Source of the DNA: Terriglobia bacterium
GTDB taxonomy: Bacteria > Acidobacteriota > Terriglobia > Terriglobales > Acidobacteriaceae
Direction of reading: 5' to 3'
Assembly: GCA_020073565.1 (NCBI GenBank)
Contig: JAIQEY010000003.1
Span: 124,001 to 188,000, forward strand
Length of the DNA stretch: 64,000 nt
Position 1 is the first letter of the stretch; every line of letters starts with the position of its first letter. Position numbers and translations under genes: made by a program. Shown here piece by piece: positions 1 through 64,000 of the stretch. The notes under the pieces were generated by a model. It searched no databases, was not told the DNA's origin, and was given only the letters and a program-made list of their open reading frames with translations.

Positions 1-19
1 CGGCGTTCAAGGACACTCA

Positions 20-1576
20 TTGGCACTCGACGAAAATATCTATGAGATCCGGCGTGAGAAGCTGAAGAAGATTGAGGCTCTCGGGCAGCCGGCGTATCCG
101 CGGAAGTACAGCTTCAGCCACACCGTGCCGCAAATTCTGGCCGAGTACGGCGGGCAGACGGCGGAGGAACTGGAAACGCCGCGGGTGACGGTGCGCGCGG
201 CCGGGCGCATCATGGCGATCCGGTTGATGGGCAAGGCTGGGTTTGCGCACCTGCAGCAGGACGGGCAGCGGCTGCAGATTTACGTCAAGAAAGACGCGGT
301 CGGCGAAGCGGGCTTTGAACTCTGGAAACTGCTCGACCTGGGCGATCACATTGGCGTGCGCGGATATCTGTTCCGCACGCGCACGGGCGAGCTCAGTATC
401 CATGCAGAGGAACTGACGTTCCTTTCGAAAGACCTGCTCCCGCTGCCGGAGAAGTGGCATGGGCTGACCGACGTCGAGCTGCGCTACCGGCAACGGTATG
501 TCGATCTGGTCATGAACCCGGAAGTGCGCGAGGTCTTTTTGAAACGCAGCAAGCTGGTGCAGTCGCTGCGGCGGTACTTCGACGGGCACGGTTTCGTGGA
601 AGTTGAGACGCCGATGATGCAGCCGATTGCCGGCGGGGCGGTGGCTCGTCCGTTCAAGACTCATCACAACACGCTGGATATGGATTTGTTTTTGCGGATT
701 GCTCCGGAACTTTATCTGAAGCGGCTGACGGTGGGCGGATTCGATCGCGTGTATGAGATTAATCGCAACTTCCGCAATGAAGGCATCGGATGGCGTTGGA
801 ACCCTGAGTTCACCATGCTGGAGGCTTATCAGGCCTACACGGATTATCTCGGCATTCTGGACACGACGCAGGCTGCGATTGAACAGGCGGTGAAAGACGT
901 CACGGGTGGCACGAAGACGAAGTGGGGCGAGGATGAGATCGACTGGTCGCACGCGAACTGGCGGCGGATGACGATGCGGGAGGCGATCTCGAAATTCTGG
1001 CCGGAAAAGGCCGGGGTGGCGCCGTCGCGGAGCGATTTCGCTTCCCATGATTCGGTGCGGGAACTGGTGAATCGCGTGCGCGCGGCGGGAGTCAACCTGG
1101 CTTACGATGCGGCGGAACCGGTGGGCAAGACGATTGCCGGTTTGTTCGAGGCGATCGCGGAAGAACACCTGATGCAGCCGACCATTATTTACGAGTTCCC
1201 TACCGCAGTGTCTCCGCTGTCGAAACAGAAGCCGGATGAGCCGGACTGGACCGAGCGTTTCGAGATGTTTGCGGGACAGATGGAGATTTCGAATGGCTTC
1301 AGCGAATTGAACGATCCCGAGGATCAGCGACAGCGCTTTGAGGCGCAACTGAAGGAACGCGAGCGCGGTGACGAAGAAGCCCACCAGATGGACGAGGACT
1401 ACATTCGAGCGCTGTCGTATGGCATGCCTCCGGCGGGAGGCGTGGGTGTGGGACTGGACCGGCTGGCGATGCTATTCACTGACTCGCATACGATCCGGGA
1501 TGTGATTCTGTTTCCGCTGCTTCGGCCAGAGAAACACTTAACCGTGGAGGACGCTGAGAACGCTAAGAAACAATAG
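20..1576 (+). CDS. lysS: Lysine--tRNA ligase, class II
   Basis: Charges tRNA(Lys) with lysine in the cytoplasm. The 518 aa length is usual for the family. An N-terminal OB-fold anticodon-binding domain (about 50-150) is followed by the class II catalytic core. Motif 1 lies around the VEVETPMM segment, motif 2 (FRNEGIGWRWNPEFTMLE) near residues 252-269, and motif 3 (GVGVGLDRLAMLF) near 473-485. The start is a TTG at 20, preceded by AAGGA at 9-13. Motif 2 reads RWNPEFT where the family normally has RHNPEFT, so an ATP-contacting histidine appears replaced by tryptophan. The gene stands alone; a palindromic repeat follows it. Confidence 0.96.
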   Translation: MALDENIYEIRREKLKKIEALGQPAYPRKYSFSHTVPQILAEYGGQTAEELETPRVTVRAAGRIMAIRLMGKAGFAHLQQDGQRLQIYVKKDAVGEAGFELWKLLDLGDHIGVRGYLFRTRTGELSIHAEELTFLSKDLLPLPEKWHGLTDVELRYRQRYVDLVMNPEVREVFLKRSKLVQSLRRYFDGHGFVEVETPMMQPIAGGAVARPFKTHHNTLDMDLFLRIAPELYLKRLTVGGFDRVYEINRNFRNEGIGWRWNPEFTMLEAYQAYTDYLGILDTTQAAIEQAVKDVTGGTKTKWGEDEIDWSHANWRRMTMREAISKFWPEKAGVAPSRSDFASHDSVRELVNRVRAAGVNLAYDAAEPVGKTIAGLFEAIAEEHLMQPTIIYEFPTAVSPLSKQKPDEPDWTERFEMFAGQMEISNGFSELNDPEDQRQRFEAQLKERERGDEEAHQMDEDYIRALSYGMPPAGGVGVGLDRLAMLFTDSHTIRDVILFPLLRPEKHLTVEDAENAKKQ

Positions 1577-1630
1577 CTTCCTTCGCGGTCAGGAACGCCT
1601 CGTCGATCGGTTTTTGCTGACGCAGGCAGA

Positions 1631-1650
1631 CGCGGACAGGAGTGTCCGCG
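1631..1650. repeat. REP-like palindrome after lysS
   Basis: An 8-bp perfect stem, CGCGGACA/TGTCCGCG, with a 4-nt loop. The same hairpin with one loop change occurs at 62162-62181, and a related one lies inside the ABC exporter gene at 40381-40402. No T tract follows, so it reads as a dispersed repeat rather than a terminator. Confidence 0.75.
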
Positions 1651-1657
1651 CCACACT

Positions 1658-2044
1658 TTAGTTGGCTGCGCTGCTGGCTTTCTTTACTGACGTCTTCCCG
1701 CCGCCCTTGGGGGGACCGAAATTCTTGGTCAGATAGGCCAGGATTGCATTGCGGTCGGATTCTGGAACAACCGCGCCCAGACCTTCCATCTTGTCGAGTT
1801 GGTCGGACCACTGCTGGCGGGTCAGGTGCTGCTCGGTGATGCGGGTGGTGTTGTGGCACTGTGTGCAGGCAGCTTTGACCTTGGCCTGCATCGGTCCGGG
1901 CGGCAGCGGCTTGCCGGGAGCGGACGGCGCTTGCGCGCTCACCAGAGGAATGGAAGTGAACAAAAACAGAGCGACAAGAACTCGTTGCAACAAGCAGGAT
2001 CCCCACACACTCACGGCCCCAAAGCCGATCAGAGTCACCGCCAC
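1658..2044 (-). CDS. Secreted monoheme cytochrome c
   Basis: Small c-type cytochrome of 128 aa from a GTG start. A hydrophobic signal segment (about 19-36, ending VSAQA) should export it to the periplasm. One haem-binding motif, CTQCH, sits at residues 60-64. The segment WSDQLDKMEGLGAVV after it may supply the methionine axial ligand, and the C-terminus is lysine and glycine rich. A shorter version starting at a TTG just before LLQRVLV would still keep the signal peptide. It is an electron carrier of unknown partner. The ccm genes at 46.6-49.3 kb would be the system that attaches its haem. Confidence 0.75.
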   Translation of the reverse strand: MAVTLIGFGAVSVWGSCLLQRVLVALFLFTSIPLVSAQAPSAPGKPLPPGPMQAKVKAACTQCHNTTRITEQHLTRQQWSDQLDKMEGLGAVVPESDRNAILAYLTKNFGPPKGGGKTSVKKASSAAN

Positions 2045-2065
2045 GGGTGCTAAGAAATTCTAGCA

Positions 2066-2093
2066 GGAGTTGTTGGCTCTCAGCTCTCTTGAT
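2066..2093. repeat. Short heptanucleotide-type repeat
   Basis: The stretch TTGGCTCTCAGCTCTCTTG matches units of the large heptanucleotide array at 45209-45285 (TTGGCTC, TCAGCTC). It lies between two minus-strand genes. Confidence 0.5.
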
Positions 2094-2102
2094 TGGATGC
2101 GC

Positions 2103-3401
2103 TCAGGGGCTTGTGACGATTCTACTTGTTCCTGGTGACGGCTGAGGCCGGATGGCACTGGTGATTTGGCGAGCCCAGTGCATGGCTTCGTTGTATGTCT
2201 TGTTTACGAAAATGATGGATAAACCGAGTTCTTTCCCCCGCTTGGCCACTGCCTCCCAGTCGCCAGCTTCCCTTGCCATCATGAGATCGTAGATGGGGGA
2301 AAGGGTTGTCTTGCCACCGGTCTTCCCGCCGACCAGTTGCGCCGAGGTTTCCGGATTCAGGGACAAGTTCTCGATTACGACTCCGATCGGCACTTCGAGG
2401 ATCGCGTCCATCAGGGAGAGGATGCCCATCAGGAAGAGGTCCGACTCTCCGTGCTTTACCTTCGGCGCAATGAGTTCGCAGAAACGAGCGCGCACCAGGG
2501 AGGCGAGGATCAGATCGGAAGATTTTTCCTGGCCCATGACCAGGGTGGTGGCCATTCGGATCCACCGAGCGAGTTCGCGCTCTCCGAGGAGGTTGAATGC
2601 ATGGCGGACGGACTGGACGGGCGTCGACATGCCCAGCAGCGGTGAGTTCAAGTAGCGCAGCAGGCGGTAGCAGAGCGACGGTTCGTGCTTGATGAGATCT
2701 TCGATTTCTGCAAAATCCAATTCCTGTTTTGAGACCGCCTGCAGAAGACGCAAATTGGAGGCTTGGTTGGCGGGAATCTGCCGGGCTCGCAGGCGTTCCG
2801 GATGGCGGAAGAAATAGCCTTGAAAGTGCGTAAATCCATTTTTTGCCGCCGTCACCTGCTGTTGACGGGTCTCGACTTTTTGCGCCAGCATCCGGCACTG
2901 CTTGCTGGCATAGCGCGCGACAAGACCAGCAGCGTTGTCGGGCGCGACCTGCTTGACGTCGACCTTGATAAAGTCAGCATACGGAACGAGCGGTTCCCTC
3001 TTGTCACCGGGCCCGAAATTGTCCAGTGCGAGGGCATATCCCGCCTGTTTGAGCTGCTGGCAGGCGGCCACGACGCATTCATCCGGGGGAACAGTCTCCT
3101 GAATCTCAACCACCACTTCGCCGGGAGGCAACAACGTCAACTCATCCTTCAACAACACCTGACGGTTACAGTTGATAAATGCAAGGCGCCCGTCGCATAA
3201 CACATCGAACCCGAGCACACTCAGCGCGTCAATCATGACCGAAGTAGCGCCATCCGCATCGGAAGTGAAGCGCTGCTCTTCCTGGCTCTGGCGAAAAAAC
3301 AGTTCATAACCGACGACGGTCTCGTCCTGCGTGAGGATCGGCTGGCGCGCGATGCACGCACTGTTTCTTTCCTCGAGAACTGCTTGCGCTTGAGTGCCCA
3401 T
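2103..3401 (-). CDS. EAL-HDOD (YuxH-type) signalling protein
   Basis: Cytoplasmic two-domain protein of 432 aa. Residues 15-205 form an EAL-type fold and about 210-400 a HDOD domain, beginning near the LRLLQAVSKQELDFAEIEDLIKH region. The EAL signature is degenerate: YELFFR replaces the E-A-L-x-R motif and LDNFG replaces DDFG. Cyclic-di-GMP hydrolysis is therefore doubtful, and the protein more likely acts as a binding or scaffolding regulator, as in other YuxH-family members. It is probably transcribed alone, between the cytochrome and the M28 peptidase. Known relatives affect motility, chemotaxis or biofilm control, but the target here is unknown. Confidence 0.88.
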   Translation of the reverse strand: MGTQAQAVLEERNSACIARQPILTQDETVVGYELFFRQSQEEQRFTSDADGATSVMIDALSVLGFDVLCDGRLAFINCNRQVLLKDELTLLPPGEVVVEIQETVPPDECVVAACQQLKQAGYALALDNFGPGDKREPLVPYADFIKVDVKQVAPDNAAGLVARYASKQCRMLAQKVETRQQQVTAAKNGFTHFQGYFFRHPERLRARQIPANQASNLRLLQAVSKQELDFAEIEDLIKHEPSLCYRLLRYLNSPLLGMSTPVQSVRHAFNLLGERELARWIRMATTLVMGQEKSSDLILASLVRARFCELIAPKVKHGESDLFLMGILSLMDAILEVPIGVVIENLSLNPETSAQLVGGKTGGKTTLSPIYDLMMAREAGDWEAVAKRGKELGLSIIFVNKTYNEAMHWARQITSAIRPQPSPGTSRIVTSP

Positions 3402-3440
3402 GGTGTCTCAGTGTTCTATCGGCACACTCGGTCGCAGACT

Positions 3441-4487
3441 TTAGCGGTGGTCGAGCAGGCGAATGGTTTCGAGGGTGGTGTTGCCGACGATTTCGAGACT
3501 CTTAGGGCTGAGTTTGTCTATGGTGTCTTGCGGGGTGTGGTGGAAGACGTCGTTGTAGCCGTAGTCGATGTCGATGATGTCGGCACAGGGCACGCCACGC
3601 TTCACAAATGGGAGATGATCGTCTTCCATGGCCCCCTGAAAAGCGTAGAAGTGAGATTGATAGCCGCCGCGCTGTGCCGCCGCATAGATCAGGTCAAGCA
3701 ACCACGGAGTTGAGTTGGTGTCGCGCTGAACATCCAGGTCAGCATCACCGATCATGTCCATCACCATCAGCGCCTTGATTTTTTTCAGCGTTCCGTCCTT
3801 GTCCCATTTCTCGGCAAGGTGGCGGGTCCCGTACAAGCTGTCGGTAGCCGACCACTGGCGCACGGCTTCTTCACCATCGCTCCACACCAGCCACACGCTG
3901 TAGCCGTCGCGCTTGTTCCCGCGCAGGTGATGGGCATATTCGAGCAGGATGGCGGTGGAGGAGCCGCCGTCATTGGCGCCGACGAATCCGGTATCGCGCA
4001 GCGGGTAATTCGTGTCGTAGTGGCCGACGATGACGATGATGCCATCCTTCGTGCCGGGATATTTCGCGATGATGTTGCGTACCGGAAACTTCCCTTCGAC
4101 CGTGTCGGCGATGAACGAGTCGTCTTCGACCTGATCGCCTTTGAGGTGGTCCAGGATGTAACGCTCAAGTTTCTTGTGATTCTCGTTGCCCATGTAGCGG
4201 GGGCCGAAGGCGGTGACTTCCCGGGTGTACTGGAAGGCGCGCTTGGCGTCGATTTGCGGGAGGGGGGCCGTGTCGGGGCGGACGGCTTCGGGCGGAGCTG
4301 GCGCCGCCGCTGGAGATTCGGGTTTTGTCGCGGCGCTGGCGTTGGAGTGATCGGCCTTCCCGCAGGCTACCGAACTCGATACCGCCAACAGTAGCGATAG
4401 CGCGAGGGAAATTCTCAACCACAGAGGGCACAGAGGGGCACAGAGGAAGGCTTGGCGAACTCCTGTTGTGGCGGTGCGTTGTTTCAT
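3441..4487 (-). CDS. M28 family zinc peptidase / glutaminyl cyclase-like, exported
   Basis: Exported metallohydrolase of 348 aa. The M28 zinc ligands are all present: H156 in GHYDT, D172 in GANDGGS, E206/E207 in DGEE, D248 in MDMIGD, and a late histidine in FHHTPQDT. The proximity of the two HH residues and the overall arrangement recall bacterial glutaminyl cyclases as much as aminopeptidases. A hydrophobic segment ends near C42 (SSSVAC), possibly a lipoprotein site. The first 25 residues are partly encoded by a dispersed CACAGAGG-type repeat (4413-4447), so the true start may be a later TTG before the hydrophobic segment. It is followed on the same strand by the EAL-HDOD gene. Confidence 0.85.
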   Translation of the reverse strand: MKQRTATTGVRQAFLCAPLCPLWLRISLALSLLLAVSSSVACGKADHSNASAATKPESPAAAPAPPEAVRPDTAPLPQIDAKRAFQYTREVTAFGPRYMGNENHKKLERYILDHLKGDQVEDDSFIADTVEGKFPVRNIIAKYPGTKDGIIVIVGHYDTNYPLRDTGFVGANDGGSSTAILLEYAHHLRGNKRDGYSVWLVWSDGEEAVRQWSATDSLYGTRHLAEKWDKDGTLKKIKALMVMDMIGDADLDVQRDTNSTPWLLDLIYAAAQRGGYQSHFYAFQGAMEDDHLPFVKRGVPCADIIDIDYGYNDVFHHTPQDTIDKLSPKSLEIVGNTTLETIRLLDHR

Positions 4488-4526
4488 GGTTTTCTCTGTG
4501 ATCCTCAGTGTCCTCTGTGGCTAGGA
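4413..4526. repeat. Inverted pair of CACAGAGG/CCTCTGTG-type repeats
   Basis: The copy at 4413-4447 (ACCACAGAGGGCACAGAGG) and its inverse at 4492-4526 (CAGTGTCCTCTGTGGCTA) flank the start of the M28 gene. The same motif class forms the 28-bp inverted repeat at 25353-25422. One copy overlaps the predicted M28 signal region. Confidence 0.6.
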
Positions 4527-5324
4527 TTTTTTGTTGTCCGCGCGTTTCTTACGTTGCTTGGGATGCACGAGCCAGGCAATCGCGATGCTCACCACATACA
4601 GTGCGACCAGGGGCGCGGCGAAGATGCACATGTTCAGGATGTCGGTGGTCGGTGTCAGGACTGCGGCGATGATAAAGATGACCAGGATCGAATAACGCAG
4701 GTTGCGCCACATCCAGCCGGCAGTCACGATGCCCATGAGAGAGAGGAAAAAGATCAGGATGGGCATTTCGAAGATCGCGCCCAGGCCAATAATGACAGTC
4801 AGGAACAGGCCGGTGTAATCGTCGAGAGTGATCATCGGCTGAAATTCTTTACCATAGCCGATCAGGAACACGAGCGCTTGTGGAAGGACTAACCTGTATC
4901 CGAAGTATCCGCCGGCCAGAAATAGTGCCACCGTCGAGAACATGAAAGGCATGACATAGCGCTTCTCATGACGATAGAGCCCCGGCGAAATGAACAACCA
5001 GAGCTGGTAGAGCACGAACGGCGAAGCCACAAACAGTCCCGCCATGGCACCGACTTTTATGTACAGATTGAAGGGGTCGGTCGGGTTCAGGTAGACGAGC
5101 TTCTCGGACAACCCGTTCCGGTGCAGCGCCTCCATGATGGGGCGCTGTATGATTTCGTAGATGCGCTCGGCGTATCCCCAGCAAAAAAAGAAACCCACGC
5201 CCACGGCAATGAGTGAGTAGATAATTCGCCGCCGCAGTTCCTCAAGGTGATCGAGAAAACCCATCGTAGGCATTTCTTCTTTGGGAGAATCGTTCACCGG
5301 GGAAGAGGCGGTTGCTTCAGGCAT
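4521..5324 (-). CDS. tatC: Sec-independent protein translocase TatC
   Basis: Core of the twin-arginine translocon, which exports folded proteins across the inner membrane. At 267 aa it is normal in length. The N-terminal cytoplasmic stretch contains the conserved FLDHLEELRRRIIYS segment (about 22-36), used for signal-peptide recognition. Six hydrophobic helices follow, with the conserved FVASPFVLYQLWLFISPGLY region in the middle. The C-terminus is lysine rich. The start overlaps the end of tatB by 8 nt, so the two genes are cotranscribed and probably translationally coupled. Confidence 0.95.
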   Translation of the reverse strand: MPEATASSPVNDSPKEEMPTMGFLDHLEELRRRIIYSLIAVGVGFFFCWGYAERIYEIIQRPIMEALHRNGLSEKLVYLNPTDPFNLYIKVGAMAGLFVASPFVLYQLWLFISPGLYRHEKRYVMPFMFSTVALFLAGGYFGYRLVLPQALVFLIGYGKEFQPMITLDDYTGLFLTVIIGLGAIFEMPILIFFLSLMGIVTAGWMWRNLRYSILVIFIIAAVLTPTTDILNMCIFAAPLVALYVVSIAIAWLVHPKQRKKRADNKKS

Positions 5325-5658
5325 CCGGCGCTACTTTCGACGCAGGAGGCGTCTCGAGCGCCGGCGCGGGCTCGGCGGCGGGCGCGGGGGTTTCGATCTT
5401 TTCAGCCGAGGGCGGGTTGAAAATGCGACTGGCGAGGGAATTCAGCGGCTCATGGAGAGGCGGCAGAATCTGCGGCTTGACGTCGACTTCGATCGCGTTG
5501 ATTTCGGACTCGATCTGCGACCGGAACTCATTCGAGGCGCGCTTGAACTCATTCATGAAGCGGCCGATCTGACGACCGATTTCGGGCAGTTTCCGGGGGC
5601 CGAAGATGAGCAGCGCCAGGATGAACAGAAACAACATCTCTGAAAAGCCGAGATTCAT
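5317..5658 (-). CDS. tatB: Twin-arginine translocase subunit TatB/TatA
   Basis: Small single-span Tat component of 113 aa. The N-terminal helix (residues 7-20, FSEMLFLFILALLIF) is followed by the hinge FGPRKLPEIGRQIG and an amphipathic, charged helix to about residue 55. The C-terminal tail is proline and alanine rich. The longer amphipathic helix and the PEIGRQIGRFMNEF wording fit TatB better than TatA, but many bacteria of this kind use one bifunctional protein. It lies directly upstream of tatC with an 8-nt overlap. Confidence 0.9.
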   Translation of the reverse strand: MNLGFSEMLFLFILALLIFGPRKLPEIGRQIGRFMNEFKRASNEFRSQIESEINAIEVDVKPQILPPLHEPLNSLASRIFNPPSAEKIETPAPAAEPAPALETPPASKVAPDA

Positions 5659-5739
5659 GCAGCTATGATAATGCGGGACAGGCGGAACGGGCCACTCGCA
5701 TGTGGACTATGCGAAAAGAGGCGCGGCTCGAACAGTTTT

Positions 5740-5850
5740 GTAGCGCCGCCGGGCCGGCAGGTGGCTTGTCTTGAGCGAGATGGGGGCCTCCCTCGCCCAC
5801 CTGCGAGGTCAGGGTGCCCTCGCGACTGCCGGCAGGGTGCCGGGCGCTAC
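5740..5850. repeat. Composite palindromic repeat
   Basis: Intergenic cluster of palindromes bounded by TAGCGCC (5741) and GGGCGCTA (5843). It contains GCGAGG/CCCTCGC and GCCGGC/GCCGGG stems. The same modules (TAGCGCCGGC, GCGAGGGC/GCCCTCGC) recur at 62092-62136, and the GCCGGCG type at 8042-8058 and 58658-58674. No gene is apparent here. Confidence 0.65.
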
Positions 5851-5869
5851 ATTCTCTTGTCTCTACGTA

Positions 5870-6469
5870 CTAGAACGTATAGCCGATGGACACTCCGTAG
5901 CGCGTGATACGGGGCGAACTGAAAAGCTGGTTGTTGTTGACCAGGTAGAGACGCCCCTCAGGGCGGATGAACCAGCCGCCTTTGGGGTAGAACTTAAGGC
6001 CAACGCCAAAGTCTGCCATGAAGTGTTTGTCGCTGACATAGTTCGTGTAGATACTCGTACTGCACCCTTGACAGTAGATGCGGGTATCCTGCGCACCGAT
6101 GCCGCCGACCAGTTCAAGATACGTGTGGCTGGCGAGTTTGGGCGAGTAAACGGCATTGAAGTCAAAAAAAATCGGGCGCATGGGGAAGGTGGGGTCGCCG
6201 GCGTAATCGCGCCTGCTTCCCTTCCAGTAGATTTCGCCGCCGATACCGAGATCGTGGAAGAAGATCACATCGGCGCTGAAGCCCGGATAGGTGCCACCGG
6301 TCAGGGACACGGGCGAGTGATTGCTGTCCGCGGCGCTGGCGCCAGGAGCATCTATCGTGCTAATGCCGAAAGCGAAGTCGATTTTCTGGGCCTGCGCAGT
6401 GCTGGAGAGCGTGAAGATTGCCGCGAAGGCAAACAACAGAAGTGTGGTTACACGCAGAGTCTGCTTCAA
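5870..6469 (-). CDS. Small outer-membrane beta-barrel protein
   Basis: Predicted 199 aa protein with a clean signal peptide (MKQTLRVTTLLLFAFAAIF to about SSTAQAQ). A series of alternating, aromatic-rich strands follows and ends in GYTF, the terminal phenylalanine typical of barrels. I chose the TTG at 6469 because GGAGG lies 6 nt upstream (6476-6480) and the start gives an ideal signal peptide; a longer frame reaches 6514. The two cysteines in YCQGC could form a disulphide. The specific function is not recognisable. Monocistronic. Confidence 0.75.
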   Translation of the reverse strand: MKQTLRVTTLLLFAFAAIFTLSSTAQAQKIDFAFGISTIDAPGASAADSNHSPVSLTGGTYPGFSADVIFFHDLGIGGEIYWKGSRRDYAGDPTFPMRPIFFDFNAVYSPKLASHTYLELVGGIGAQDTRIYCQGCSTSIYTNYVSDKHFMADFGVGLKFYPKGGWFIRPEGRLYLVNNNQLFSSPRITRYGVSIGYTF

Positions 6470-6642
6470 TCGAAACCTCCCGCGAAATGCTGAATCTACC
6501 AGCATTGGATGCAAGCAAGGCGAGCGGCGCTGCCGCAGGAATACGGTTTACAAGAATTTACCGCGCGCGGAAGGACATGAACAGGTGAACAACGGCCCGA
6601 TACCTGGGCCGGGCGAGGACACCCGGCGCTCCACCCGGCCTG

Positions 6643-7971
6643 TTAGTAGGCCAACAGGATCCGCAGGTCGCGGAGGTTGTTGCCGGTGGGGCCGGTCAGG
6701 ACGGTATCGCCCAAGGAAACAAAGGCCGGATAGGCGTTGAAGTTGGAGAGGGCGGCGCGCACTCCTTCTGGGCCTCCGGCGCGGGCCAGCGTGCTGCCAT
6801 CGACCGCAGCGCCGGCGGCTGGACTATTGCCGTCGATGCCGTCGGTACCGGCGCTTAGCACGGTAATGTCGTCGCCCGATATTTTCTCGGCGCAGGCGAG
6901 AGCGAACTGTTGGTTGCGTCCACCGATGCCGCCGTTGCGCACGCTGACCGTAACTTCACCGCCGGAGATCAGGCAGACCCGCGACACGCTGCGACGCAAT
7001 TCGCGCAGACGACTGAGTAGGTACTCGGCGGCCTGTTCGTAATCCCAATCGTCGCAGGAGCTATCAACCTCAACCGCGAACCCGGCGCGGGTCGCGGCGG
7101 CAACCGCTTCTTCGACAGCAACCTTGTTTGAAAGCACAGTCCACCAGCGGGCGCGGACGAAAGAAGGGTCGTCAGACTTGGGCGTTTCATCGAGCGCGTG
7201 CTGGCGGAAGAGATCGGCAACCGAGGACGGGAACTGCTCGATTAATCCGTACTTCGCGGCAATACGTTCGCAATCGTGGATCGACGTGGAATCGGGCATG
7301 GTGGGACCAGAGGCGAGTGCATCGGGCGTGGAGTCAGGGACATCAGAGACGAGGATGGAAACTTGGTGAGCGGGATAGGCGGCCTGCGCGAGGCGTCCGC
7401 CTTTCACTGCGGAGAGGTGTTTGCGAATCGCGTTGATTTCGGCGATGGGCGCGCCGGAGTGCACGAGCGCGCGATAGGTTGCGACCAAATCGGGCAGCGA
7501 GATTTCGTCGTCGGCCGGCTTTTCGACAATGGAAGATCCCCCGCCCGAGAGCAGGAAGATCGTCAGCGACCCGGCGTTGAGCGAGTTCAGGGATTTCAGG
7601 ATCGCTTCGGCGGCGTGGATGGATTCGGCAGTGGGCGTGGGATGGCCTCCGTGGAAATATCGGAAACCGTGGAACTGGCTGGCGGGTTCGAGGGACGAAG
7701 CCACGATGCCCTCGAGGCTGCTTCCGACTTGATTGACGAGCGCTTCGGTCATGGTGTGGGCCGCCTTCCCGATGGCGACCACAAACACGCGCTGATAGGA
7801 GTGTAGGTCGTACAGATCTTGGCAGATTCTCAGCACGCCGCGATCGCAGTGCACATGGCGGGCGAATGCGCTGTCGATGGACGCGTTCTTGAGCGCCGAG
7901 GTGAAGATGTCGCGGGCGGTGTCGCGCAGGTGGCGGAATTGCTGCTCGCGCTCGGGGGAGAGATCGGGCAT
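6643..7971 (-). CDS. Glycerate 2-kinase, GK/MOFRL family
   Basis: Phosphorylates D-glycerate, usually to 2-phosphoglycerate, linking glyoxylate, serine or sugar-acid breakdown to glycolysis. Its 442 aa length and two-domain plan fit the family. The N-terminal domain carries VVAIGKAAHTM (about 65-75) and the glycine-rich LLSGGGSSIVEKP (about 142-154). The C-terminal MOFRL domain carries ISGGEVTVSVRNGGIGGRNQQ and SAGTDGIDGNSPAAG. No partner gene for glycerate production is nearby. The closest neighbour upstream is a hydrolase separated by palindromic repeats. Confidence 0.93.
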   Translation of the reverse strand: MPDLSPEREQQFRHLRDTARDIFTSALKNASIDSAFARHVHCDRGVLRICQDLYDLHSYQRVFVVAIGKAAHTMTEALVNQVGSSLEGIVASSLEPASQFHGFRYFHGGHPTPTAESIHAAEAILKSLNSLNAGSLTIFLLSGGGSSIVEKPADDEISLPDLVATYRALVHSGAPIAEINAIRKHLSAVKGGRLAQAAYPAHQVSILVSDVPDSTPDALASGPTMPDSTSIHDCERIAAKYGLIEQFPSSVADLFRQHALDETPKSDDPSFVRARWWTVLSNKVAVEEAVAAATRAGFAVEVDSSCDDWDYEQAAEYLLSRLRELRRSVSRVCLISGGEVTVSVRNGGIGGRNQQFALACAEKISGDDITVLSAGTDGIDGNSPAAGAAVDGSTLARAGGPEGVRAALSNFNAYPAFVSLGDTVLTGPTGNNLRDLRILLAY

Positions 7972-8015
7972 GTTGGGGATTATAGAGAAGGCAGCGGCGG
8001 CGTCCTTGCTACCAA

Positions 8016-8058
8016 GGGTGGGCGAGGGCGCCCACCCGACAGCCGGCGAGGCGCCGGC
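8016..8058. repeat. Pair of REP-like hairpins
   Basis: Two adjacent hairpins: GGGTGGGCG/CGCCCACCC (8016-8037) and GCCGGCG/CGCCGGC with loop AGG (8042-8058). The second is nearly identical to 58658-58674. They sit just after the hydrolase stop codon and could also slow transcription, but no T tract is present. Confidence 0.7.
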
Positions 8059-8059
8059 G

Positions 8060-8722
8060 CTACGAAACCGTTAAGGTCTCTCGCGTCCACTGTTCGATTG
8101 CTATGCGTAACTCTTTCAGTCGGCCTTCGAAAAAATGATCGCCCGCTTCGATGCGGACCAGTTTTTTCGGATCGGCGAAGGTTGCGACAAGGGCTTCTGG
8201 TTTTCCGGCGGGGGCGAACTGGTCGCGCGCTCCGCTGACGAAGAGTTTTGGCTTGGTACAGGTGCGCAGGAAATCAAAGTCATAAACTCGGTCTCCCACC
8301 GCGACCGCGGGTAGTCCTAGTGCAATGAGGGCTCGGACACGGTCGTCGGCATAGGCGGCGCGGAGTCCCACGGAGGCACCGAAAGAAAATCCGGCAAAGA
8401 TTACGGGGAGCGTGAATTCGTGCTCGAGCCAGTCGAGGGCGGCGCAGACGTCTTCGACTTCCCCTTCACCTCCAGCGTGTTCGCCTTCGCTCAGTCCGGC
8501 GCCGCGGAAGTTGAAGCGCAGTACGGGAAATCCGAAGGTCTGGAGCGCTTTCATGGTGTGAAAAACGACCTTGTTGTGCAGCGTGCCGCCGAAGAGCGGG
8601 TGGGGATGACAGACTACGGCTGCATGAGTTGCGTTTGGCGATCCGGCATTCAGCAACGCTTCGAGGCGGCCAACTGGGCCGTTCAGGAAGAGCGAGCGGA
8701 TGCTGAAGTTTTCGAAGAGCAC
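8060..8722 (-). CDS. Alpha/beta hydrolase (dienelactone hydrolase-like clan)
   Basis: Cytoplasmic hydrolase of 220 aa. The oxyanion region HPHPLFGGTLHNKVV (about 39-53) and the nucleophile elbow GFSFGA (serine near 112) are typical of the short alpha/beta hydrolases found in many Gram-negatives. The catalytic aspartate is in SGARDQFAP and the histidine in GDHFFEG. The substrate cannot be told. A MITE-like repeat separates it from the M20 peptidase on the other strand, so the promoters of both genes lie in or next to that repeat. Confidence 0.88.
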   Translation of the reverse strand: MLFENFSIRSLFLNGPVGRLEALLNAGSPNATHAAVVCHPHPLFGGTLHNKVVFHTMKALQTFGFPVLRFNFRGAGLSEGEHAGGEGEVEDVCAALDWLEHEFTLPVIFAGFSFGASVGLRAAYADDRVRALIALGLPAVAVGDRVYDFDFLRTCTKPKLFVSGARDQFAPAGKPEALVATFADPKKLVRIEAGDHFFEGRLKELRIAIEQWTRETLTVS

Positions 8723-8744
8723 GGATGTAAGAGTACAGTCTAGC

Positions 8745-8929
8745 GTCGCTGGTCGCTAGTCGCTGGGGTCTCACCTTCCTCACGGACGTTTCAGTCGTGC
8801 CTACGGCACTCCCGTACCTTCTCCTCGTGCTCAGTCCCGCCAGTGAACTGGCGGGCTATTTTCAGAGGTCCCTCCGGGACCCACCGGGTGGATTCTTGAA
8901 AGCACACCTAGCGACTAGCGACCAGCGAC
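8745..8929. mobile_element. MITE-like element with 20-bp terminal inverted repeats
   Basis: GTCGCTGGTCGCTAGTCGCT (8745-8764) is exactly inverted at 8910-8929. The ends are themselves built of heptanucleotide units (GTCGCTG, GTCGCTA). The 185-bp element has no open frame of note. It holds an internal palindromic module, CCCGCCAGTGAACTGGCGGG plus TCAGAGGTCCCTCCGGGACC, whose relative occurs at 17933-18000. It occupies most of the divergent intergenic region between the hydrolase and the M20 peptidase. Confidence 0.65.
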
Positions 8930-8946
8930 TGTTACGCTGTTTCTGC

Positions 8947-9942
8947 ATGGACCTGTTCGCGCTGACGCGCCGGCTGATTGATATTGAATCCACGACTCCG
9001 AATGAAGGGGCGGTCGGAGGCTTTCTGCACGAAGAATTGCGGCGGCGCGGATTTGACGCGCAGAAGATGCTTGTCGAAGGCACGCGTGCGAATGTGCTGG
9101 CGACGTGGCCCGGGCATGCGCGACCCGAGATCGTTTTCTCCACCCACATGGACACCGTGCCTCCATTCATTGCCTCGTCGGAGGACGACGCATGCGTTTA
9201 CGGGCGAGGGTCCTGTGACGCGAAGGGAATCATTGCCGCGCAGATCGTTGCCGCTGAGAAACTGCGCGCTGCCGGGGTCTTCGTTGGACTGCTGTTTCTG
9301 GTGGGCGAGGAACGCGATTCGATCGGCGCGAAGATGGCTAATCAGCATCCGATCGGGTCGCGGTTCATGATCAACGGTGAGCCTACCGATAACCGGCTGG
9401 CGCTCGCCAGTAAAGGCTCACTGCACGTAGAGCTGACGGCGCGGGGAAAGATGGCGCATTCGGCCTATCCGGAACTGGGCGAGTCGGCGATCGACAAACT
9501 GGTGGAGGCCCTGCACCGTTTGCACACGATGAAGCTTCCCGAAAGTCCCGATGTCGGACCGTGCACGAAAAACGTGGGTACGATTGAGGGTGGGCGCGCC
9601 CGCAACGTGATCTCTGACTTTGCCAAGGCTGACCTTTTCTATCGGTTGGTGGGCCCGTCGGACGAATTGCGGCGGCAGATTACAGACGCGGTCAGCGAAC
9701 TCGTAGAGGTCCATTTCACGCGCGAGGCTCCGTTCATGCGATTGAGAACGCTGGATGGCCTGCCGACGATGGTCGCCGCCTTCACCACCGATGTCCCGTC
9801 ACTCGGGAACTGGGGCGAACCGCTGCTGTTGGGGCCCGGTTCGATCCATGTCGCACACACCGAGGGCGAATACGTGACCAAGGCGCAGTTGCTGGAAGCG
9901 GTTGAGTTGTACGGCTCGGTTGCGAAGCGGCTTGGCTCGTAG
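8947..9942 (+). CDS. M20 family metallopeptidase (ArgE/DapE-like)
   Basis: Zinc-dependent amidohydrolase of 331 aa. Residues seen are the first histidine and aspartate in FSTHMDTVPPF (about 59-69), the bridging aspartate in GRGSCDAKG, the catalytic and ligand glutamates in VGEERDS, and the last histidine in HVAHTEGEYV. A dimerisation lid lies between GSLHVELTARGKMAHSAYP and about residue 260. The ATG at 8947 is preferred; the frame stays open back to 8797 but that part lies inside the MITE-like repeat. The exact substrate (acetylornithine, succinyl-diaminopimelate or a dipeptide) is not decided by the sequence. Confidence 0.92.
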   Translation: MDLFALTRRLIDIESTTPNEGAVGGFLHEELRRRGFDAQKMLVEGTRANVLATWPGHARPEIVFSTHMDTVPPFIASSEDDACVYGRGSCDAKGIIAAQIVAAEKLRAAGVFVGLLFLVGEERDSIGAKMANQHPIGSRFMINGEPTDNRLALASKGSLHVELTARGKMAHSAYPELGESAIDKLVEALHRLHTMKLPESPDVGPCTKNVGTIEGGRARNVISDFAKADLFYRLVGPSDELRRQITDAVSELVEVHFTREAPFMRLRTLDGLPTMVAAFTTDVPSLGNWGEPLLLGPGSIHVAHTEGEYVTKAQLLEAVELYGSVAKRLGS

Positions 9943-9974
9943 CTGCTCGTTCTTGGTGTCTTTGGGAAAAAACG

Positions 9975-10244
9975 TCAGGAAGCGCGCGATTTCTTGATCA
10001 GTTCCAGGCGGGCCCGGTTCTGTTCCCGTACCTCACTGATCGAGACCACGGAGCGGCCGAGGGCGGCCAAACGACCGAGTTCCTTCTGGATTTCCTGGAG
10101 CCGTTCATGCCTCAGTCCGTGAGCCACCTGGTCTGCGGTTCCATTGCCCCTTCGCTGGCGATACTGCTGGTTCAGTTCGTGGATTTCAGCAATCTCACTC
10201 CGCAGGCTCACGATTCTTTTCTGAAGAACTCCTAGATGATCCAT
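9975..10244 (-). CDS. Small charged helical protein
   Basis: Unrecognised 89 aa protein, almost entirely predicted helix and rich in R, E, Q and L. Heptad-like hydrophobic spacing runs through LQKRIVSLRSEIAEI and LQEIQKELGRLAALG, suggesting a short coiled coil. The ATG at 10244 is preferred over a TTG at 10262. It is followed at close distance by the convergent M20 gene and preceded by the zinc-ribbon gene on the same strand. No function is proposed. Confidence 0.55.
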   Translation of the reverse strand: MDHLGVLQKRIVSLRSEIAEIHELNQQYRQRRGNGTADQVAHGLRHERLQEIQKELGRLAALGRSVVSISEVREQNRARLELIKKSRAS

Positions 10245-10304
10245 AGACTTAGGATATACCAATCCGGTGTGAGCCGGGCAGACAATGCCTCGGGCAGTGG
10301 GCGC

Positions 10305-10499
10305 TCATAACTTGACGACGGCAGGCACGATGGGTTTGACCTTGGCGGCCCGGAGTTGTTCGCTGCTGAAGGTGGATCCGCACGTACTGCATCGCCATCC
10401 CGTCATCGGAGTCCGCGCGGCATTCGCCACGTTCATCCGGGAGGGACTGAAGGATAGGGCCAACTCACCACCACACTGCAAACACAAATGCTTGGGCAA
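10305..10499 (-). CDS. Small two-CxxC zinc-ribbon protein
   Basis: A 64 aa protein with two cysteine pairs, CLQCG (6-10) and CSTCG (about 37-41), spaced like a zinc ribbon. It starts at TTG with AGAGGG a few bases upstream. Nothing else identifies it. It lies between the coiled-coil gene and the cold-shock gene, all on the minus strand, and may be read from the same transcript as the latter. Confidence 0.55.
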   Translation of the reverse strand: MPKHLCLQCGGELALSFSPSRMNVANAARTPMTGWRCSTCGSTFSSEQLRAAKVKPIVPAVVKL

Positions 10500-10546
10500 A
10501 CGCCCTCTTTTCTGGGGTCACCGGGTGACCGCGTAACAGGACCCCC

Positions 10547-10570
10547 CACCCTCGGCAAAGAGGGTGGGTG
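10547..10570. terminator. Hairpin behind the cold-shock gene
   Basis: CCACCCTC/GAGGGTGG stem with a 6-7 nt loop, 12 nt after the cold-shock stop codon. No run of T follows in the direction of transcription, so termination or mRNA protection is possible but not certain. Confidence 0.45.
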
Positions 10571-10581
10571 TCAGTTACAGT

Positions 10582-10782
10582 TTACAGGACCTGTACGTTC
10601 TCGGCTTGCAGGCCTTTCGGACCTTTGACCACCTCGAACTGCACGGCCTGACCTTCCGAGAGGCTCCTAAAGCCGCTCGACTGGACAGCGGAGAAGTGGA
10701 CGAATACGTCCTCTCCACTGGGACGGCTCAGAAAGCCGTAGCCTTTCGCGTCATTGAACCACTTCACGGTTCCTTGTTCCAT
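10582..10782 (-). CDS. Cold-shock protein, CspA family
   Basis: A 66 aa single-strand nucleic-acid binding protein acting as an RNA chaperone. RNP1 (KGYGFLSR, about 13-20) and RNP2 (DVFVHFSAV, about 25-33) are intact. The sequence starts with [17 protein letters not shown], the standard opening. AAGGTAA lies just upstream of the ATG. About 200 nt separate it from the S9 peptidase gene, leaving room for a long 5-prime leader of the kind cold-shock genes often have; I could not identify a defined thermosensor. Confidence 0.95.
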
Positions 10783-10988
10783 TGGGTATTACCTTGTTCC
10801 TTTGTGAATTTCCTGCTGAGAAGATTGCTGGCTACTGTGAGGTGGCGACGCAGAGAATTTCGGCGGGTCCAGCCCAAAATGGGGCGAATCAAACTTAGCC
10901 TGATAGTGATGAGATGCAGGGAGGCAGAGGAAGGGCTCTTTTATTTCTTGGGCCGCCAGTGGAGATTTAACTACATCCTCAGTCACGC
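10783..10988. other. Gene-free leader region upstream of csp
   Basis: No credible coding sequence on either strand. The stretch AGGGAGGCAGAGGAAGGGC (from about 10917) is purine rich. It presumably carries the csp promoter and 5-prime untranslated region. Confidence 0.4.
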
Positions 10989-13097
10989 TTACTTGACCCG
11001 CTGACCGGTCGCGGGGTCGAAGACGGCGTTGCGCAAGAACTGTTCCGTGGTCCAGGGTGGTGCGTCTCCTCCCAAGTACTGATGAAACCACTCGATGTGC
11101 GCGGTGTAGTACAGGGCCATTTCATACCAACTGGGCCAGTGGCCGGCGTTGGAATAGATGATCAGTTTGGAAGGCACCTTCATTTTCTGCAGCGAGGTAA
11201 ACATCTGAAGTGACTGAGTATAGGGGACGCGATAGTCCCGCTCGCCAGAGATGACGAGGCAGGGAGTCTTGAAATTTTTCACGAAGTAGGAGGGAGAGAA
11301 CTTTTCGTATTGCTCGGAATTCCACGGCTGGCCTTTGAGATCCCACTCGGGAAACCACAACTCTTCGGTGGCGCCATAAAAAGAGCGCAGGTCGAAGAGC
11401 CCCATCATCGAAGCGATGGCCTTGAAGCGGTTGGTGTGGCCTTCGAACCAGTCCATCATGTAACCGCCGTAGGACCAGCCCATGGCTCCGATTCGGTCGG
11501 GATCGACGTAGGGCAGCTTAATGAGTTCGTCGGTGACCTTCATCAGATCTTCAAAGACCTTGCCGCCATGGTCGCCGGAAATTTCGGCGGTAAAATCCTG
11601 GCCGTACCCGGTGGATCCATGGGGATTGGCGAAAGCCACCACGTAGCCGGCGCCGGGATACACCTGCCAGTCCCCGCGAAACGCATCCTGCCACTGCTGC
11701 TGCGGGCCACCGTGCACGTTGAGAATCAGGGGATATTTCTTTGACGGATCAAAGTTGTGGGGCTTGACGATGAAGACCTCGATCTTCGCTCCATCGGCTC
11801 CCTTCACCCACATTCGCTCGGCGGGACGGAGGTCCACCTCATTGGCGACTTCGTCGTTGAAGTGAGAGAGGCGTTGCGGCGTCGAGGACTTGCCGCCGGC
11901 CACGTCCATTGCGAACACTTCGACTGGCTCGCCGGTCGAACGCCTCGTGTAGAAGATGGCGCGGTTGTCATGGGAGAGTTCGTAGGAGTCGATAGTCCGG
12001 TCCACCAGTACTTGCTGAATGGAACCGGAGTCCAGAGTCACCCGGAAGATGGGATTGTCGCCTTCGACCGGAGCGCTGAAGTAGAGAGATTTCGAGTCGG
12101 TTGCCCATTGGAAGGAGTCGACCCAGTTGCGGAAGGATTCGGTCAGCACACGGGATGCGCCGGTCGAACGATCGTAGATGGCCAGACGAAACAGATCGGA
12201 TTCATAGCCGGGTTGCTTTTGCAGTTGATAGGCGATGTATTTTCCGTCCGGCGAGTATTTTGGATGCCCATCGAAGGCAGGATTTGCAGCGGTGAGGTTG
12301 CGCGGTGGCGGATTGCCTGCAAGCGGGACGATCCACACGTCACTGTTGGTGGATGAGGCCTGATCGCGGTCATGATTAGAATCGAAAGCGAGTTCGGCGC
12401 TGTCGGGCGAAAAATCGTAGCGTAAGGATCCGCCGACCTGGAAAGGTGGCGAATCAAAATCGCCGGGCGTCAGGTCGCGCACGACACCGGTCGCCACATC
12501 AGCCAGCAGGATGTGCGTGCGGGTCCCATCTTTCCATTGGGTCCAATGGCGGTAGAGAAGGGTATCGGCCTGATGGGCATGGAGCGGGCCCTTGCTCCAG
12601 CGCTCGCTGATCTTCTTGTTGCAAGCATCGTCGGCGGCGCATTCGGGATAGACGTCACTGGAAAATGCGATCCATTTGCCATCGGGGGACCAGAGGGGGT
12701 CGGAGACTCCGGTGGAGATCCTGGTAAGTTGCCGGGCTTCTCCGCCGCCGGTGGAAATGACATAGAGATTGTCGTCGCCATCGCGCGAACTGATGAAGGT
12801 AATCCACTTGCCGTCGGGGGAAAAGACGGGTGACGATTCACCTTTTTCGCCAAAGGTAAATTGGCGCGCGTTCTTGCCGTCGGCGTCCATCAGCCAGATG
12901 TGCCTGATGCTCTTTGCCTTCGCCAGGTCATTCGTGCGCAGCGTGAACAGGACAGACTTGTCGTCGGGAGCTACGTGCAGGTCATCGATTCCGCGAATGC
13001 GGTATAGGTCTTCGATGGTGAAGGCGCGTTTGTCCGCACGGCTGGCGACGGCCAGCAACAAGAAACAGACCACAAACCCGAACTGTCTTCTGTGCAT
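10989..13097 (-). CDS. S9 family prolyl oligopeptidase, exported
   Basis: Serine peptidase of 702 aa with a signal peptide (MHRRQFGFVVCFLLLAVASRA). The first two thirds form a WD/TolB-like beta-propeller, with repeated SPDGKWI and SPDGKYI motifs. The C-terminal alpha/beta hydrolase domain holds the catalytic serine in GAMGWSYGGYMMDW, the aspartate in SGERDYRVPY and the histidine in NAGHWPSWYEM. The ATG at 13097 is chosen because it places the signal peptide at the N-terminus; the frame is open to 13148. It probably degrades oligopeptides or dipeptides in the periplasm. Monocistronic. Confidence 0.93.
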   Translation of the reverse strand: MHRRQFGFVVCFLLLAVASRADKRAFTIEDLYRIRGIDDLHVAPDDKSVLFTLRTNDLAKAKSIRHIWLMDADGKNARQFTFGEKGESSPVFSPDGKWITFISSRDGDDNLYVISTGGGEARQLTRISTGVSDPLWSPDGKWIAFSSDVYPECAADDACNKKISERWSKGPLHAHQADTLLYRHWTQWKDGTRTHILLADVATGVVRDLTPGDFDSPPFQVGGSLRYDFSPDSAELAFDSNHDRDQASSTNSDVWIVPLAGNPPPRNLTAANPAFDGHPKYSPDGKYIAYQLQKQPGYESDLFRLAIYDRSTGASRVLTESFRNWVDSFQWATDSKSLYFSAPVEGDNPIFRVTLDSGSIQQVLVDRTIDSYELSHDNRAIFYTRRSTGEPVEVFAMDVAGGKSSTPQRLSHFNDEVANEVDLRPAERMWVKGADGAKIEVFIVKPHNFDPSKKYPLILNVHGGPQQQWQDAFRGDWQVYPGAGYVVAFANPHGSTGYGQDFTAEISGDHGGKVFEDLMKVTDELIKLPYVDPDRIGAMGWSYGGYMMDWFEGHTNRFKAIASMMGLFDLRSFYGATEELWFPEWDLKGQPWNSEQYEKFSPSYFVKNFKTPCLVISGERDYRVPYTQSLQMFTSLQKMKVPSKLIIYSNAGHWPSWYEMALYYTAHIEWFHQYLGGDAPPWTTEQFLRNAVFDPATGQRVK

Positions 13098-13148
13098 GAA
13101 GTCCCTCGTCTTGAAACCTGGGGTGGATGAACTCGCGAATTTAAGCAC

Positions 13149-13318
13149 AATCTGACCGAGTCGCGCCAGCGTGCCGGGGCCGGTGGCCGGGCACGCGTGA
13201 ATCTGCCAAGGTGATATCAGCGAAATTTACCGCGTTTTAACAATTTTGCAACACTGCGGCAACATGTCCGATCTACTGTGATTGGACTTCAGCGAAATGA
13301 TAAAAAACTGTCTCCCTC
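13149..13318. promoter_or_regulatory. Divergent promoter region
   Basis: 170 bp between the S9 peptidase and the response regulator, AT-rich compared with its surroundings around 13210-13260 and 13290-13310. I cannot fix a -35/-10 pair with confidence. Confidence 0.4.
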
Positions 13319-14044
13319 ATGGATCCTTTGGAGGTCACAGACAACTCGGGATCTCAGAACCTGGTCTTCGTTGTGGAAGATGATCCGGATGTTTCGCGTC
13401 TGATTGAGCACAATCTGCGCACCGCCGGGTACGACGTCTCCACTTTCTTTTCCGGTGCGCCGGTCGTCTCCTCTGCGGCGATGCGGCCACCCTCCCTGTT
13501 CCTGCTGGACATCATGCTCCCGGGCATGAGCGGGTTCGATCTATGCCGCGAGATTCGGCAGCATCAACAGCTATCGCGGACCCCGATCATCTTTCTTTCC
13601 GCCCGGACTCAGGAACCGGATCGTGTCCACGCTTTCGACGTTGGGGGCGATGGCTACATCACCAAGCCTTTCAGCCCGCGAGAATTGATCGCCCGCGTGC
13701 GCAATGCCCTCCGCGGTTCATTTGGTGTTTCCAATCACGAAGTCGTTCAAGTGGGCGACTTGGAGATTGACCCGGCGTCCATGACGGTACGAGTCGAGGG
13801 CCGCACCGTACCCACCACGGTTCGGGAATTCCGGCTTCTGGAATACCTGGCCCGGCATCGCGGACGGGTCTTTACCCGCGATCAACTGCTCGACGCGGTG
13901 TGGAAAGAAGGCTCCTTCGTGACGCCGCGCTCGATTGACGTGTTCGTGCGCCGACTGCGGGAGAAGATCGAGCCGGACCCGCGGCATCCGCGCTATCTGA
14001 AAACGCTGCGTGGCGTCGGCTACCGATTCGAAGCTTCGCGCTGA
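13319..14044 (+). CDS. OmpR/PhoB-type response regulator
   Basis: A 241 aa two-domain regulator. The receiver domain has the acidic pair in VVEDDPDV, the phosphoacceptor aspartate in LLDIMLPGMSGFDL, and the switch and lysine residues FLSAR and YITKPFSPREL. The winged-helix domain (about 145-240) ends with SIDVFVRRLREKIEPD and LKTLRGVGYRFE, both classical. No histidine kinase is adjacent: the next gene is a sugar carrier on the other strand, so this is an orphan here. Regulators of this family bind direct repeats with a period of 10-11 bp, the type of array seen at 19545-19697; a link is only a guess. Confidence 0.93.
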   Translation: MDPLEVTDNSGSQNLVFVVEDDPDVSRLIEHNLRTAGYDVSTFFSGAPVVSSAAMRPPSLFLLDIMLPGMSGFDLCREIRQHQQLSRTPIIFLSARTQEPDRVHAFDVGGDGYITKPFSPRELIARVRNALRGSFGVSNHEVVQVGDLEIDPASMTVRVEGRTVPTTVREFRLLEYLARHRGRVFTRDQLLDAVWKEGSFVTPRSIDVFVRRLREKIEPDPRHPRYLKTLRGVGYRFEASR

Positions 14045-14083
14045 TGGTCTCGCCTGCCGCGTCGCGCCTGCAAACGGCAAAGG

Positions 14084-15415
14084 CTACGCTTGTTTCTCTC
14101 CCGGATCGCTGACTCGTTGCATCAAGAGTGCGGCCAGCAGCAACGAAACGCCGCCGATGAGGACGATGGCGAGGCGAACATCCACCGAACTCGGCAACTT
14201 GGGTGCGAGGAAATTGACAATGCGATTGAAGAAAGCGGCGGCAATGATCTCAGGGATGACAATAAAAAAATTGAAAATCCCCATATAGACGCCGGTCTTG
14301 GCAGGAGGGAGCGAGCTTGCCAGCACCGCGTACGGCATCGACAAAATGCTGGCCCACGCGATTCCGACGCCGATCATAGGCCCAATCAAAAACCATTTGT
14401 CGTGAATCACACTGACCGAGAGCAGTCCGATCGCTCCACAAATCAAGCAAAGAGTGTGCGTCCATTTCCGGCCTAACGTGCTAGCGAAGGACGGCAACAA
14501 GAGGGCGAATGCGGCATCGACTCCGGAATACACGGCGAAGCAGACACCTCCCCATTTGATGCCATCGCTGTACCCAGGGGAGGTGGGCGTTGCTGCGCCA
14601 AACACACTACGCGCAATCGCGACGCCAAAATAGAGCCACATGCAAAACAGGCCCAGCCAGGTGAAGAACTGCACGGGCGCGAGTTGACGCATGGTCCTGG
14701 GCATTTCGCGAATGGACCTAAAAATCTCGACCGCATTCTCGCGCAGTCCCGAGCGTTCCTGTTTCATTCTCTCGAACGCAGCCATGTCGTCGGGCGGATA
14801 CTCCCTGGTCGTCACGATTGTGTAGAGAACAGCCGTCAGGAACACCGCCGCCCCAATCGAAAAGGAGAGTCGAATGGTATAAGGAATAGCCGATGCCGCG
14901 CCGCTGGTATCACTGACCTTGAACAGGTGGGTCAGAAGGTAAGGCAGCACCGATGCAAATACTGCTCCCACTCCAATAAACAGGCTCTGCATCGTGAATC
15001 CGAGGTTGCGCTGCTTCTCAGGTAAGAGATCGGCAACGAATGCGCGGAATGGTTCCATGCTGATATTGATGGAGGCATCGAGAATCCAAAGCAGACCGGC
15101 AGCCATCCAGAGCGCGGAAACGCGCGGCATCAGCGTAAGGGCCGCCGTACTTAACACCGCACCTGTGAGGAAATAGGGACGACGGCGGCCCAGCCATCCC
15201 CAGGTACGGTCGCTCGAATGCCCGATAATGGGCTGGACGATCAGTCCGGTCAGAGGCGCGGCCAGCCACAGGAACGGGATTTGATCCGGATGCGCGCCCA
15301 GATATTCATAGATCGCGCTCATGTTGGCCAACTGCAGCGCCCAACCAAATTGGATTCCGAGGAAGCCGAAACTCATGTTCGAGATTTGCCATGCGCTGAG
15401 TGCTGGTTTTTCCAT
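14084..15415 (-). CDS. MFS sugar carrier (SLC45 / GPH-like, probable maltose or sucrose transporter)
   Basis: Inner-membrane carrier of 443 aa with about 12 hydrophobic helices. The N-terminal [26 protein letters not shown] and the loop [17 protein letters not shown] (about 65-81) are characteristic of SLC45-type disaccharide symporters. The gene follows malQ on the same strand with a 34-nt gap, which supports maltose or maltodextrin as substrate. That assignment is inferred from context; sucrose is the main alternative. Confidence 0.88.
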
Positions 15416-15449
15416 GAGGATGAATCTCTCCGTAATTGCCTGCGATTTC

Positions 15450-16973
15450 TTAGCGGTCGTACATCGTAACCATCTTCAGCAGACGCTGTGCGAGTTCCGG
15501 GGTGAACGCATTTTTTTTGCAGCGCCAACGCCAGTTTCCGCTGGGAGTGCCCGGAAGGTTCATGCGGGCTGCACTTCCCAAGCCAAGCAGATCTTGCGCG
15601 GGGATCACCGCGGTATCGGCGATCGACGCCAAAACCGCGCGGATCATCACCCAGTGAATTGGCTCGTCGGTGAATCCCAGGTAAGCACGAGCGAACGCAT
15701 GTTCCTTCACCACATCGGCGGGAGTTCGCGTGCTGTCCTTGGCGCCCTGGCTGGTCCACCAACCCACCGTGGTGTCGTTGTCATGCGTGCCAGTGTAGGC
15801 GACGAGATCGCGCACGTAGTTGTGCGGACGGAAGCTGGGGCCTTGCGGATCGTTACCAAAAGCAAACTGCAGAATCGACATGCCCGGGAACCCGAATTGT
15901 GCGCGAATGGCTTCCACTTCAGGAGTGATCACGCCGAGATTCTCCGCCACAATCGGCAGCTCGCCCAGTTCACGCTGCAGCACGCTGAACAATTCGGCGC
16001 CCGGTCCTTTGACCCAGCGGCCGTTCATCGCGGTAACCTCACCGGCCGGAATTTCCCAATAAGCCTCGAAACCGCGGAAGTGATCAATGCGCACCGCGTC
16101 ATACAAACGGAGCGCCGCGCGAAAGCGGTCAACCCACCAGCGGTAGCCGGTCTGCTTATGCCGTTCCCAGTCATAGATGGGATTGCCCCACAGCTGACCG
16201 GTGGCGCTGAAATAATCCGGAGGCACTCCGGCAACCTGCAGCGGATGGCCCCGAGGATCCAGGCGAAAGTACTCCCGATTGGCCCAGACATCGGCGCTGT
16301 CAAGCGCTACGTAGATCGGAATGTCGCCAAGGATACGGACCCCGTTGCGATGCGCATGGGTGCGGAGATCCGTCCACTGGCGAAAGAATTCAAACTGCCA
16401 ATATTGATTCGCCTGAACTTCCTTTTGCAGGCGCTCGCGCCACTCACGCAGGGTGTCCGGCCGCCGAGATGCGACCGCTTCGGGCCACTGGTTCCAGATG
16501 AGTTTGCTGTCCCGGTCTTTGTAAGCCATGAACAACGCGAAATCATCGAGCCAGTTCGCGTTATTGCGGCAGAAATCCGCGAAGGCCCGCTTCTGATCGC
16601 CGACAGCAGACCGCAAGAACCGCTCTGCCGCTTTCTTGAGCAGCGGCATTTTCCAGCGGATCAACGGACCAAAGTCCACAGTATCTGCGCCCGAGTTCGG
16701 CGAATCCCGCACTTCGAGCGCCCCCAGAACGCCGCCCTCCACTAACTTCTCCAGGCTGATCAGAAGAGGATTGCCGGCATAGGCCGAGAAGCACTGGAAG
16801 GGAGAATCCCCGTAGCCGGTCGGATTCAGCGGCAGTACCTGCCACACTTTCTGCCCCGCAGCTCTGAGAAAATCGACGAACGCATAAGCTTCAGGCCCGA
16901 GTTCGCCGATCCCGAACCCGCCCGGCAAGGAGGTTGGGTGCAACAGGACGCCACTGGAGCGCGGGAATTTCAT
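15450..16973 (-). CDS. malQ: 4-alpha-glucanotransferase (amylomaltase)
   Basis: GH77 enzyme of 507 aa that disproportionates maltodextrins and releases glucose. The nucleophile aspartate lies in VRIDHFRGFEAYW, the acid/base glutamate in PIVAENLG, and the transition-state aspartate in YTGTHDNDTTVGWW. The opening SGVLLHPTSLPGGFGIGELG is a family hallmark. The ATG at 16973 is chosen because it puts this segment near the N-terminus; the frame runs to 17024. It is the first gene of a two-gene unit with the sugar carrier, so imported maltose would be handled by MalQ. Confidence 0.95.
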   Translation of the reverse strand: MKFPRSSGVLLHPTSLPGGFGIGELGPEAYAFVDFLRAAGQKVWQVLPLNPTGYGDSPFQCFSAYAGNPLLISLEKLVEGGVLGALEVRDSPNSGADTVDFGPLIRWKMPLLKKAAERFLRSAVGDQKRAFADFCRNNANWLDDFALFMAYKDRDSKLIWNQWPEAVASRRPDTLREWRERLQKEVQANQYWQFEFFRQWTDLRTHAHRNGVRILGDIPIYVALDSADVWANREYFRLDPRGHPLQVAGVPPDYFSATGQLWGNPIYDWERHKQTGYRWWVDRFRAALRLYDAVRIDHFRGFEAYWEIPAGEVTAMNGRWVKGPGAELFSVLQRELGELPIVAENLGVITPEVEAIRAQFGFPGMSILQFAFGNDPQGPSFRPHNYVRDLVAYTGTHDNDTTVGWWTSQGAKDSTRTPADVVKEHAFARAYLGFTDEPIHWVMIRAVLASIADTAVIPAQDLLGLGSAARMNLPGTPSGNWRWRCKKNAFTPELAQRLLKMVTMYDR

Positions 16974-17095
16974 CTTCGCTTCTGGCCGACTGGGTTGCCG
17001 ACCGGGCTCCCAAGCATAGCGCAAAGCCGGTCATCGCGGAGAGAATCGTAACCACCTTTTCAGAGTCGATGAAAGACAGTAGAAAGGAGCGAGAC

Positions 17096-17905
17096 ATGCC
17101 AAATCGCCACCGCGACCTTATGGAATCGAAATCACGGCCGTACCTCCAGCACCTGGCACAGCGCTTTGCGGAGTTCCCGTCTGTCGTCGCCGTGGTATTG
17201 GCCGGTTCGCATGGCGGGGGAACAAGCGACCTGGAATCGGATTTTGATATCTACGTGTATGCCTCCGCCGAAGTCCCCGTGGAATTCCGCCGAGATCTAC
17301 TCGGTGACGATGCGGAGATCGACAACCGCTTCTGGGAGCCGGGAGACGAGGCGGTCGATGCCTCGTCCGGTCTGAGGCTTGACATCATGTACCGCTCTCC
17401 CACGTGGATCGAAGACCAGCTCGATCGAATCTTGGTGAGACACGAAGCCGCCATTAGCTACACAACTTGCTTTTGGTTCAACGTTCTTCATTCCGAACCG
17501 CTGTTTGATCGGGGAGGCTGGTTTCAACAGCTGCAGAAGCGTGCCAACATTGCGTATCCGGACGAGCTCCGACGCGCTGTGATCGCAAAAAATTGGCCGA
17601 TCCTTCGCCGGAACCAGTCATCCTATCGCCGGCAGATCGAAATCGCGCTGCGGCGCGGAGATGGGGTCAGCGTTCAACACCGCGTCACGGCTTTGCTGGC
17701 CAGTTTTTTCGATGTGTGGTTTGCCCTTGAGCGGCGACCTCATCCGGGCGAGAAGCGTCTCCTCACTCAGGTGCCGGAGCGGTGGGCATCGCTCGTGCAG
17801 GGCGTGCTGAACGCTGAGGGCACTGCTCTTCTCCAGAACATCGACGGGCTGATCGATCCGCTGGATGCTCGGCTCGCGGAGGAAGGATTGTTGCGGTTGA
17901 GATAG
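17096..17905 (+). CDS. Nucleotidyltransferase-domain protein
   Basis: A 269 aa protein with a minimal nucleotidyltransferase core near the N-terminus: VLAGSHGGGTSDLESDFDIYVY (about 28-49), with the two metal-binding aspartates in SDFDIY and a third acidic position in LDIMYRS. The rest is helical and resembles the DUF4037-type C-terminal region. AAAGGAG at 17082-17088 supports the ATG at 17096. It could transfer a nucleotide to a small molecule or protein, as antibiotic adenylyltransferases do, but no substrate is evident. Divergent from malQ. Confidence 0.8.
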   Translation: MPNRHRDLMESKSRPYLQHLAQRFAEFPSVVAVVLAGSHGGGTSDLESDFDIYVYASAEVPVEFRRDLLGDDAEIDNRFWEPGDEAVDASSGLRLDIMYRSPTWIEDQLDRILVRHEAAISYTTCFWFNVLHSEPLFDRGGWFQQLQKRANIAYPDELRRAVIAKNWPILRRNQSSYRRQIEIALRRGDGVSVQHRVTALLASFFDVWFALERRPHPGEKRLLTQVPERWASLVQGVLNAEGTALLQNIDGLIDPLDARLAEEGLLRLR

Positions 17906-17924
17906 AAACGGCCTGTCTCGGGTC

Positions 17925-18155
17925 ACATCCCAGTTGGCGCAAGGCGGCGGGTCCTGGAGGGACCTCTGATAATAGCCCGCCAGTTGAATGGCGGGATCGA
18001 CGCGCTGAGATTACTCGCGAGTGCCACAGGCACGGCTGACTGGCACATTCCGCCTCGAACATCAGTCATCCCTGACGGGACTGGTTCAGCCTGAGTTGGA
18101 TCCCCGGCGCTGAAGCCCGGGCTGTTTTCAGCCGGCCCTTGGCGGGACTGGGTGA
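17925..18155. repeat. Composite palindromic repeat cluster
   Basis: Intergenic block of several palindromes. The module GGTCCTGGAGGGACC plus CCCGCCAGTTGAATGGCGGG (17950-17995) is the inverse of the one at about 8836-8880. The AGTGCCACAGGCACGGCTGACT segment matches the TCAGTCGTGCCTACGGCACT segment of the same element. GGCGCTGAAGCCCGGGCTG follows near 18101. No coding sequence. Confidence 0.7.
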
Positions 18156-18201
18156 TCAATGGCGTTTTCGAGGAGTTCTGGCCACGAGATGCAAACCGCT
18201 C

Positions 18202-19341
18202 TTACCGATCGGCGTAGTACCCGTCGCGTGTTTGAACAGACAGATCTTTGCCTTTTGCCGTTAGCTGAATCCTGTGATATCCCTCGGCTGACTCCTGTTT
18301 ATCGGGTGTGTAGCCCAGGTTGTACTGTGTACGCAGTTCCTCAGCAATGCTGGTATAGATTTGAGCAACCGTTTCCTTCTTGGAAACTTCGAAGAGTCGT
18401 CCACCCGTTTCCTTGGAGATTCGTTCCAGAATCTTCTTTCCGTCTGTCCGTGCTTCCTGCGAAGGACGCTGCCCGCCGCCCCTTCCACCTCGTCCGCCGC
18501 CTCCGCCCGGCCAACCACCGCCGGGGTAGCCACCACCGCCACCCGGCCAACCTCCTCCCATGCCGCCGTGTCGTTGATGCTCGTACCCACCCCGGCTGGA
18601 CTGAGTGTCCTTGAACAGAATGGAGTAGACCACCGCGTCGGCGCGCTGGGCCGCTTCAATCGCGCTTTCTAACGACTTCTTGCTGCCACGATCGACGCCG
18701 TCGGAAAGAATGATGAGCGCTTTGCGCCCCTGCTGCTTCTTCATCAACTCGTCCGACGCCAGGAACACTGCATCGTAAAGCAGCGTGCCGCCACCTCGAT
18801 GCATGCCTCGCTCACCGCCGGACGGTGGCTGTCCGTTGTCATCAGATCGTTCACGATCCCGTGGCGGCGTTTGCAGGGCATCCAGTGCCTTCTGAAGTAA
18901 GTCGCGCGACGAGGTCAGGTCCTGCAGTAGTTCCACCTCTCGATCAAAGTGGACGATGAATGCCTTGTCTTTTTCTTGTGCGAGCATCTGGTCGAGAAAA
19001 CTCCGGCTCGCGTTCCGCTCTTCATCAAGCACGTTCCTTTGGCTCAGACTCGTATCCACCAGCAGACCGAGGGTCAGCGGAAGATTGGCTTCCTGCGAAA
19101 AATACTTGATCGTCTGCGGACGGCCATCTTCCTGGAGAGCAAAATCGTCTTTGGTCAGATTGCGAACGATCTGGCCGTGCTTGTCCCGCACGGTGACGGG
19201 CAAGGTCACCACCTTCACATCGACCGACAATGTTGCCGCGGCCTCTGGCCTCTCCGGCGACTGGGCAAGGAGCGGCAGGCCCGCCAACCCAACCACCAAT
19301 TCACAGACCAGAAACTTCCGCAGATAGCTAACCAATCGCAT
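18202..19341 (-). CDS. VWFA-related exported protein with glycine-rich insert
   Basis: A 379 aa secreted protein. After a signal peptide (ending near LAQSPERPEA) comes a short beta domain with VVTLPVTVRDKHGQIV and the LTKDDFALQEDG motif. The von Willebrand A domain follows (about 85-330), with the MIDAS residues in VDTSLSQ and ILSDGVDRGS. The insert at about 253-295 is almost pure G, W, P, R and Y (GGGGYPGGGWPGGGGGRGG). Proteins of this design are abundant in Acidobacteria, and their binding partners are unknown. It is divergent from the DUF5666-like gene across a 390-bp control region. Confidence 0.85.
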   Translation of the reverse strand: MRLVSYLRKFLVCELVVGLAGLPLLAQSPERPEAAATLSVDVKVVTLPVTVRDKHGQIVRNLTKDDFALQEDGRPQTIKYFSQEANLPLTLGLLVDTSLSQRNVLDEERNASRSFLDQMLAQEKDKAFIVHFDREVELLQDLTSSRDLLQKALDALQTPPRDRERSDDNGQPPSGGERGMHRGGGTLLYDAVFLASDELMKKQQGRKALIILSDGVDRGSKKSLESAIEAAQRADAVVYSILFKDTQSSRGGYEHQRHGGMGGGWPGGGGGYPGGGWPGGGGGRGGRGGGQRPSQEARTDGKKILERISKETGGRLFEVSKKETVAQIYTSIAEELRTQYNLGYTPDKQESAEGYHRIQLTAKGKDLSVQTRDGYYADR

Positions 19342-19544
19342 TCAGCCTTATCGCATACGTACTCGCAGCGTGTACGGCACCAGAAAAACTCCTGCCCAGT
19401 TGGGGAACATTACCGTGAGTCGGTACAGCAAACCTCCCAAGGCAGAGTTTACTATTGATTCAGGTTTAGGCTCTCCGGCCATCGTCTCGTCCTCACACTA
19501 TGCATGAGGGATGCCCATAGCGATTATCGAGTTGCAGCCCTTCT

Positions 19545-19585
19545 GTAAAAACTCGGTCAAACGCAGTAAAGTCTTGTAAAGTCGG
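19545..19585 (+). promoter_or_regulatory. Four GTAAA-type half-sites phased at about 10 bp
   Basis: Consecutive units GTAAAAACTCG, GTCAAACGCA, GTAAAGTCTT and GTAAAGTCGG start at 19545, 19556, 19566 and 19576. Spacing of 10-11 bp puts them on one face of the helix, as for OmpR/PhoB-family operators. The regulator is unknown. Confidence 0.5.
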
Positions 19586-19668
19586 ACCTCTGCCGAACCA
19601 CTCAACATGACCTACCGTGCATCGCAGGCTCCGGTGATCGAACACCTGAGTCCTCGATTCGCCCCAAT

Positions 19669-19697
19669 GAAACTCGAGTAAAACTTCGTAAACCCTC
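19669..19697 (+). promoter_or_regulatory. Second phased half-site cluster
   Basis: GAAACTCGA, GTAAAACTTC and GTAAACCCTC start at 19669, 19678 and 19688, the last ending about 35 nt before the ATG at 19732. The spacing and core match the upstream cluster. Confidence 0.5.
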
Positions 19698-19731
19698 GAT
19701 TGTTGCGTCTTCCGCGATGCTAGATTTAGAC

Positions 19732-20955
19732 ATGGCACAATTCTTCCAACGAAGAACGGATGCGGCTCTGATCGTTGCCGCCGCCGTTCTGAGTCTCGCC
19801 GGTCTTTGCCGCGCTCAGGCCAAGCCCGCCACAACTAGAGACACTCAGGTCGCGCGTGCCGTCGGCACGATCAAGAACACCCAGCGCGATTCGATCACGG
19901 TGGTCCCCGACTCGGGCGGCGAAATCACTGCCACCCTGGCCCCTTCCACAAAGATCCTGCGCGTGCCGCCCGGGGAAAAAGATCTGAAGAATGCTGTCCC
20001 TCTCCCCGCGCAAGATTTGAAGCCGGGAGATCGTGTATTGGTGCGCGGACAGGCTTCCGCGGACGGCCATTCCATCGCCGCTCTCGCGGTCATCGTCATG
20101 AAGCAAGGCGATCTGTCAGCGAAGCAACAGCACGAGCGCGAAGACTGGCAAAAACGCGGGGTCGGCGGCCTGGTGAGTGCAGTCGATCCGGCCAACGGCA
20201 CGATCACGATCTCATCCGGCGGACTCGGCGCGACCCACGATATCGCCGTCCACACCACAAAAAGCACGGTCTGTCGCCGCTACGCGCCCAATTCTGTGAA
20301 GTTCGATGATGCGAAACTGTCACCCCTCGATCAGATCAAGCCCGGAGATCAGCTGCGTGCGCGCGGCACACGCAACCCGGATGGCAGTGAACTGACGGCC
20401 GAAGAAATCGTCTCCGGATCGTTTCGTAACATTGCAGGAGCCATCTCGGCCATCGACACGGCATCCAACACAATGACCGTGAAGGACACCATTGGCAAAG
20501 CGCCAGTCGTAGTAAAGGTCTCGGCCGATTCGCAGCTGAAAAAGTTGCCGCAAGAATTTGCGCAGCGGATCGCCTTGCGCTTGAAAGCCAACGCCGGCGG
20601 AAATGGCGATCAGGGCGGCGGGCCTCCGTCCTCCACAGCATCGATGGGAGGCGCCCCGGCGGGCCCAGGCTCACAGATGTCCCGCGGTGCGGGTGCACCG
20701 CAGAACGGCAACGGTCCGCCGGATTTGCAGAGATTTCTAGGCCGGCTGCCCAATAGCAGTCTCGCCGATCTGCAAAAAGGTGATGTGGTCATGATCGTCT
20801 CCACGCAGGGGGAGGATGCGGGAACCGTTACTGCGATCACCCTGCTCTCGGGTGTCGAGCCCATTCTGACGGCAGCGCCGAGTCGAGCCGCATCCACGCT
20901 TCTTTCACCGTGGTCGCTCGGCGCCCCCAGTGGCGAAGGTGAAGCCGCCCAGTAA
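19732..20955 (+). CDS. Exported DUF5666-like repeat protein with glycine-rich tail
   Basis: A 407 aa secreted protein. The signal peptide (RRTDAALIVAAAVLSLAGLCRAQA) is followed by three or more repeats of a small beta domain around phrases such as VGTIKNTQRDSITVVPDSGGEI, VSAVDPANGTITISSGGLG and ISAIDTASNTMTVKD. These resemble DUF5666 units, which are OB-like. LKPGDRVLVRGQA and IKPGDQLRARGT close the units. The segment at about 289-333 is G/P/A/S rich. The start at 19732 removes five residues encoded by an upstream in-frame ATG. It lies 48 nt before the TonB-dependent receptor and is likely cotranscribed with it. Function unknown. Confidence 0.8.
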   Translation: MAQFFQRRTDAALIVAAAVLSLAGLCRAQAKPATTRDTQVARAVGTIKNTQRDSITVVPDSGGEITATLAPSTKILRVPPGEKDLKNAVPLPAQDLKPGDRVLVRGQASADGHSIAALAVIVMKQGDLSAKQQHEREDWQKRGVGGLVSAVDPANGTITISSGGLGATHDIAVHTTKSTVCRRYAPNSVKFDDAKLSPLDQIKPGDQLRARGTRNPDGSELTAEEIVSGSFRNIAGAISAIDTASNTMTVKDTIGKAPVVVKVSADSQLKKLPQEFAQRIALRLKANAGGNGDQGGGPPSSTASMGGAPAGPGSQMSRGAGAPQNGNGPPDLQRFLGRLPNSSLADLQKGDVVMIVSTQGEDAGTVTAITLLSGVEPILTAAPSRAASTLLSPWSLGAPSGEGEAAQ

Positions 20956-21003
20956 TTTGGTAATTTCTGTTCGATGATCTGCCTGGAATGAAAGGGTGTA
21001 AGT

Positions 21004-23847
21004 TTGAAGTTTTCGTCATTCATCTTGTTGGTGGTTCTGATCGCTCTCTCCGCCTCCGCCCTGGCGCAGGCGCCGACCGCATCCTTGCGCGGGCAGGTCA
21101 CTGATCCCTCGGGCGCTGTCGTCACCAATGCCACTGTGTCCATCGTTGTGAACGGAGTTCCGACGCATTCGGCCGCAACCAACCGCAGCGGCGTCTACGA
21201 AATTGGGAATCTGGCGCCCGGCAAATACACGGTCACTGCCAACGCACAAGGATTCGCCACCTTTGTGCAGACCGACGTGGAAGTAGCCGCCGGCCAGACC
21301 TCGCAGCTCAACATCGCGCTCGAGATCAGTGTCGAGAAGGAAAGAGTCAACGTCGAGGAGCAGACCCCGCAAGTCGACGTCAACCCCGCCAGCAATGCCA
21401 GCGCCATCGTGCTCAGCGGAAAAGATCTTGAAGCGCTCCCCGACGATCCCGATGAATTACAGCAAGACCTGGCGGCACTCGCCGGCCCCTCCGCCGGGCC
21501 CAACGGCGGGCAGATTTACATCGATGGATTCACTGCGGGACAACTGCCGCCGAAAGAATCGATTCGTGAGATCCGCATCAATCAGAATCCTTTTTCCGCG
21601 GAATACGACAAACTCGGCTACGGGCGAATCGAAGTCTTCACCAAGCCGGGCACGGACAAGTTTCATGGACAGGTTTCAGTCGTGGGGAACAGCTCGGGAC
21701 TAAACAGCCGCAATCCTTTCCTCCAGGTCGATCCGGTCACTCACACCGATCCCTTCCAGCCCTACGACTCGGTGATCTATATGGGGAATATCGGCGGGCC
21801 GATCAACAAGAAGGCGTCGTTCTTCTTCGACGTGCAGCGGCGCAACATTGACGAAGTCGCAGTCGTAAACGCGCCCACGCTGGGCCTGAGCGAGAGCGTG
21901 CCTAACCCGCGGACGCGCACCAACATCGCTCCGCGCCTCGACTACCAGGTCAGCCCAACCAATACGCTCACGGCCCGCTACCAGTTTTTCCGCGACACAC
22001 AGGACAACGCCGGCATCGGGGGAACCGCGCTGGCGGAGGCTGGCTACGACACCACATCCACCGAACATACCCTACAGATCAGCGACACACAGATCCTGGG
22101 AATGAAGGCAGTCAATGAGACCCGCTTCCAGTACCTGCGCGAGAATAGCCAGCAGACTCCGTTGAGCACGGCGATCGGCATCAACGTCTTTGGGAGTTTT
22201 ACAGGTGGAGGCAGCGGCGCGGGAGCAGAGACCGACCACCAGGACCATTACGAACTACAGAATTACACTTCGGTAGCGCTGGGCAAGCACTTCGTGAAAT
22301 TTGGCGGGCGCGTGCGGGCAGTGCATGAAATCAGTGTGTCCACCGCTGGATTCAATGGCACCTATACCTTCTCGGATCTCGCGAACTACAACAGCGGCAC
22401 TCCGAGCCAGTTTTCCATCAATGCAACACCGAGCGGAGCGGCGGCCAGCGTGCCCGTCACGATGGTGGACGCGGGACTGTATTTGCAGGACGACTGGAAG
22501 GTGCGTCCGAACTTTACTCTGAGTGGCGGGCTGCGCTTTGAAACCCAGAACGCGATCCACGATCATGCGGACTGGGCCCCTCGCGTCGGTTTTGCCTGGG
22601 GGATCGGCGGAGGTGGAAAGAGCGCACCGAAAACCGTATTGCGCGGCGGCTTCGGCATTTTCTACGACCGGTTCGCCGAGGACCTGATTCTGAATGCGGA
22701 CCGCCAGAACGGCGTGATACAGCAACGATACGTCGTGTCCGATCCGCCTTATCCGACCCCGCCGCCGGTGAACACATTGCCCGCCACGACCCAGGTGATC
22801 TACCAGATCAATTCCCGGCTGCAAGCGCCTTACATCCTGCAGACCGCCTTCAGCCTGGAACGCCAGGTCACCAAGATCGCGAATGTTACGGTTTCGTATC
22901 TGAATGCGCGCGGCGTGCATCAGTTTGCGTCCCTGAACGTGAACGCCCCGCCGCCGGGCACCCCGTTCTCGTCGGGGCCTCCTCCGGACCCGACTGCCGG
23001 TCCCATCTACCAGTACGTTTCGGATGGAGTCCTCCGGCAGAACCAGTTGATCACCAACTTCAATATCAGAGCTGGGACCAAGCTGTCCCTCTTCGGCTAC
23101 TACAGCCTGAACTACGCGAACAGCGACACCTCTGGCGCTTCAAGCTTCCCGACGAATCAGTATGACTTGGGCGGGGATTACGGACGAGCTTCGTTTGATG
23201 TAAGGAATCGTGTGTTTATGGGAGGTACGGTCGGACTGCCGCATGGGTTTCGCGTGAGTCCATTTATGATTTTCACTTCCGGCTCGCCCTACAACGTCAC
23301 CGTGGGCCAGGACCTGAGCAACGATTCCCTTTTCAATGACCGACCCGCATTCGGCAGCAATCCTCCGGATGCATGCCCGTTTCCGACGGCTGCCGCTTGC
23401 GCTCACTACGTTATCCCGACCAGTGCCTACGTTCCGATTCCCATCAACTATCTGACGGGGCCGTCCCACTTCACGTTTAACCTGCGGCTGGCGAAGACGT
23501 TCGGGTTCGGACCGGAAGTTGGTGGAAAGAACGGCGCACAGCCGGGCGGCGGCCCAGGGGGCGGCAGGCCTGGCGGCGGTGGCCCGCGCGGCGGGGGCGG
23601 TGGAGGAGGCGGCTTCGGACGCGGACCCGGCGGTGGGTTCGGGGGGATGGGGCCGGCAACCAACCGACGCTACAACCTGACGTTCAGCGTCAATGCACGG
23701 AACGTTCTGAACAGGGTGAACGCGGCAACGCCCGTGGGAGTCCTAAGCTCACCCAATTTTGGACAGTCGATTGCATTGGCCGGCGGTCCATTCTCGAGCG
23801 CAGCGGCGAATCGCAAAATCGAATTGCAGGCGATGTTCAGCTTTTAG
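21004..23847 (+). CDS. TonB-dependent receptor with carboxypeptidase regulatory-like domain (Oar-like)
   Basis: Outer-membrane receptor of 947 aa. The signal peptide ends near SALAQAPTA. A carboxypeptidase-like beta-sandwich (about 27-105, with LRGQVTDPSGAVVTNATVSI and NLAPGKYTVTA) comes first. A plug-like domain (INQNPFSAEYDKLGYGRIEVFTK) and a long barrel ending in MFSF follow. A 45-residue G/P/R-rich loop lies near 839-885. The start is TTG with AAAGGG about 8 nt upstream. Relatives move large or complex ligands across the outer membrane; the ligand is not predictable. The adjacent FucP-like carrier is on the opposite strand. Confidence 0.92.
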   Translation: MKFSSFILLVVLIALSASALAQAPTASLRGQVTDPSGAVVTNATVSIVVNGVPTHSAATNRSGVYEIGNLAPGKYTVTANAQGFATFVQTDVEVAAGQTSQLNIALEISVEKERVNVEEQTPQVDVNPASNASAIVLSGKDLEALPDDPDELQQDLAALAGPSAGPNGGQIYIDGFTAGQLPPKESIREIRINQNPFSAEYDKLGYGRIEVFTKPGTDKFHGQVSVVGNSSGLNSRNPFLQVDPVTHTDPFQPYDSVIYMGNIGGPINKKASFFFDVQRRNIDEVAVVNAPTLGLSESVPNPRTRTNIAPRLDYQVSPTNTLTARYQFFRDTQDNAGIGGTALAEAGYDTTSTEHTLQISDTQILGMKAVNETRFQYLRENSQQTPLSTAIGINVFGSFTGGGSGAGAETDHQDHYELQNYTSVALGKHFVKFGGRVRAVHEISVSTAGFNGTYTFSDLANYNSGTPSQFSINATPSGAAASVPVTMVDAGLYLQDDWKVRPNFTLSGGLRFETQNAIHDHADWAPRVGFAWGIGGGGKSAPKTVLRGGFGIFYDRFAEDLILNADRQNGVIQQRYVVSDPPYPTPPPVNTLPATTQVIYQINSRLQAPYILQTAFSLERQVTKIANVTVSYLNARGVHQFASLNVNAPPPGTPFSSGPPPDPTAGPIYQYVSDGVLRQNQLITNFNIRAGTKLSLFGYYSLNYANSDTSGASSFPTNQYDLGGDYGRASFDVRNRVFMGGTVGLPHGFRVSPFMIFTSGSPYNVTVGQDLSNDSLFNDRPAFGSNPPDACPFPTAAACAHYVIPTSAYVPIPINYLTGPSHFTFNLRLAKTFGFGPEVGGKNGAQPGGGPGGGRPGGGGPRGGGGGGGGFGRGPGGGFGGMGPATNRRYNLTFSVNARNVLNRVNAATPVGVLSSPNFGQSIALAGGPFSSAAANRKIELQAMFSF

Positions 23848-23906
23848 CGCGAGAAGTCGGACCTGCTCAGCCCACAGACGCCGCCAACATTGATGGCTCT
23901 TGTGTG

Positions 23907-25274
23907 CTACGCCTTGGCGGAGCGTTCGCTGTTCGGTTTCGATCCGCTGACAGCGAAGAATAGGATGTACAGATAGCAGAGCGCGGCGATGATCAAGGCG
24001 TACTGAATTCCCTGGCCCCAGCTCGTCTCTCCCTGGATCATCGCCGGATAATAGTGATGGTTAATGAGATCGCCAGCTTGGCCAACGAGCCACGGAATCA
24101 CTGCGCCACCCACAATTGCCATATTCATGATGCCCGAAGCGTCCCCGGTGAGCGGCCCCAGTTCGGCGATTCCCATGGTAAAGATACAGGGGAACATGAT
24201 CGAGTTAAATAGACCGACGGTCAGAATCGTCCACATCGCTACGTGTCCGGTCGTAAGTACAGAAACAGTGACGAGCAAACCGGCGCAGATCGCGCTGATC
24301 GCGAGCAGTTTCCCCGGTTTGATCTTCTGCAAGAGTGCCGACCCGATGAATCGGCCAATCATCGCACCCATCCAATACAGAGAGATGTACCGGGCCGCCA
24401 ATCCCAGGGCCGCATGATAGCGCGCGGCTGCATCCGGGATGGTAGCGGGAGATATCAGGTGGCCAATATTGTCCAGTGCCAAGTAATTGGCAATCGAACT
24501 CCCAATCGCGACTTCGCCGCCCACATACACGAAAATCCCAATTGCACCGAAAATTAGATTTGGGTGTTTCCAGACCGAATCTTCGAGCTTCACGCCGATG
24601 TGGTGCTCTGCGGCCTCCATCTTGGGCAGTTTGAAAAATGCGATTGCGACCGCCATCAGCAGTAGCACAATAGCAAAGAAATATACATAGAGCTTAACCA
24701 CCGCATCCCCTTCCTGGGAGGCGCTTTGAGTTATGGCCGAAGTTGTCGTTCTGAGAATCAGGTGAGCGCCGATCCAGGGAAAAATAGTTGTCCCAAAAGA
24801 ATTGAACGCCTGCGACAGGTTCAAACGGCTTGAAGCGGTCCGAGCCGGCCCCAATACCGCGACATAGGGATTGGCCGCGACCTGTAGGACAGTGATTCCG
24901 GTCGCCAAAATGATGAGAGCGGCGAGAAAGAACGGGAACGATGGAAGTTTCGCTGCAGGGTAGAAGGCAAGACATGCTACAACCATCGTCATCAGTCCCA
25001 CGAGTATGGCTCGCTTGTAGCCGATCCAATCAATGATTTTGGCCGCCGGAATCGAGAAGATGAAATAGGCCGAGAAGAACGCAGTTTGAATCAGCATGCT
25101 GGCGGCGAGTTTAATCTTGAAGACGTGCTGGACGTACGGGATCAACACATCGTTGAGCGAGGTGAGTGAACCCCAAATGAAAAACAGGGTCGTAAGCACC
25201 GTCAGTGCAGCTCTGTAGGAATAGCCCGTATCGGCTGTCGAAACATCGTGGGATGGGACGTTAACGCTCTGCAT
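23907..25274 (-). CDS. FucP-like sugar:proton symporter (MFS)
   Basis: Inner-membrane carrier of 455 aa with about 12 helices. The opening FFIWGSLTSLNDVLIPYVQ matches the L-fucose/glucose permease family, as do PAAKIIDWIGYKRAILVG and VAANPYVAVLGP. The ATG at 25274 is chosen because the helices begin directly after it; the frame is open further up but that part is crossed by a repeat. The likely substrate is a monosaccharide such as glucose, galactose, fucose or N-acetylglucosamine. The 28-bp inverted repeat upstream separates it from fahA. Confidence 0.88.
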   Translation of the reverse strand: MQSVNVPSHDVSTADTGYSYRAALTVLTTLFFIWGSLTSLNDVLIPYVQHVFKIKLAASMLIQTAFFSAYFIFSIPAAKIIDWIGYKRAILVGLMTMVVACLAFYPAAKLPSFPFFLAALIILATGITVLQVAANPYVAVLGPARTASSRLNLSQAFNSFGTTIFPWIGAHLILRTTTSAITQSASQEGDAVVKLYVYFFAIVLLLMAVAIAFFKLPKMEAAEHHIGVKLEDSVWKHPNLIFGAIGIFVYVGGEVAIGSSIANYLALDNIGHLISPATIPDAAARYHAALGLAARYISLYWMGAMIGRFIGSALLQKIKPGKLLAISAICAGLLVTVSVLTTGHVAMWTILTVGLFNSIMFPCIFTMGIAELGPLTGDASGIMNMAIVGGAVIPWLVGQAGDLINHHYYPAMIQGETSWGQGIQYALIIAALCYLYILFFAVSGSKPNSERSAKA

Positions 25275-25352
25275 CGACCTCTTTCCTCCGAACAAGACTA
25301 CCCGTTGCTCGCCCAATTTCCTAATGGAACCGGAAGATCGTGCTGATTTTCG

Positions 25353-25422
25353 TTCGTGTACCCTTGTGTCCCTGGTGGTTAAGAAAAAAGCTGGAACCAC
25401 CAAGGACACAAGGGTACACGAA
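25353..25422. repeat. 28-bp near-perfect inverted repeat
   Basis: Arms 25353-25380 and 25395-25422 (left arm opens TTCGTGTACCCTTGTGTCC) pair with a single mismatch around a 14-nt A-rich loop. It starts 7 nt after the fahA stop codon and precedes the FucP-like gene. It belongs to the CCTTGTGTCC/GGTGGTT class also seen at 4413-4526 and could act as a terminator or attenuator. Confidence 0.8.
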
Positions 25423-25428
25423 GGTTGA

Positions 25429-26769
25429 TCAGACCGTGCGCTGCGCCGCCTTTGCCGGCGACACCACTCCGCTGCACTTCCCCAGCCCGATCCGCCGGAA
25501 ACCATCGCGCTCGCAGAATCCGCGTAGCACCACTTCGTCGCCATCTTCCAGAAATTTCCGCTGCTCACCGGTCGGCAGCGAAATTGGATACTTACCGCGC
25601 GACGTCAGCTCCAGCAAGCACCCGCGCGCATCCTTGGCCGCACCGGACACAGTTCCACTCGCCAGCAAATCACCCGGCCGCAGATTGCAGCCATTGCTCG
25701 CGTGATGCGTCAGCATCTGCGCCATCGTCCAGTACAGATCGCGAAAATTGCTTCGGCTCAAACACGCAGGCGCCATCCCGGCTTCCCTCATCCGCGCAGA
25801 CGACAGGAAAACTTCCAGTCGCACATCAAGGCCCCCGTACTCCTGATCGCTCGGGTCAAGAAGATACGGCAACGGGGCCGGATCGTTCTCCGCGCGGGCA
25901 AAGGCTCGCGTCCGAAACGGAGCCAGCGCCTCCATCGTGACTACCCACGGCGACAACGATGTCGCAAAACTCTTGGCCAGAAACGGCCCCAGCGGCTGAT
26001 ATTCCCAGGCCTGCATATCGCGCGCCGACCAGTCATTCACCAGGCAAACACCAAAGGCGTGCTCTTCAGCCGCGCTGATGGCGATCGCTTCGCCCAAGGG
26101 GTTACCTACACTCACAAAGAGGCCCACTTCCAATTCGTAGTCCAGCGCTTTGCTCGGTCCAAAACGCGGTTCTGCATCACCGTCGCGCGTCTGGCCGCAC
26201 GGCCGTCGCACCGCAGTCTCACTCGCAACCAAAGACGATGCTCGCCCGTGATAGCCGATTGGAATGTATTTGTAATTCGGCAGCAGAGGATGGTCCGGCC
26301 GAAACAGTTTCCCAACATTGGTGGCATGGAAAATGGACGCGTAGAAATCCGTGTAGTCGCCAACCACCGCTGGCAGCAGCATCTGAGCTTCGGCTTGGCG
26401 CACGAGGTGGCGCGAAGCAGCCTGGCGATCCGTAGTCGGAGCATCCTTGCGCAGCAGGGCATGCAGGCGTCGCCGCAGAGCGCGCCGCGGTGCCGGCCCC
26501 AGCGCCATCAACGCATTCAGCGAGTCAGATCGACACGCATTGCCCGCGTGCTCTACGTCATCTTCGGCAAGCAGTCCCTCGTTTATCAGGGCGCCGAGGT
26601 CACCGATGGAATCTCCGATCGCAACTCCTACTCGCGCTGATCCCGAACCAGCCGTGCGAAAGACTCCGAACGGCAGATTCTGAATCGGAAAGTCTGTCTC
26701 CCCAACATTGGCCGATTCCACCCAACTCTGCGCGGCGGGGTCATGTGTCTCGTCGAGGATTGGTTTCAT
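25429..26769 (-). CDS. fahA: Fumarylacetoacetase
   Basis: Last enzyme of tyrosine and homogentisate breakdown, cleaving fumarylacetoacetate to fumarate and acetoacetate. At 446 aa it fits the eukaryote-like FAH class. The N-terminal SH3-like domain has IQNLPFGVF. The active site lies in VGDYTDFYASIFHATNVG and YKYIPIGYHGRASS (metal aspartate and catalytic histidine region). ELEVGLFVS, VCLVNDWSARDMQAWEYQPLGPFLAKSF and ASGTVSG complete the metal site. Its start overlaps the upstream gene by 4 nt (ATGA), so the two are translationally coupled. It is the terminal gene of the hppD-hmgA operon. Confidence 0.96.
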   Translation of the reverse strand: MKPILDETHDPAAQSWVESANVGETDFPIQNLPFGVFRTAGSGSARVGVAIGDSIGDLGALINEGLLAEDDVEHAGNACRSDSLNALMALGPAPRRALRRRLHALLRKDAPTTDRQAASRHLVRQAEAQMLLPAVVGDYTDFYASIFHATNVGKLFRPDHPLLPNYKYIPIGYHGRASSLVASETAVRRPCGQTRDGDAEPRFGPSKALDYELEVGLFVSVGNPLGEAIAISAAEEHAFGVCLVNDWSARDMQAWEYQPLGPFLAKSFATSLSPWVVTMEALAPFRTRAFARAENDPAPLPYLLDPSDQEYGGLDVRLEVFLSSARMREAGMAPACLSRSNFRDLYWTMAQMLTHHASNGCNLRPGDLLASGTVSGAAKDARGCLLELTSRGKYPISLPTGEQRKFLEDGDEVVLRGFCERDGFRRIGLGKCSGVVSPAKAAQRTV

Positions 26770-27710
26770 AGCAGCCTGAGGGACCGCAGATCGTCAATAG
26801 GTTCCGTGAACGAGCACGATCCGAAGGAAATTGAGAAATCGCGGCGCGACGCCGCTATCTCCGGCCAACCGAGCCGATGCTGGCGCCACACAATTCCCTT
26901 CGAGTCGAATCGAATTGCCGCCGCCGAGCGCTCCTCAAGCAACTTCATCGCAGGGCCAGTCTCCATCCCCGCTTTCACAAACGCAGCCGCCAGAAACATA
27001 TTCAGAAAACCGTGCATCAGTCCTGACGGACTATCCGGCTGGTGCGTCAACCGATGCATCGAGCGAATTGGATGATGGAGCCCCGCTGTCGCCTTGAATG
27101 GCACCTTCGCGTCTGCGCACAGCCGCACAAATTCGATCAGGCGCGCGGAATCGGGAATCTTGTCGGCAGTCTCGCCGCCCATGCGAATCTTGGCGCGGCG
27201 CCCGCACTCCATTATCGCGGCAATGCACTCGCGCTCCCGCCCAGCCAGAGGAATCTCGAAATACGCGACGAACTCGGGGGGAATGTTTCCTGCGATCCGC
27301 TTAACATCCGCCGGACTCTCGGTCTTCACCTCAACCGATTCAACGACAGCGCTCCGGCCGTTTCCAGAACTCGCCGTCCGCGCATTGAACGCAACAACTT
27401 GAGCGACGTCGGTCGCCGGATCTGTCCCCAAAAGCGCCGAGAGCTCCCAAGGCTTCGAATCCGCCACCGGCAATCGCCCGAGCGCTTCGTCGAACTCGCT
27501 CAAGCGCGCCGCTGGCACAATAAACCGCCCGAGCATCCAGGAATACTCTGAGTGCAAATACGAATCGTAGTTCGTCACCGCCGGAAGCATGTCCAGACCG
27601 GCCGGAGGAAACAGGCCCGCATAGTCAATCAACCAGTTCAGCAAGACTTTGACGGTCTTGCCGACTCCCGCCTCGGACTTCCGCAGCGCCCCAGTTATCG
27701 GTGGATTCAT
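26766..27710 (-). CDS. Unknown protein of the homogentisate operon
   Basis: I do not recognise this 314 aa protein. It has no signal peptide or clear membrane span and looks cytoplasmic. Mixed alpha/beta sequence carries LIDYAGLFPPAGLDM near residues 28-42. A striking C-terminal segment, VPFKATAGLHHPIRSMHRL (about 207-225), is followed by a helix rich in F, L, M and A. It starts 3 nt after hmgA and overlaps fahA by 4 nt, so it is locked into the operon. The operon lacks a recognisable glutathione-S-transferase-type maleylacetoacetate isomerase, and this gene occupies that position in the pathway order; replacing that enzyme is a hypothesis only. Confidence 0.85.
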   Translation of the reverse strand: MNPPITGALRKSEAGVGKTVKVLLNWLIDYAGLFPPAGLDMLPAVTNYDSYLHSEYSWMLGRFIVPAARLSEFDEALGRLPVADSKPWELSALLGTDPATDVAQVVAFNARTASSGNGRSAVVESVEVKTESPADVKRIAGNIPPEFVAYFEIPLAGRERECIAAIMECGRRAKIRMGGETADKIPDSARLIEFVRLCADAKVPFKATAGLHHPIRSMHRLTHQPDSPSGLMHGFLNMFLAAAFVKAGMETGPAMKLLEERSAAAIRFDSKGIVWRQHRLGWPEIAASRRDFSISFGSCSFTEPIDDLRSLRLL

Positions 27711-27713
27711 CGG

Positions 27714-29021
27714 CTAGCTGCCCGCGCCATCAAACTTCTTCTTCAGCCCCTGCCAGCATTCGAAATATTGATGATCAAGCTCCGAAGTCTCGATCGCAAA
27801 CTTTGTGGGCTGGCAAACAAACCGGGTCTCAAACATGAACGCCAGGGTATTTCCCTGGTAGACAGGGCGGAGGTCCGCGTTGCTGGCCTTCTCAAATGTC
27901 TCCGCGTCCGGTCCGTGACCGGCCATGCAATTGTGCAGGCTCGCGCCACCCGGCACAAATCCTTCCGCTTTCGCGTCGTACTCTCCGCGAATCAACCCCA
28001 TGAACTCATTCATGAAATTGCGATGAAACCACGGCGGACGAAAAGTATGCTCCGCGACCATCCACCGCGGCGGAAAGACTACGAAGTCCACATTTGCGGT
28101 CCCCGGAATTTCCGAAGGCGCAGTCAGCACTGTGTAAATCGACGGATCCGGATGATCGAAGCTCACCGTGTTAATGCAATTGAAATTGGCCAGATCATAC
28201 TTATAGGGCGCGTAATTTCCATGCCACGCCACCACATTCAGCGGTGAATGATCGATGGCCGCCGACCAGAGCCTTCCCTGAAATTTCGTCACCAGCCTGT
28301 AATCGCCCTCACGATCTTCAAAGACCGCCACCGGAGACTTGAAGTCGCGCGGATTCGCCAAACCGTTGGCGCCAATCGGCCCCAGATCCGGTAACCGCAA
28401 CTGTGCACCGTAGTTTTCGCAGATGTAACCGCGCGCCTCCGAATCGAGAAGCTCGACGCGGAATCGAATTCCGCGCTGGATCCCCGCGATCTCTCCCGGC
28501 GCTACTTCGAGCACGCCCATCTCCGTGCGCAACAAGAGTCGTCCCAACTGCGGGACGATCAGCATTTCGCCGTCCGCGTTATAGAAAAAACGGTCCGTCA
28601 TCGATGCGTTTGCAACATAGATGTGAATGCCGACACCCACATGGATATGCGTATTGCCGTTGCCAGCCATCGTGATCAGGCCATCGACAAAGTCAGTCCG
28701 CTCGGTGGGAATCGGAATCGGGGTCCAGCGCAATTGATTGGGTGGAGTCGGCACCTCTTCGAACGGCGCACTCCGCAACCGTCCCTGAGCAAGCGGCTGA
28801 AACGGTTTGTGGGCTACTGATGGCCGCGTCCGGTAAAGCCACGTCCGGCGGTTCAGCGCGCGCGGCGCTGTGAAGGCAGTGCCGCTCAACTGCTCGGCGT
28901 AGAGGCCGTGCGCGACTTTTTGCGGAGAATTCTGCCCTTGTGGCAGTACGCCTTCCACCGCCTCACTCGCGAACTCATTGCCGAATCCGGACTGATACTT
29001 CAGCTTGGTCGTTACCGTCAT
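27714..29021 (-). CDS. hmgA: Homogentisate 1,2-dioxygenase
   Basis: Ring-opening iron dioxygenase converting homogentisate to maleylacetoacetate. At 435 aa it is typical. It opens with [15 protein letters not shown], a family signature. The iron ligands are in the C-terminal cupin: histidine and glutamate in [18 protein letters not shown] (HRNxMNE) and the second histidine in [26 protein letters not shown] is also diagnostic. It lies second in the operon after hppD, with a palindromic repeat in the 177-nt gap, and 3 nt before the unknown gene. Confidence 0.97.
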
Positions 29022-29059
29022 GTTCTCCTGGAAACATCAGGGTGAGGCCGGAAATTTTA

Positions 29060-29130
29060 CCCTCAGGGGCTGAAGCCCGCGTCACTTGCGGCTCTGAGCG
29101 GCACGGCTGAAGCCGTGCCCTTCCCAAAAC
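29060..29130. repeat. Paired GCTGAAGCC palindromes between hppD and hmgA
   Basis: CCCTCAGGGGCTGAAGCCCG (from 29060) is followed by the 9-bp stem hairpin GGCACGGCTGAAGCCGTGCC (29100-29119) and CTTCCCAAAA. The same two modules in the same order, inverted, lie inside hemW at 36933-36991. Its place in an operon gap could affect hmgA expression. Confidence 0.75.
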
Positions 29131-29198
29131 CTGTGCGAAGAGTTTTCCGCAGGCTCTGAAGACGTGCCCTCCCCCAAAATCCACTTATGAAACTGACC

Positions 29199-30284
29199 CT
29201 ATAAATTCCCCCGCCGCGCCTGCTCCAGTTCGATCGATTCGAACAGCGCCTTGAAATTCCCTTTCCCAAATCCGCGGCTGCCCTTACGCTGGATAATCTC
29301 GAAGAAGACCGTCGGACGATCCTCTACCGGCTTCGAAAAAATCTGTAGTAGATAACCCTCCTCGTCGCGGTCCACAAGTATACCCAGCGATCGCAAGTCG
29401 CTCAGAGGTTCCTCCAGCGGCCCCACCCGCTTCGGCAAGGCCTCATAGTACGTCTCCGGCACGCGCAGAAAATCGAGGCCATTGCGCTGCAGCTTGCTGA
29501 CCGTGTACAGCACGTCTTTACACTGCAGAGCGATGTGCTGCGCTCCGGGGCCGCCGTAGGCTTCGATGTATTCCTGGATCTGGCTCTTGTTCCGCGCCAT
29601 TGCCGGCTCGTTGATCGGAAACTTCACCGAATGCGAATCGTCGGACATGACGATGCTCATCAGCGCGCTGTATTCGGTCGAAATGTCCTTGTCGTCAAAA
29701 GTGATGTAGCGATGGAATCCGAACACACGCGTGTAGTAGTCCGCCCAGTGCTGCATCTTGCCGAGCTCGACATTTCCCACAATGTGATCGATGCGAAGGA
29801 TACCGCAATCGTCCGCCGCAATGGGGGACGCAACGAACCCCGGCAGAAACGGCCCTTGGTAGTCCTTGTAAGAAATGAGCGAGTGCAGTGTGTCGCCGTA
29901 CGTGTGCACGGCCGCCCGCCGCACCGTGCCGTGTTCGTCCTTGGCGTCGTGCGGCTCGATCGCCGGCTGCGCTCCCCGCTGCACCGCCTCGGCAAATGCC
30001 GCGTCCGCATCCGCCACTTCGAACGCGATATCCCGGACGCCATCGCCGTGCTTCTTGATGTGATCAGCCGCGGGATCGTCCGCCGTCATCGGCGTGGTCA
30101 GAATGAAATTCGCCTTGCCTTGACTCAGGACATACGACGTCTGTTGCCGCTGCCCCGTCTCCAACCCGCTGTACGCCACCTGCGAAAACCCAAAGCCTTT
30201 GCGGTAATAAAAGGCAGCCTGCTTGGCATTGCCAACCCAAAATTCAACGTGGTGAATGCGTTTCAGCTTGAGTGGATTTTCCAT
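29199..30284 (-). CDS. hppD: 4-hydroxyphenylpyruvate dioxygenase
   Basis: Makes homogentisate from 4-hydroxyphenylpyruvate, the first committed step of tyrosine breakdown. It is 361 aa with two vicinal-oxygen-chelate domains. The iron ligands appear in [11 protein letters not shown] (histidine), [11 protein letters not shown] (histidine) and [10 protein letters not shown] (glutamate). The C-terminal [23 protein letters not shown] is the family's closing helix. It is the first gene of the minus-strand operon hppD, hmgA, unknown, fahA; upstream lies the TPR gene on the same strand with about 70 nt between. Confidence 0.97.
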
Positions 30285-30358
30285 TCCTTGCCATCCCCTG
30301 GGCTCATGATAACGAACATGCCGGGCTCTCAGAGTGTTCGGACGAGAAATGCGTTACC

Positions 30359-32341
30359 TTACTGCACCTCCACCGAAACCAATTCCCCCCCGTCCTTCCC
30401 CACCGGACGGTAATTCACCGCCACAAACCGATTCTTCCACTCGCACGAAAACTGATCTTCTCCAATCACCAGCAACGACTTGTAGTCCGAAGCGTGCATC
30501 TTGTAAGTCTTCATCCCGCTCAACACGGTAACCGTTGCCTCGGGGGGCTTCGAGCAATCGCTGCTCACGATCTTCCCTTTCATAAATTGCACGGGCCCAG
30601 TTGTCCCCGGCTTGACGGGCGCGGGCTTCGGAGCGGCCTCGGCCTCTTCGTCGTCCGCCGCCTCAGCCGTCGCCCTTTGTCCCGCCGCGGGTGTGCTCGC
30701 CGCGCCTGCCGGAGCCTGCACTTCCCCCGACCGCTGCGGGCGAATTCCATACTTCTGCAGCGTTGCCAGATCATCCAGTTGCTGTCTGGCCGCGGCCGCC
30801 GCCCGCGGATCCGAACTGGTCTTCAAGCGGTTGAATATTTCGCGCGCCTGGTCCCACTTTTTACCCGACACATAAATCTGTCCAAGGTTGAACTGATACT
30901 CGACATTCCGCGGCGCCAGCGCGATCGCCTGCCGCTGCGCTTCGAGCGCCGAATTGATCCCGCCACCCTCGATACGCGCCATGCCCAGCATGTTGTACGC
31001 GTCGGCCAGATCCGGGTACCAGTCCGTCACCGCCCGCAGATCTTGCATCATGTTCGCCAAGCCCTGCATTTCCCGACGCGCCGCCTGCGCTTGCCGATAC
31101 TTGAGCACCGACCGGTAGTACCAAATCCACGGATCCCGCGGATTCAAGTCCGCCGCCTTCTCCAATTCATCCGCCGCCGTGTCAAACTGTTTCTGCTGTA
31201 CTTGATCCCAGGCCAGTCCCCGATGCGCGGCCTCGTTATCTTTCGGATCCGCCACGAGTTGTTGCAGGTCATGAATCGCCTGGTCATGATGCTCGGGCAC
31301 GCGTGCCATAATGTCACCGATCACCGCCCGCGCCTCCGTGTCAGGCAGCAAATTCACCGCGACTCCAACGTCATCCGCGTCGAACGGAACATTGAAATGC
31401 ACGGGCTGCGGATTGCTTATTGGATCCGCCACCGGCTTCTTTGACTGGTCCAGCGCGACGCCCACCCCACTCAGCGATTTGAAATACGCTTTGACCGCCT
31501 CTTCGAACTGCGCCGGAGACAGATCGAACGCCTCGACCATCGCCTTCTCGACGGGCACCTTCTGGTTCATCACCAGGTCGAAGTACGTGCCCGTCTCCGG
31601 CATCCTGTTCTTGTTCACTAGGTAGTGAATCACCATCCACGATTGCGCGTAATAGAGAGTATTGTGCGTCCCCTCGCGCGTGCCCGAACCATCGTGCTTC
31701 ATCGTGAACAGGTCTACCATTGAGAGCCACACCGGCGAACTCAGGAGCTGCGTCAGTGATTGCGGCGCTTTCGGATCGCGCCGCATTTGGTCGAAAATGT
31801 CCTCGTGCCATTCCGGCGCCAGTTCGGGATCGCCGCCCATCTCTACCTGCTTGGCACTGATCTGGATCGATCCGAAGTATTCCGCCAGCCCTTCATCAAA
31901 CCATCCCTGCGCCGGCGGATAGTTGTAATTCAGAAAGTAGTGCGCCAGCGGATGCGCCACCGTTCGCCACGGATCGGTTTCAAACAGGTTCAGTACGATG
32001 TAGATCCGATCCGACCCCGGCACATAGAATCCAGCTCCCATGTTCTGCTTGCCGGGCGCAATCACGCCGTACTGCTTGTCGCTCTTCAGGGCCACCACAA
32101 TGACTGGCACCGGCATCTTCAGCTTGTCCTTCTGTAGCAAAAGCCCAAACACGGCTCGCATCTGCTCCATCCGCAGGGCAACCTCGCGGCCCTTCTTGTC
32201 TCCCGCATCCGTGATCACGGAGAAATGAGCGGAATGCACCTCAACCCACTTCGGTTCATCGGAGGCAATGGCCAAGTGGGAATAACAGGCAGGAATCAGC
32301 AAACCTAAAACAACGGTGCTGATAGAGAACCAGCGCATCAC
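30359..32341 (-). CDS. Exported TPR protein with degenerate gluzincin-like domain
   Basis: A 660 aa protein with a signal peptide (about 1-25, VVLGLLIPACYSHLAIA). The N-terminal 300 residues resemble DUF1570-type peptidase domains: H130-P-L-A-H134 stands where HExxH is expected, and WFDEGLAEYF (E150) matches the third-ligand segment. The catalytic glutamate is therefore proline, and peptidase activity is unlikely. TPR-like helical repeats follow (about 355-530). A linker rich in A, P and E comes next, then a C-terminal beta domain (about 580-655). It is probably periplasmic and protein binding. Monocistronic. Confidence 0.75.
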   Translation of the reverse strand: MMRWFSISTVVLGLLIPACYSHLAIASDEPKWVEVHSAHFSVITDAGDKKGREVALRMEQMRAVFGLLLQKDKLKMPVPVIVVALKSDKQYGVIAPGKQNMGAGFYVPGSDRIYIVLNLFETDPWRTVAHPLAHYFLNYNYPPAQGWFDEGLAEYFGSIQISAKQVEMGGDPELAPEWHEDIFDQMRRDPKAPQSLTQLLSSPVWLSMVDLFTMKHDGSGTREGTHNTLYYAQSWMVIHYLVNKNRMPETGTYFDLVMNQKVPVEKAMVEAFDLSPAQFEEAVKAYFKSLSGVGVALDQSKKPVADPISNPQPVHFNVPFDADDVGVAVNLLPDTEARAVIGDIMARVPEHHDQAIHDLQQLVADPKDNEAAHRGLAWDQVQQKQFDTAADELEKAADLNPRDPWIWYYRSVLKYRQAQAARREMQGLANMMQDLRAVTDWYPDLADAYNMLGMARIEGGGINSALEAQRQAIALAPRNVEYQFNLGQIYVSGKKWDQAREIFNRLKTSSDPRAAAAARQQLDDLATLQKYGIRPQRSGEVQAPAGAASTPAAGQRATAEAADDEEAEAAPKPAPVKPGTTGPVQFMKGKIVSSDCSKPPEATVTVLSGMKTYKMHASDYKSLLVIGEDQFSCEWKNRFVAVNYRPVGKDGGELVSVEVQ

Positions 32342-32383
32342 GATGGAGTCCTTCCCCCAAAAATGCTAGCACGCCTCTCGCGA

Positions 32384-32400
32384 TGGAGCGACGGGCGTCC
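32384..32400. repeat. Copy of the GGAGCGACGGGCGTCC repeat
   Basis: 17 nt here are identical to 40331-40347 inside the ABC exporter gene. The copy is in the divergent gap between the TPR and acyltransferase genes. Confidence 0.6.
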
Positions 32401-32456
32401 TCGAGCGTCGCCTTTCACCTTGGCCCCACGCCGCCCCGCACGCTACACTCTCGCCC

Positions 32457-33593
32457 GTGACCTCGGCCCCTCCATCCCGTCTTGCCTGGATCGACTGGAT
32501 GCGAGGCCTCGCCTGCCTGCTGATGTTTCAAACGCACTGCTACGATTCCTGGCTCGGCGGCGACGGGCGGAAATCCTCATTCCTCACATGGTCCCAACTC
32601 GGAGGCACGCTGCCCGCGCCGCTGTTCCTGTTTCTGGCCGGCATCTCGTTCGCGTTCGTCACCGACAAACTCGTTCGTAAGAACGTCAGCGCCGCTGAAG
32701 TCGCACGCAGCATGGCCCGCCGCGGCGCGGAGATCTTCGCCTTCGGCCTGCTCTTCCGGTTGCAGGAATATCTGATCGCCTGGGGATGGGCCCCCAAGTC
32801 CGACCTGTTCCGCGTCGACATCCTGAACACCATCGGCCTCTCGATGATCCTGATGGCGCTCGTCTGCGGCCTTGCACTGCGCGCGGCGGGCCAGCACGGT
32901 CAGCGTAGCGCGCTGGTCGCCGCGGCCGTTTCCTCGGGCGCCCTCATCGGTCTCCTCACGCCGCTCCTCTGGACCACCTGGCGCCCCACCTGGCTTCCAT
33001 GGCCGCTCGAGTCCTACATCAACGGATGCCACAATCTCAGCACGCCCCAGCCGTGGCTGTTCCCTATCTTTCCCTGGACCGCCTTCGCCTTCGCCGGTCT
33101 GGCCGCCGGTTTTCTTCTTTTCAGCGATTGGGCGCGCGCCCACACCGCGCAGACTCTGGCTCTCAGTGGAGCCGCAGGCACCGCGTTTTTGCTCGTCGCA
33201 CGTGTGCTCGATCATTCGTCAATACGGCTTTACTCGGTCTACGACTACTGGCATACGAGTCCAAACTTCGTGCTGACCCGCGTCGGTATTTTGTTGGTGA
33301 TCGTCTTCCTGAGTTACGCCTGTTGCCGCTGGAGACTCGGCGCCTGGGGCTTCAGTCCACTCATTCAACTCGGTCAGACCTCTCTGCTTGTCTACTGGGT
33401 GCACATTGAATTCGTCTACGGACGCTTCTCGATCCTCCCCAAACGCGCGGTAGGAATCCGCACTGCCTCGCTCGGGCTGCTGACGATTTTTCTGATGATG
33501 CTGGCCCTGTCCCTGCTGCGAACCCGCATCGACTGGAAAGCCGTCGCCCACTCGCTGCGAGCGCGAATTTTCCAGCCGAAACCAGCCGCGTAG
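32457..33593 (+). CDS. Multi-spanning acyltransferase-like membrane protein (HGSNAT/DUF1624 type)
   Basis: Inner-membrane protein of 378 aa with about ten hydrophobic helices, read from a GTG. The opening LAWIDWMRGLACLLMFQTHCYDSW corresponds to the conserved RxxAxxxMxxxH region of the heparan-glucosaminide acetyltransferase-like family. FLFLAGISFAFVTDKLVRK follows as helix 2. Such proteins pass acyl groups across the membrane to surface sugars. No glycan genes are adjacent, so the acceptor is unknown. A shared-promoter region with the TPR gene lies upstream. Confidence 0.78.
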   Translation: MTSAPPSRLAWIDWMRGLACLLMFQTHCYDSWLGGDGRKSSFLTWSQLGGTLPAPLFLFLAGISFAFVTDKLVRKNVSAAEVARSMARRGAEIFAFGLLFRLQEYLIAWGWAPKSDLFRVDILNTIGLSMILMALVCGLALRAAGQHGQRSALVAAAVSSGALIGLLTPLLWTTWRPTWLPWPLESYINGCHNLSTPQPWLFPIFPWTAFAFAGLAAGFLLFSDWARAHTAQTLALSGAAGTAFLLVARVLDHSSIRLYSVYDYWHTSPNFVLTRVGILLVIVFLSYACCRWRLGAWGFSPLIQLGQTSLLVYWVHIEFVYGRFSILPKRAVGIRTASLGLLTIFLMMLALSLLRTRIDWKAVAHSLRARIFQPKPAA

Positions 33594-33635
33594 TTCGTCG
33601 GCGCAAGACTACCCTCTTTCCCGGACGGGTCCCGA

Positions 33636-34241
33636 TCAGGAAGTCGGGGACTCGGCACGGCGCGCGATCGCGCGGAGCCACGTCCTGCGAAGCAGCGAGC
33701 TTCCCGGGTAGATGACTCGCCAATAGGCGGCAAAGCGCCGCCGCGCCGAAGAATCGGTCGCATAGATACGCGTCTCAGTCGTCACGGTGCAGGCGTCAGG
33801 GCCGGCATCTTCGACCAGGAAATTCATCGCTGCCAACGCAAAACCAGGCTCATGAACCGCCTTGAAGCCTTCCGGCGTGGGCCGCTGGCTAGGCCGCCAT
33901 CCGTGTGGAACCACCACGGCGGTGCCGACCACGATTTCGTGATTCGGTACCTCCGCCAGTAGCAGAAACGACGTTCTCGCCGCTACGTCGAGGATGGGCT
34001 CATGCCCGGGAGCGTTCAGAATGCTCTCGGGCCCAGGCCGGCCCAGACGACGAATCCAAGTCAGTGTGCGGAACAAGAAAATCTCGTCGGCGGTCACCGA
34101 CTTGATCGCCGCATAGGCTTTCTCTTTGGGAGCCGCGATGCGGATCGAATGGATTTCGTGGAATTGATACACCGGCACGAATTGGTTCAGCTGGGTATTT
34201 GGCGTGTCGGCGTGCGCACTTTGCGATGAGTGGGACTCCAC
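33636..34241 (-). CDS. SRPBCC-like protein
   Basis: A 201 aa cytoplasmic protein. The pattern HSIRIAAPKEKAYAAIKSVTADEI at about 30-53, central strands (SFLLLAEVPNHEIVVGTAVVV), then VTTETRIYATDSSARRRFAAYWRVIYPGSSLLRR at the C-terminus fits a START/SRPBCC hydrophobic-pocket fold. The ligand is unknown. It is the last gene of a minus-strand trio with the YheT-like hydrolase and an unknown gene, 9 nt after the latter. Confidence 0.68.
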   Translation of the reverse strand: MESHSSQSAHADTPNTQLNQFVPVYQFHEIHSIRIAAPKEKAYAAIKSVTADEIFLFRTLTWIRRLGRPGPESILNAPGHEPILDVAARTSFLLLAEVPNHEIVVGTAVVVPHGWRPSQRPTPEGFKAVHEPGFALAAMNFLVEDAGPDACTVTTETRIYATDSSARRRFAAYWRVIYPGSSLLRRTWLRAIARRAESPTS

Positions 34242-34250
34242 CGCCGACTC

Positions 34251-34826
34251 CTATCTCCCGTCCTGACCACACAACTGCACGATCGCATTCTCCGCCAGCT
34301 TGATCCCAATCGCCCAATTTTGCCGAGCCGACTCCGCATCGTTGCCGTAACCATCCACGTAGACGGTGAAATAGAAACCCTCGCCCGTTTGGCTTCCCTC
34401 GCCAAAGAAGCAGCGACGCACGCACACTTCTATCGAACAAGACATCTCCGGCGCACGCCGCAGCAGCGCCACCAGCCGCTTGGCAAACCGTTCGTGCTCT
34501 GGGAAAGATTGCCGCTGATCGATCTGGGATAAGACCAAATCTACATAACTCGCAAACTTGTGCGACGCACCGAAAATTTCTTCCTCCGGCGTCAGTTCCA
34601 TCGTCGCCCACATATCGCACTTCGCGCTTTCCACCACGCTGCGGGTCGAATTGACACAGCGCAAGAACTCCGCCAGTTCCGGAAGGTCTCTCGTCTCCGC
34701 AATCTGCGCCAGCAATTCCGGATGCTTTTTCAGATCAAAGTAAGCCAGCTTGCCCGAAGCATCCGTCCAGGGAAAATTCAGCACCGGATCTTCACCGCCC
34801 AGTTCCACTGAGAAATCAGCATCCAT
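34251..34826 (-). CDS. Unknown protein coupled to the YheT-like hydrolase
   Basis: An unrecognised 191 aa protein with no signal peptide or membrane span. It opens MDADFSVELGGEDPVLNFPW, is acidic overall and mainly alpha/beta. It carries several scattered cysteines (CVNSTRS, CDMW, MSCSIEVCVRRCFF) of which the last group could bind metal. The ATG at 34826 overlaps the hydrolase stop codon (TGATG), which favours translational coupling. A role connected with the hydrolase is suggested by context alone. Confidence 0.75.
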   Translation of the reverse strand: MDADFSVELGGEDPVLNFPWTDASGKLAYFDLKKHPELLAQIAETRDLPELAEFLRCVNSTRSVVESAKCDMWATMELTPEEEIFGASHKFASYVDLVLSQIDQRQSFPEHERFAKRLVALLRRAPEMSCSIEVCVRRCFFGEGSQTGEGFYFTVYVDGYGNDAESARQNWAIGIKLAENAIVQLCGQDGR

Positions 34827-35821
34827 CAGAACCCGCGCAGGAAGTTCAGGATCTGGCTCTCCGCCCAATATCCGTCGTCCACACCATTGCGCGCTCCTAC
34901 AAATGCGCAGTGCCCGCCATGCGCCGTCTCCCGAAACGTAATGTTCGGGTTGGCAGCGATCTTACGCCGCGTCTCCGGCGTGATGCGAATAAACGGATCA
35001 TCCGCCGCGTGCAGAATCAGCGCCGGCACCGCGATCTGAGCAACCACATGGGCCGCTGACGCCCGGTCATAGTAATCGTCGACGCCCGCGAAGCCGCAAT
35101 AATAAGCCGTAATCCGGTCGTCGAAGTCGCGCAGGCTGCGCATGCCACGCATGCGCCCCACATCGAAGTGTCCCGGAAACAGCCGAGCCTTGCGGACCAT
35201 CCGCCGTCGCAGTGCCCACAGAAAATATGCTTCGTAGATGCGGTTCGCCGGCTCATGGAGCGCGTCCGCCGACGCCGCCAGATCCAGCGCCGGACAACAG
35301 GCCGCCACCGCCCGAAACTGAGCCGGCGCCTGCTGTCCCCACTCTCCTGCCAGCTTGAGCACCAGGTTGCCACCCATCGAAAAGCCCACCAGCGCCAGGT
35401 GAGAAATGCGGTCGCGCGCAATCAGGTCGCGGGCAACCACGGCAACATCATTCGACAGCCCCGAGTGGTAGAGCACCGGCGCGAGCGCGTCCGTGCCGCC
35501 GCAATTGCGCTGGTTGTAGCGGATCACGTTCATCCCCGCCGCCAGCGCCTTCTCCGTGACGCCTTGCATGTACTGCGATTCGCTCGACCCCTCCAGCCCG
35601 TGCACAATCATGATGGTCAGCGGCGTTGTCCGATCGGCTTGCCAGTGACAATGGCATAGCACCTGGACTCCGGGCGCGACCTCGATCATCCGCTCCTCTG
35701 GCGCAGGCAGGTGAATGCGCCGCTGGATCAGGAAGCTCGCGACCGTTTGCGCGTGGCCCCCGCGCAGCCAGCGTCGCGGCACAAAGGTCGACGTATCTCT
35801 GGGTGATTGCGAAATGCCCAC
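34826..35821 (-). CDS. YheT-family alpha/beta hydrolase
   Basis: Hydrolase of about 331 aa, the normal size for the YheT/ABHD1-3 family. It has PRRWLRGGHAQTVASFL near the N-terminus, IMIVHGLEGSSESQYM (oxyanion region), the nucleophile elbow LVGFSMGGNLVLK, the aspartate in LHAADDPFI and the histidine in TAHGGHCAF. I prefer the GTG at 35821, because longer versions up to 35893 would overlap the divergent zinc-ribbon gene; the start is not certain. Family members are esterases of lipids or acyl chains. First gene of the trio. Confidence 0.87.
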   Translation of the reverse strand: MGISQSPRDTSTFVPRRWLRGGHAQTVASFLIQRRIHLPAPEERMIEVAPGVQVLCHCHWQADRTTPLTIMIVHGLEGSSESQYMQGVTEKALAAGMNVIRYNQRNCGGTDALAPVLYHSGLSNDVAVVARDLIARDRISHLALVGFSMGGNLVLKLAGEWGQQAPAQFRAVAACCPALDLAASADALHEPANRIYEAYFLWALRRRMVRKARLFPGHFDVGRMRGMRSLRDFDDRITAYYCGFAGVDDYYDRASAAHVVAQIAVPALILHAADDPFIRITPETRRKIAANPNITFRETAHGGHCAFVGARNGVDDGYWAESQILNFLRGF

Positions 35822-35867
35822 ATCTGATTTTAAATAGAAACAGGAAATTTTCTTCCCGGAGTCATTC

Positions 35868-36095
35868 ATGCCCATCTTCGAGTACGTCTGCAAGGAATGC
35901 CAGCACCAGTTCGAAGCTCTCGTCTACGGGAAAGAAAAAGCGGCATGCCCGAAGTGCCAGAGTAAGAAGCTGGAACCCCAGCTGTCGGTATTTGCAGTTT
36001 CAGCCAAGGGCAACTCCGCGCCCGCCATGAACGCTGGCCCCTGCGGCTCCTGTGGCAGCCCGGATGGACCCGGTTCCTGCGCGTGGAAAAACTAG
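35868..36095 (+). CDS. FmdB-family zinc-ribbon protein
   Basis: A 75 aa protein. The N-terminal ribbon MPIFEYVCKECQHQFEAL, then ACPKCQ, supplies two CxxC pairs (8-11 and about 27-30). A glycine and serine rich tail with two further cysteine groups follows. FmdB-type proteins are putative regulatory or scaffold factors of unknown exact role. Divergent from the YheT-like operon with a short shared promoter region. Confidence 0.85.
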   Translation: MPIFEYVCKECQHQFEALVYGKEKAACPKCQSKKLEPQLSVFAVSAKGNSAPAMNAGPCGSCGSPDGPGSCAWKN

Positions 36096-36203
36096 GCTTT
36101 GGGCGAGCCTTCTCAAATCCCCACAAGTAATCACCTGGGAATAACCAACGCCATCTTTCGCTTCCGAGCGTTCCGTCCTATGATCCGGTTGGATTAACAC
36201 AGC

Positions 36204-36515
36204 ATGGACCGGCGCAGAGAGCCGCGACTCAGGATCGAGTTCCCCGTGCACATCTGGGGGATTGACCGGATGGCACGCCCGTTCGCGGAGGTAGTGCGGG
36301 TCAAGAATGTGAGCCTGAGCGGCGCCGTGCTGTTGGGAGTACATGCGAAGATGAGCGCCGGGCAACTCCTGGACGTACAGCATGGTTCACACCGAGCGCA
36401 GTTCCGGATCGCATGGGCCGGATTGGGAGAAGCCGGGATCCAGGCTTTGCCCTTCGAGCCCTGCATCTGGGAAGTGGTGCTCCCTAAAACGTTCCACATG
36501 GTGGGAATCGGATAG
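36204..36515 (+). CDS. PilZ-domain protein
   Basis: A 103 aa single-domain protein. RREPRLRIEFPVHIWG supplies the RxxxR motif and NVSLSGAVL the D/NxSxxG motif of c-di-GMP-binding PilZ domains. The rest (VQHGSHRAQFRIAWAG) completes a small beta-barrel. It would act as a c-di-GMP effector, with a target that is not evident. Together with the EAL-HDOD protein it suggests c-di-GMP signalling in this organism. Convergent with hemW. Confidence 0.82.
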   Translation: MDRRREPRLRIEFPVHIWGIDRMARPFAEVVRVKNVSLSGAVLLGVHAKMSAGQLLDVQHGSHRAQFRIAWAGLGEAGIQALPFEPCIWEVVLPKTFHMVGIG

Positions 36516-36544
36516 GCCTACGCCGAACGGCATTCATCGGCCAA

Positions 36545-37852
36545 CTAACGTGGATTCACGTGGCCGGTTCCCACTTTTCTTTCCTGCACGAGAAAGCGCG
36601 CAAACACTTCGTTCGACAACAGACGCCCGCGGGCCGTCAGCCGCACTACGCTTCCCTGTTTTTCCAGCAACCCTTCGTCCGCACACTCTTCGATGACAGG
36701 CTCGCAACTAGCCAGGCTCTCGGCGCCACGCCGCGCGCGAATCCGCTCCAGATCGACGCCGCAATTCAACCGCAATCCCAGAAAGAAGCTCTCCTCCAGC
36801 GCCGCCTGTTCCGACACCGGGGTCACGGTCAGCGCCGCGCGATTCATGTAAGCGTCGAGAGAATCTGGAGTTGAAAAGCGAACCGCCTCGATCCCCGCTC
36901 CATCAGCCCGATTTTCAACTGTCTTTGGGAAGGGCACGGCTTCAGCCGTGCCGAAAGCACCATGCTCAATCAGGGCTTCAGCCCCTGAGGGCCGCCGACT
37001 CTCAGCCGACAGCATCGAGTGCGCATCCACGCCAAACCCGAGATAAGGCTGCCGCGTCCAATACTTCAAGTTATGTCGCGACTCTGCCCCCGGACGCGCG
37101 AAATTAGAAATCTCGTACTGCTCAACGCCCGCGGCATTCAGTGTCTCGCAAGCCTGCTCATAGAAATCCGCAGTAGCTCCATCGTCCGGCACAAAATGTG
37201 CATGATAGCGCGTGCCGCCCGCAATCAGTTCCCGTCCCAGCCGCGAATCCTCATCCACTTCGAGCATGTAGACGCTGGCATGTGGCGCCCCTGCGGCGAT
37301 CATCTCCGCCAGCGAGAACTCCCAACTCGCCGCCGTCTGATGCGGTAATCCCGCGATCAAGTCAATATTGATGTTGACGATCCCGGCCGTGCGCAGCCGG
37401 GCAATCTCCTCTAAAACCGTCGAGCGTTCATGCAAGCGCCCGACCGATCGCGCTTCCTGATCTACGAACGACTGCACCCCCAGGCTCACCCGGTTCACGC
37501 CGCACTGAACGAGAGTCTCAATCAGATCTGGACTGAGCGTCCCCGGAGCGCACTCCACCGTAATCTCGGCATCGGCGGTCAAAGCAAACTCACCCCGCAC
37601 CGCCTCGAAGATTCGAACCAACTGCGACGACTCCAGAATCGAAGGAGTCCCGCCCCCCAAATAAACTGAAGCCGCACCCTGCTCCAACACACCTCCCAGT
37701 TCCGCAACCACCGCCCGCCTCTGGCTTATGTCCTCCAGCACACGAGCGACGTAGTTCTCAAACGCCCCCTTCGAAAAGACGTCGGAAGCAAAGTTGCAGT
37801 AGCTGCACTTGCTTTTGCAGAACGGGACGGAGAGGTAGATTCCCAGGGGCAT
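36545..37852 (-). CDS. hemW: Radical SAM haem chaperone HemW-like protein with repeat insertion
   Basis: A 435 aa protein of the oxygen-independent coproporphyrinogen oxidase-like family; HemW members insert haem rather than oxidise the porphyrin. The CxxxCxxC cluster motif is in PFCKSKCSYCNFA (about 10-22), VYLGGGTPSIL binds SAM, and NINIDLIAGLPHQT is conserved. The C-terminal HemW domain ends near VRLTARGRLLSNEVFARFL. Residues about 288-307 are encoded by the GCTGAAGCC palindromic repeat and interrupt the segment after LGFGVDAHSMLS. The reading frame is kept, so the gene is probably functional. Confidence 0.9.
   Translation of the reverse strand: MPLGIYLSVPFCKSKCSYCNFASDVFSKGAFENYVARVLEDISQRRAVVAELGGVLEQGAASVYLGGGTPSILESSQLVRIFEAVRGEFALTADAEITVECAPGTLSPDLIETLVQCGVNRVSLGVQSFVDQEARSVGRLHERSTVLEEIARLRTAGIVNINIDLIAGLPHQTAASWEFSLAEMIAAGAPHASVYMLEVDEDSRLGRELIAGGTRYHAHFVPDDGATADFYEQACETLNAAGVEQYEISNFARPGAESRHNLKYWTRQPYLGFGVDAHSMLSAESRRPSGAEALIEHGAFGTAEAVPFPKTVENRADGAGIEAVRFSTPDSLDAYMNRAALTVTPVSEQAALEESFFLGLRLNCGVDLERIRARRGAESLASCEPVIEECADEGLLEKQGSVVRLTARGRLLSNEVFARFLVQERKVGTGHVNPR
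36933..36991. repeat. GCTGAAGCC palindromes inside hemW
   Basis: GGCACGGCTTCAGCCGTGCC (36933-36952) and CAGGGCTTCAGCCCCTGAGG (36971-36990) are inverted relatives of 29060-29119. They lie in frame within the hemW coding sequence. Confidence 0.8.
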
Positions 37853-37964
37853 TGGAGGGTTGTATTATCCCATCGTTGAGCGGGTACTGCCGACTTGCAA
37901 AGTTGTTCCTTTCTGGAATAACACAATCTTGGACCTAGGGTCGGGACTGTGATACAAGCGAACC

Positions 37965-39071
37965 GTGGCTCGCAGCAGGATTCCCTTGGTGATGTGTGCT
38001 TTCCTGGTTGGCCTGCTCGCCCAACCTGGGAGAGCTCAAGACAAACCGGAAACCCCGCCGTATCTCCTGCGCCTGGAGCGCATACTTCGTGACAACAACG
38101 TGTGCGCACTGATACGTGCGGATGGACATTTTCATCTGGAAAAGCAGCGCGAGGTCACACGCGTCTTTGAAGGCACCATCCCACAGGTAGACGTCGCGAG
38201 CTTGCAGAACCACCTGAATTCAGATCGCGTTTCGAGACTTTCGCAAGCGCAAATCCGACGTCCTCCGCTCATCCTCAGAAAGCCAGACGAATTGCTCGTG
38301 AGCATTCATCGCGCTGGCGGTTGGCAAGATCTCGTCTTCCCCACCGCAGAAAGTCGGGATGACTACCGAGACGCGCTTGATCCACTTCTCAAACTGCTCG
38401 AAGAACTCCAGAAAGCTCCTCAGACGGAGTTGTCAGAGGACGAAGACCGCAATAACTGCCTACTGCCGGGCAAGATCGAGTTGAAGACGCGCGCTCCGGC
38501 CCGCCCGACGTCCACTCCGGCGCCCCTCGACCCAGTCGAGCCAGGGGTAGCTTTGCCGGGAGCAGTACCGACCGGCACCGACGCCCGCAAGAAAGACCTG
38601 TCGCTGGTTGCGGAACTCACTACCTTCGACGGGGAAACTTTGGACGTAAGCTGTTTTGCCATCTACACCAGCGGACGATTCCATCATGAGAGCAAGTCCC
38701 AAAAAACTAGCGGCAAGACTGTCGCTGTGCTGATTCGCGAGGGATCGGTGGCCCTCCCAGAAATGGAACAACTCACTGCAATCCTCAACGACCCGGCACT
38801 GATGAGCAACACTCCAGAAGAGATCCCCACCAGGCGGGCGCGTCAGTTCGAGATTGCCAAATTGCTTGTCGCCCGCGACAACGGTATGCAGCAAATCGTC
38901 TTTTGGAGCTACGCAGCACGAAGCCTCAGATTCGGCGGGTTACCCGATTTCCGTGACCACGGGATGAAACTCGTACGGCCTCTCCGTAAGTGGCTGAAGG
39001 TCAATGTGGAAGAGAAACCTGCCACCCTGTTACCCGAGACGTCCGCCGACGAATGTGGAATGAAGCCGTGA
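37965..39071 (+). CDS. Exported protein of unknown function
   Basis: I do not recognise this 368 aa protein, read from GTG. A signal peptide (SRIPLVMCAFLVGLLAQPGRA) precedes two similar-looking halves, each with a pattern of an acidic/basic beta stretch followed by helix. Compare ICALIRADGHFHLEKQREVTRVFEG-like text in the first half with VSCFAIYTSGRFHHESKSQKTSG in the second. This suggests an internal duplication of a beta-rich domain separated by a proline-rich linker at about 165-200. Two neighbouring genes face the same way (ABC exporter 66 nt on), but no function follows. Confidence 0.72.
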   Translation: MARSRIPLVMCAFLVGLLAQPGRAQDKPETPPYLLRLERILRDNNVCALIRADGHFHLEKQREVTRVFEGTIPQVDVASLQNHLNSDRVSRLSQAQIRRPPLILRKPDELLVSIHRAGGWQDLVFPTAESRDDYRDALDPLLKLLEELQKAPQTELSEDEDRNNCLLPGKIELKTRAPARPTSTPAPLDPVEPGVALPGAVPTGTDARKKDLSLVAELTTFDGETLDVSCFAIYTSGRFHHESKSQKTSGKTVAVLIREGSVALPEMEQLTAILNDPALMSNTPEEIPTRRARQFEIAKLLVARDNGMQQIVFWSYAARSLRFGGLPDFRDHGMKLVRPLRKWLKVNVEEKPATLLPETSADECGMKP

Positions 39072-39137
39072 TGATGTGAACGCTTTCATCCTCCCTCCCT
39101 GTAAGATCATCTAATGTAGGTATTTCTTGGTTTTGTA

Positions 39138-41147
39138 ATGGCGAACCAGCAGGAAGAAGAAGTCTTAGGCAAAGCGTACGACGGCCGGCTGATGCGGCGT
39201 CTGCTCACCTACCTGCGTCCCTACAAATGGCACGTGGTGGTGGCGCTCGCGGCCATCATCCTGAAGTCTGTGGCTGACGTCCTCGGACCCTTCCTCACCA
39301 AGATCGCCATCGACAAGTACCTCGCCAAGTCGGCCAACTCGCATTCCTGGATCGGTGACCGCCTCAGCGACCGGTCACTCACCGGCATTGCACAAATCGG
39401 CGGCCTTTACATTGGCCTGCTGCTATTCACCTTTGCGCTCGAATTCATCCAGACCTACTTGATGCAATGGACCGGACAGAAAGTCATGTTCGATCTGCGC
39501 AAACAAATCTTTCGCCATCTGCAGTTCATGCATGTCGGCTTCTTCGACAAGAACCCGGTCGGCCGGCTCGTGACCCGCGTTACCACCGACGTCGACGCGC
39601 TCAACGAAATGTTCACTGCCGGCGTGGTCTCAATCTTCGAAGACGTCTTCGTGCTCTTCTTCATCCTTGCCATCATGCTCGACATGAACTGGAAGCTCGC
39701 GCTGATCACTTTCGCCGTGCTTCCGCTCATCGTATACGCGACAAAAATCTTCCGCGACAAGGTGCGTGATTCCTACCGACGCATTCGCACCGCGATCGCC
39801 CGCATCAATTCGTTCCTGCAGGAAGCCGTCTCCGGCATGCTGGTACTGCAATTGTTTAACCGCGAGAAGCGCGCCTTCCGCCAGTTCTCCGACATCAACG
39901 CCTCGCACATGGAGGCGTTCAAAGACGCCATCATGGCCTACTCGGTCTACTACCCGGTGGTCGAGGTTCTGTCGTCGATTGCGGTGGCAGGCATTATTTG
40001 GTTCGGTGGAAATGGAATCATCCGGCACCTCAGCGCCGCAAGCGTCACCCTTGGATTCTCAAGGACAACTCTGCTCACCGTGCACCCCGTGCAGAGCGTG
40101 GTGACGCTCGGTGTGCTGGTCGCCTTCATGCAATATGCGCAGCGTTTCTTCCGCCCGATCATGGACCTCAGCGAAAAGTACAACATCCTGCAGTCGGCTA
40201 TGGCGGCCGGTGAGCGCGTCTTCAAGCTACTGGATACGAAAGTGGAAATCACCTCGCCCGCTATCACCAAACAACCCAAAGGCCCAGGAAGAATCGAATT
40301 CGACCACGTCTGGTTCGCCTATAGTGATCGTGGAGCGACGGGCGTCCCCGCCCGTCCGCTTGAACAGACGGCGGCAGAAGGGGCGGACAAGAGTCTCCGC
40401 CCTACACCCGACTGGGTGTTGCGCGACGTCAGCTTCACCCTCGAACCGGGCGAGACGGCCGCTGTCGTCGGCCACACCGGCGCCGGCAAGACCACGCTGA
40501 TCTCGCTCCTCATGCGCTTCTACGACGTGCAGCAGGGCGCCATCCGGATCGACGGCGTCGATCTCAAAGACATGGATCTCATCGACCTGCGCGGCCGCTT
40601 CGGCGTAGTGCTGCAGGACCCGTTCCTGTTCTCGGGCACAGTTGAGGGCAACATCCGCCTCGGCACCGCCCGCATTCAGGACGAAGACGTCGAGCAAGCC
40701 GCCGAAGATGTCAACCTCGCAGACTTCATCCGCACGCTCCCCGGAGGCTTCAAAGAAGAAGTCCGTGAACGAGGTTCCACGCTCTCGACCGGCCAGAAGC
40801 AGCTCATCTCATTTGCGCGAGCCCTGGCGCACGACCCGAGAATCCTGATCCTCGACGAAGCCACCTCCAGCGTCGATACCGAAACCGAGTTCCGAGTCCG
40901 CGACGCACTCAGCCGCATGGTCGAAGGCCGCACGTCGCTCGTCATCGCCCACCGCCTGTCGACCATCCAGCGCGCCGACAAAATCATCGTGATGCACAAA
41001 GGCCAGGTGCGAGAAATGGGCTCGCACCAGCAACTGCTGGCCCAGCGCGGCATTTACTACAAGCTTTATCAATTGCAGTACAAGGACCAGGAGATTCCAG
41101 CCCCGGTACCGGGCGTTCCGCAGTCCACCGTCAGCGCAGACGACTAG
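39138..41147 (+). CDS. ABC exporter, fused membrane and ATPase domains (MsbA/MdlB-like)
   Basis: Half-size exporter of 669 aa. Six transmembrane helices lie in about 20-330. The ATPase domain has Walker A GHTGAGKTT (about 444-452), the Q-loop VVLQDPFLFSGT, the signature LSTGQKQL (about 548) and Walker B ILILDEATSSVD (about 568). Residues about 398-425 (SDRGATGVPARP to SLRPTPDW), between the FDHVWFAY strand and VLRDVSFTL, are encoded by palindromic repeats and are extra compared with relatives. It probably exports a lipid or drug-like molecule. Upstream of lpxB on the same strand, separated by a small DUF4410 gene. Confidence 0.92.
   Translation: MANQQEEEVLGKAYDGRLMRRLLTYLRPYKWHVVVALAAIILKSVADVLGPFLTKIAIDKYLAKSANSHSWIGDRLSDRSLTGIAQIGGLYIGLLLFTFALEFIQTYLMQWTGQKVMFDLRKQIFRHLQFMHVGFFDKNPVGRLVTRVTTDVDALNEMFTAGVVSIFEDVFVLFFILAIMLDMNWKLALITFAVLPLIVYATKIFRDKVRDSYRRIRTAIARINSFLQEAVSGMLVLQLFNREKRAFRQFSDINASHMEAFKDAIMAYSVYYPVVEVLSSIAVAGIIWFGGNGIIRHLSAASVTLGFSRTTLLTVHPVQSVVTLGVLVAFMQYAQRFFRPIMDLSEKYNILQSAMAAGERVFKLLDTKVEITSPAITKQPKGPGRIEFDHVWFAYSDRGATGVPARPLEQTAAEGADKSLRPTPDWVLRDVSFTLEPGETAAVVGHTGAGKTTLISLLMRFYDVQQGAIRIDGVDLKDMDLIDLRGRFGVVLQDPFLFSGTVEGNIRLGTARIQDEDVEQAAEDVNLADFIRTLPGGFKEEVRERGSTLSTGQKQLISFARALAHDPRILILDEATSSVDTETEFRVRDALSRMVEGRTSLVIAHRLSTIQRADKIIVMHKGQVREMGSHQQLLAQRGIYYKLYQLQYKDQEIPAPVPGVPQSTVSADD
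40331..40402. repeat. Two palindromes inside the ABC exporter gene
   Basis: GACGGGCG/CGCCCGTC (40337-40356) and GGGCGGA/TCTCCGCCC (40381-40402) hairpins in frame. The first continues a 17-nt identity with 32384-32400. The second resembles the intergenic GCGGACA hairpins at 1631 and 62162. Confidence 0.78.
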
Positions 41148-41265
41148 GCATAGTGCTCTGCCGCATCTGACTCCTCTCGCCCCACGCTCACCATCACATC
41201 TAATTCCTGGGCACTAGGAGTATGATTTTCAACGCGAATCAGGTATCCGGGAGGTGCTTTGAAAC

Positions 41266-41757
41266 ATGATCTGCAAAATGTCTAAGGCTGCCTTCGCTTG
41301 CGGGTTGATACTGATTTTCTCCTCAGCCCTGGCCCAGAACACCCCGCCGCTCCGCGGCGTGAAGACGGTTCAGGTCGACCCCACCGTCGTGTCAGATCCA
41401 AAAAAGGTCAAGGAAGAAGCTGCGCCGAATCTTGTCCAGGATAGTCTGAAGAACGCCTTTCGCAGCGCAAATATCGAACTTGGAGATAGCGCTCCGATTC
41501 GCGCGCATATCGTTCTCGATGAATTTTCGTCGGGGAGCATGGCCAAGAGGTTTTGGGTAGGCATGGGCGCGGGGCGCAGCACCGTCACCTGCCAGCTGAT
41601 TGTCCAGGATGCCGCCGGTAAGGAACTCGCGAAAACGAAGATTCACGTTCGCGGGAATCTCGTGTGGAGCCCTTATCAGGGCAACAATACGCAGAGGCGG
41701 CAAGCAGTTTCAAGCTTCGAGCAGAGGCTTCTCGAAGAAATTGAAAAGATGAAGTAG
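41266..41757 (+). CDS. Exported DUF4410-like protein
   Basis: A 163 aa protein with a signal peptide (MSKAAFACGLILIFSSALAQ). The mature part has VQVDPTVVSDPKKVKEEAAPNLVQDSLKNAF, IRAHIVLDEFSSGS and FWVGMGAGRSTVTCQLIVQD, the pattern I associate with DUF4410. It is probably periplasmic or lipid-associated, with no known activity. It sits between the ABC exporter and lpxB, so an envelope role is plausible from context. Confidence 0.75.
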   Translation: MICKMSKAAFACGLILIFSSALAQNTPPLRGVKTVQVDPTVVSDPKKVKEEAAPNLVQDSLKNAFRSANIELGDSAPIRAHIVLDEFSSGSMAKRFWVGMGAGRSTVTCQLIVQDAAGKELAKTKIHVRGNLVWSPYQGNNTQRRQAVSSFEQRLLEEIEKMK

Positions 41758-41866
41758 CGGATACACATATCAATCGTCCAAGTCTTGACTTTGATGGCCG
41801 CTGGCTGAGAACGAGCGGAAACCTGGCTCGTCGGCCAGTTGCTTCGCGCGGCGATACAATTCCCCA

Positions 41867-43084
41867 GTGACGATCCTGATCTCCGCCGGCGAAGCGTCGG
41901 GCGAAATGTACGGCGCGCAACTGATCGAGGCGCTGCGGCGAGCCGCAGGCTCGGACGGCCGAGCCGGCCGTCCCTCCACGAGCATTGACTTCTTCGGCGC
42001 GGGTGGAGACCGCATGCGCGCCGCCGGCTGCGAGATCATCGTCGACGCCAAAGATCTGGCCGTCGTCGGCATCACCGAGATCGTCAGCCATCTCCCGAAA
42101 ATTCTCGGTCTCTACAAGAAGCTCATCCGCGCCGCCGACGACCGCCGCCCCGCGCTCGCCATCGTCATCGATTCCCCTGCCTTCAACTGGCGCGTCGCCC
42201 GCCAGATGCGCAAGCGGGATATCCCCGTCGTCTACTACGTCTGCCCGCAGTTCTGGGCTTGGCGCCAAGGACGCGTGAGACTCCTGCGCAAGTACGTCAA
42301 CAAGGCACTGGTGATTTTCCCGTTTGAAGAGAAGTTCTACCGCGATCGCGGCGTGGACGCGACGTTCGTCGGGCATCCGCTCGCCGACCTGCCCGTCCCA
42401 ACCATCACCCGTGAAGCCTATGCTGCCGAGCACGCGCTCGACGCCGCCAAGCCCTGGATCACGCTCATGCCCGGCAGCCGCCGCAAAGAAGTTCGCATGA
42501 ACCTGCCGACCATCCTCGAGGCCGCCGACCGCCTTGGCCCGGACTGTGAGTTTCTACTCCCCGTGGCACGGACGCTCGAGCCTCAATTCCTGAAACATCT
42601 GGTGGAGACGCGGTTTCCCGCGTCTCCCCAATCGGGCGCACAGCTCGGCACGGAGACGGGACAAGCCCCGCCTCTACGGAGCATTTGCCTCGTTCCCGAA
42701 GCTCTCCCCGCGCTCTACCACTCCCGCGCCGGAATCGTCGCCAGCGGGACCGCCACGGTCGAAGCCGCCCTCATGGGCACGCCGTTCGTCATGGTCTACC
42801 GCGTCTCGCCGCTGACCTACGCGCTCGGCAAGCCGCGCATCAAGGTTCCTTACTACGCAATGGTGAACCTGATTGCCGGTGAAGAAGTCGTCCCCGAGCT
42901 CGTGCAAGGCAAATTCACAGCCGACAACATCGTCGCCGAGCTGGCCAAAATCATCCCCGACGGTCCACCCAGACAGGAAATGCTGCGAGGTTTGAAATCG
43001 GTGCGAGAAAGACTGAAGCAGCCAGACGGCGATCAACGTCCGGCAGATCGCGCTGCCGAGATCATCACGGACATGCTGCTGTGA
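41867..43084 (+). CDS. lpxB: Lipid-A-disaccharide synthase with two repeat-encoded inserts
   Basis: GT19 enzyme joining UDP-2,3-diacylglucosamine and lipid X into the lipid A disaccharide at the inner membrane. It is 405 aa from a GTG. Conserved parts are ISAGEASGEMYGAQLI (4-19), DSPAFNWRVARQMRK, YYVCPQFWAWRQGRV, FVGHPLAD, MPGSRRKEV and SGTATVEAALMGTPFVMVYR. Two stretches look extra: AGSDGRAGRPST at about 28-39 and about 245-272. Both coincide with palindromes of the dispersed families (41953-41973, 42604-42627). The frame stays open through both, so the enzyme is probably active. Confidence 0.94.
   Translation: MTILISAGEASGEMYGAQLIEALRRAAGSDGRAGRPSTSIDFFGAGGDRMRAAGCEIIVDAKDLAVVGITEIVSHLPKILGLYKKLIRAADDRRPALAIVIDSPAFNWRVARQMRKRDIPVVYYVCPQFWAWRQGRVRLLRKYVNKALVIFPFEEKFYRDRGVDATFVGHPLADLPVPTITREAYAAEHALDAAKPWITLMPGSRRKEVRMNLPTILEAADRLGPDCEFLLPVARTLEPQFLKHLVETRFPASPQSGAQLGTETGQAPPLRSICLVPEALPALYHSRAGIVASGTATVEAALMGTPFVMVYRVSPLTYALGKPRIKVPYYAMVNLIAGEEVVPELVQGKFTADNIVAELAKIIPDGPPRQEMLRGLKSVRERLKQPDGDQRPADRAAEIITDMLL
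41953..41973. repeat. Palindrome in lpxB, first
   Basis: GGACGGCC/GGCCGTCC with a 5-nt loop, in frame near the start of lpxB. Related to the intergenic hairpin at 56923-56944. Confidence 0.7.
42604..42672. repeat. Palindromes in lpxB, second
   Basis: GGAGACGCGG/CCGCGTCTCC (42604-42627), a perfect 10-bp stem, is followed by GAGACGGGACAAGCCCCGCCTC (about 42652-42673). The first is nearly identical to the intergenic hairpin AGAGACGCGGC/GCCGCGTCTCT at 55902-55925. Confidence 0.8.
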
Positions 43085-43195
43085 CGTATCTTCTCCCGAC
43101 TGACCGGCGTCAAATTTATGTCACCCTTGTCCTCCCAGCATCTTTTGCGGGAAAATCAACATCATACGAATTGTGATCCTCCCAGGAGAATCTAC

Positions 43196-45205
43196 TTGAC
43201 GCTCTTCTACACTCGACCCATGGGTCGGGCGCTCTATTCGTTTCTAATTTTTTCGCTTTCCTTACTTGCCTCGCACACTGCGTCTGCGGCCGAGAAACCT
43301 CGCCTGCGGGTCGACGACTGTCAGATTGACGCCGAACTCCTGCCCCAGACCCACAAGATCACGGCGCGCGCCACCGTCAAAGTCACCGCGCTCGATGACC
43401 TCAGCGTCGCCACCTTTCAGCTGAACAACGGCCTCCGCATCACCAAGCTGACCGACGCCAACAACAAGCCGCTCACTCCCGAACGCAACACGCAGGACTC
43501 AACCGTGCGCTTCGGGCTGACCAGCGGCCTTGCCAAGAACGCCAGCACCTCGTTCACCTTCGAATACGAAGGCACGCTTGAAACCGCGGACGACAGCCCC
43601 GTTCAAGGGCTCAAGCTTGCCTACGTCGGCCCCGACACCAGCTATCTGCTGTACTCCGGCCTGTGGTTCCCGATCGCTGGCTACGGCACGAATCGCTTCA
43701 CTTCGACCATCAGCGTCACTGTCCCGGCGCACATGATCGTCATCGGCAGCGGGAAAGAACCTGTCACTGCCACCGTCACCAGGAAGCCCGCCGTCGCAAA
43801 CTCCAAGACCTTCACCTTTGCCTGGGACAAACCCAGTTTCCCGGGCACGATCATCGCCGGTACGTTTCAGGAATTTAAAAGCGACGAAGCCGGCCTCGAT
43901 TTGCACGTGTTCTTCAAACCCACGCACAAAGACCTGGGCGCTGAATACGCCTCGACGGCCGTTAAGGAGTTCACTTACTTCGTCACGCAGTACGGCAACG
44001 CCCCTTCGACGACTCTGAAGATTGTCGAACTTCCCGATGACACCGTGCCCTCGGCATGGGCTCCGGAAATCGCGGCTGTCGCAGGCCGTGCGATCACGGA
44101 AAAAATCAACTACCGCCTGCTTGCTAACACCATTGCACACCAGTGGTGGGGCGTGTTGGTCAGTCCCGCGTCAAAAGACGATTGGTGGATCAGCGACGGC
44201 TTCTCGCGCTACTCGGAGGCACGATATGTCGAGAGCGCTGCCGGTCGCGCCGGCCTTGAGGAAATGGTGAAGGACATGTCGGTGGGCGCGCTTGCCTACG
44301 ACAGTGTGCCTCTTTCCAGCGCCGCCAAGCTCGACTATTTTTCGCCGGAATTTCAGTCGCTTGTCACCGACAAGGGCGCCATGATCCTGCACATGCTGCG
44401 CTGGGTACTCGGCGAAGATAAGTACCTGAAGGTCATGCGCGACTTCGCGACCAAGTTCGGCGGCAAACCCGCCTCCACCGACGACTTCCGCGCGCTTGTC
44501 GAACAAGTCTATGGCGAGAAGTTGACCTGGTTCTTCTCGCAGTGGATGGATTCCACCAGCGCCCCCGAATTCAAAACCAAGTACACGGTGTACCGGCTCG
44601 GCACCAACAAGGGTTTCCGCGTGGTCGGTGCCATCACCCAGGACCTCGACCTGTTCCGCATGCCCGTCGATCTGCGCATCGATACCGACGGCAAAACGGA
44701 AGAGAAGCGCATTGACGTCGTAGGCACCGATTCGCCCTTCACCATCGAGACCTTTGGACGCCCGCGGCGCATCGTGGTCGATCCCGATAATCGCGTGCTC
44801 ACCAACTCCGCCGACATCAAGCTGCGCTCCTCGATCCTGCGCGGACAGGGCTTGATCCAGCAAGGCGATCTGGCCGGAGCACTGAGCGAGTTCAACAAAG
44901 CTCTCGAAGTAAACAAGAACAGTTCGCTCGCACATTACCGCATCGCCGAAGTGTTCTATCTGCAGCGAAACTACCAGGCCGCGGCCAATGCCTATCGCGA
45001 GTCACTTAACGGTGACGGCGAGCCCCGTTGGACCGAAGTCTGGAGCCACTTGCAACTCGGCAAGATCTTCGACGTCACCGGGCAGCGCGAGCGCGCCGTG
45101 AATGAATACCGCCAGGCCGTCCAGACCAACGACAACACTCAGGGCGCGCTGGACGAAGCGCGTAAGTACCTGCAAAAGGCCTACGAGCGGGAAAAAGGTA
45201 ATTAG
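43196..45205 (+). CDS. M1-like pseudopeptidase with C-terminal TPR repeats, exported
   Basis: A 669 aa protein. The TTG at 43196 has AGGAG 7 nt upstream and yields a good signal peptide ending near SHTASA. An aminopeptidase-N-like N-terminal beta domain (about 25-220) precedes the catalytic-like domain. The expected HExxH-x18-E reads N311-T-I-A-H315 and D334 (IAHQWWG, WWISDGFSRYSE). No GxMEN-type motif is visible. Two of three zinc ligands and the catalytic glutamate are changed, so hydrolysis is unlikely. Two or three TPR units fill about 540-665. Possibly a binding or assembly factor for envelope proteins; it follows lpxB. Confidence 0.82.
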   Translation: MTLFYTRPMGRALYSFLIFSLSLLASHTASAAEKPRLRVDDCQIDAELLPQTHKITARATVKVTALDDLSVATFQLNNGLRITKLTDANNKPLTPERNTQDSTVRFGLTSGLAKNASTSFTFEYEGTLETADDSPVQGLKLAYVGPDTSYLLYSGLWFPIAGYGTNRFTSTISVTVPAHMIVIGSGKEPVTATVTRKPAVANSKTFTFAWDKPSFPGTIIAGTFQEFKSDEAGLDLHVFFKPTHKDLGAEYASTAVKEFTYFVTQYGNAPSTTLKIVELPDDTVPSAWAPEIAAVAGRAITEKINYRLLANTIAHQWWGVLVSPASKDDWWISDGFSRYSEARYVESAAGRAGLEEMVKDMSVGALAYDSVPLSSAAKLDYFSPEFQSLVTDKGAMILHMLRWVLGEDKYLKVMRDFATKFGGKPASTDDFRALVEQVYGEKLTWFFSQWMDSTSAPEFKTKYTVYRLGTNKGFRVVGAITQDLDLFRMPVDLRIDTDGKTEEKRIDVVGTDSPFTIETFGRPRRIVVDPDNRVLTNSADIKLRSSILRGQGLIQQGDLAGALSEFNKALEVNKNSSLAHYRIAEVFYLQRNYQAAANAYRESLNGDGEPRWTEVWSHLQLGKIFDVTGQRERAVNEYRQAVQTNDNTQGALDEARKYLQKAYEREKGN

Positions 45206-45208
45206 TTA

Positions 45209-45285
45209 TTGGCTCTTGGCTCTTGGCTCTTGGCTCTTGGCTCTTGGCTCTTAGCTCTTAGCTCTTAGCTCTCAGCTCTCAGGGA
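45209..45285. repeat. Heptanucleotide tandem array
   Basis: Eleven 7-bp units: six TTGGCTC, three TTAGCTC, then TCAGCTC and a partial TCAGGGA. The gradual change of unit along the array suggests slippage growth with drift. It separates the M1-like gene from the toxin-antitoxin pair. Related units are seen at 2066, 49977 and 59726. Confidence 0.9.
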
Positions 45286-45317
45286 GGACGATGGGTTTGT
45301 GGTAGGATAACAGTAGT

Positions 45318-45551
45318 ATGAAAGAGAAGACTTCCATCACACTCTCAACCGATGTCCTTGCCGGCATCGACCGCCTGGCTGGATCGAAGCGCTCGCGTTC
45401 GGCCGTCATCGAGCACGCCCTGCGCCGCTATTTGAAGGAACACGCGCGCACCCGGATGCAGGCACGCGATCTCGAGCAACTCAATCGTGCGGCCGACGAA
45501 CTCAATGCCGAAGCGGCCGATGTGCTCGACTACCAGATCGCCGAGAGTTGA
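45318..45551 (+). CDS. Ribbon-helix-helix antitoxin
   Basis: A 77 aa DNA-binding protein. The N-terminal [38 protein letters not shown]-type pattern is a MetJ/Arc ribbon-helix-helix, with the beta strand at 4-9 and the helices at about 11-19 and 28-41. The acidic C-terminal tail would wrap the toxin. It starts 33 nt after the heptanucleotide array and ends 7 nt before the MazF-like gene, a standard antitoxin-first order. It most likely represses its own promoter. Confidence 0.88.
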
Positions 45552-45558
45552 CCGGGCG

Positions 45559-45882
45559 ATGCGACGAGGCGACCTCTATCGCGTTTCGAAGCCTGGTGGC
45601 GACCCCAAGAGTTCACGGGTATTTGTGGTGGTCAGCCGGCAGGTGCTGCTCGATTCCCGTTTTTCAAGCGCTATCTGTGCCCCGATATTTTCCAGCGGTC
45701 AGGGACTCTCAACGCAGGTGGCTATAGGCATTGAAGAGGGGTTGAAGCACGATAGTTGGATCATGTGCGACAACCTGGTCTCGCTGCGCAAGGCAGATTT
45801 GACGCAGTTCATCGGCAGTCTTCCGGCCGTTAGACTCGCCGCGTTGAACCGGGCTCTGAAGATGGCGCTCGATCTGGACTAA
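45559..45882 (+). CDS. MazF/PemK-family toxin
   Basis: A 107 aa putative mRNA endonuclease. [20 protein letters not shown] gives the GD and R residues of the fold's first strand region, followed by [25 protein letters not shown] and [19 protein letters not shown], which align with the conserved PxxS/T and D-Q-I-R-like portions. The ATG at 45559 is chosen to follow the antitoxin. It forms a type II module with the ribbon-helix-helix gene and converges on ppa with only 3 nt between the stops. Confidence 0.87.
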
Positions 45883-45885
45883 GCC

Positions 45886-46440
45886 CTACCCGGCCACACC
45901 CTTGAATCCCTTGCGCCGCTGCTCGCTGTAGCGGTGCAGAGCGTCCTCGATGATCGGATAGGCCTCCGTGGCGGGGCGGATCTCGTCCACCTCGACCGAC
46001 TTCCCCTCCAGTTGTTTGTAGTCCTGAAAGAAGCGGCGCAGCATGATGAGGCGGTGGGGCGGCATCTCCGCGGCCTCGCGGTAGGAATTGAATTCCGGAT
46101 CTTCGGTGGCGATGGCGATGATCTTGTGGTCCTTCTTGCCGGAATCGATCATCGTCATCAGCCCAATCGCGCGCGCGTGGATGATGGTTAGCGGCACCAC
46201 TGTTTCCTGGCACAACACGAGCACGTCGATCGGGTCATCGTCCTCAGCGAGGGTCTGCGGGATGAAGCCGTAGTTGGCAGGATAGTAAACCGCCGAGTAC
46301 AGCACCCGGTCGAGTTTGATGAGGCCGCTGTCCTTGTCGAGTTCGTACTTCACGCTCGACCCGAAGGGGATCTCGACCACCGTGTTGAATTCCTGCGGGA
46401 GCTTGCTGCCGGGGGTAACGTCGTGCCAGGGATGGATCAT
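45886..46440 (-). CDS. ppa: Inorganic pyrophosphatase
   Basis: Soluble family I pyrophosphatase of 184 aa, hydrolysing diphosphate and pulling biosynthetic reactions forward. Characteristic text: VVEIPFGSSVKYELDKDSG, YPANYGFIPQTLAEDDDPIDVLVL (metal aspartates in the EDDDPIDVLV core), and MIDSGKKDHKIIAIATEDPEF. It is complete and ordinary. The 3-prime end meets the toxin gene tail to tail. Confidence 0.96.
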   Translation of the reverse strand: MIHPWHDVTPGSKLPQEFNTVVEIPFGSSVKYELDKDSGLIKLDRVLYSAVYYPANYGFIPQTLAEDDDPIDVLVLCQETVVPLTIIHARAIGLMTMIDSGKKDHKIIAIATEDPEFNSYREAAEMPPHRLIMLRRFFQDYKQLEGKSVEVDEIRPATEAYPIIEDALHRYSEQRRKGFKGVAG

Positions 46441-46618
46441 GGTTGCGGCCTGCCTTTACGATTGCGGGGTATGCCACCGATTAGGCATTGTAAATGCAAC
46501 AGGATAAGCAAGAGGTGGGTAAAGCGTGCTGCTCTGGGGTGGGGAGGTTCAGAATTTCGGGCATCTTGACCCCAGCCCCGAGCAGCGCGTACAGTTTTTA
46601 ATCAGGGTGAGGTGTTTT

Positions 46619-47104
46619 ATGTCGAGTGAAACCAGCAGGTATCTGAAATTCGGCGCGGTGATGGTATTGATTTTGCTTTCACTCGGCTACCTGGCATACA
46701 CGGGTGTGCAAGACAGCAAGAGCTACTACGTCACCATCAAGGAACTAAACGGGCTGGGCGACCGTGCCTACTCCAAGCGCCTGCGCGTTGCCGGTAACGT
46801 GGTGCCGGGCTCGATCAAACGCTCGGGAACGCGCGTGGAGTTCCTGCTGAAGGAAAATGACTTGACGCTGCCGGTTTCCTACACCGGAACCGAAGCTCCG
46901 CCTGACACTTTCAAGGACGACTCGCAGGCCTTGGCCGATGGCAGTTTCGGCCGCGATGGCGTTTTCCACGCCAAGGGACTGCAGGCCAAGTGCGCTTCGA
47001 AGTACGCTCCCAAGCCCGGGCAGCCGGGCGTTGCTCCCGCGGCTGAACCCGCCAAGAGCGTGACGCAGAACCAGACCTCGGGCTCGAGCGGGATGGCTGA
47101 CTAA
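46619..47104 (+). CDS. ccmE: CcmE-type haem chaperone, cysteine (CxxxY) variant
   Basis: Membrane-anchored periplasmic haem carrier of 161 aa. A single N-terminal helix (about 10-28) is followed by an OB fold with VAGNVVPGSIKR, VSYTGTEAPPDTFKDDSQALADG and FHAKGLQAKCASKYAPK. In classical CcmE the last segment is LAKHDENY with a haem-binding histidine; here it is C125-A-S-K-Y129, the CxxxY type known from some archaea and Desulfovibrio. The ATG at 46619 is preferred to an open frame back to 46526. It is the first gene of ccmEABCD, 11 nt before ccmA. Confidence 0.88.
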   Translation: MSSETSRYLKFGAVMVLILLSLGYLAYTGVQDSKSYYVTIKELNGLGDRAYSKRLRVAGNVVPGSIKRSGTRVEFLLKENDLTLPVSYTGTEAPPDTFKDDSQALADGSFGRDGVFHAKGLQAKCASKYAPKPGQPGVAPAAEPAKSVTQNQTSGSSGMAD

Positions 47105-47115
47105 GATCGATCCGA

Positions 47116-47786
<671 letters not shown>

Positions 47787-47790
<4 letters not shown>

Positions 47791-48488
47791 GCCAGGCATC
47801 TGCGGTCACACGAGATCCCGTGCGCGGCATCACGCGCGCCACGCTGCTGAAAGACCTTCGGCTCGAATGGCGCTCCAAAGATGCCATCAACTCGATGCTG
47901 TTCTTCTCGTTGCTGGTGGTCGTCGTTTTCAGCTTTTCGTTTGATCCCAGTGCAGAAGAGTCTCGGCAGATCGCGGGGGGCTTGATCTGGGTGGCAATCT
48001 TGTTCGCGGCCGTGGTCGCCTTAAACCAAACATGGGCGCGCGAGTTGCGCAACCAGGTGCTGGACGCATATCGGGTTTCGCCCGCGCCTGCCAACTCCCT
48101 GTTTCTGGCGAAAGCCATCGGCAATTTCGTATTCGTCACTGTGCTCGAAGCACTTATGACCCCACTGTTCATCGCGTTCTACCGGTTGCGTGCGTTGGGT
48201 CCGGCATGGCAATTGCTGGTGGTTGCGGCGCTGGGAACGTGGGCGCTGGTGGTGAACGGAACCTTTTTTGCCGCGATGTCGATCCGCACACGCAGCCGCG
48301 AGATCATGTTGCCCTTGTTACTGTTTCCGATTGCGATTCCGGCCATCCTAGCCATGGTGCAGGCGACGACTGCGATCCTGACAGGGGAATCGGGGGCCCG
48401 CTTCTGGATCGTGTTGCTTGGGACCTACGATCTGGTGTTTACTACCAGCTGTTTGCTCTTATTCGAAACCGTGTTGAATGCGGAATGA
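47787..48488 (+). CDS. ccmB: Haem exporter membrane subunit CcmB
   Basis: Integral membrane partner of CcmA and CcmC, 233 aa with about six helices. The opening TRATLLKDLRLEWRSKDAINSMLFFSLLVVVVFSFSF and later ELRNQVLDAYRVSPAP and RTRSREIMLPLLLFPIAIP are typical of CcmB. It overlaps ccmA by 4 nt and ccmC by 11 nt. Confidence 0.92.
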
Positions 48489-49206
48489 AGAGTTTCGAGA
48501 AACCTTGAAACTTATGAAACGAACCTTCCCTATCCTCGGCATCCTGACCGCGATTCTGCTGAGCTACGCGTTGTACCAGGCACTGGTGGTAGCGCCGACC
48601 GAACAGACCATGGGCGACGTGCAGCGGATTTTCTACTATCACGTACCCTCGGCGTGGACCGCGTTCATTCTCTTCTTTGTTAATTTTGGCGCTTCCATCT
48701 ACTACCTGATCAAGCGCAACCCAGCGGCCGACATCGTGGCTCTGGTGAGCGCGGAAGTGGGAGTGGTGTTCTGCACGATCGTGCTGGTAACGGGCCCGAT
48801 CTGGGCGCGCCCGGTCTGGGGCATCTGGTGGACATGGGACATGCGGCTGACCTCAACGCTCGTCCTGTGGCTCATCTACGTGAGCTATCTTTTCCTGCGG
48901 CGCTTTTCGGCCGGCGGACAGACCCCAGCGCTGGCAGCAGCGCTGGCGGTTTTTGGCGCGCTCTGTGTGCCGTTTGTCTACTTCTCGATCTGGTTCTTCC
49001 GCACCCAGCACCCGCAGCCGGTGATGGGCGGAGGCGGTTCGATTGATCCGCGCATGATGCACGTGTTGCTGATCAACTGGCTGGCGTTTTCCTGCTTCGC
49101 GTTCCTGGTGTGCTGGTCACGCTACCGGCTGGAAAAATTGCAGCGCGAGGTGGATGAAGTTCATGCTCTTGAATCCCTGAAGGATGTCCCCAGGAGCGCA
49201 CGATGA
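48478..49206 (+). CDS. ccmC: Haem exporter protein CcmC
   Basis: Six-helix haem-handling protein that loads haem on CcmE. It is 242 aa, with the tryptophan-rich signature PVWGIWWTWDMRLTS (about 114-128) and flanking histidines in FYYHVPSAWT and FRTQHPQPV that would bind haem. Translation may begin at 48478, overlapping ccmB by 11 nt, or at the ATG at 48514. It is followed by the tiny ccmD-like gene with a 4-nt overlap. Confidence 0.94.
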   Translation: MRNEEFRETLKLMKRTFPILGILTAILLSYALYQALVVAPTEQTMGDVQRIFYYHVPSAWTAFILFFVNFGASIYYLIKRNPAADIVALVSAEVGVVFCTIVLVTGPIWARPVWGIWWTWDMRLTSTLVLWLIYVSYLFLRRFSAGGQTPALAAALAVFGALCVPFVYFSIWFFRTQHPQPVMGGGGSIDPRMMHVLLINWLAFSCFAFLVCWSRYRLEKLQREVDEVHALESLKDVPRSAR

Positions 49207-49331
49207 TGGGAAACACTTATCTGTTCGCAGCGTATGCGGCGGCCTGGATCATCCACATTGTGTACCTCTCGACCATCGTTTCGCGGTATTCGCGGCTGAA
49301 GCGCGAGATTGACGAATTGAAAAAGAAGTAG
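49203..49331 (+). CDS. ccmD: CcmD-like small membrane protein
   Basis: A 42 aa protein. The helix LFAAYAAAWIIHIVYLSTIV (about 7-26) is followed by a basic tail with RLKREIDELKKK. CcmD proteins are single-span, poorly conserved and needed for release of holo-CcmE from CcmABC. The ATG overlaps the ccmC stop (ATGA), which supports reality and coupling. It ends the operon visible here; ccmF, ccmG and ccmH are absent from the window. Confidence 0.8.
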   Translation: MMGNTYLFAAYAAAWIIHIVYLSTIVSRYSRLKREIDELKKK

Positions 49332-49612
49332 CCAGAAGTCAGTAGCCAGCAAGCCCCTCGCTGCAAATCGTCGATTACTGACTACCGTCTACTTTCCTTA
49401 CAACCATTTTCCCCTCCCCGCGCTTCATACAGGGCGGCGCTAATCCCTGCTTGGCTTGACAGGGTATCTCCCAGATGTAAAAGTATTTGTTTGCTTTAAT
49501 CCCAGTTCTGGTGACAGGTACGCATCCGCTTGCTTAGGGCGTCGAGCCGCTGTGGTGTTTGTGTGCCGTTCTTGTTCTCATTCCACGAAATTGGGACATC
49601 GGAGGAGCGTTC
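49332..49612. other. Gap with degenerate short repeats
   Basis: No convincing gene. AGTCAGTAGCCAGCAAG (49336) and TTACTGACTACCGTCTACT (49375) are imperfect inverted heptanucleotide-like units similar in style to the ends of the element at 8745-8929. The promoter of the SBBP gene is expected at the right end. Confidence 0.4.
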
Positions 49613-52600
49613 GTGAATCGGAATGGCCATGTTTTCAGGTCTCAGGGGGCAGGTCTCAGGGCTCAGGAATCAGCGGTTGGGTCTCAGGAGCCAGGTCGCA
49701 GGTCGCAGGCGCGCGGGACTGGGCGGCCGTTCATCGCTCTGCTTCTCGTGGCGATGGTCATCGGGACCGGTGTTGCTGTCTATTTAGCCCCCGGAACACA
49801 TCTCCGAAAAGCCGCCACGTCAAAACCTGGCCCTCAGCAGGCCGTTTCCAGTGTGTCGGTGCCGCTGTTCTTTGAACCCAATCTGGGCCAAACTGACCCG
49901 CAGGTCAAATTCCTGGCGCGCGGGAGCGGCTACGGCCTGTTCCTGACCGCCGATGAGGCGGTGCTTGAACTACGGCATTCAGCACTCAGCACTCAGCACT
50001 CAGAATATGGCTTTCAGCTTTCAGCCGTCAGCTCTCAGCATGCTCCCGATTCAGTGATTCGGATGAAGCTGGAGGGTGCGAACGCTCCCGCTCGCGTAGC
50101 GGGCGCTTCGCCTCTACCGGGAACGAGCAACTACTTTATTGGGAACGATCCTTCCAAGTGGCGTCACGGCATTCCACAGTTTGCACGGGTCGAGTATCAG
50201 GCCGTTTATCCGGGCGTGGATCTGGTTTACTACGGCGACCAGGGACAACTTGAATACGATTTCCGCATCGCGCCCGCCGCGGACCCGAACCAGATTGCTC
50301 TGCGTTTCGATGGCGCTTCGGCGCACATTGACTCGGGCGAACTGATTCTCTCGACCGATCAGGGCGATGTGCGCTTTCACGCGCCGCACATGTATCAGCG
50401 GGATGGAAATGCTCGGAAGACGATCGCGGGAAGCTTTCGGCAGATCGCCGAAAACAAAATCGGATTTACGATTGGGGACTATGATCGCAGCGGCGAACTG
50501 GTGATCGATCCGGTGCTGAGCTATTCGACGTACTTGGGTGGATCGAACGACGAGTCGCTCGTGCATGTGGCCTTCGGTCCGGATGGCAATATCTATCTGG
50601 CGGGCTCGACGATGTCGTCGGATTTTCCGACCAGCGCGACCAATCCACCGTTCCAGGCGGGTCTTGGGGGCCCGAGTGCGCAGAACATCTTCATCGCGGT
50701 GCTTAATCCCAATGTGCAAGGCTTGGCGCAACTGGTCTATGCGACCTATCTCGGCGGCTCGCTGTCTGATTCTGCGGCCGGCATCTCAGTCAGTTCCAAC
50801 GTAGACGCGGGGACCACGGGCAACGACGTGTATGTTGCCGGCTCGACCACCTCCCCTGACTTCCCTACCAGCAGCGTGAACACTCCGTTCCAGGCGGGGC
50901 CTCAGTCCGGAACCCACGGCTTTGTCACGCGGCTGAATTGGAAATCCAACACCCTGCGGTACTCCACCTACCTCGCCGGCAATGGAATCGATACGGTGAC
51001 CGGACTAGCGATCGATACGGTGGGAGACGCCTTTGTCACTGGAATCACGACCTCGACCAGCGATGTAAGCAATGGATTCCCGGCCAATAGCAACGGTTTC
51101 CAGACGGTGTCGCATGCACCCAGCCAGTTCTTCGCGAGCAAGATCAACACGAAGGGGACTGGCAGCTTGAGCATGCTTTACTCCACCTACTTTGGCGGGG
51201 GGAACCCGCAGTCCGGGACTACCCAGGGAGGCGGCATCGCGGTAGACGCCTCAGGCAACATGTACATCACCGGTGGGACGAACTTTCTAGGGGCGACGGG
51301 AGGAAACGGGGAGGCTCCATTTCCGCTCTTCAACGCACAGCAGAGCTGTCTTGACGAAGCCGGAAAGACGGCCAACTGTGCGAATAACTCCACCGCGCTG
51401 GACGCTTTCGCCGCCAAGATCAATCCAAAGATCGCCGCTTCTCCCCCTGTCTACTCCACCTACCTGGGAGGCGAGGGTGACGATATTGGCTATGGCATCG
51501 CGGTCGATTCCGCTGGCAGTACGTATGTGACCGGTTCGACAACCTCCTCAGGCTGGGTCCCGCCGACGTCCATCGCTCCGTTTCAACCTTGCCTCAATAA
51601 CGCGAGCCTTACCACGCCCTGCACATCTAGCATAGGCACCGACGCCTTCATCGCGAAGATTGGAAACCCTGGGTCGGGAACCTCGTTCCCGCTGACCTAC
51701 TTCACGTACCTGGGCGGATCCGGTACGGACGTGGGCCAGGCGATCGTGGTGGATGCGAATCAGGCGGCTCACGTCGCCGGTTCTACCAATTCGTCTAATC
51801 TGAACTTTCTCAACCCCCTGTCGGGACAGGTGTGCGCCCAGAACAATGCCAACGACGCCATGGTTGCGCTGATTTCGACAACGTTTTCTGGTCGTCCTAC
51901 GACCAACACGAGCGGTGATTACCTGACTTGCCTGGGCGGAAGTGGGGACGATCAGGGCCTGGGAATCGCACTCGACTCGAACAACGCGACCTATGTGAGC
52001 GGCATCACCAACTCCTCGACCGACTTTCCCACCACGCCCAACCCGTACCAGTCGCAGCTGAATGGGTCGCACTACGATGCGTTTGTAAGCAAGTTGGGCG
52101 CCAGCAGCGATCTAACCTTGACGATCCCTACCACCAGTCCATCTCCCAACCCGGTGGCCGCGGGGAACCAGGTTGCGTTCACGTTTGACATCGTGAACGG
52201 CGGACCCGACACGGCCACAACCGTGATCTTCACCGCAACGATTCCTTCGACCGGCGTCGGTTCGCAGTCGGCCAAGGTTACCAGCGGCAGTGGTTCGTGT
52301 GGGGGCGTGGTGGGGCAAACTACGATTACCTGCACGATCGCGTCGCTGGCCGCGGGCGCGACCGGCATCGTCGAAGTCGATTTGACGCCGACCATTCCGG
52401 TGGTGAACCCGCAGATCACCGGCGTATCGGGTACCGTCAGCGCGAACGGTGGCCCCGTTCAGGCGACGGCGAACCAACCGCCGGCGAACATCACCGACTT
52501 TGCAATCAGCGCCACCGCTCCAGCCGTCATCACCGCTGGGCAGACTACCAGCACCATCGTCACGCTGGCTCCGAATCCGACGTACACCGCGTCGATCTCA

Positions 52601-53011
52601 GTGACCGACTCGGGACTGCCCACCGGTGCGACGGGGACGTTCAGTCCTGTTTCGCCAATCGCCATGAGTGGAACCGGTTCGGCGACCACCACGCTGAGCA
52701 TCTCCACCACCGCCCGGCCGGTGACGACGGGAAGCCTGTTACGTGGCCGCTCGTTCTATGCCACCTGGCTGCCGGTCGGAGGACTGAGCCTGCTCGGGCT
52801 AGGCTTGGGCGCGGGCTACAAGCGACGCCGGCGGCTGGTAGGAGCGCTGCTAGGACTGCTAGCAGGCATCATCTTGCTGCAGGCAGCCTGCGGATCTTCC
52901 AGCAGCCCAACCACCACCGGCGGCACTCCGGCGGGGACCTACACGATCACCATCACGGGTTCCTCCGGGACCGTTTCTCACAACACGACCGTGCAGTTGA
53001 TCGTGAACTAA
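49613..53011 (+). CDS. Large SBBP beta-propeller surface protein
   Basis: A 1132 aa exported protein read from GTG with GGAGGAG 5 nt upstream. After an N-terminal hydrophobic segment (IALLLVAMVIGTGVAVYLA) comes the module with FEPNLGQTDPQVKFLARG and YPGVDLVYYG. About seven SBBP repeats follow (YSTYLGGS, DSAGSTYVTGSTTS and similar). A DUF11-like beta-sandwich and an Ig-like domain follow, with a hydrophobic segment and basic cluster (YKRRRRLVG) near 1075 before a short extracellular tail. The N-terminal part contains heptanucleotide-encoded peptides (about 8-33 and 122-143). It probably sits on the cell surface; ligand unknown. Confidence 0.85.
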   Translation: MNRNGHVFRSQGAGLRAQESAVGSQEPGRRSQARGTGRPFIALLLVAMVIGTGVAVYLAPGTHLRKAATSKPGPQQAVSSVSVPLFFEPNLGQTDPQVKFLARGSGYGLFLTADEAVLELRHSALSTQHSEYGFQLSAVSSQHAPDSVIRMKLEGANAPARVAGASPLPGTSNYFIGNDPSKWRHGIPQFARVEYQAVYPGVDLVYYGDQGQLEYDFRIAPAADPNQIALRFDGASAHIDSGELILSTDQGDVRFHAPHMYQRDGNARKTIAGSFRQIAENKIGFTIGDYDRSGELVIDPVLSYSTYLGGSNDESLVHVAFGPDGNIYLAGSTMSSDFPTSATNPPFQAGLGGPSAQNIFIAVLNPNVQGLAQLVYATYLGGSLSDSAAGISVSSNVDAGTTGNDVYVAGSTTSPDFPTSSVNTPFQAGPQSGTHGFVTRLNWKSNTLRYSTYLAGNGIDTVTGLAIDTVGDAFVTGITTSTSDVSNGFPANSNGFQTVSHAPSQFFASKINTKGTGSLSMLYSTYFGGGNPQSGTTQGGGIAVDASGNMYITGGTNFLGATGGNGEAPFPLFNAQQSCLDEAGKTANCANNSTALDAFAAKINPKIAASPPVYSTYLGGEGDDIGYGIAVDSAGSTYVTGSTTSSGWVPPTSIAPFQPCLNNASLTTPCTSSIGTDAFIAKIGNPGSGTSFPLTYFTYLGGSGTDVGQAIVVDANQAAHVAGSTNSSNLNFLNPLSGQVCAQNNANDAMVALISTTFSGRPTTNTSGDYLTCLGGSGDDQGLGIALDSNNATYVSGITNSSTDFPTTPNPYQSQLNGSHYDAFVSKLGASSDLTLTIPTTSPSPNPVAAGNQVAFTFDIVNGGPDTATTVIFTATIPSTGVGSQSAKVTSGSGSCGGVVGQTTITCTIASLAAGATGIVEVDLTPTIPVVNPQITGVSGTVSANGGPVQATANQPPANITDFAISATAPAVITAGQTTSTIVTLAPNPTYTASISVTDSGLPTGATGTFSPVSPIAMSGTGSATTTLSISTTARPVTTGSLLRGRSFYATWLPVGGLSLLGLGLGAGYKRRRRLVGALLGLLAGIILLQAACGSSSSPTTTGGTPAGTYTITITGSSGTVSHNTTVQLIVN
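49635..49712. repeat. Heptanucleotide array inside the SBBP gene, first
   Basis: Units of the form GGTCTCA, GGGCTCA, GGAATCA and GGTCGCA run in the coding region just after the start. Confidence 0.7.
49977..50042. repeat. Heptanucleotide array inside the SBBP gene, second
   Basis: Three CACTCAG units, then CTTTCAG twice, CCGTCAG and CTCTCAG. Translated in frame as HSALSTQHSEYGFQLSAVSS. Confidence 0.75.
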
Positions 53012-53030
53012 ACCTTCTGGGGTTCTTGAA

Positions 53031-53060
53031 GCCTCCGCTTCGGCGGAGGCTTTCTGTTTT
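53031..53060 (+). terminator. Rho-independent terminator
   Basis: GCCTCCGC/GCGGAGGC stem with a TTCG tetraloop, followed by TTTCTGTTTT, 20 nt after the SBBP stop codon. The tetraloop and T-rich tail make it a strong intrinsic terminator. Confidence 0.9.
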
Positions 53061-53176
53061 GCCGGCAAGAGTTGTTGCTGGACGGGCGAGAGCCTGCCCT
53101 GAGCCAAGTCGCAGGGTGCTTGTCGCTCGATCCGACTCGCGCTCGTAAGCCATTCAAAACACGGCAGATTTCGTTC

Positions 53177-53204
53177 TTGACAATATTGCACATTGCTATA
53201 TATT
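53177..53204 (+). promoter_or_regulatory. Sigma-70-like promoter
   Basis: TTGACA (53177-53182) and TATATT (53199-53204) are separated by 16 bp, 19 bp ahead of the XRE start codon. The region is AT rich in a GC-rich genome and probably drives the XRE-NfeD-flotillin unit. Confidence 0.6.
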
Positions 53205-53222
53205 TATTGCGATCCGACATAC

Positions 53223-53732
53223 ATGACACTGGGCGAAAAAATCCGTTACCTCCGCGAGGTCGATGGCTCGCTGCGCGGGCTGGGACGGCCCATGACCCAG
53301 CAGGAACTGATGAGGGCGATCAGGAAGGAGACGGGCAAGGCCATCAGCCAGTCGTACCTGTCGCAGATCGAGAGCGGAAAGCGACGCCACATGACGCAGT
53401 CGACACGCACGCTACTGTCGCGATTTTTCAAGGTGCATCCGGGATTCCTGGTGGACGATCCGGAGGGCTACCACACGGAACTGGTGTCGGATTTGCGAAC
53501 GACGGAAGGGCAGCTGGATGTGTGGCTGCTTCAGGGCTCGGAGCGGTTTGCGAGCGATCCGCAGGTGAGCGAGGTGCTGATCAAACTGGCGCGCGATCAG
53601 GACACTCGGCGATGCATTCTGCTCCTGGGCGAGATTCTGAACATGCCGGGGCTGGCTGACCGATTGTTCGAAGCGCTGCGTCCGGAAGTGGGGCGCGCCG
53701 CAGGCTCGGGTGCGTGGAGGCGAAACCTATGA
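53223..53732 (+). CDS. XRE-family transcriptional regulator
   Basis: A 169 aa regulator. The helix-turn-helix covers about 3-70, with LGEKIRYLREVDGSL, TQQELMRAIRKETG and SQSYLSQIESGKRR (recognition helix). The C-terminal part is helical, with an aliphatic LIKLARDQDTRRCILLLGEIL segment that could sense a ligand or oligomerise. The final residues (RAAGSGAWRRNL) are encoded by a GCCGCAGGCTCGG motif also seen in lpxB. Its stop overlaps the NfeD start (ATGA), so it most likely regulates the membrane genes that follow. Confidence 0.85.
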   Translation: MTLGEKIRYLREVDGSLRGLGRPMTQQELMRAIRKETGKAISQSYLSQIESGKRRHMTQSTRTLLSRFFKVHPGFLVDDPEGYHTELVSDLRTTEGQLDVWLLQGSERFASDPQVSEVLIKLARDQDTRRCILLLGEILNMPGLADRLFEALRPEVGRAAGSGAWRRNL

Positions 53733-54346
53733 CGTGGGGTGATTTTTATCTGATCTGTTTCGCCGTTGGATTTCTGTTGAGCGCAATTTCCTTCATTGCG
53801 GGCGGACTGCATTGGCATTTGCCGTTCCTCCATGGGGATGGACATGTCCATTTCCATGTCGGACACGCGCACATCGCGCACGGAGCGTCCATGCATGGAG
53901 GAAACGGCAATGGCGCGACCGGCACACAGTTTTCTCCGTTCAATTTCATCACGCTAACGGCGTTTTTGGCGTGGTTTGGCGGGACCGGGTTTCTGATCAC
54001 GCGCTACTCGGGTGTTTGGTTTGCGCTCGGACTGCTTCTGTCGATCGCGGCAGGACTGCTGGGGGCCGGAATCGTCTTCCTGTTTCTGACGCGAGTGCTG
54101 ATCTCCACCGAAGAAAACATGGACGCGGCCGATTACGAGATGGTGGGCGTGTTGGGAAAGACTTCGATGCCGATCCGAGAAGGCGGCACGGGCGAAATCA
54201 TTTACTCGCAGGCAGGCACTCGGCGTACGTGTGGCGCGCGCAGCGAGGATGGGGGGGCGATTGAAAAGGGCGTGGAGGTTGTCGTTACAAGCTATGAGAA
54301 AGGGATTGCCTATGTGCGGCGATGGGAGGAGATGAGTGCGGAGTAG
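53729..54346 (+). CDS. NfeD-like membrane protein with histidine-rich loop
   Basis: A 205 aa membrane protein. The first helix (6-24) is followed by a loop with ten histidines between residues 28 and 56 (GLHWHLPFLHGDGHVHFHVG, then HAHIAHGASMH). Two or more helices follow (about 73-125). The C-terminal OB-like NfeD domain (about 135-200, MVGVLGKTSMPIREGGTGEI) is cytoplasmic by analogy. NfeD proteins partner flotillins; the flotillin gene is 95 nt downstream. The histidine loop is not usual for the family and could bind metal or protons. Confidence 0.83.
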   Translation: MTWGDFYLICFAVGFLLSAISFIAGGLHWHLPFLHGDGHVHFHVGHAHIAHGASMHGGNGNGATGTQFSPFNFITLTAFLAWFGGTGFLITRYSGVWFALGLLLSIAAGLLGAGIVFLFLTRVLISTEENMDAADYEMVGVLGKTSMPIREGGTGEIIYSQAGTRRTCGARSEDGGAIEKGVEVVVTSYEKGIAYVRRWEEMSAE

Positions 54347-54441
54347 CGCAGAAGCCCACTCATCGCAGAGAACGTGATGAGTGGGGCGCCCCTCGGTGGT
54401 ATTGGTTTGGCTAGAAGCTAGAAGCGATTCTGGGAGGAGAT

Positions 54442-55887
54442 ATGTTCTTAGGACTACCAATTGAAGCATGGATCATCATCGGGCTGGCAGTTCTTGTGCT
54501 GCTGTTCCTGATGAGCTTGTTGGCTCGCTTATACCGCAAAGCAGGGCCGCATGAAGCGCTGATTGTCTATGGGTTTCGCGGCACGCGCGTGGTGCAGGGA
54601 CACGGCACGGTCATCTTTCCGATGGTCGAGAACTGCCGCGATCTCTCGCTCGAGCTGATGTCGTTCGACGTGGCGCCACAGCAGGATCTGTACACCAAGC
54701 AGGGTGTGGCGGTCACGGTCGAGGCGGTGGCACAGATCAAAGTAAAGTCAGACAAGGAATCCATCCTGACGGCGGCCGAGCAGTTCCTGACCAAGACCGA
54801 CCAGGAACGCGAAGGCCTGATCCGGTTGGTGATGGAAGGCCACCTGCGCGGCATCATCGGCCAATTGACGGTCGAAGAAATCGTCAAGCAGCCGGAGATG
54901 GTGGGCGACCGCATGCGCTCCACCTGCGCTGACGACATGAACAAGATGGGCCTGGAAGTCATCTCGTTCACCATCAAGGAAGTGCGCGACAAGAACGAGT
55001 ACATCGCGAACATGGGCAAGCCCGATGTGGCACGCATCCGGCGCGACGCCGACGTCGCGACCGCAGAAGCCGAGCGCGACACGGCCATCAAGCGCGCGCT
55101 GGCAACGCGGGAAGCCGCGGTCGCCAGGGCGCAGGCCGACCAGGACCGGGTTCAGGCCGAAACCGCGTCCCTCGCCAAACAGGCGGAGGCGCAGCGTGAC
55201 CTCGAAGTGAAAAAGGCGCAGTACCTGGAAGTCACCAAGCGACAGCAGGCACAGGCCGACAAGGCGTACGACATTCAGACCAACATCATGCAGCAGCAGG
55301 TGATCGCCGAGCAGGTGAAGGTGCAGCAGGTCGAGAAAGAAGGACAGGTCAAGGTGCAGGAAGCGGAGATCAACCGCCGCGAGAAAGAACTGATCGCGAC
55401 GGTGCTGAAGCAGGCGGAGGTCGAGCGTCAGCGGATTGAAACGCTGGCCAACGCCGAGAAGTCGCGCCTGATGGCCGAAGCCGAGGGTCATGCGTCGTCG
55501 ATCCGGCAGCAGGGTGAAGCTGAGGCAGAGATCATCTTCAAGAAAGGCGAGGCCGAGGCGAAAGCCATGAACGTCAAAGCCGAGGCCTTCCAGGAGTACA
55601 ACCAGGCCGCAGTCATCGACAAGCTGCTCACGGGCTTGCCGGAAGTGGTGCGGGCGCTGGCTGCACCGCTGGCGAATGTAGACAAGATCACCATCGTCTC
55701 GACCGGCAACGGCGATGCCGCCGGAATGAACAAGATCACGGGCGACATTACGAAGATGGCGGCGCAGGTGCCGGCGCTGTTCGAGACGCTCTCGGGCATG
55801 CCGCTCACCGAATTGCTGGGTAAGGTGCGGCAGATCGGGGACAAGTCGCCGAAGCCCAATGACTCAGGCAAGGGCGCCGGCAAGTAG
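54442..55887 (+). CDS. Flotillin (SPFH/Band 7 family)
   Basis: Membrane scaffold protein of 481 aa. A hairpin membrane helix (about 5-28) is followed by the SPFH domain (about 30-190). A long coiled coil with abundant E, A, K and Q (about 195-390) and a C-terminal region with VIDKLLTGLPEVVRALAAPLANVDKI complete it. In bacteria such as Bacillus, flotillin and its NfeD partner organise membrane domains and fluidity. A hairpin repeat (55902-55925) follows, then a tiny membrane protein and PspA, consistent with an envelope-stress unit. Confidence 0.93.
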   Translation: MFLGLPIEAWIIIGLAVLVLLFLMSLLARLYRKAGPHEALIVYGFRGTRVVQGHGTVIFPMVENCRDLSLELMSFDVAPQQDLYTKQGVAVTVEAVAQIKVKSDKESILTAAEQFLTKTDQEREGLIRLVMEGHLRGIIGQLTVEEIVKQPEMVGDRMRSTCADDMNKMGLEVISFTIKEVRDKNEYIANMGKPDVARIRRDADVATAEAERDTAIKRALATREAAVARAQADQDRVQAETASLAKQAEAQRDLEVKKAQYLEVTKRQQAQADKAYDIQTNIMQQQVIAEQVKVQQVEKEGQVKVQEAEINRREKELIATVLKQAEVERQRIETLANAEKSRLMAEAEGHASSIRQQGEAEAEIIFKKGEAEAKAMNVKAEAFQEYNQAAVIDKLLTGLPEVVRALAAPLANVDKITIVSTGNGDAAGMNKITGDITKMAAQVPALFETLSGMPLTELLGKVRQIGDKSPKPNDSGKGAGK

Positions 55888-55901
55888 CGCGAACCCGGTG
55901 T

Positions 55902-55925
55902 AGAGACGCGGCTCGCCGCGTCTCT
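55902..55925. repeat. REP-like hairpin after the flotillin gene
   Basis: AGAGACGCGGC/GCCGCGTCTCT, an 11-bp perfect stem with a 2-nt loop. The same hairpin class occurs in lpxB at 42604-42627. Confidence 0.75.
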
Positions 55926-55955
55926 CTGCCGGCGACAGAGATCAGGAGGAATCCC

Positions 55956-56126
55956 GTGCAGGACGAAGTTCATCACGCAAGGTCACTGGGCCTGGCCGTA
56001 GCTCTGGGAGCCGCGATGGGTGCGGCCCTGGGCGCGGCCACCGGGCACATGGGTGTCTGGGTCGCCGTCGGAATCGCAGCCTATATCGCGATCTCGGTGG
56101 TGGGTGGGGCGTGGAGTACGAAGTAG
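55956..56126 (+). CDS. 56-residue membrane protein between flotillin and PspA
   Basis: Read from GTG with a strong AGGAGG at 55944-55949, 6 nt before the start. The product is MQDEVHHARSLGLAVALGAA and so on, with two glycine/alanine-rich helices (about 11-29 and 33-51) and a glycine-zipper pattern (GAAMGAALGAATG). The good ribosome-binding site and conserved operon place argue that it is real. I know no family for it; small glycine-zipper proteins often sit in or damage membranes, which fits a stress unit. Confidence 0.72.
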   Translation: MQDEVHHARSLGLAVALGAAMGAALGAATGHMGVWVAVGIAAYIAISVVGGAWSTK

Positions 56127-56133
56127 CGGGGCT

Positions 56134-56172
56134 CCCACCCTAACGTCGCAAAAGACGCGACGTTAGGGTGGG
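56134..56172. repeat. 16-bp perfect hairpin upstream of pspA
   Basis: Arms 56134-56149 and 56157-56172 (CCCACCCTAACGTCGC and its complement) pair perfectly around a 7-nt loop. No T tract follows. It could insulate or attenuate between the small membrane protein and PspA. Confidence 0.8.
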
Positions 56173-56177
56173 GCACC

Positions 56178-56216
56178 CAATAACTCGCGACTCGCTTCTC
56201 GCGACTCGCGACTAAC
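56178..56216. repeat. CGCGACT heptanucleotide units
   Basis: Several CTCGCGA/CGCGACT units of about 7 bp, tandem and imperfect, directly before the pspA ribosome-binding site. Confidence 0.6.
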
Positions 56217-56229
56217 TACGAGGTGTTTT

Positions 56230-56889
56230 ATGGCATTACTGGAGCGCGTTTCGACGTTGGTTCGGGCAAACCTCAACGACCTGATCGACCAGGCCGAGGA
56301 ACCGGAAAAGATGATCAAGCAGGTCATTCTCGACATGCAGAACCAGCTTCTGCAGGTCAAGACGCAGGTGGCGATTGCGATTGCCGACCAGCACCTGCTG
56401 GAGAAAAAGAAATTGGAGAACGACGACAAGGTGCAGGAATGGATGCGCAAGGCGGAACTGGCCGTCGACAAGAAACAGGACGACCTGGCGCGCGCTGCCC
56501 TGCTGCGCGTGGAAAGCTATCGCGAGATGAGCGCCGGCTTCCTGCAGCAAGTGGAAGACCAGAAGGCGCAGGTCGAGAACCTGAAGTCGGCACTGCGCAA
56601 GTTGGAGCAGAAACTGGCCGAAGCGAACACGAAGGCCGATCTGCTGATCGCGCAGCATCGGCGGGCGCGCGCGGCCAGCCGGGCGACGGACGCGAATTCT
56701 GGCATGAGCGCGAATTCCAAGTCGGCGACGTTCGACCGCATGAAGCGAAAGGTGGCCCACGAAGAGGCGGTCGGCCAAGCGAAAGCAGAATTACTGTCGG
56801 ATGACGTCGAAGACCGTCTGGCCGCGCTCGAAAAAGAAGACCGAATCGAGCATTTGCTGACGGAGCTCAAGGCGAAGCGCGGGGCGTAA
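56230..56889 (+). CDS. pspA: PspA/IM30-family envelope-stress protein
   Basis: Membrane-remodelling ESCRT-III-like protein of 219 aa, almost wholly helical. It opens with the amphipathic MALLERVSTLVRANLNDLID helix, then EEPEKMIKQVILDMQNQL, both standard. A long coiled coil with RVESYREMSAGFLQQ and VAHEEAVGQAKAEL follows. It polymerises on damaged inner membrane to preserve the proton gradient. Flotillin, NfeD and PspA are also linked in other bacteria. Possibly read from its own promoter after the hairpin at 56134-56172. Confidence 0.93.
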   Translation: MALLERVSTLVRANLNDLIDQAEEPEKMIKQVILDMQNQLLQVKTQVAIAIADQHLLEKKKLENDDKVQEWMRKAELAVDKKQDDLARAALLRVESYREMSAGFLQQVEDQKAQVENLKSALRKLEQKLAEANTKADLLIAQHRRARAASRATDANSGMSANSKSATFDRMKRKVAHEEAVGQAKAELLSDDVEDRLAALEKEDRIEHLLTELKAKRGA

Positions 56890-56922
56890 GCAAAAGTGTG
56901 GGCGTTGCAAGAAGCCACGTAG

Positions 56923-56944
56923 GGACAGCCGCCCTCGGCTGTCC
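56923..56944. repeat. REP-like hairpin after pspA
   Basis: GGACAGCCG/CGGCTGTCC with a 4-nt loop. Related to the palindrome in lpxB at 41953-41973. Confidence 0.65.
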
Positions 56945-57033
56945 GCCGAGTTCTCCAAAACGGAGCGCCCTCGCCGCTTCGAAACGAAATTGTATCTGCG
57001 TCCCGCTCTTAGGGACACACAAGGAGCACGTCC

Positions 57034-57480
57034 ATGTTGAACAAAATTCTGCAAGGCGCAGCGAAGTCAGTGTCAGTCCTCTTGTCTCTCATTTTGTTGT
57101 TCTCCCTCTGCACGGTTGTCCAGGCGCAACAAAAGCCCGAGCAACTCGCGCAGCAATCCTCGGAGGCATGGTTGGCGCTCGTCGACTCCGGCAAATATGC
57201 GGACAGTTGGCAGGAGGCGTCGCAGTTCTTCAGAGCGGCCGTCACCAAGGAGCAGTGGCAAAGCGCGCTGCGGGGGAGTCGCGATCCGCTAGGTAAGATG
57301 CTGTCGCGCAAGCTCAAGAGCGCTACCTACGCGAAGACGTTGCCGGGCGCGCCGGATGGAGATTACGTGGTGATCCAGTACGAGAGCAGCTTTGAGCACA
57401 AGCAGTCTGCGGTCGAGACGGTCACTCCGATGCTCGACAAAGATGGGAAGTGGAGAGTTTCCGGCTACTTCATCAAGTAA
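57034..57480 (+). CDS. Exported DUF4019 protein
   Basis: A 148 aa secreted protein. The signal peptide (VSVLLSLILLFSLCTVVQA) is followed by QSSEAWLALVDSGKYADSWQEASQFFRAAVTKEQW and the closing VETVTPMLDKDGKWRVSGYFIK, which are characteristic of DUF4019. The fold is probably a cystatin/NTF2-like ligand-binding domain. Its function is not known; relatives are common in soil bacteria. The gene after it starts about 50 nt later. Confidence 0.85.
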   Translation: MLNKILQGAAKSVSVLLSLILLFSLCTVVQAQQKPEQLAQQSSEAWLALVDSGKYADSWQEASQFFRAAVTKEQWQSALRGSRDPLGKMLSRKLKSATYAKTLPGAPDGDYVVIQYESSFEHKQSAVETVTPMLDKDGKWRVSGYFIK

Positions 57481-57532
57481 AGGCCCGGCAGGTTTGAATT
57501 CAGGGCTTTGGACCTCGGAAGGGATAATCTCT

Positions 57533-58057
57533 TTGGTCTTTCGTTCCGCGCTCACGCCAAGTGCAGTTGCCGATGCGCTCCGCCGCTCGATTGACGAGGA
57601 GCGGAGAGCGCTGTTTTCCCTGTCTGGGTACCGAGGTTCGCTTCCCGTGCTGGGGGAAGTGACTGAGACCACTTTCCGTTTGCAGAAAAGGAGATACTGG
57701 CGCAACGACTTCGCCCCAAATCTCTACGGTGAAATCCAGACAGAAGCGGGCGGCAGTCGGATTGAGGCACACTTCGACGTATCTCGCTGGGTGAAAACTT
57801 TCATGCGGCTTTGGCTAGCCGGAGTTATGCTGCTTGGTGGGCCGATTTTCGTGCTCTCTTGTCTCGACCGCCTCACCGGAAGCCACCATATGACCGGCGA
57901 TAATATTGTCGGTCTGATAGTCCCGCCAGCGATGGTCCTGTGGGGATTCTTGCTGCCGAGGATTGGCCGCTGGTTTGGGGTAGGCGATGAACGATTCCTG
58001 CTCGAGTTTGTTCAGCAGACGCTGGCAGCACAAATCGAGGAGCAAGGTTTTCACTGA
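57533..58057 (+). CDS. Membrane protein of unknown function
   Basis: A 174 aa protein from a TTG with GGAAGGG 9 nt before it; a start further upstream is possible because the frame is open to 57392 within the previous gene. A cytoplasmic-like beta segment (SLSGYRGSLPVLGEVTETTF, IEAHFDVS) comes first. Two helices follow, about 90-112 and 122-142 (LWLAGVMLLGGPIFVLSCL and IVGLIVPPAMVLWGFLLP), then a C-terminal amphipathic helix. I do not recognise a family. Confidence 0.6.
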   Translation: MVFRSALTPSAVADALRRSIDEERRALFSLSGYRGSLPVLGEVTETTFRLQKRRYWRNDFAPNLYGEIQTEAGGSRIEAHFDVSRWVKTFMRLWLAGVMLLGGPIFVLSCLDRLTGSHHMTGDNIVGLIVPPAMVLWGFLLPRIGRWFGVGDERFLLEFVQQTLAAQIEEQGFH

Positions 58058-58098
58058 CTCATTGATAGACGACATCTTCGCCCTGTGAGGCCACTCTT

Positions 58099-58593
58099 AT
58101 GCGCAAGGTCTTCCATTTCGACTCGCCCGCCGACCCTTACATTGCCAACGCCGCCGTGCTCTGTTGCTTCGATCACCGCATCAGCACGGCCGTGCGAAAG
58201 TTCCTGAAGAAACAGGGCATCGAGCGCGCCGACATGATCGTTGTGGCCGGAGGAGCGAAGACCCTCGCCTCCCCGCGCAACGACTTCGAGCAGGACTTCA
58301 TCCTGGAACAGGTCCGCATGTCGATTCGCCTGCACCACACTAGACGCGTGATGGTGATGAGCCACTCCGACTGCGCTACCTACGGCGGCCTCGCCCATTT
58401 CAAGGGAGACGAGGCAGCCGAGGCCGAGCATCATCGGGAAGAATTGCTGCGCGCGGGCGCACTGCTGACCGCCAATTTCCCTGGCATTTCCGTCGAACCC
58501 TACTTCGTGAAGTTTGACGGAGTCTGGGAAGTCCAGGGAGCGTCGCATCTGAAGGCGGGGCGGGCACAAGAACCGGTGCGTGCGATCGCCTGA
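58099..58593 (+). CDS. Carbonic-anhydrase-like zinc protein
   Basis: A 164 aa protein. It carries the beta-carbonic-anhydrase-type arrangement C23-F-D25-H-R27 (C-x-D-x-R) and H89-S-D-C92 (H-x2-C), so two cysteines and a histidine could hold zinc. ADMIVVAGGAKTLASP fits the usual dinucleotide-like strand after the first ligand. It is shorter than enzymes of the plain beta class (about 200 aa or more). Activity is plausible but unproven. Monocistronic. Confidence 0.72.
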   Translation: MRKVFHFDSPADPYIANAAVLCCFDHRISTAVRKFLKKQGIERADMIVVAGGAKTLASPRNDFEQDFILEQVRMSIRLHHTRRVMVMSHSDCATYGGLAHFKGDEAAEAEHHREELLRAGALLTANFPGISVEPYFVKFDGVWEVQGASHLKAGRAQEPVRAIA

Positions 58594-58633
58594 CGATCCG
58601 CGGGGCGCCCCGTCTGCCTTTGGCTCGTGGAGC

Positions 58634-58674
58634 CGCGGGCAAGTTGCCCGCGCGACAGCCGGCGAGACGCCGGC
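58634..58674. repeat. Two REP-like hairpins
   Basis: CGCGGGC/GCCCGCG (58634-58652) and GCCGGCG/CGCCGGC with loop AGA (58658-58674). The second is the twin of 8042-8058. They precede the SDR gene. Confidence 0.75.
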
Positions 58675-58705
58675 GCTACCGATTTCCTGCTACAAATAAT
58701 GACTT

Positions 58706-59725
58706 ATGAAAATTCTGTTCATTGGCGGTACCGGGATTATCAGCACGGCTTGCACTGCGTTGGCGGCAGAGCGCGGGATCGACGTTACGCTGCTCATGCG
58801 GGGACAACGCGCGTCGCAACTGCCGTCCGGGGTCAAGACTCTGCTTGCCGACATCAATGATTCTGCACTAGCTCAGAAACTGGCGAACACCTCGTTTGAC
58901 GCGGTGGTCGACTTCATTGCCTTCACACCGGCGGATGTTGAGCGCGATCTTGCGCTGTTCCGCGGGCACACACGGCAGTTTGTGTTTATCAGTTCCGCGA
59001 GCGCCTACCAGAAGCCGGCGACACACTACCTGATCACGGAGTCCACACCGCTGGCCAATCCGTACTGGGAGTATTCGCGGAACAAGATTGCCTGCGAAGA
59101 ACGGCTGTTGAAAGCCTACCGGGACGAAGGGTTCCCGGTGACCATCGTGCGGCCCTCGCTGACCTATGGCGAGACGCTCATTCCCCTTGTGTTAAACAGC
59201 TGGCAGCAGTCCTACACGGCGGTCGACCGGATGCTTCGCGGGCAAAAGATGGTTGTGCCGGGAGATGGTTCTTCGCTGTGGGTGATGACGCACAACACGG
59301 ATTTCGCCAAGGGACTGGTTGGGCTGCTCGGCCATGAGCAGGCGATCGGGCACGCGTTTCACATCACGTCCGATGAAGTGCTGACGTGGGACCAGTTCTT
59401 TCGGATTGTGGGCAACGCGGTGGGAGCGGAACCGCAGTTGGTGCATATTCCGTCCGACTTCATTGCGGCGTGCTGGCCCGACAAGAGAGGGACGTTGACA
59501 GGCGACAAGGCAGTGAGCGTGGTGTTCGACAATTCGAAAATCAAGCAGTTTGTTCCGGGATATTGCGCGACCACGAATTTTGCCCAGGGCGTCCGGCTAT
59601 CGCTCGCGTGGTTTGACGCGGATCCTTCCCGGAAGAAAATTGATCAGCAGACCAATGCCATCTGGGACAAACTGATTGCCGGGTATGAGAAAGGGATGAG
59701 CGAGACGGTGCGGACCTTTGCGTAA
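58706..59725 (+). CDS. NAD-dependent epimerase/dehydratase-family protein (SDR)
   Basis: Extended SDR of 339 aa. The Rossmann motif ILFIGGTGIIST is at residues 3-14. The catalytic tyrosine and lysine are in YSRNKIACEE, with serines in FVFISSASAYQ. IVRPSLTYGE is the usual substrate-loop text. The closest group to my eye is the RNA-binding/epimerase CSP41-like set; the sugar or lipid substrate is unknown. Free-standing, with heptanucleotide units directly after its stop codon. Confidence 0.88.
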   Translation: MKILFIGGTGIISTACTALAAERGIDVTLLMRGQRASQLPSGVKTLLADINDSALAQKLANTSFDAVVDFIAFTPADVERDLALFRGHTRQFVFISSASAYQKPATHYLITESTPLANPYWEYSRNKIACEERLLKAYRDEGFPVTIVRPSLTYGETLIPLVLNSWQQSYTAVDRMLRGQKMVVPGDGSSLWVMTHNTDFAKGLVGLLGHEQAIGHAFHITSDEVLTWDQFFRIVGNAVGAEPQLVHIPSDFIAACWPDKRGTLTGDKAVSVVFDNSKIKQFVPGYCATTNFAQGVRLSLAWFDADPSRKKIDQQTNAIWDKLIAGYEKGMSETVRTFA

Positions 59726-59757
59726 GCTCTCAGCTCTTGCTCTCGGGTCTCAGGAAA
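59726..59757. repeat. Heptanucleotide units between the SDR and rmuC
   Basis: AGCTCTC, AGCTCTT, GCTCTCG, GGTCTCA: the same unit class as the arrays at 45209 and 49635. Confidence 0.6.
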
Positions 59758-59763
59758 ACATCG

Positions 59764-61095
59764 TCAGGCGCTGGCTTTGTCGATCAGCGGAAGGGGCTTC
59801 TCTTCCGGCTGCGGATGCTCCAATTCCAACTGCTCCTGACCGCTGAGCGCGGACACTTTCCCCCGGTAAGTCTTCAGGTGTCTCTGGGCGGTTTCGAAAG
59901 CTTCCTGCGCTTTGTTGAGGTTCTTGCCTACGTTCTCGAATTGATTCTGGAAAAAGTCGAATGACTTCTGCGCCTTCGCCAGCTCAGCGCGGCTTTTTTC
60001 AAAGCGGCTGGCGACCTCGTACCACTTGTGGACCAGCGCGATGGTGTGGAGCGTCATCAGCAGGGTGTTGGGCGACACGGGAAACACGTGCTGCTGGTTC
60101 ATCCAGTCGCCGAGTTCGCGGTTGCGAATGACTTCCATGTAGAGCGTTTCACTGGGCAAGTACATCAGTGCGATGTCGGTGGTGCCGTTTTCGGGCTGGA
60201 TGTATTGCTGGATGCGCTTAGCCTCGGCCTTCATTACGCGCACCAGTGCGACGCGCGCCTCTTCGATCTCGGCCTTGTCGTTGCTTTCAAACAGCGCGAT
60301 CACCTGCTCGCGCGGGAACTTGGCGTCGATGGGAAGCTTGCGGTCGGGGAAGTAAATGACAGCATCGGCGCGCCCTCCACCTTCACCAGGCGACGACTGC
60401 AACGAGAACATGTGTGCAGGGAGGAAGTCGGCGAGCAGTCGTTCCAAGCTGGCTTCACCGAACTGGCCGCGCAGGTGGGGCAGCTTGAGCAGATTGTTCA
60501 GGTCGTTAATGGAGTGGCCAATCGCTCCCACTTCTCGTAACTGCTCCTCGGCGGCTTTCAGGTGCTCCTGCACTTTCTCGAACTGGGCGAATCCTTCCTT
60601 GATGTTTTGATCGAGCTTCTGCTGCACCTGGTCGGTGATGGACATGAGCTTGGCGTCGACGCGGTCGCGGATGGAGTCGAGGCTCTGCGCGGTCTGCTGG
60701 TTGAGGCTCTGAAACTCGACTTTCAGTTGTTGCGTGGTAAGTACGAGAGAGCCGGTCAACTCGCCGCGGGCCTCCAGCAAACGCCGCGTCTGCTCCTCCC
60801 TGCCCGCGGCAAGTTGCTGCTCGACCGAGCTACGAATCTCTGAAAAGCCTTGCTGGATGCGGTCGGTGACCTGCTGGCGGAGGTCCCCTTTAGTCTGCTC
60901 CAGGCGACTGGCCATGTCGGCAGTGCTGACACTGATCTTCTGGCCAAGGGTGCTATTGAGACTTTCGATTGCGTCTGCAACTTCCGCCTTTACATCCACT
61001 TGCGAGGCGGCCGAGAAACGGCGCAGCAGCACGGCCGACAACCCCAGCAGGACAAGGGTTCCGACCAGTACGGTAACCAGCAGTATTGTCTCCAT
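59764..61095 (-). CDS. rmuC: DNA recombination protein RmuC
   Basis: A 443 aa protein thought to limit inversions and rearrangements at short inverted repeats. The N-terminal helix (about 3-24) anchors it, a coiled coil covers about 35-200, and the RmuC nuclease-like domain (about 205-400) has LPHLRGQFGEASLERLLADFLP, DAVIYFPDRKLPIDAKFP and YLPSETLYMEVI. Its known effect on inverted-repeat rearrangement is of interest in a genome with so many palindromes, but that link is conjectural. Divergent from the CAP gene. Confidence 0.93.
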   Translation of the reverse strand: METILLVTVLVGTLVLLGLSAVLLRRFSAASQVDVKAEVADAIESLNSTLGQKISVSTADMASRLEQTKGDLRQQVTDRIQQGFSEIRSSVEQQLAAGREEQTRRLLEARGELTGSLVLTTQQLKVEFQSLNQQTAQSLDSIRDRVDAKLMSITDQVQQKLDQNIKEGFAQFEKVQEHLKAAEEQLREVGAIGHSINDLNNLLKLPHLRGQFGEASLERLLADFLPAHMFSLQSSPGEGGGRADAVIYFPDRKLPIDAKFPREQVIALFESNDKAEIEEARVALVRVMKAEAKRIQQYIQPENGTTDIALMYLPSETLYMEVIRNRELGDWMNQQHVFPVSPNTLLMTLHTIALVHKWYEVASRFEKSRAELAKAQKSFDFFQNQFENVGKNLNKAQEAFETAQRHLKTYRGKVSALSGQEQLELEHPQPEEKPLPLIDKASA

Positions 61096-61187
61096 CGTAA
61101 GTAGCTGACCTGAATTCTAGAGGCTAGGTTCGGAGATGGAAAGTGGAACTTTCTCGCGTTCCTGGTTCAAACGCCTGATCCGACGCT

Positions 61188-62072
61188 ATGCTCTGGGCCC
61201 TGGTTGCTTCTTTCGCGATGGTTGCAGGCAGTCCGGGAACCGGCGCGGCTACTCCGGCAACTCCAGCCCGCGTCCACTCTTCCCAGCTAACCTCACAGCC
61301 CGCCCCCAAACCTGTCTCGGCGGCCAGCGTGTCTACCAGCGAAGACGCGGCCGCCGAACGGGAATTGCTGGAACTGGCTAACCGGGACCGGCGGGAAGCG
61401 GGCGTGCCGCCGTTGCGGGCGGACGAAAGCCTGACGGCTGCGGCGCGGGCACACGCGCAGTTGATGGTGGCGAACGCACAACTGGAGCATCAGTTCTCGG
61501 GCGAGCCTTCCCTGTTAGAACGAATCGCGCACGTGAGCGCGTTGCGTCTGGATCGCGCTGGTGAAAACATTGCTCACGATTCTTGCGCAGCCGGGGCGGA
61601 GGAAGCTTTCATGCATTCCCCTGCGCATCGGCGGAACTTGCTGGATCCGGGATTTAATGTGGCGGGCTTCGCTGCGATTCGGAGCCAAGGGCGGCTCTAC
61701 GTGGTGCAGGATTTCGGGCGTGAGGTTGCCACGCACACCCCTGCGCAGACTAGGGACCTCGTCAGCCACGCGGTGAATGACGTCCGCATGCAAGCGGGAT
61801 TGACCCGGCTCAGCCAGTATGCGCCGGCGAAACTGGACGACGCAGTTTGCTCGCTGGCACAGGCCGGGCTTCCGAGCGCACGCTTGCTCCAGACGGCGTA
61901 CGACAATCGCCGCATTATCACCTACACCCAGAGCAGGCCGGAGATTCTGCCCCAAGGGGCTTTAAATCTGCTGCGCGACCACGGGGCTCGGCAGTTCGCA
62001 GTAGGATCGTGCTTCGCCCGCAATGCAGCCTATCCTACGGGGATGTACTGGGTCGCGATTCTACTCTATTAA
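61188..62072 (+). CDS. CAP (SCP/PR1) domain exported protein
   Basis: A 294 aa protein. A short signal-like segment (MLWALVASFAMVAGSPGTGA) leads to a proline/alanine/serine-rich stretch. The CAP domain (about 55-185) has ELANRDRREAGVPPLRADESLTAAARAHAQLMV, SGEPSLLERIAHVS, AGENIAHDS and HSPAHRRNLLDPGFNVAGF. The histidine and glutamate of the CAP cavity are visible. The C-terminal 100 residues form a second, unnamed domain. Probably extracellular or periplasmic; role unknown. Confidence 0.86.
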   Translation: MLWALVASFAMVAGSPGTGAATPATPARVHSSQLTSQPAPKPVSAASVSTSEDAAAERELLELANRDRREAGVPPLRADESLTAAARAHAQLMVANAQLEHQFSGEPSLLERIAHVSALRLDRAGENIAHDSCAAGAEEAFMHSPAHRRNLLDPGFNVAGFAAIRSQGRLYVVQDFGREVATHTPAQTRDLVSHAVNDVRMQAGLTRLSQYAPAKLDDAVCSLAQAGLPSARLLQTAYDNRRIITYTQSRPEILPQGALNLLRDHGARQFAVGSCFARNAAYPTGMYWVAILLY

Positions 62073-62091
62073 ACCTGGCCTAGCGCGTTGT

Positions 62092-62181
62092 AGCGCCGGC
62101 ACCTTGCCGGCTGTCGCGAGGGCACCCTGCCCTCGCAGGCTGCGGAGCGCCGCTGGCAGTGCGCGGACAGGAATGTCCGCG
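62092..62181. repeat. Composite REP-like cluster
   Basis: Hairpins GCCGGC/GCCGGC (62095-62111), GCGAGGGC/GCCCTCGC (62116-62136) and CGCGGACA/TGTCCGCG (62162-62181). The last repeats 1631-1650. Located between the CAP and DUF72 genes. Confidence 0.75.
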
Positions 62182-62227
62182 CCACATCTGCGCTGTGCTA
62201 CTCTGCGGGCAGTCTTCGCAGCACTTA

Positions 62228-63163
62228 ATGGAAACCACCTCTCCAATTCGCGTCGGAACCGCCGGCTGGTCGTACAAGGACTGGGATGGCGTCCTGTATC
62301 CGCCGGAAGTCACGCGCAAGAAGATTCATCCGGTGGAATTCATGGCGCGCTTCTTTGACGTCATCGAGATCAACACATCGTTTTACGGGCACATCCGGCC
62401 GGAGCTGGGACGGTTGTGGTGCCGCAAGGTTGCGGCGGTTAATCCCAACTTTCTTTTTACGGCCAAGCTGCACCGATCATTCACCCATTCTCCGCTGGCG
62501 GTGATGGAGCCGACTTCCGCGGCCAGCATTCGTCCGAATGATGAAGACGAGAAGCTGGCGCGCGAGGGACTGGACTCGCTGGCTTCCGAGGGCAAGCTGG
62601 GCGCGCTGCTGATTCAGTTTCCGGTTTCGTTCAAGAACACCGCGTTGAATCGTGAGTACCTGGAGCAGTTGCTGCGGCAGTTCATCGAGTATCCGCGAGT
62701 GGTCGAGGTACGGCACGAGAGTTGGGATAATCCAGAGACCATCTCGGAATTCATGCGGCAGAATGTGGGCTTCTGCAATATCGATCAGCCTGTGCTGGGG
62801 CGGTCGCTCGCGCCGACCGAGCATGTGACGTCGGGCATTGGATACGTGCGTCTGCACGGGCGCAACTACGAGAATTGGTTTGACAGCGACGACCGCAACG
62901 ACCGCTACAACTATCTCTACAAGCCGGCGGAGATGGAGCAGTGGAGGGAGAGGGTGGAGATCATCGCGCACAAGGCCCAGACGACGTTTGTGGTGGCGAA
63001 CAATCATTTTCAGGCGAAGGCGGCGGTAAATGCACTGGAGTTGCGGCATCTGCTGAGCGGGAAGAAAGTGCCAGCGCCGGAGACGCTGGTGAATAGCTAC
63101 CCGGAGCTGCGGGATATGGTGGAAGTGGAGGACGCGGGCGGCGGGTATTCGCTGCTGGCGTGA
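62228..63163 (+). CDS. DUF72 family protein
   Basis: A 311 aa TIM-barrel-like protein. PIRVGTAGWSYKDWDGVLYP at the start, FDVIEINTSFYGHIRPE, FLFTAKLHRSFTH, LLIQFPVSFKNT, VVEVRHESWDN and YVRLHGRNYENWF are the consecutive DUF72 blocks. The ATG at 62228 gives the usual N-terminus. The activity of DUF72 proteins is unknown; structure suggests a nuclease or sugar-isomerase-like barrel. Free-standing. Confidence 0.92.
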   Translation: METTSPIRVGTAGWSYKDWDGVLYPPEVTRKKIHPVEFMARFFDVIEINTSFYGHIRPELGRLWCRKVAAVNPNFLFTAKLHRSFTHSPLAVMEPTSAASIRPNDEDEKLAREGLDSLASEGKLGALLIQFPVSFKNTALNREYLEQLLRQFIEYPRVVEVRHESWDNPETISEFMRQNVGFCNIDQPVLGRSLAPTEHVTSGIGYVRLHGRNYENWFDSDDRNDRYNYLYKPAEMEQWRERVEIIAHKAQTTFVVANNHFQAKAAVNALELRHLLSGKKVPAPETLVNSYPELRDMVEVEDAGGGYSLLA

Positions 63164-63252
63164 AGGCGAATGGAGTTCACGGGCGATCCACTTGAAGGAT
63201 TGCTGGTGAAATCGCGGCAGTACGACACCGATTCGGGACACCCCATTCAGCC

Positions 63253-63687
63253 CTACCGCTTTGCGCCGACTGTAGTCGTATCGTGGTTGTCTTCGGCAGC
63301 TAGGCCCAGCGTATTAACAGAACCCCAATGGCGTGGCACCAATGTCGGCGCAATCAGTCGCGGCACGGTTCGCACCAACACCGTCAGGATGACAAACGCT
63401 AGCGGAAACCCGATCCAAAGTGAAGCCAAGAAACCGAATGGCACACCCAGAGTCGGATAGAAGAGTTTCCGGGTGTTCGTTATCCACAACAGTGCCTCCG
63501 CAGCGAGGAAACTGAGCAGCATCAATACACGGATATATGTCTCGGAAACCAACAAGGGTGAATTGCACTCTTTGCAACGCGCTCCGCGAAATAGGCGCTT
63601 ATCGAATTCCACATGGCAACGGCAACGGGACACTGCATCATCGCAACTTCTCCCAAAGGGGCCCGTGACATTCTCAGACAGTTGCAC
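63253..63687 (-). CDS. Small zinc-ribbon membrane protein
   Basis: An unrecognised 144 aa protein, taken from the GTG at 63687. An N-terminal cysteine-rich stretch (SCDDAVSRCRCHVEFDKRLF then CKECN) could form a zinc ribbon. Two helices follow, about 56-72 and 80-105 (LLSFLAAEALLW, FGFLASLWIGFPLAFVILTVLV). The tail is RTVPRLIAPTLVPRHWG. The start is doubtful because the frame continues upstream into the PIN-domain remnant. Confidence 0.62.
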   Translation of the reverse strand: MQLSENVTGPFGRSCDDAVSRCRCHVEFDKRLFRGARCKECNSPLLVSETYIRVLMLLSFLAAEALLWITNTRKLFYPTLGVPFGFLASLWIGFPLAFVILTVLVRTVPRLIAPTLVPRHWGSVNTLGLAAEDNHDTTTVGAKR

Positions 63688-63840
63688 GCTAAATTCTACG
63701 GCCCACGTGAAGCTGAAACCAAATGAAGTCTGCCGTTTACAAAGAACTGTCGCAGCGAGACCTCGCCTCTTGCTTGTGAGGGCGCTGGCATCGATTGTGT
63801 TGAGAAAGACGTTCGTGTCAACGAAGACCGGAGCGGTCAT
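63688..63840 (-). pseudogene. PIN-domain toxin remnant
   Basis: MTAPVFVDTNVF at its start is the first strand of a PIN ribonuclease domain with the catalytic aspartate (VDTN). The rest of the roughly 130-residue domain is missing, and after about residue 20 the sequence no longer looks like PIN and runs in frame into the zinc-ribbon membrane protein. A deletion or rearrangement joining two genes is the simplest reading. Confidence 0.55.
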
Positions 63841-63985
63841 GAGCTTCCTCGCGAGAAAGGTAACGGACGGCCGTCTTTAGGAAAGGCTTGCGGGCGAGTG
63901 CGCGCCGCATGGCGCTGGCGTAGCCGTATTGAGGGGACATGCGCCCTTTGGGGATGCCCGCGAGGAAATGCAGAAGCCTTTTCAT
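63818..63985 (-). CDS. Small basic protein upstream of the PIN remnant
   Basis: A 55 aa basic protein opening MKRLLHFLAGIPKGRMSPQY and ending EEAHDRSGLR. It overlaps the start of the PIN remnant, the usual arrangement for an antitoxin preceding a PIN toxin. I do not recognise its family, so the antitoxin role is inferred from position only. Confidence 0.45.
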   Translation of the reverse strand: MKRLLHFLAGIPKGRMSPQYGYASAMRRALARKPFLKTAVRYLSREEAHDRSGLR

Positions 63986-64000
63986 TGGGACAGTATGACA

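What the first reader, a model, noticed from the sequence alone, without database searches (positions are those of the whole stretch)
36545..50122. Intergenic palindromic repeats have entered conserved genes in frame
Hairpins of the same families that fill the gaps of this window lie inside lpxB (41953-41973 and 42604-42672), the ABC exporter (40331-40402), hemW (36933-36991) and the SBBP gene (about 50080-50122). Examples: 42604-42627 matches the intergenic 55902-55925; 40331-40347 is identical over 17 nt to 32384-32400; hemW repeats the two-module arrangement of 29060-29119. In each case the frame stays open and the peptide looks extra compared with the family. This resembles the palindromic elements of Rickettsia genes, but in a free-living bacterium, and could be a source of new loops in essential proteins.
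Basis: partly seen in the sequence, partly recalled or inferred. Interest (0 to 1): 0.8.

Follow-up and report, generated by a model that had tools for sequence, protein, structure and literature searches.

The report
Selfish hairpin repeats inside protein loops
In a group of soil bacteria, short hairpin repeats that normally sit between genes have landed again and again, without breaking the reading frame, in the same few loops of core enzymes, so that the loops now carry peptides written by what look like mobile repeats.

Summary
In relatives (Ca. Sulfotelmatobacter and kin, Acidobacteriota) the same loops are empty in outgroups and many species, and filled in others with different repeats in both orientations. 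LpxB loop 1 is filled in 48 of 96 rows; 36 of 48 inserts recur outside the three genes, against 22 of 144 control pieces. Filled/empty changes 22 times on the tree, at least 5 of them forced by well-supported branches. A repeat core has 34, 48 and 123 copies in three filled genomes, 7 and 16 in two empty ones, control 0. The own genome has 60 copies of a GTAG-tagged REP, inverted copies of which flank a Y1 transposase gene and which also lies inside PriA and RNase R genes. Best reading: REP-like elements, probably moved by RAYT/TIRYT-type transposases, are tolerated where they enter flexible loops in frame. In-frame REPs were known (Rickettsia, O. terrae and others); recurrent many-family loop hot spots look new. 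Translation and neutrality are inferred.

The parts
41867..43084 (+). lpxB (lipid-A-disaccharide synthase), host gene with two in-frame repeat inserts
   Evidence: NCBIfam TIGR00215 257 bits over cut-off 190; solved-structure matches 5w8n, 5w8s
41942..41983 (+). LpxB insert 1 (about residues 26-39), hairpin 41953-41973, in the loop between helix 8-27 and strand 41-45 of the model (model numbers are one less than protein numbers)
   Evidence: empty in the 11 same-order outgroup rows of the tree; filled in 48 of 96 rows; 36 of 48 inserts found again outside the three genes, control 22 of 144
42604..42679 (+). LpxB insert 2 (about residues 247-271), hairpin 42604-42627, low-confidence loop between helix 238-248 and strand 272-275 of the model
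   Evidence: relatives hold GAGACGCGGCAAGCCGCGTCTCTAC, whole or decayed; 5 of 20 inserts found again against 10 of 60 controls, weak; pLDDT about 50
39138..41147 (+). MsbA-like ABC exporter gene, host gene
   Evidence: best NCBIfam hit MsbA_lipidA 426 bits, below its cut-off 602
40326..40409 (+). in-frame double repeat in the exporter between WFAY and DWVLRD: hairpins at about 40333-40361 and at 40381-40402
   Evidence: 29 of 59 inserts found again, control 19 of 177; 18 changes of hairpin state on the tree; outgroups have WFAYHDEDWVL-type loops
36545..37852 (-). hemW, host gene
   Evidence: NCBIfam TIGR00539 238 bits over cut-off 205; best stretch ends at residue 284, where the insert begins
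36893..36997 (-). HemW insert (about residues 286-320): two-module palindromic element
   Evidence: same composite at 29060-29128 and in a CHAT gene in L261; other sequences at the same site in L032, L114, L115, L056; 6 of 13 inserts found again against 1 of 39 controls
49979..50038 (+). heptad-repeat, non-palindromic in-frame insert in the SBBP gene
   Evidence: 16 residues missing in G010 L202; same repeat class as intergenic 45204-45282
29060..29128 (.). intergenic copy of the two-module element of hemW
32384..32414 (.). intergenic copy related to the exporter's first hairpin
   Evidence: 17 nt identical, 84% over 31 nt
55900..55925 (.). intergenic GTAG-tagged hairpin of the LpxB-2 family
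8042..8063 (-). GTAG REP copy (GTAGCGCCGGCGNNNCGCCGGC)
   Evidence: G000:C98:132042-132063
58658..58679 (-). GTAG REP copy
   Evidence: G000:C98:182658-182679

Best explanation
These are REP-like palindromic repeats, in several unrelated families, that spread mainly between genes and now and then land inside them. Where a copy enters a flexible loop or interdomain linker and leaves the frame open, it is translated as roughly 10-70 extra residues and tolerated; the same permissive loops of LpxB, the exporter and HemW have therefore been filled repeatedly, in both orientations, and the copies later decay. Shown: dispersed repeats, in-frame inserts, presence/absence, recurrence at the same loops, and flanking of Y1 transposase genes by such palindromes. 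Inferred: mobilisation by the RAYT/TIRYT Y1 transposases, translation of the inserts, and near-neutrality.
For: Insert DNA found again outside the three genes: LpxB-1 36 of 48 (control 22 of 144), ABC 29 of 59 (19 of 177), HemW-B 6 of 13 (1 of 39). Hairpins of 8 bp or more: LpxB-1 32 of 49 inserts (control 25 of 205), ABC 30 of 50 (17 of 221), HemW-B 7 of 12 (1 of 50), LpxB-2 8 of 23 (8 of 101). Element A in both orientations, among clear matches, at LpxB-1 (21 and 6) and at ABC (6 and 7). Tree of 95 LpxB rows: 22 empty/filled changes, at least 5 forced by starred branches; the 11 same-order outgroup rows and L018 (same family) are empty; ABC 18 changes over 73 rows. Among insert sites seen in two or more rows, hairpins occur in two LpxB loops, three HemW sites, and in ABC the one NBD loop plus the C-terminal tail (2 of 16 rows); an exporter indel at 296-320 in 36 of 73 rows has none. 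Element-A core copies 34, 48, 123 in three genomes whose LpxB-1 holds it and 7, 16 in two whose LpxB-1 is empty (five genomes chosen by me), reversed control 0; GTAG REP 60 copies in the own genome, control 0. Inverted repeats (score 18 or more) flank 16 of 36 Y1 loci and 0 of 150 random own-genome genes. By reading, the C52 gene is flanked by the GTAG REP that also lies in PriA, RNase R and a PF04452 (RsmE-type, name recalled) gene; the C67 gene is flanked by the repeat that lies in a Methyltransf_28 gene. Several inserts fall between Pfam matches: both RNase R inserts, MutY-like, PriA, FAD/Fe-S.
Against: No transcript or protein data. LpxB-2, HemW-A and HemW-C inserts are not clearly above control (5 of 20 against 10 of 60; 1 of 8 against 1 of 24; 9 of 59 against 15 of 177); HemW-A has hairpins in 2 of 10 (control 2 of 43) and HemW-C in 4 of 9 (5 of 40). 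In-gene repeat families were not clearly commoner in transposase flanks than in random gene flanks: 18 of 36, or 11 of 36 without self-matches to transposase code, against 77 of 300; the C52 gene itself scored only 10 in the inverted-flank test, where its frame was read stop to stop. So the transposase link rests on two families; no transposase flank was found for element A. Tag test: 20 of 78 intergenic stems have a G[TG]AG foot, background 0.088; most lack it. Half of the LpxB tree's inner branches are open (46 of 92), and recombination could inflate the changes. 'In frame' is partly by construction, since rows were open frames; two genus genomes (G014, G018) have LpxB matches split over frames, away from the two loops.
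Confidence: 0.85

Rival explanations
1. The inserts have been taken into service: the loop peptide, or the mRNA hairpin, modulates the host enzyme, and selection keeps one reading frame per orientation.
For: At LpxB-1 the clear element-A copies use one frame per orientation (20 of 21 and 6 of 6) although all six frames of the consensus are open. In other genes, 3 of 3 interior same-strand element-A copies use the frame giving GQPGAAV or GQPMAAVPT, and 3 of 3 interior same-strand GTAG copies use one frame.
Against: Different unrelated repeats fill the same loop and many relatives lack any. The exporter insert compared between G000 and G010 has dN 0.183 and dS 0.294, against 0.038 and 0.328 in the rest of the gene (only 18 changes in the insert). 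At ABC 6 of 7 reversed but only 1 of 6 forward element-A copies are in the LpxB frame, though those forward matches are weak. Opposite-strand GTAG copies use two frames (PriA QPAGRRRYA, FAD/Fe-S DSRRGAGATV), and copies near called starts use others. Shared descent or a fixed target phase could give the frame bias.
Confidence: 0.1
2. Ordinary loop-length variation in GC-rich genes, in which hairpins and shared words arise by chance.
For: Perfect stems are hardly enriched inside genes genome-wide (36 against 30.8); LpxB-2, HemW-A and HemW-C matches are near control.
Against: Shared words of intergenic DNA and gene interiors 154 against 8 and 16; exact 22-nt cores with 7-123 copies and control 0; the exporter indel at 296-320 has no hairpin in 36 rows.
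Confidence: 0.03
3. Assembly or metagenome-binning artefacts, or pseudogenes.
For: The 80 named LpxB records are MAGs by their titles; the window's genome has 6% contamination.
Against: 48 distinct LpxB rows, window included, are filled with open frames; 39 aligned LpxB share a long list of invariant residues; exporter dN far below dS outside the insert.
Confidence: 0.02

Closest known systems
Intragenic GTAG/CGTC REPs (PMC3733652; passages and sections 15-16 read)
   Same: REP palindromes in frame inside conserved genes of free-living bacteria (O. terrae, Thauera, Thioalkalivibrio; Xanthomonas recB at about the same site); often dimers; GTAG tag; RAYT association
   Different: Here the same loops are hit repeatedly across a genus by several families and in both orientations, including a two-module element. 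Sections 15-16 name no Acidobacteriota gene with a REP inside; Additional file 3 could not be read.
Rickettsia palindromic elements, RPE (via PMC2229807, passages read)
   Same: Palindromic repeats between genes and in frame inside conserved proteins; for gmk the insert is translated and the enzyme active
   Different: RPE are given as 105-146 bp; these are units of about 20-70 nt in free-living soil bacteria, some associated with Y1 transposases. RPE sequences were not compared.
RAYT/REPtron and TIRYT/TIRtron elements (PMC3733652 section 16)
   Same: Y1 transposase genes flanked by inverted copies of dispersed palindromes; the paper names an acidobacterial TIRYT group
   Different: Sections 15-16 do not report TIRtron repeats inside protein genes; here the C67-type repeat lies inside a Methyltransf_28 gene
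Bacterial MITEs fused in frame (Correia, ERIC, YPAL; PMC2229807 passages)
   Same: Small non-autonomous repeats with open frames fused to genes
   Different: MITEs there are about 100-200 bp, mostly with TIRs; target-site duplication was not tested here

Membership tests
REP (GTAG type) | Short palindrome, many copies, mostly between genes | tested here: met
   60 copies of GTAGCGCCGGCGNNNCGCCGGC with up to 1 mismatch (44 exact), reversed control 0; 22 of 30 examined exact copies intergenic
REP (GTAG type) | GTAG or GGAG tetranucleotide at the stem foot | tested here: inconclusive
   Met by the GTAGCGCC family by its pattern; overall 20 of 78 intergenic stems, background 0.088
REPtron (RAYT) | Y1 HUH transposase gene flanked by copies of the repeat in inverted orientation | tested here: met
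   C52 gene for the GTAG family, by reading (copies at C52:93598 and 94246, gene match at 93936). Not shown for element A or the hemW element.
TIRtron (TIRYT) | Y1 transposase gene flanked by long inverted repeats that also occur dispersed | tested here: met
   16 of 36 transposase loci against 0 of 150 genes; the C67 repeat also lies inside L231:17784-18935
RAYT-mobilised element | Transposase moves the repeat | not testable with these tools
   Needs biochemistry or experimental evolution
Rickettsia palindromic elements | In-frame presence in unrelated conserved genes, with intergenic copies | tested here: met
   lpxB, hemW, exporter, PriA, RNase R, PF04452, UbiD, MutY-like genes
Rickettsia palindromic elements | Sequence similarity to the described RPE families | not tested
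   No RPE sequences fetched
MITE | Target-site duplication | not tested
   Insert borders are blurred at LpxB-1; no duplication was sought

The most novel reading that the evidence does not exclude
A few loops of core enzymes act as recurrent docking sites for selfish DNA across a whole genus, and selection filters the reading frame: element A in LpxB is read almost only in the frame that gives small-residue peptides (AELRSAGQPGAAVPTQ, or HVGTAAPGCPAERSSA when reversed). The repeats thus supply a shared repertoire of ready-made harmless linkers to unrelated proteins.
Probability: 0.3. Interest if true: 0.78.

Novelty: new variant of a known kind. Interest (0 to 1): 0.62.

Why it matters
It gives a natural experiment with dozens of filled and empty alleles of core enzymes, so two questions become testable: does selfish DNA supply new protein segments, and how much frame and sequence selection acts on it. 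It also warns annotators that repeat-derived peptides (AELRSAGQPGAAVPT, HVGTAAPGCPA, GHDFSRA, CHPERSEG) in Acidobacteriota proteins need not mean homology.

Tried and rejected
Rfam scan of the window at gathering thresholds gave no match. A perfect-stem census as the main genome-wide test was too weak inside genes and its result against the reading is reported. The bulk test of in-gene repeats in transposase flanks failed; only the inverted-flank test and specific families support the link. HemW-C used a poor length threshold (59 of 66 counted as filled); one search uses 9 of 66. Stem counts by mismatch were spoiled by a counting error and are not used. A supposed exporter-LpxB fusion in G004 runs through an assembly gap. 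A literature search for PERSEG listed only unrelated words. The orientation labels in the tree come from a loose pattern; orientation is taken instead. The Foldseek rmsd for LpxB is large (21 A); I take this to reflect domain arrangement and use only the local loop assignment from the model.

Rows dropped or partial: one search kept the best 80 of 193 LpxB loci; identical proteins, copies of the window and frames under 300 residues were removed (96 LpxB rows left); the tree has 95 rows, 2 'short' ones not counted. One search counts 48 and one search counts 49 LpxB-1 inserts because the length thresholds differ. HemW (70) and ABC (73) sets still hold some genomes twice (for example L154/L115, L162/L125, L147/L054). 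One search examined 30 of 60 GTAG places and 30 of 228 element-A places. One search used 30 fetched Y1 loci plus 6 own-genome stretches; the own C115 match was left out. One search showed 8 rows.
Full report
WHAT WAS CHECKED. The window lies in contig C98 of a 6.1-Mb draft genome; its LpxB relatives carry titles such as Ca. Sulfotelmatobacter, Acidobacteriaceae, Terriglobales and Terriglobia. The hemW element (a CAGGGGCTGAAGCCC module, a spacer, GGCACGGCTGAAGCCGTGCC and the tail CTTCCCAAA) is a composite also present at 29060-29128 and inside a CHAT-domain gene of the same genome (domain). The SBBP hairpin is family sequence; a heptad repeat 42-101 nt upstream accounts for 16 residues that the close relative G010 lacks.

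PRESENCE AND ABSENCE. LpxB relatives show an empty form of loop 1 (IEALRRRDPSLEFFG and the like, 45 nt) in outgroups and many ingroup species, and filled forms in 48 of 96 rows. Fillings include element A forward (AELRSAGQPGAAVPTQ), element A reversed (HVGTAAPGCPAERSSA), both together (L074), and other hairpins. The solved LpxB 5w8n lacks both window inserts. The exporter loop after WFAY and HemW residues 286-320 behave alike. The window and its close relative G010 (L032) hold different sequences at the same HemW site. Rows were taken as open frames, so frame-breaking insertions would be missed; G014 and G018 have LpxB matches split over frames, away from the two loops.

ARE THEY REPEATS? Insert DNA was searched in 1.43 Mb from which the three genes had been masked. 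Found again: LpxB-1 36 of 48, control 22 of 144; ABC 29 of 59, control 19 of 177; HemW-B 6 of 13, control 1 of 39. LpxB-2 (5 of 20 against 10 of 60), HemW-A (1 of 8 against 1 of 24) and HemW-C (9 of 59 against 15 of 177) were not clearly above control. Whole-genome counts of the element-A core: 34, 48 and 123 in genomes with LpxB-1 filled by element A (L052, L074, L076), 7 and 16 in genomes with it empty (L062, L045), control 0 in the five genomes, which I chose.

GENOME-WIDE. In 1,196,917 nt of the own genome (940 genes from an own hexamer caller), intergenic DNA matches gene interiors 154 times against 8 and 16 in two controls. Genes hit include RNase R, PriA, a PF04452 methyltransferase (RsmE-type, name recalled), UbiD, a MutY-like protein (HhH-GPD plus a sub-threshold NUDIX match), an FtsX/MacB protein, an FAD/Fe-S protein and a Methyltransf_28 protein. 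Several inserts lie between Pfam matches (RNase R residues 213-230 and 703-720; MutY-like 233-242; PriA 210-234; FAD/Fe-S 762-790). Perfect stems are enriched between genes (78 against 3.4) but not clearly inside them (36 against 30.8). Of 30 exact GTAG copies examined, 22 were intergenic, 4 interior, 3 near a called start and 1 near an end; of 30 element-A copies, 17 intergenic, 5 interior, 8 near a start, where the true start is unsure.

RECURRENCE. On a LpxB tree built without the insert columns, empty/filled changes 22 times; well-supported branches force at least 5, and half of the inner branches are weak. The exporter's hairpin state changes 18 times. Among insert sites seen in two or more rows, hairpins occur in two loops of LpxB, three sites of HemW, and in the exporter the NBD loop plus the C-terminal tail (2 of 16 rows). 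The exporter indel at residues 296-320, in 36 of 73 rows, has no hairpin and serves as an internal negative control. In the LpxB model the inserts occupy the loop after helix 8-27 and a loop at pLDDT about 50 before strand 272-275.

FRAME AND CONSTRAINT. All six frames of the element-A consensus are open, yet at LpxB-1 the clear copies use one frame per orientation (20 of 21 forward, 6 of 6 reversed); the copies are not independent. At the exporter loop 6 of 7 reversed copies use the LpxB frame but only 1 of 6 forward ones, on weak matches. Interior same-strand copies in other genes keep to one frame (element A 3 of 3, GTAG 3 of 3), while opposite-strand GTAG copies and copies near called starts use others. 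The exporter insert shared by G000 and G010 has dN 0.183 and dS 0.294, against 0.038 and 0.328 for the rest: weak constraint, from 18 changes.

MECHANISM. The own genome has 9 Y1 transposase matches. Inverted repeats flank 16 of 36 Y1 loci (from several genomes) and 0 of 150 random own-genome genes. By reading, the C52 gene is flanked by the GTAG REP that also lies in PriA, RNase R and PF04452 genes, although it scored low; the C67 gene is flanked by the repeat that lies in the Methyltransf_28 gene. A bulk comparison of in-gene repeats with transposase flanks showed no clear excess (18 of 36, 11 of 36 without self-matches, against 77 of 300), and no transposase is assigned to element A or to the hemW element. 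Mobilisation by RAYT/TIRYT proteins is therefore an inference, strongest for two families.

RELATION TO THE KNOWN. In-frame REPs in free-living bacteria and acidobacterial TIRYT transposases are in PMC3733652 (passages and sections 15-16 read). RPE inserts, with an active gmk enzyme, are reviewed in PMC2229807 (passages). Small variable segments inside genes are in PMC2884548 (passages). Other papers were seen only in search listings. Among the papers listed, searches showed none on recurrent loop hot spots or on in-frame REPs in Acidobacteriota; longer result lists were not seen in full, and subscription journals and supplements were not searched. Hence a new variant of a known kind.

Noticed in passing
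window 45204-45282 and 49979-50038: Tandem heptads (GCTCTTG/GCTCTTA/CAGCACT class) between genes recur in frame in the SBBP gene; a non-palindromic repeat class that also enters genes.
   Followed up: partly
exporter residues 296-320 (window 40023-40097) and relatives: An indel present in 36 of 73 rows and free of hairpins; origin unknown.
   Followed up: no
L120, L116, L125 (HemW site after residue 372): CHPERSEG repeat peptides, in L120 and L116 chained with GHDFSRA, in one HemW loop; up to 69 extra residues at this site.
   Followed up: partly
L012 / L150 (G004 contig C172): Apparent exporter-LpxB fusion frame of 1032 aa runs through an assembly gap (N); probably an artefact.
   Followed up: yes
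L187, L184, L199: Y1 transposase genes flanked by inverted copies of CCCACTTCTCG/CCCACCCTTGCG/CCCACTCAACG-type palindromes, resembling the largest hairpin families of the own genome.
   Followed up: partly
L246:6494-9184: RNase R gene with repeat inserts at two interior places plus further repeats near its start.
   Followed up: partly
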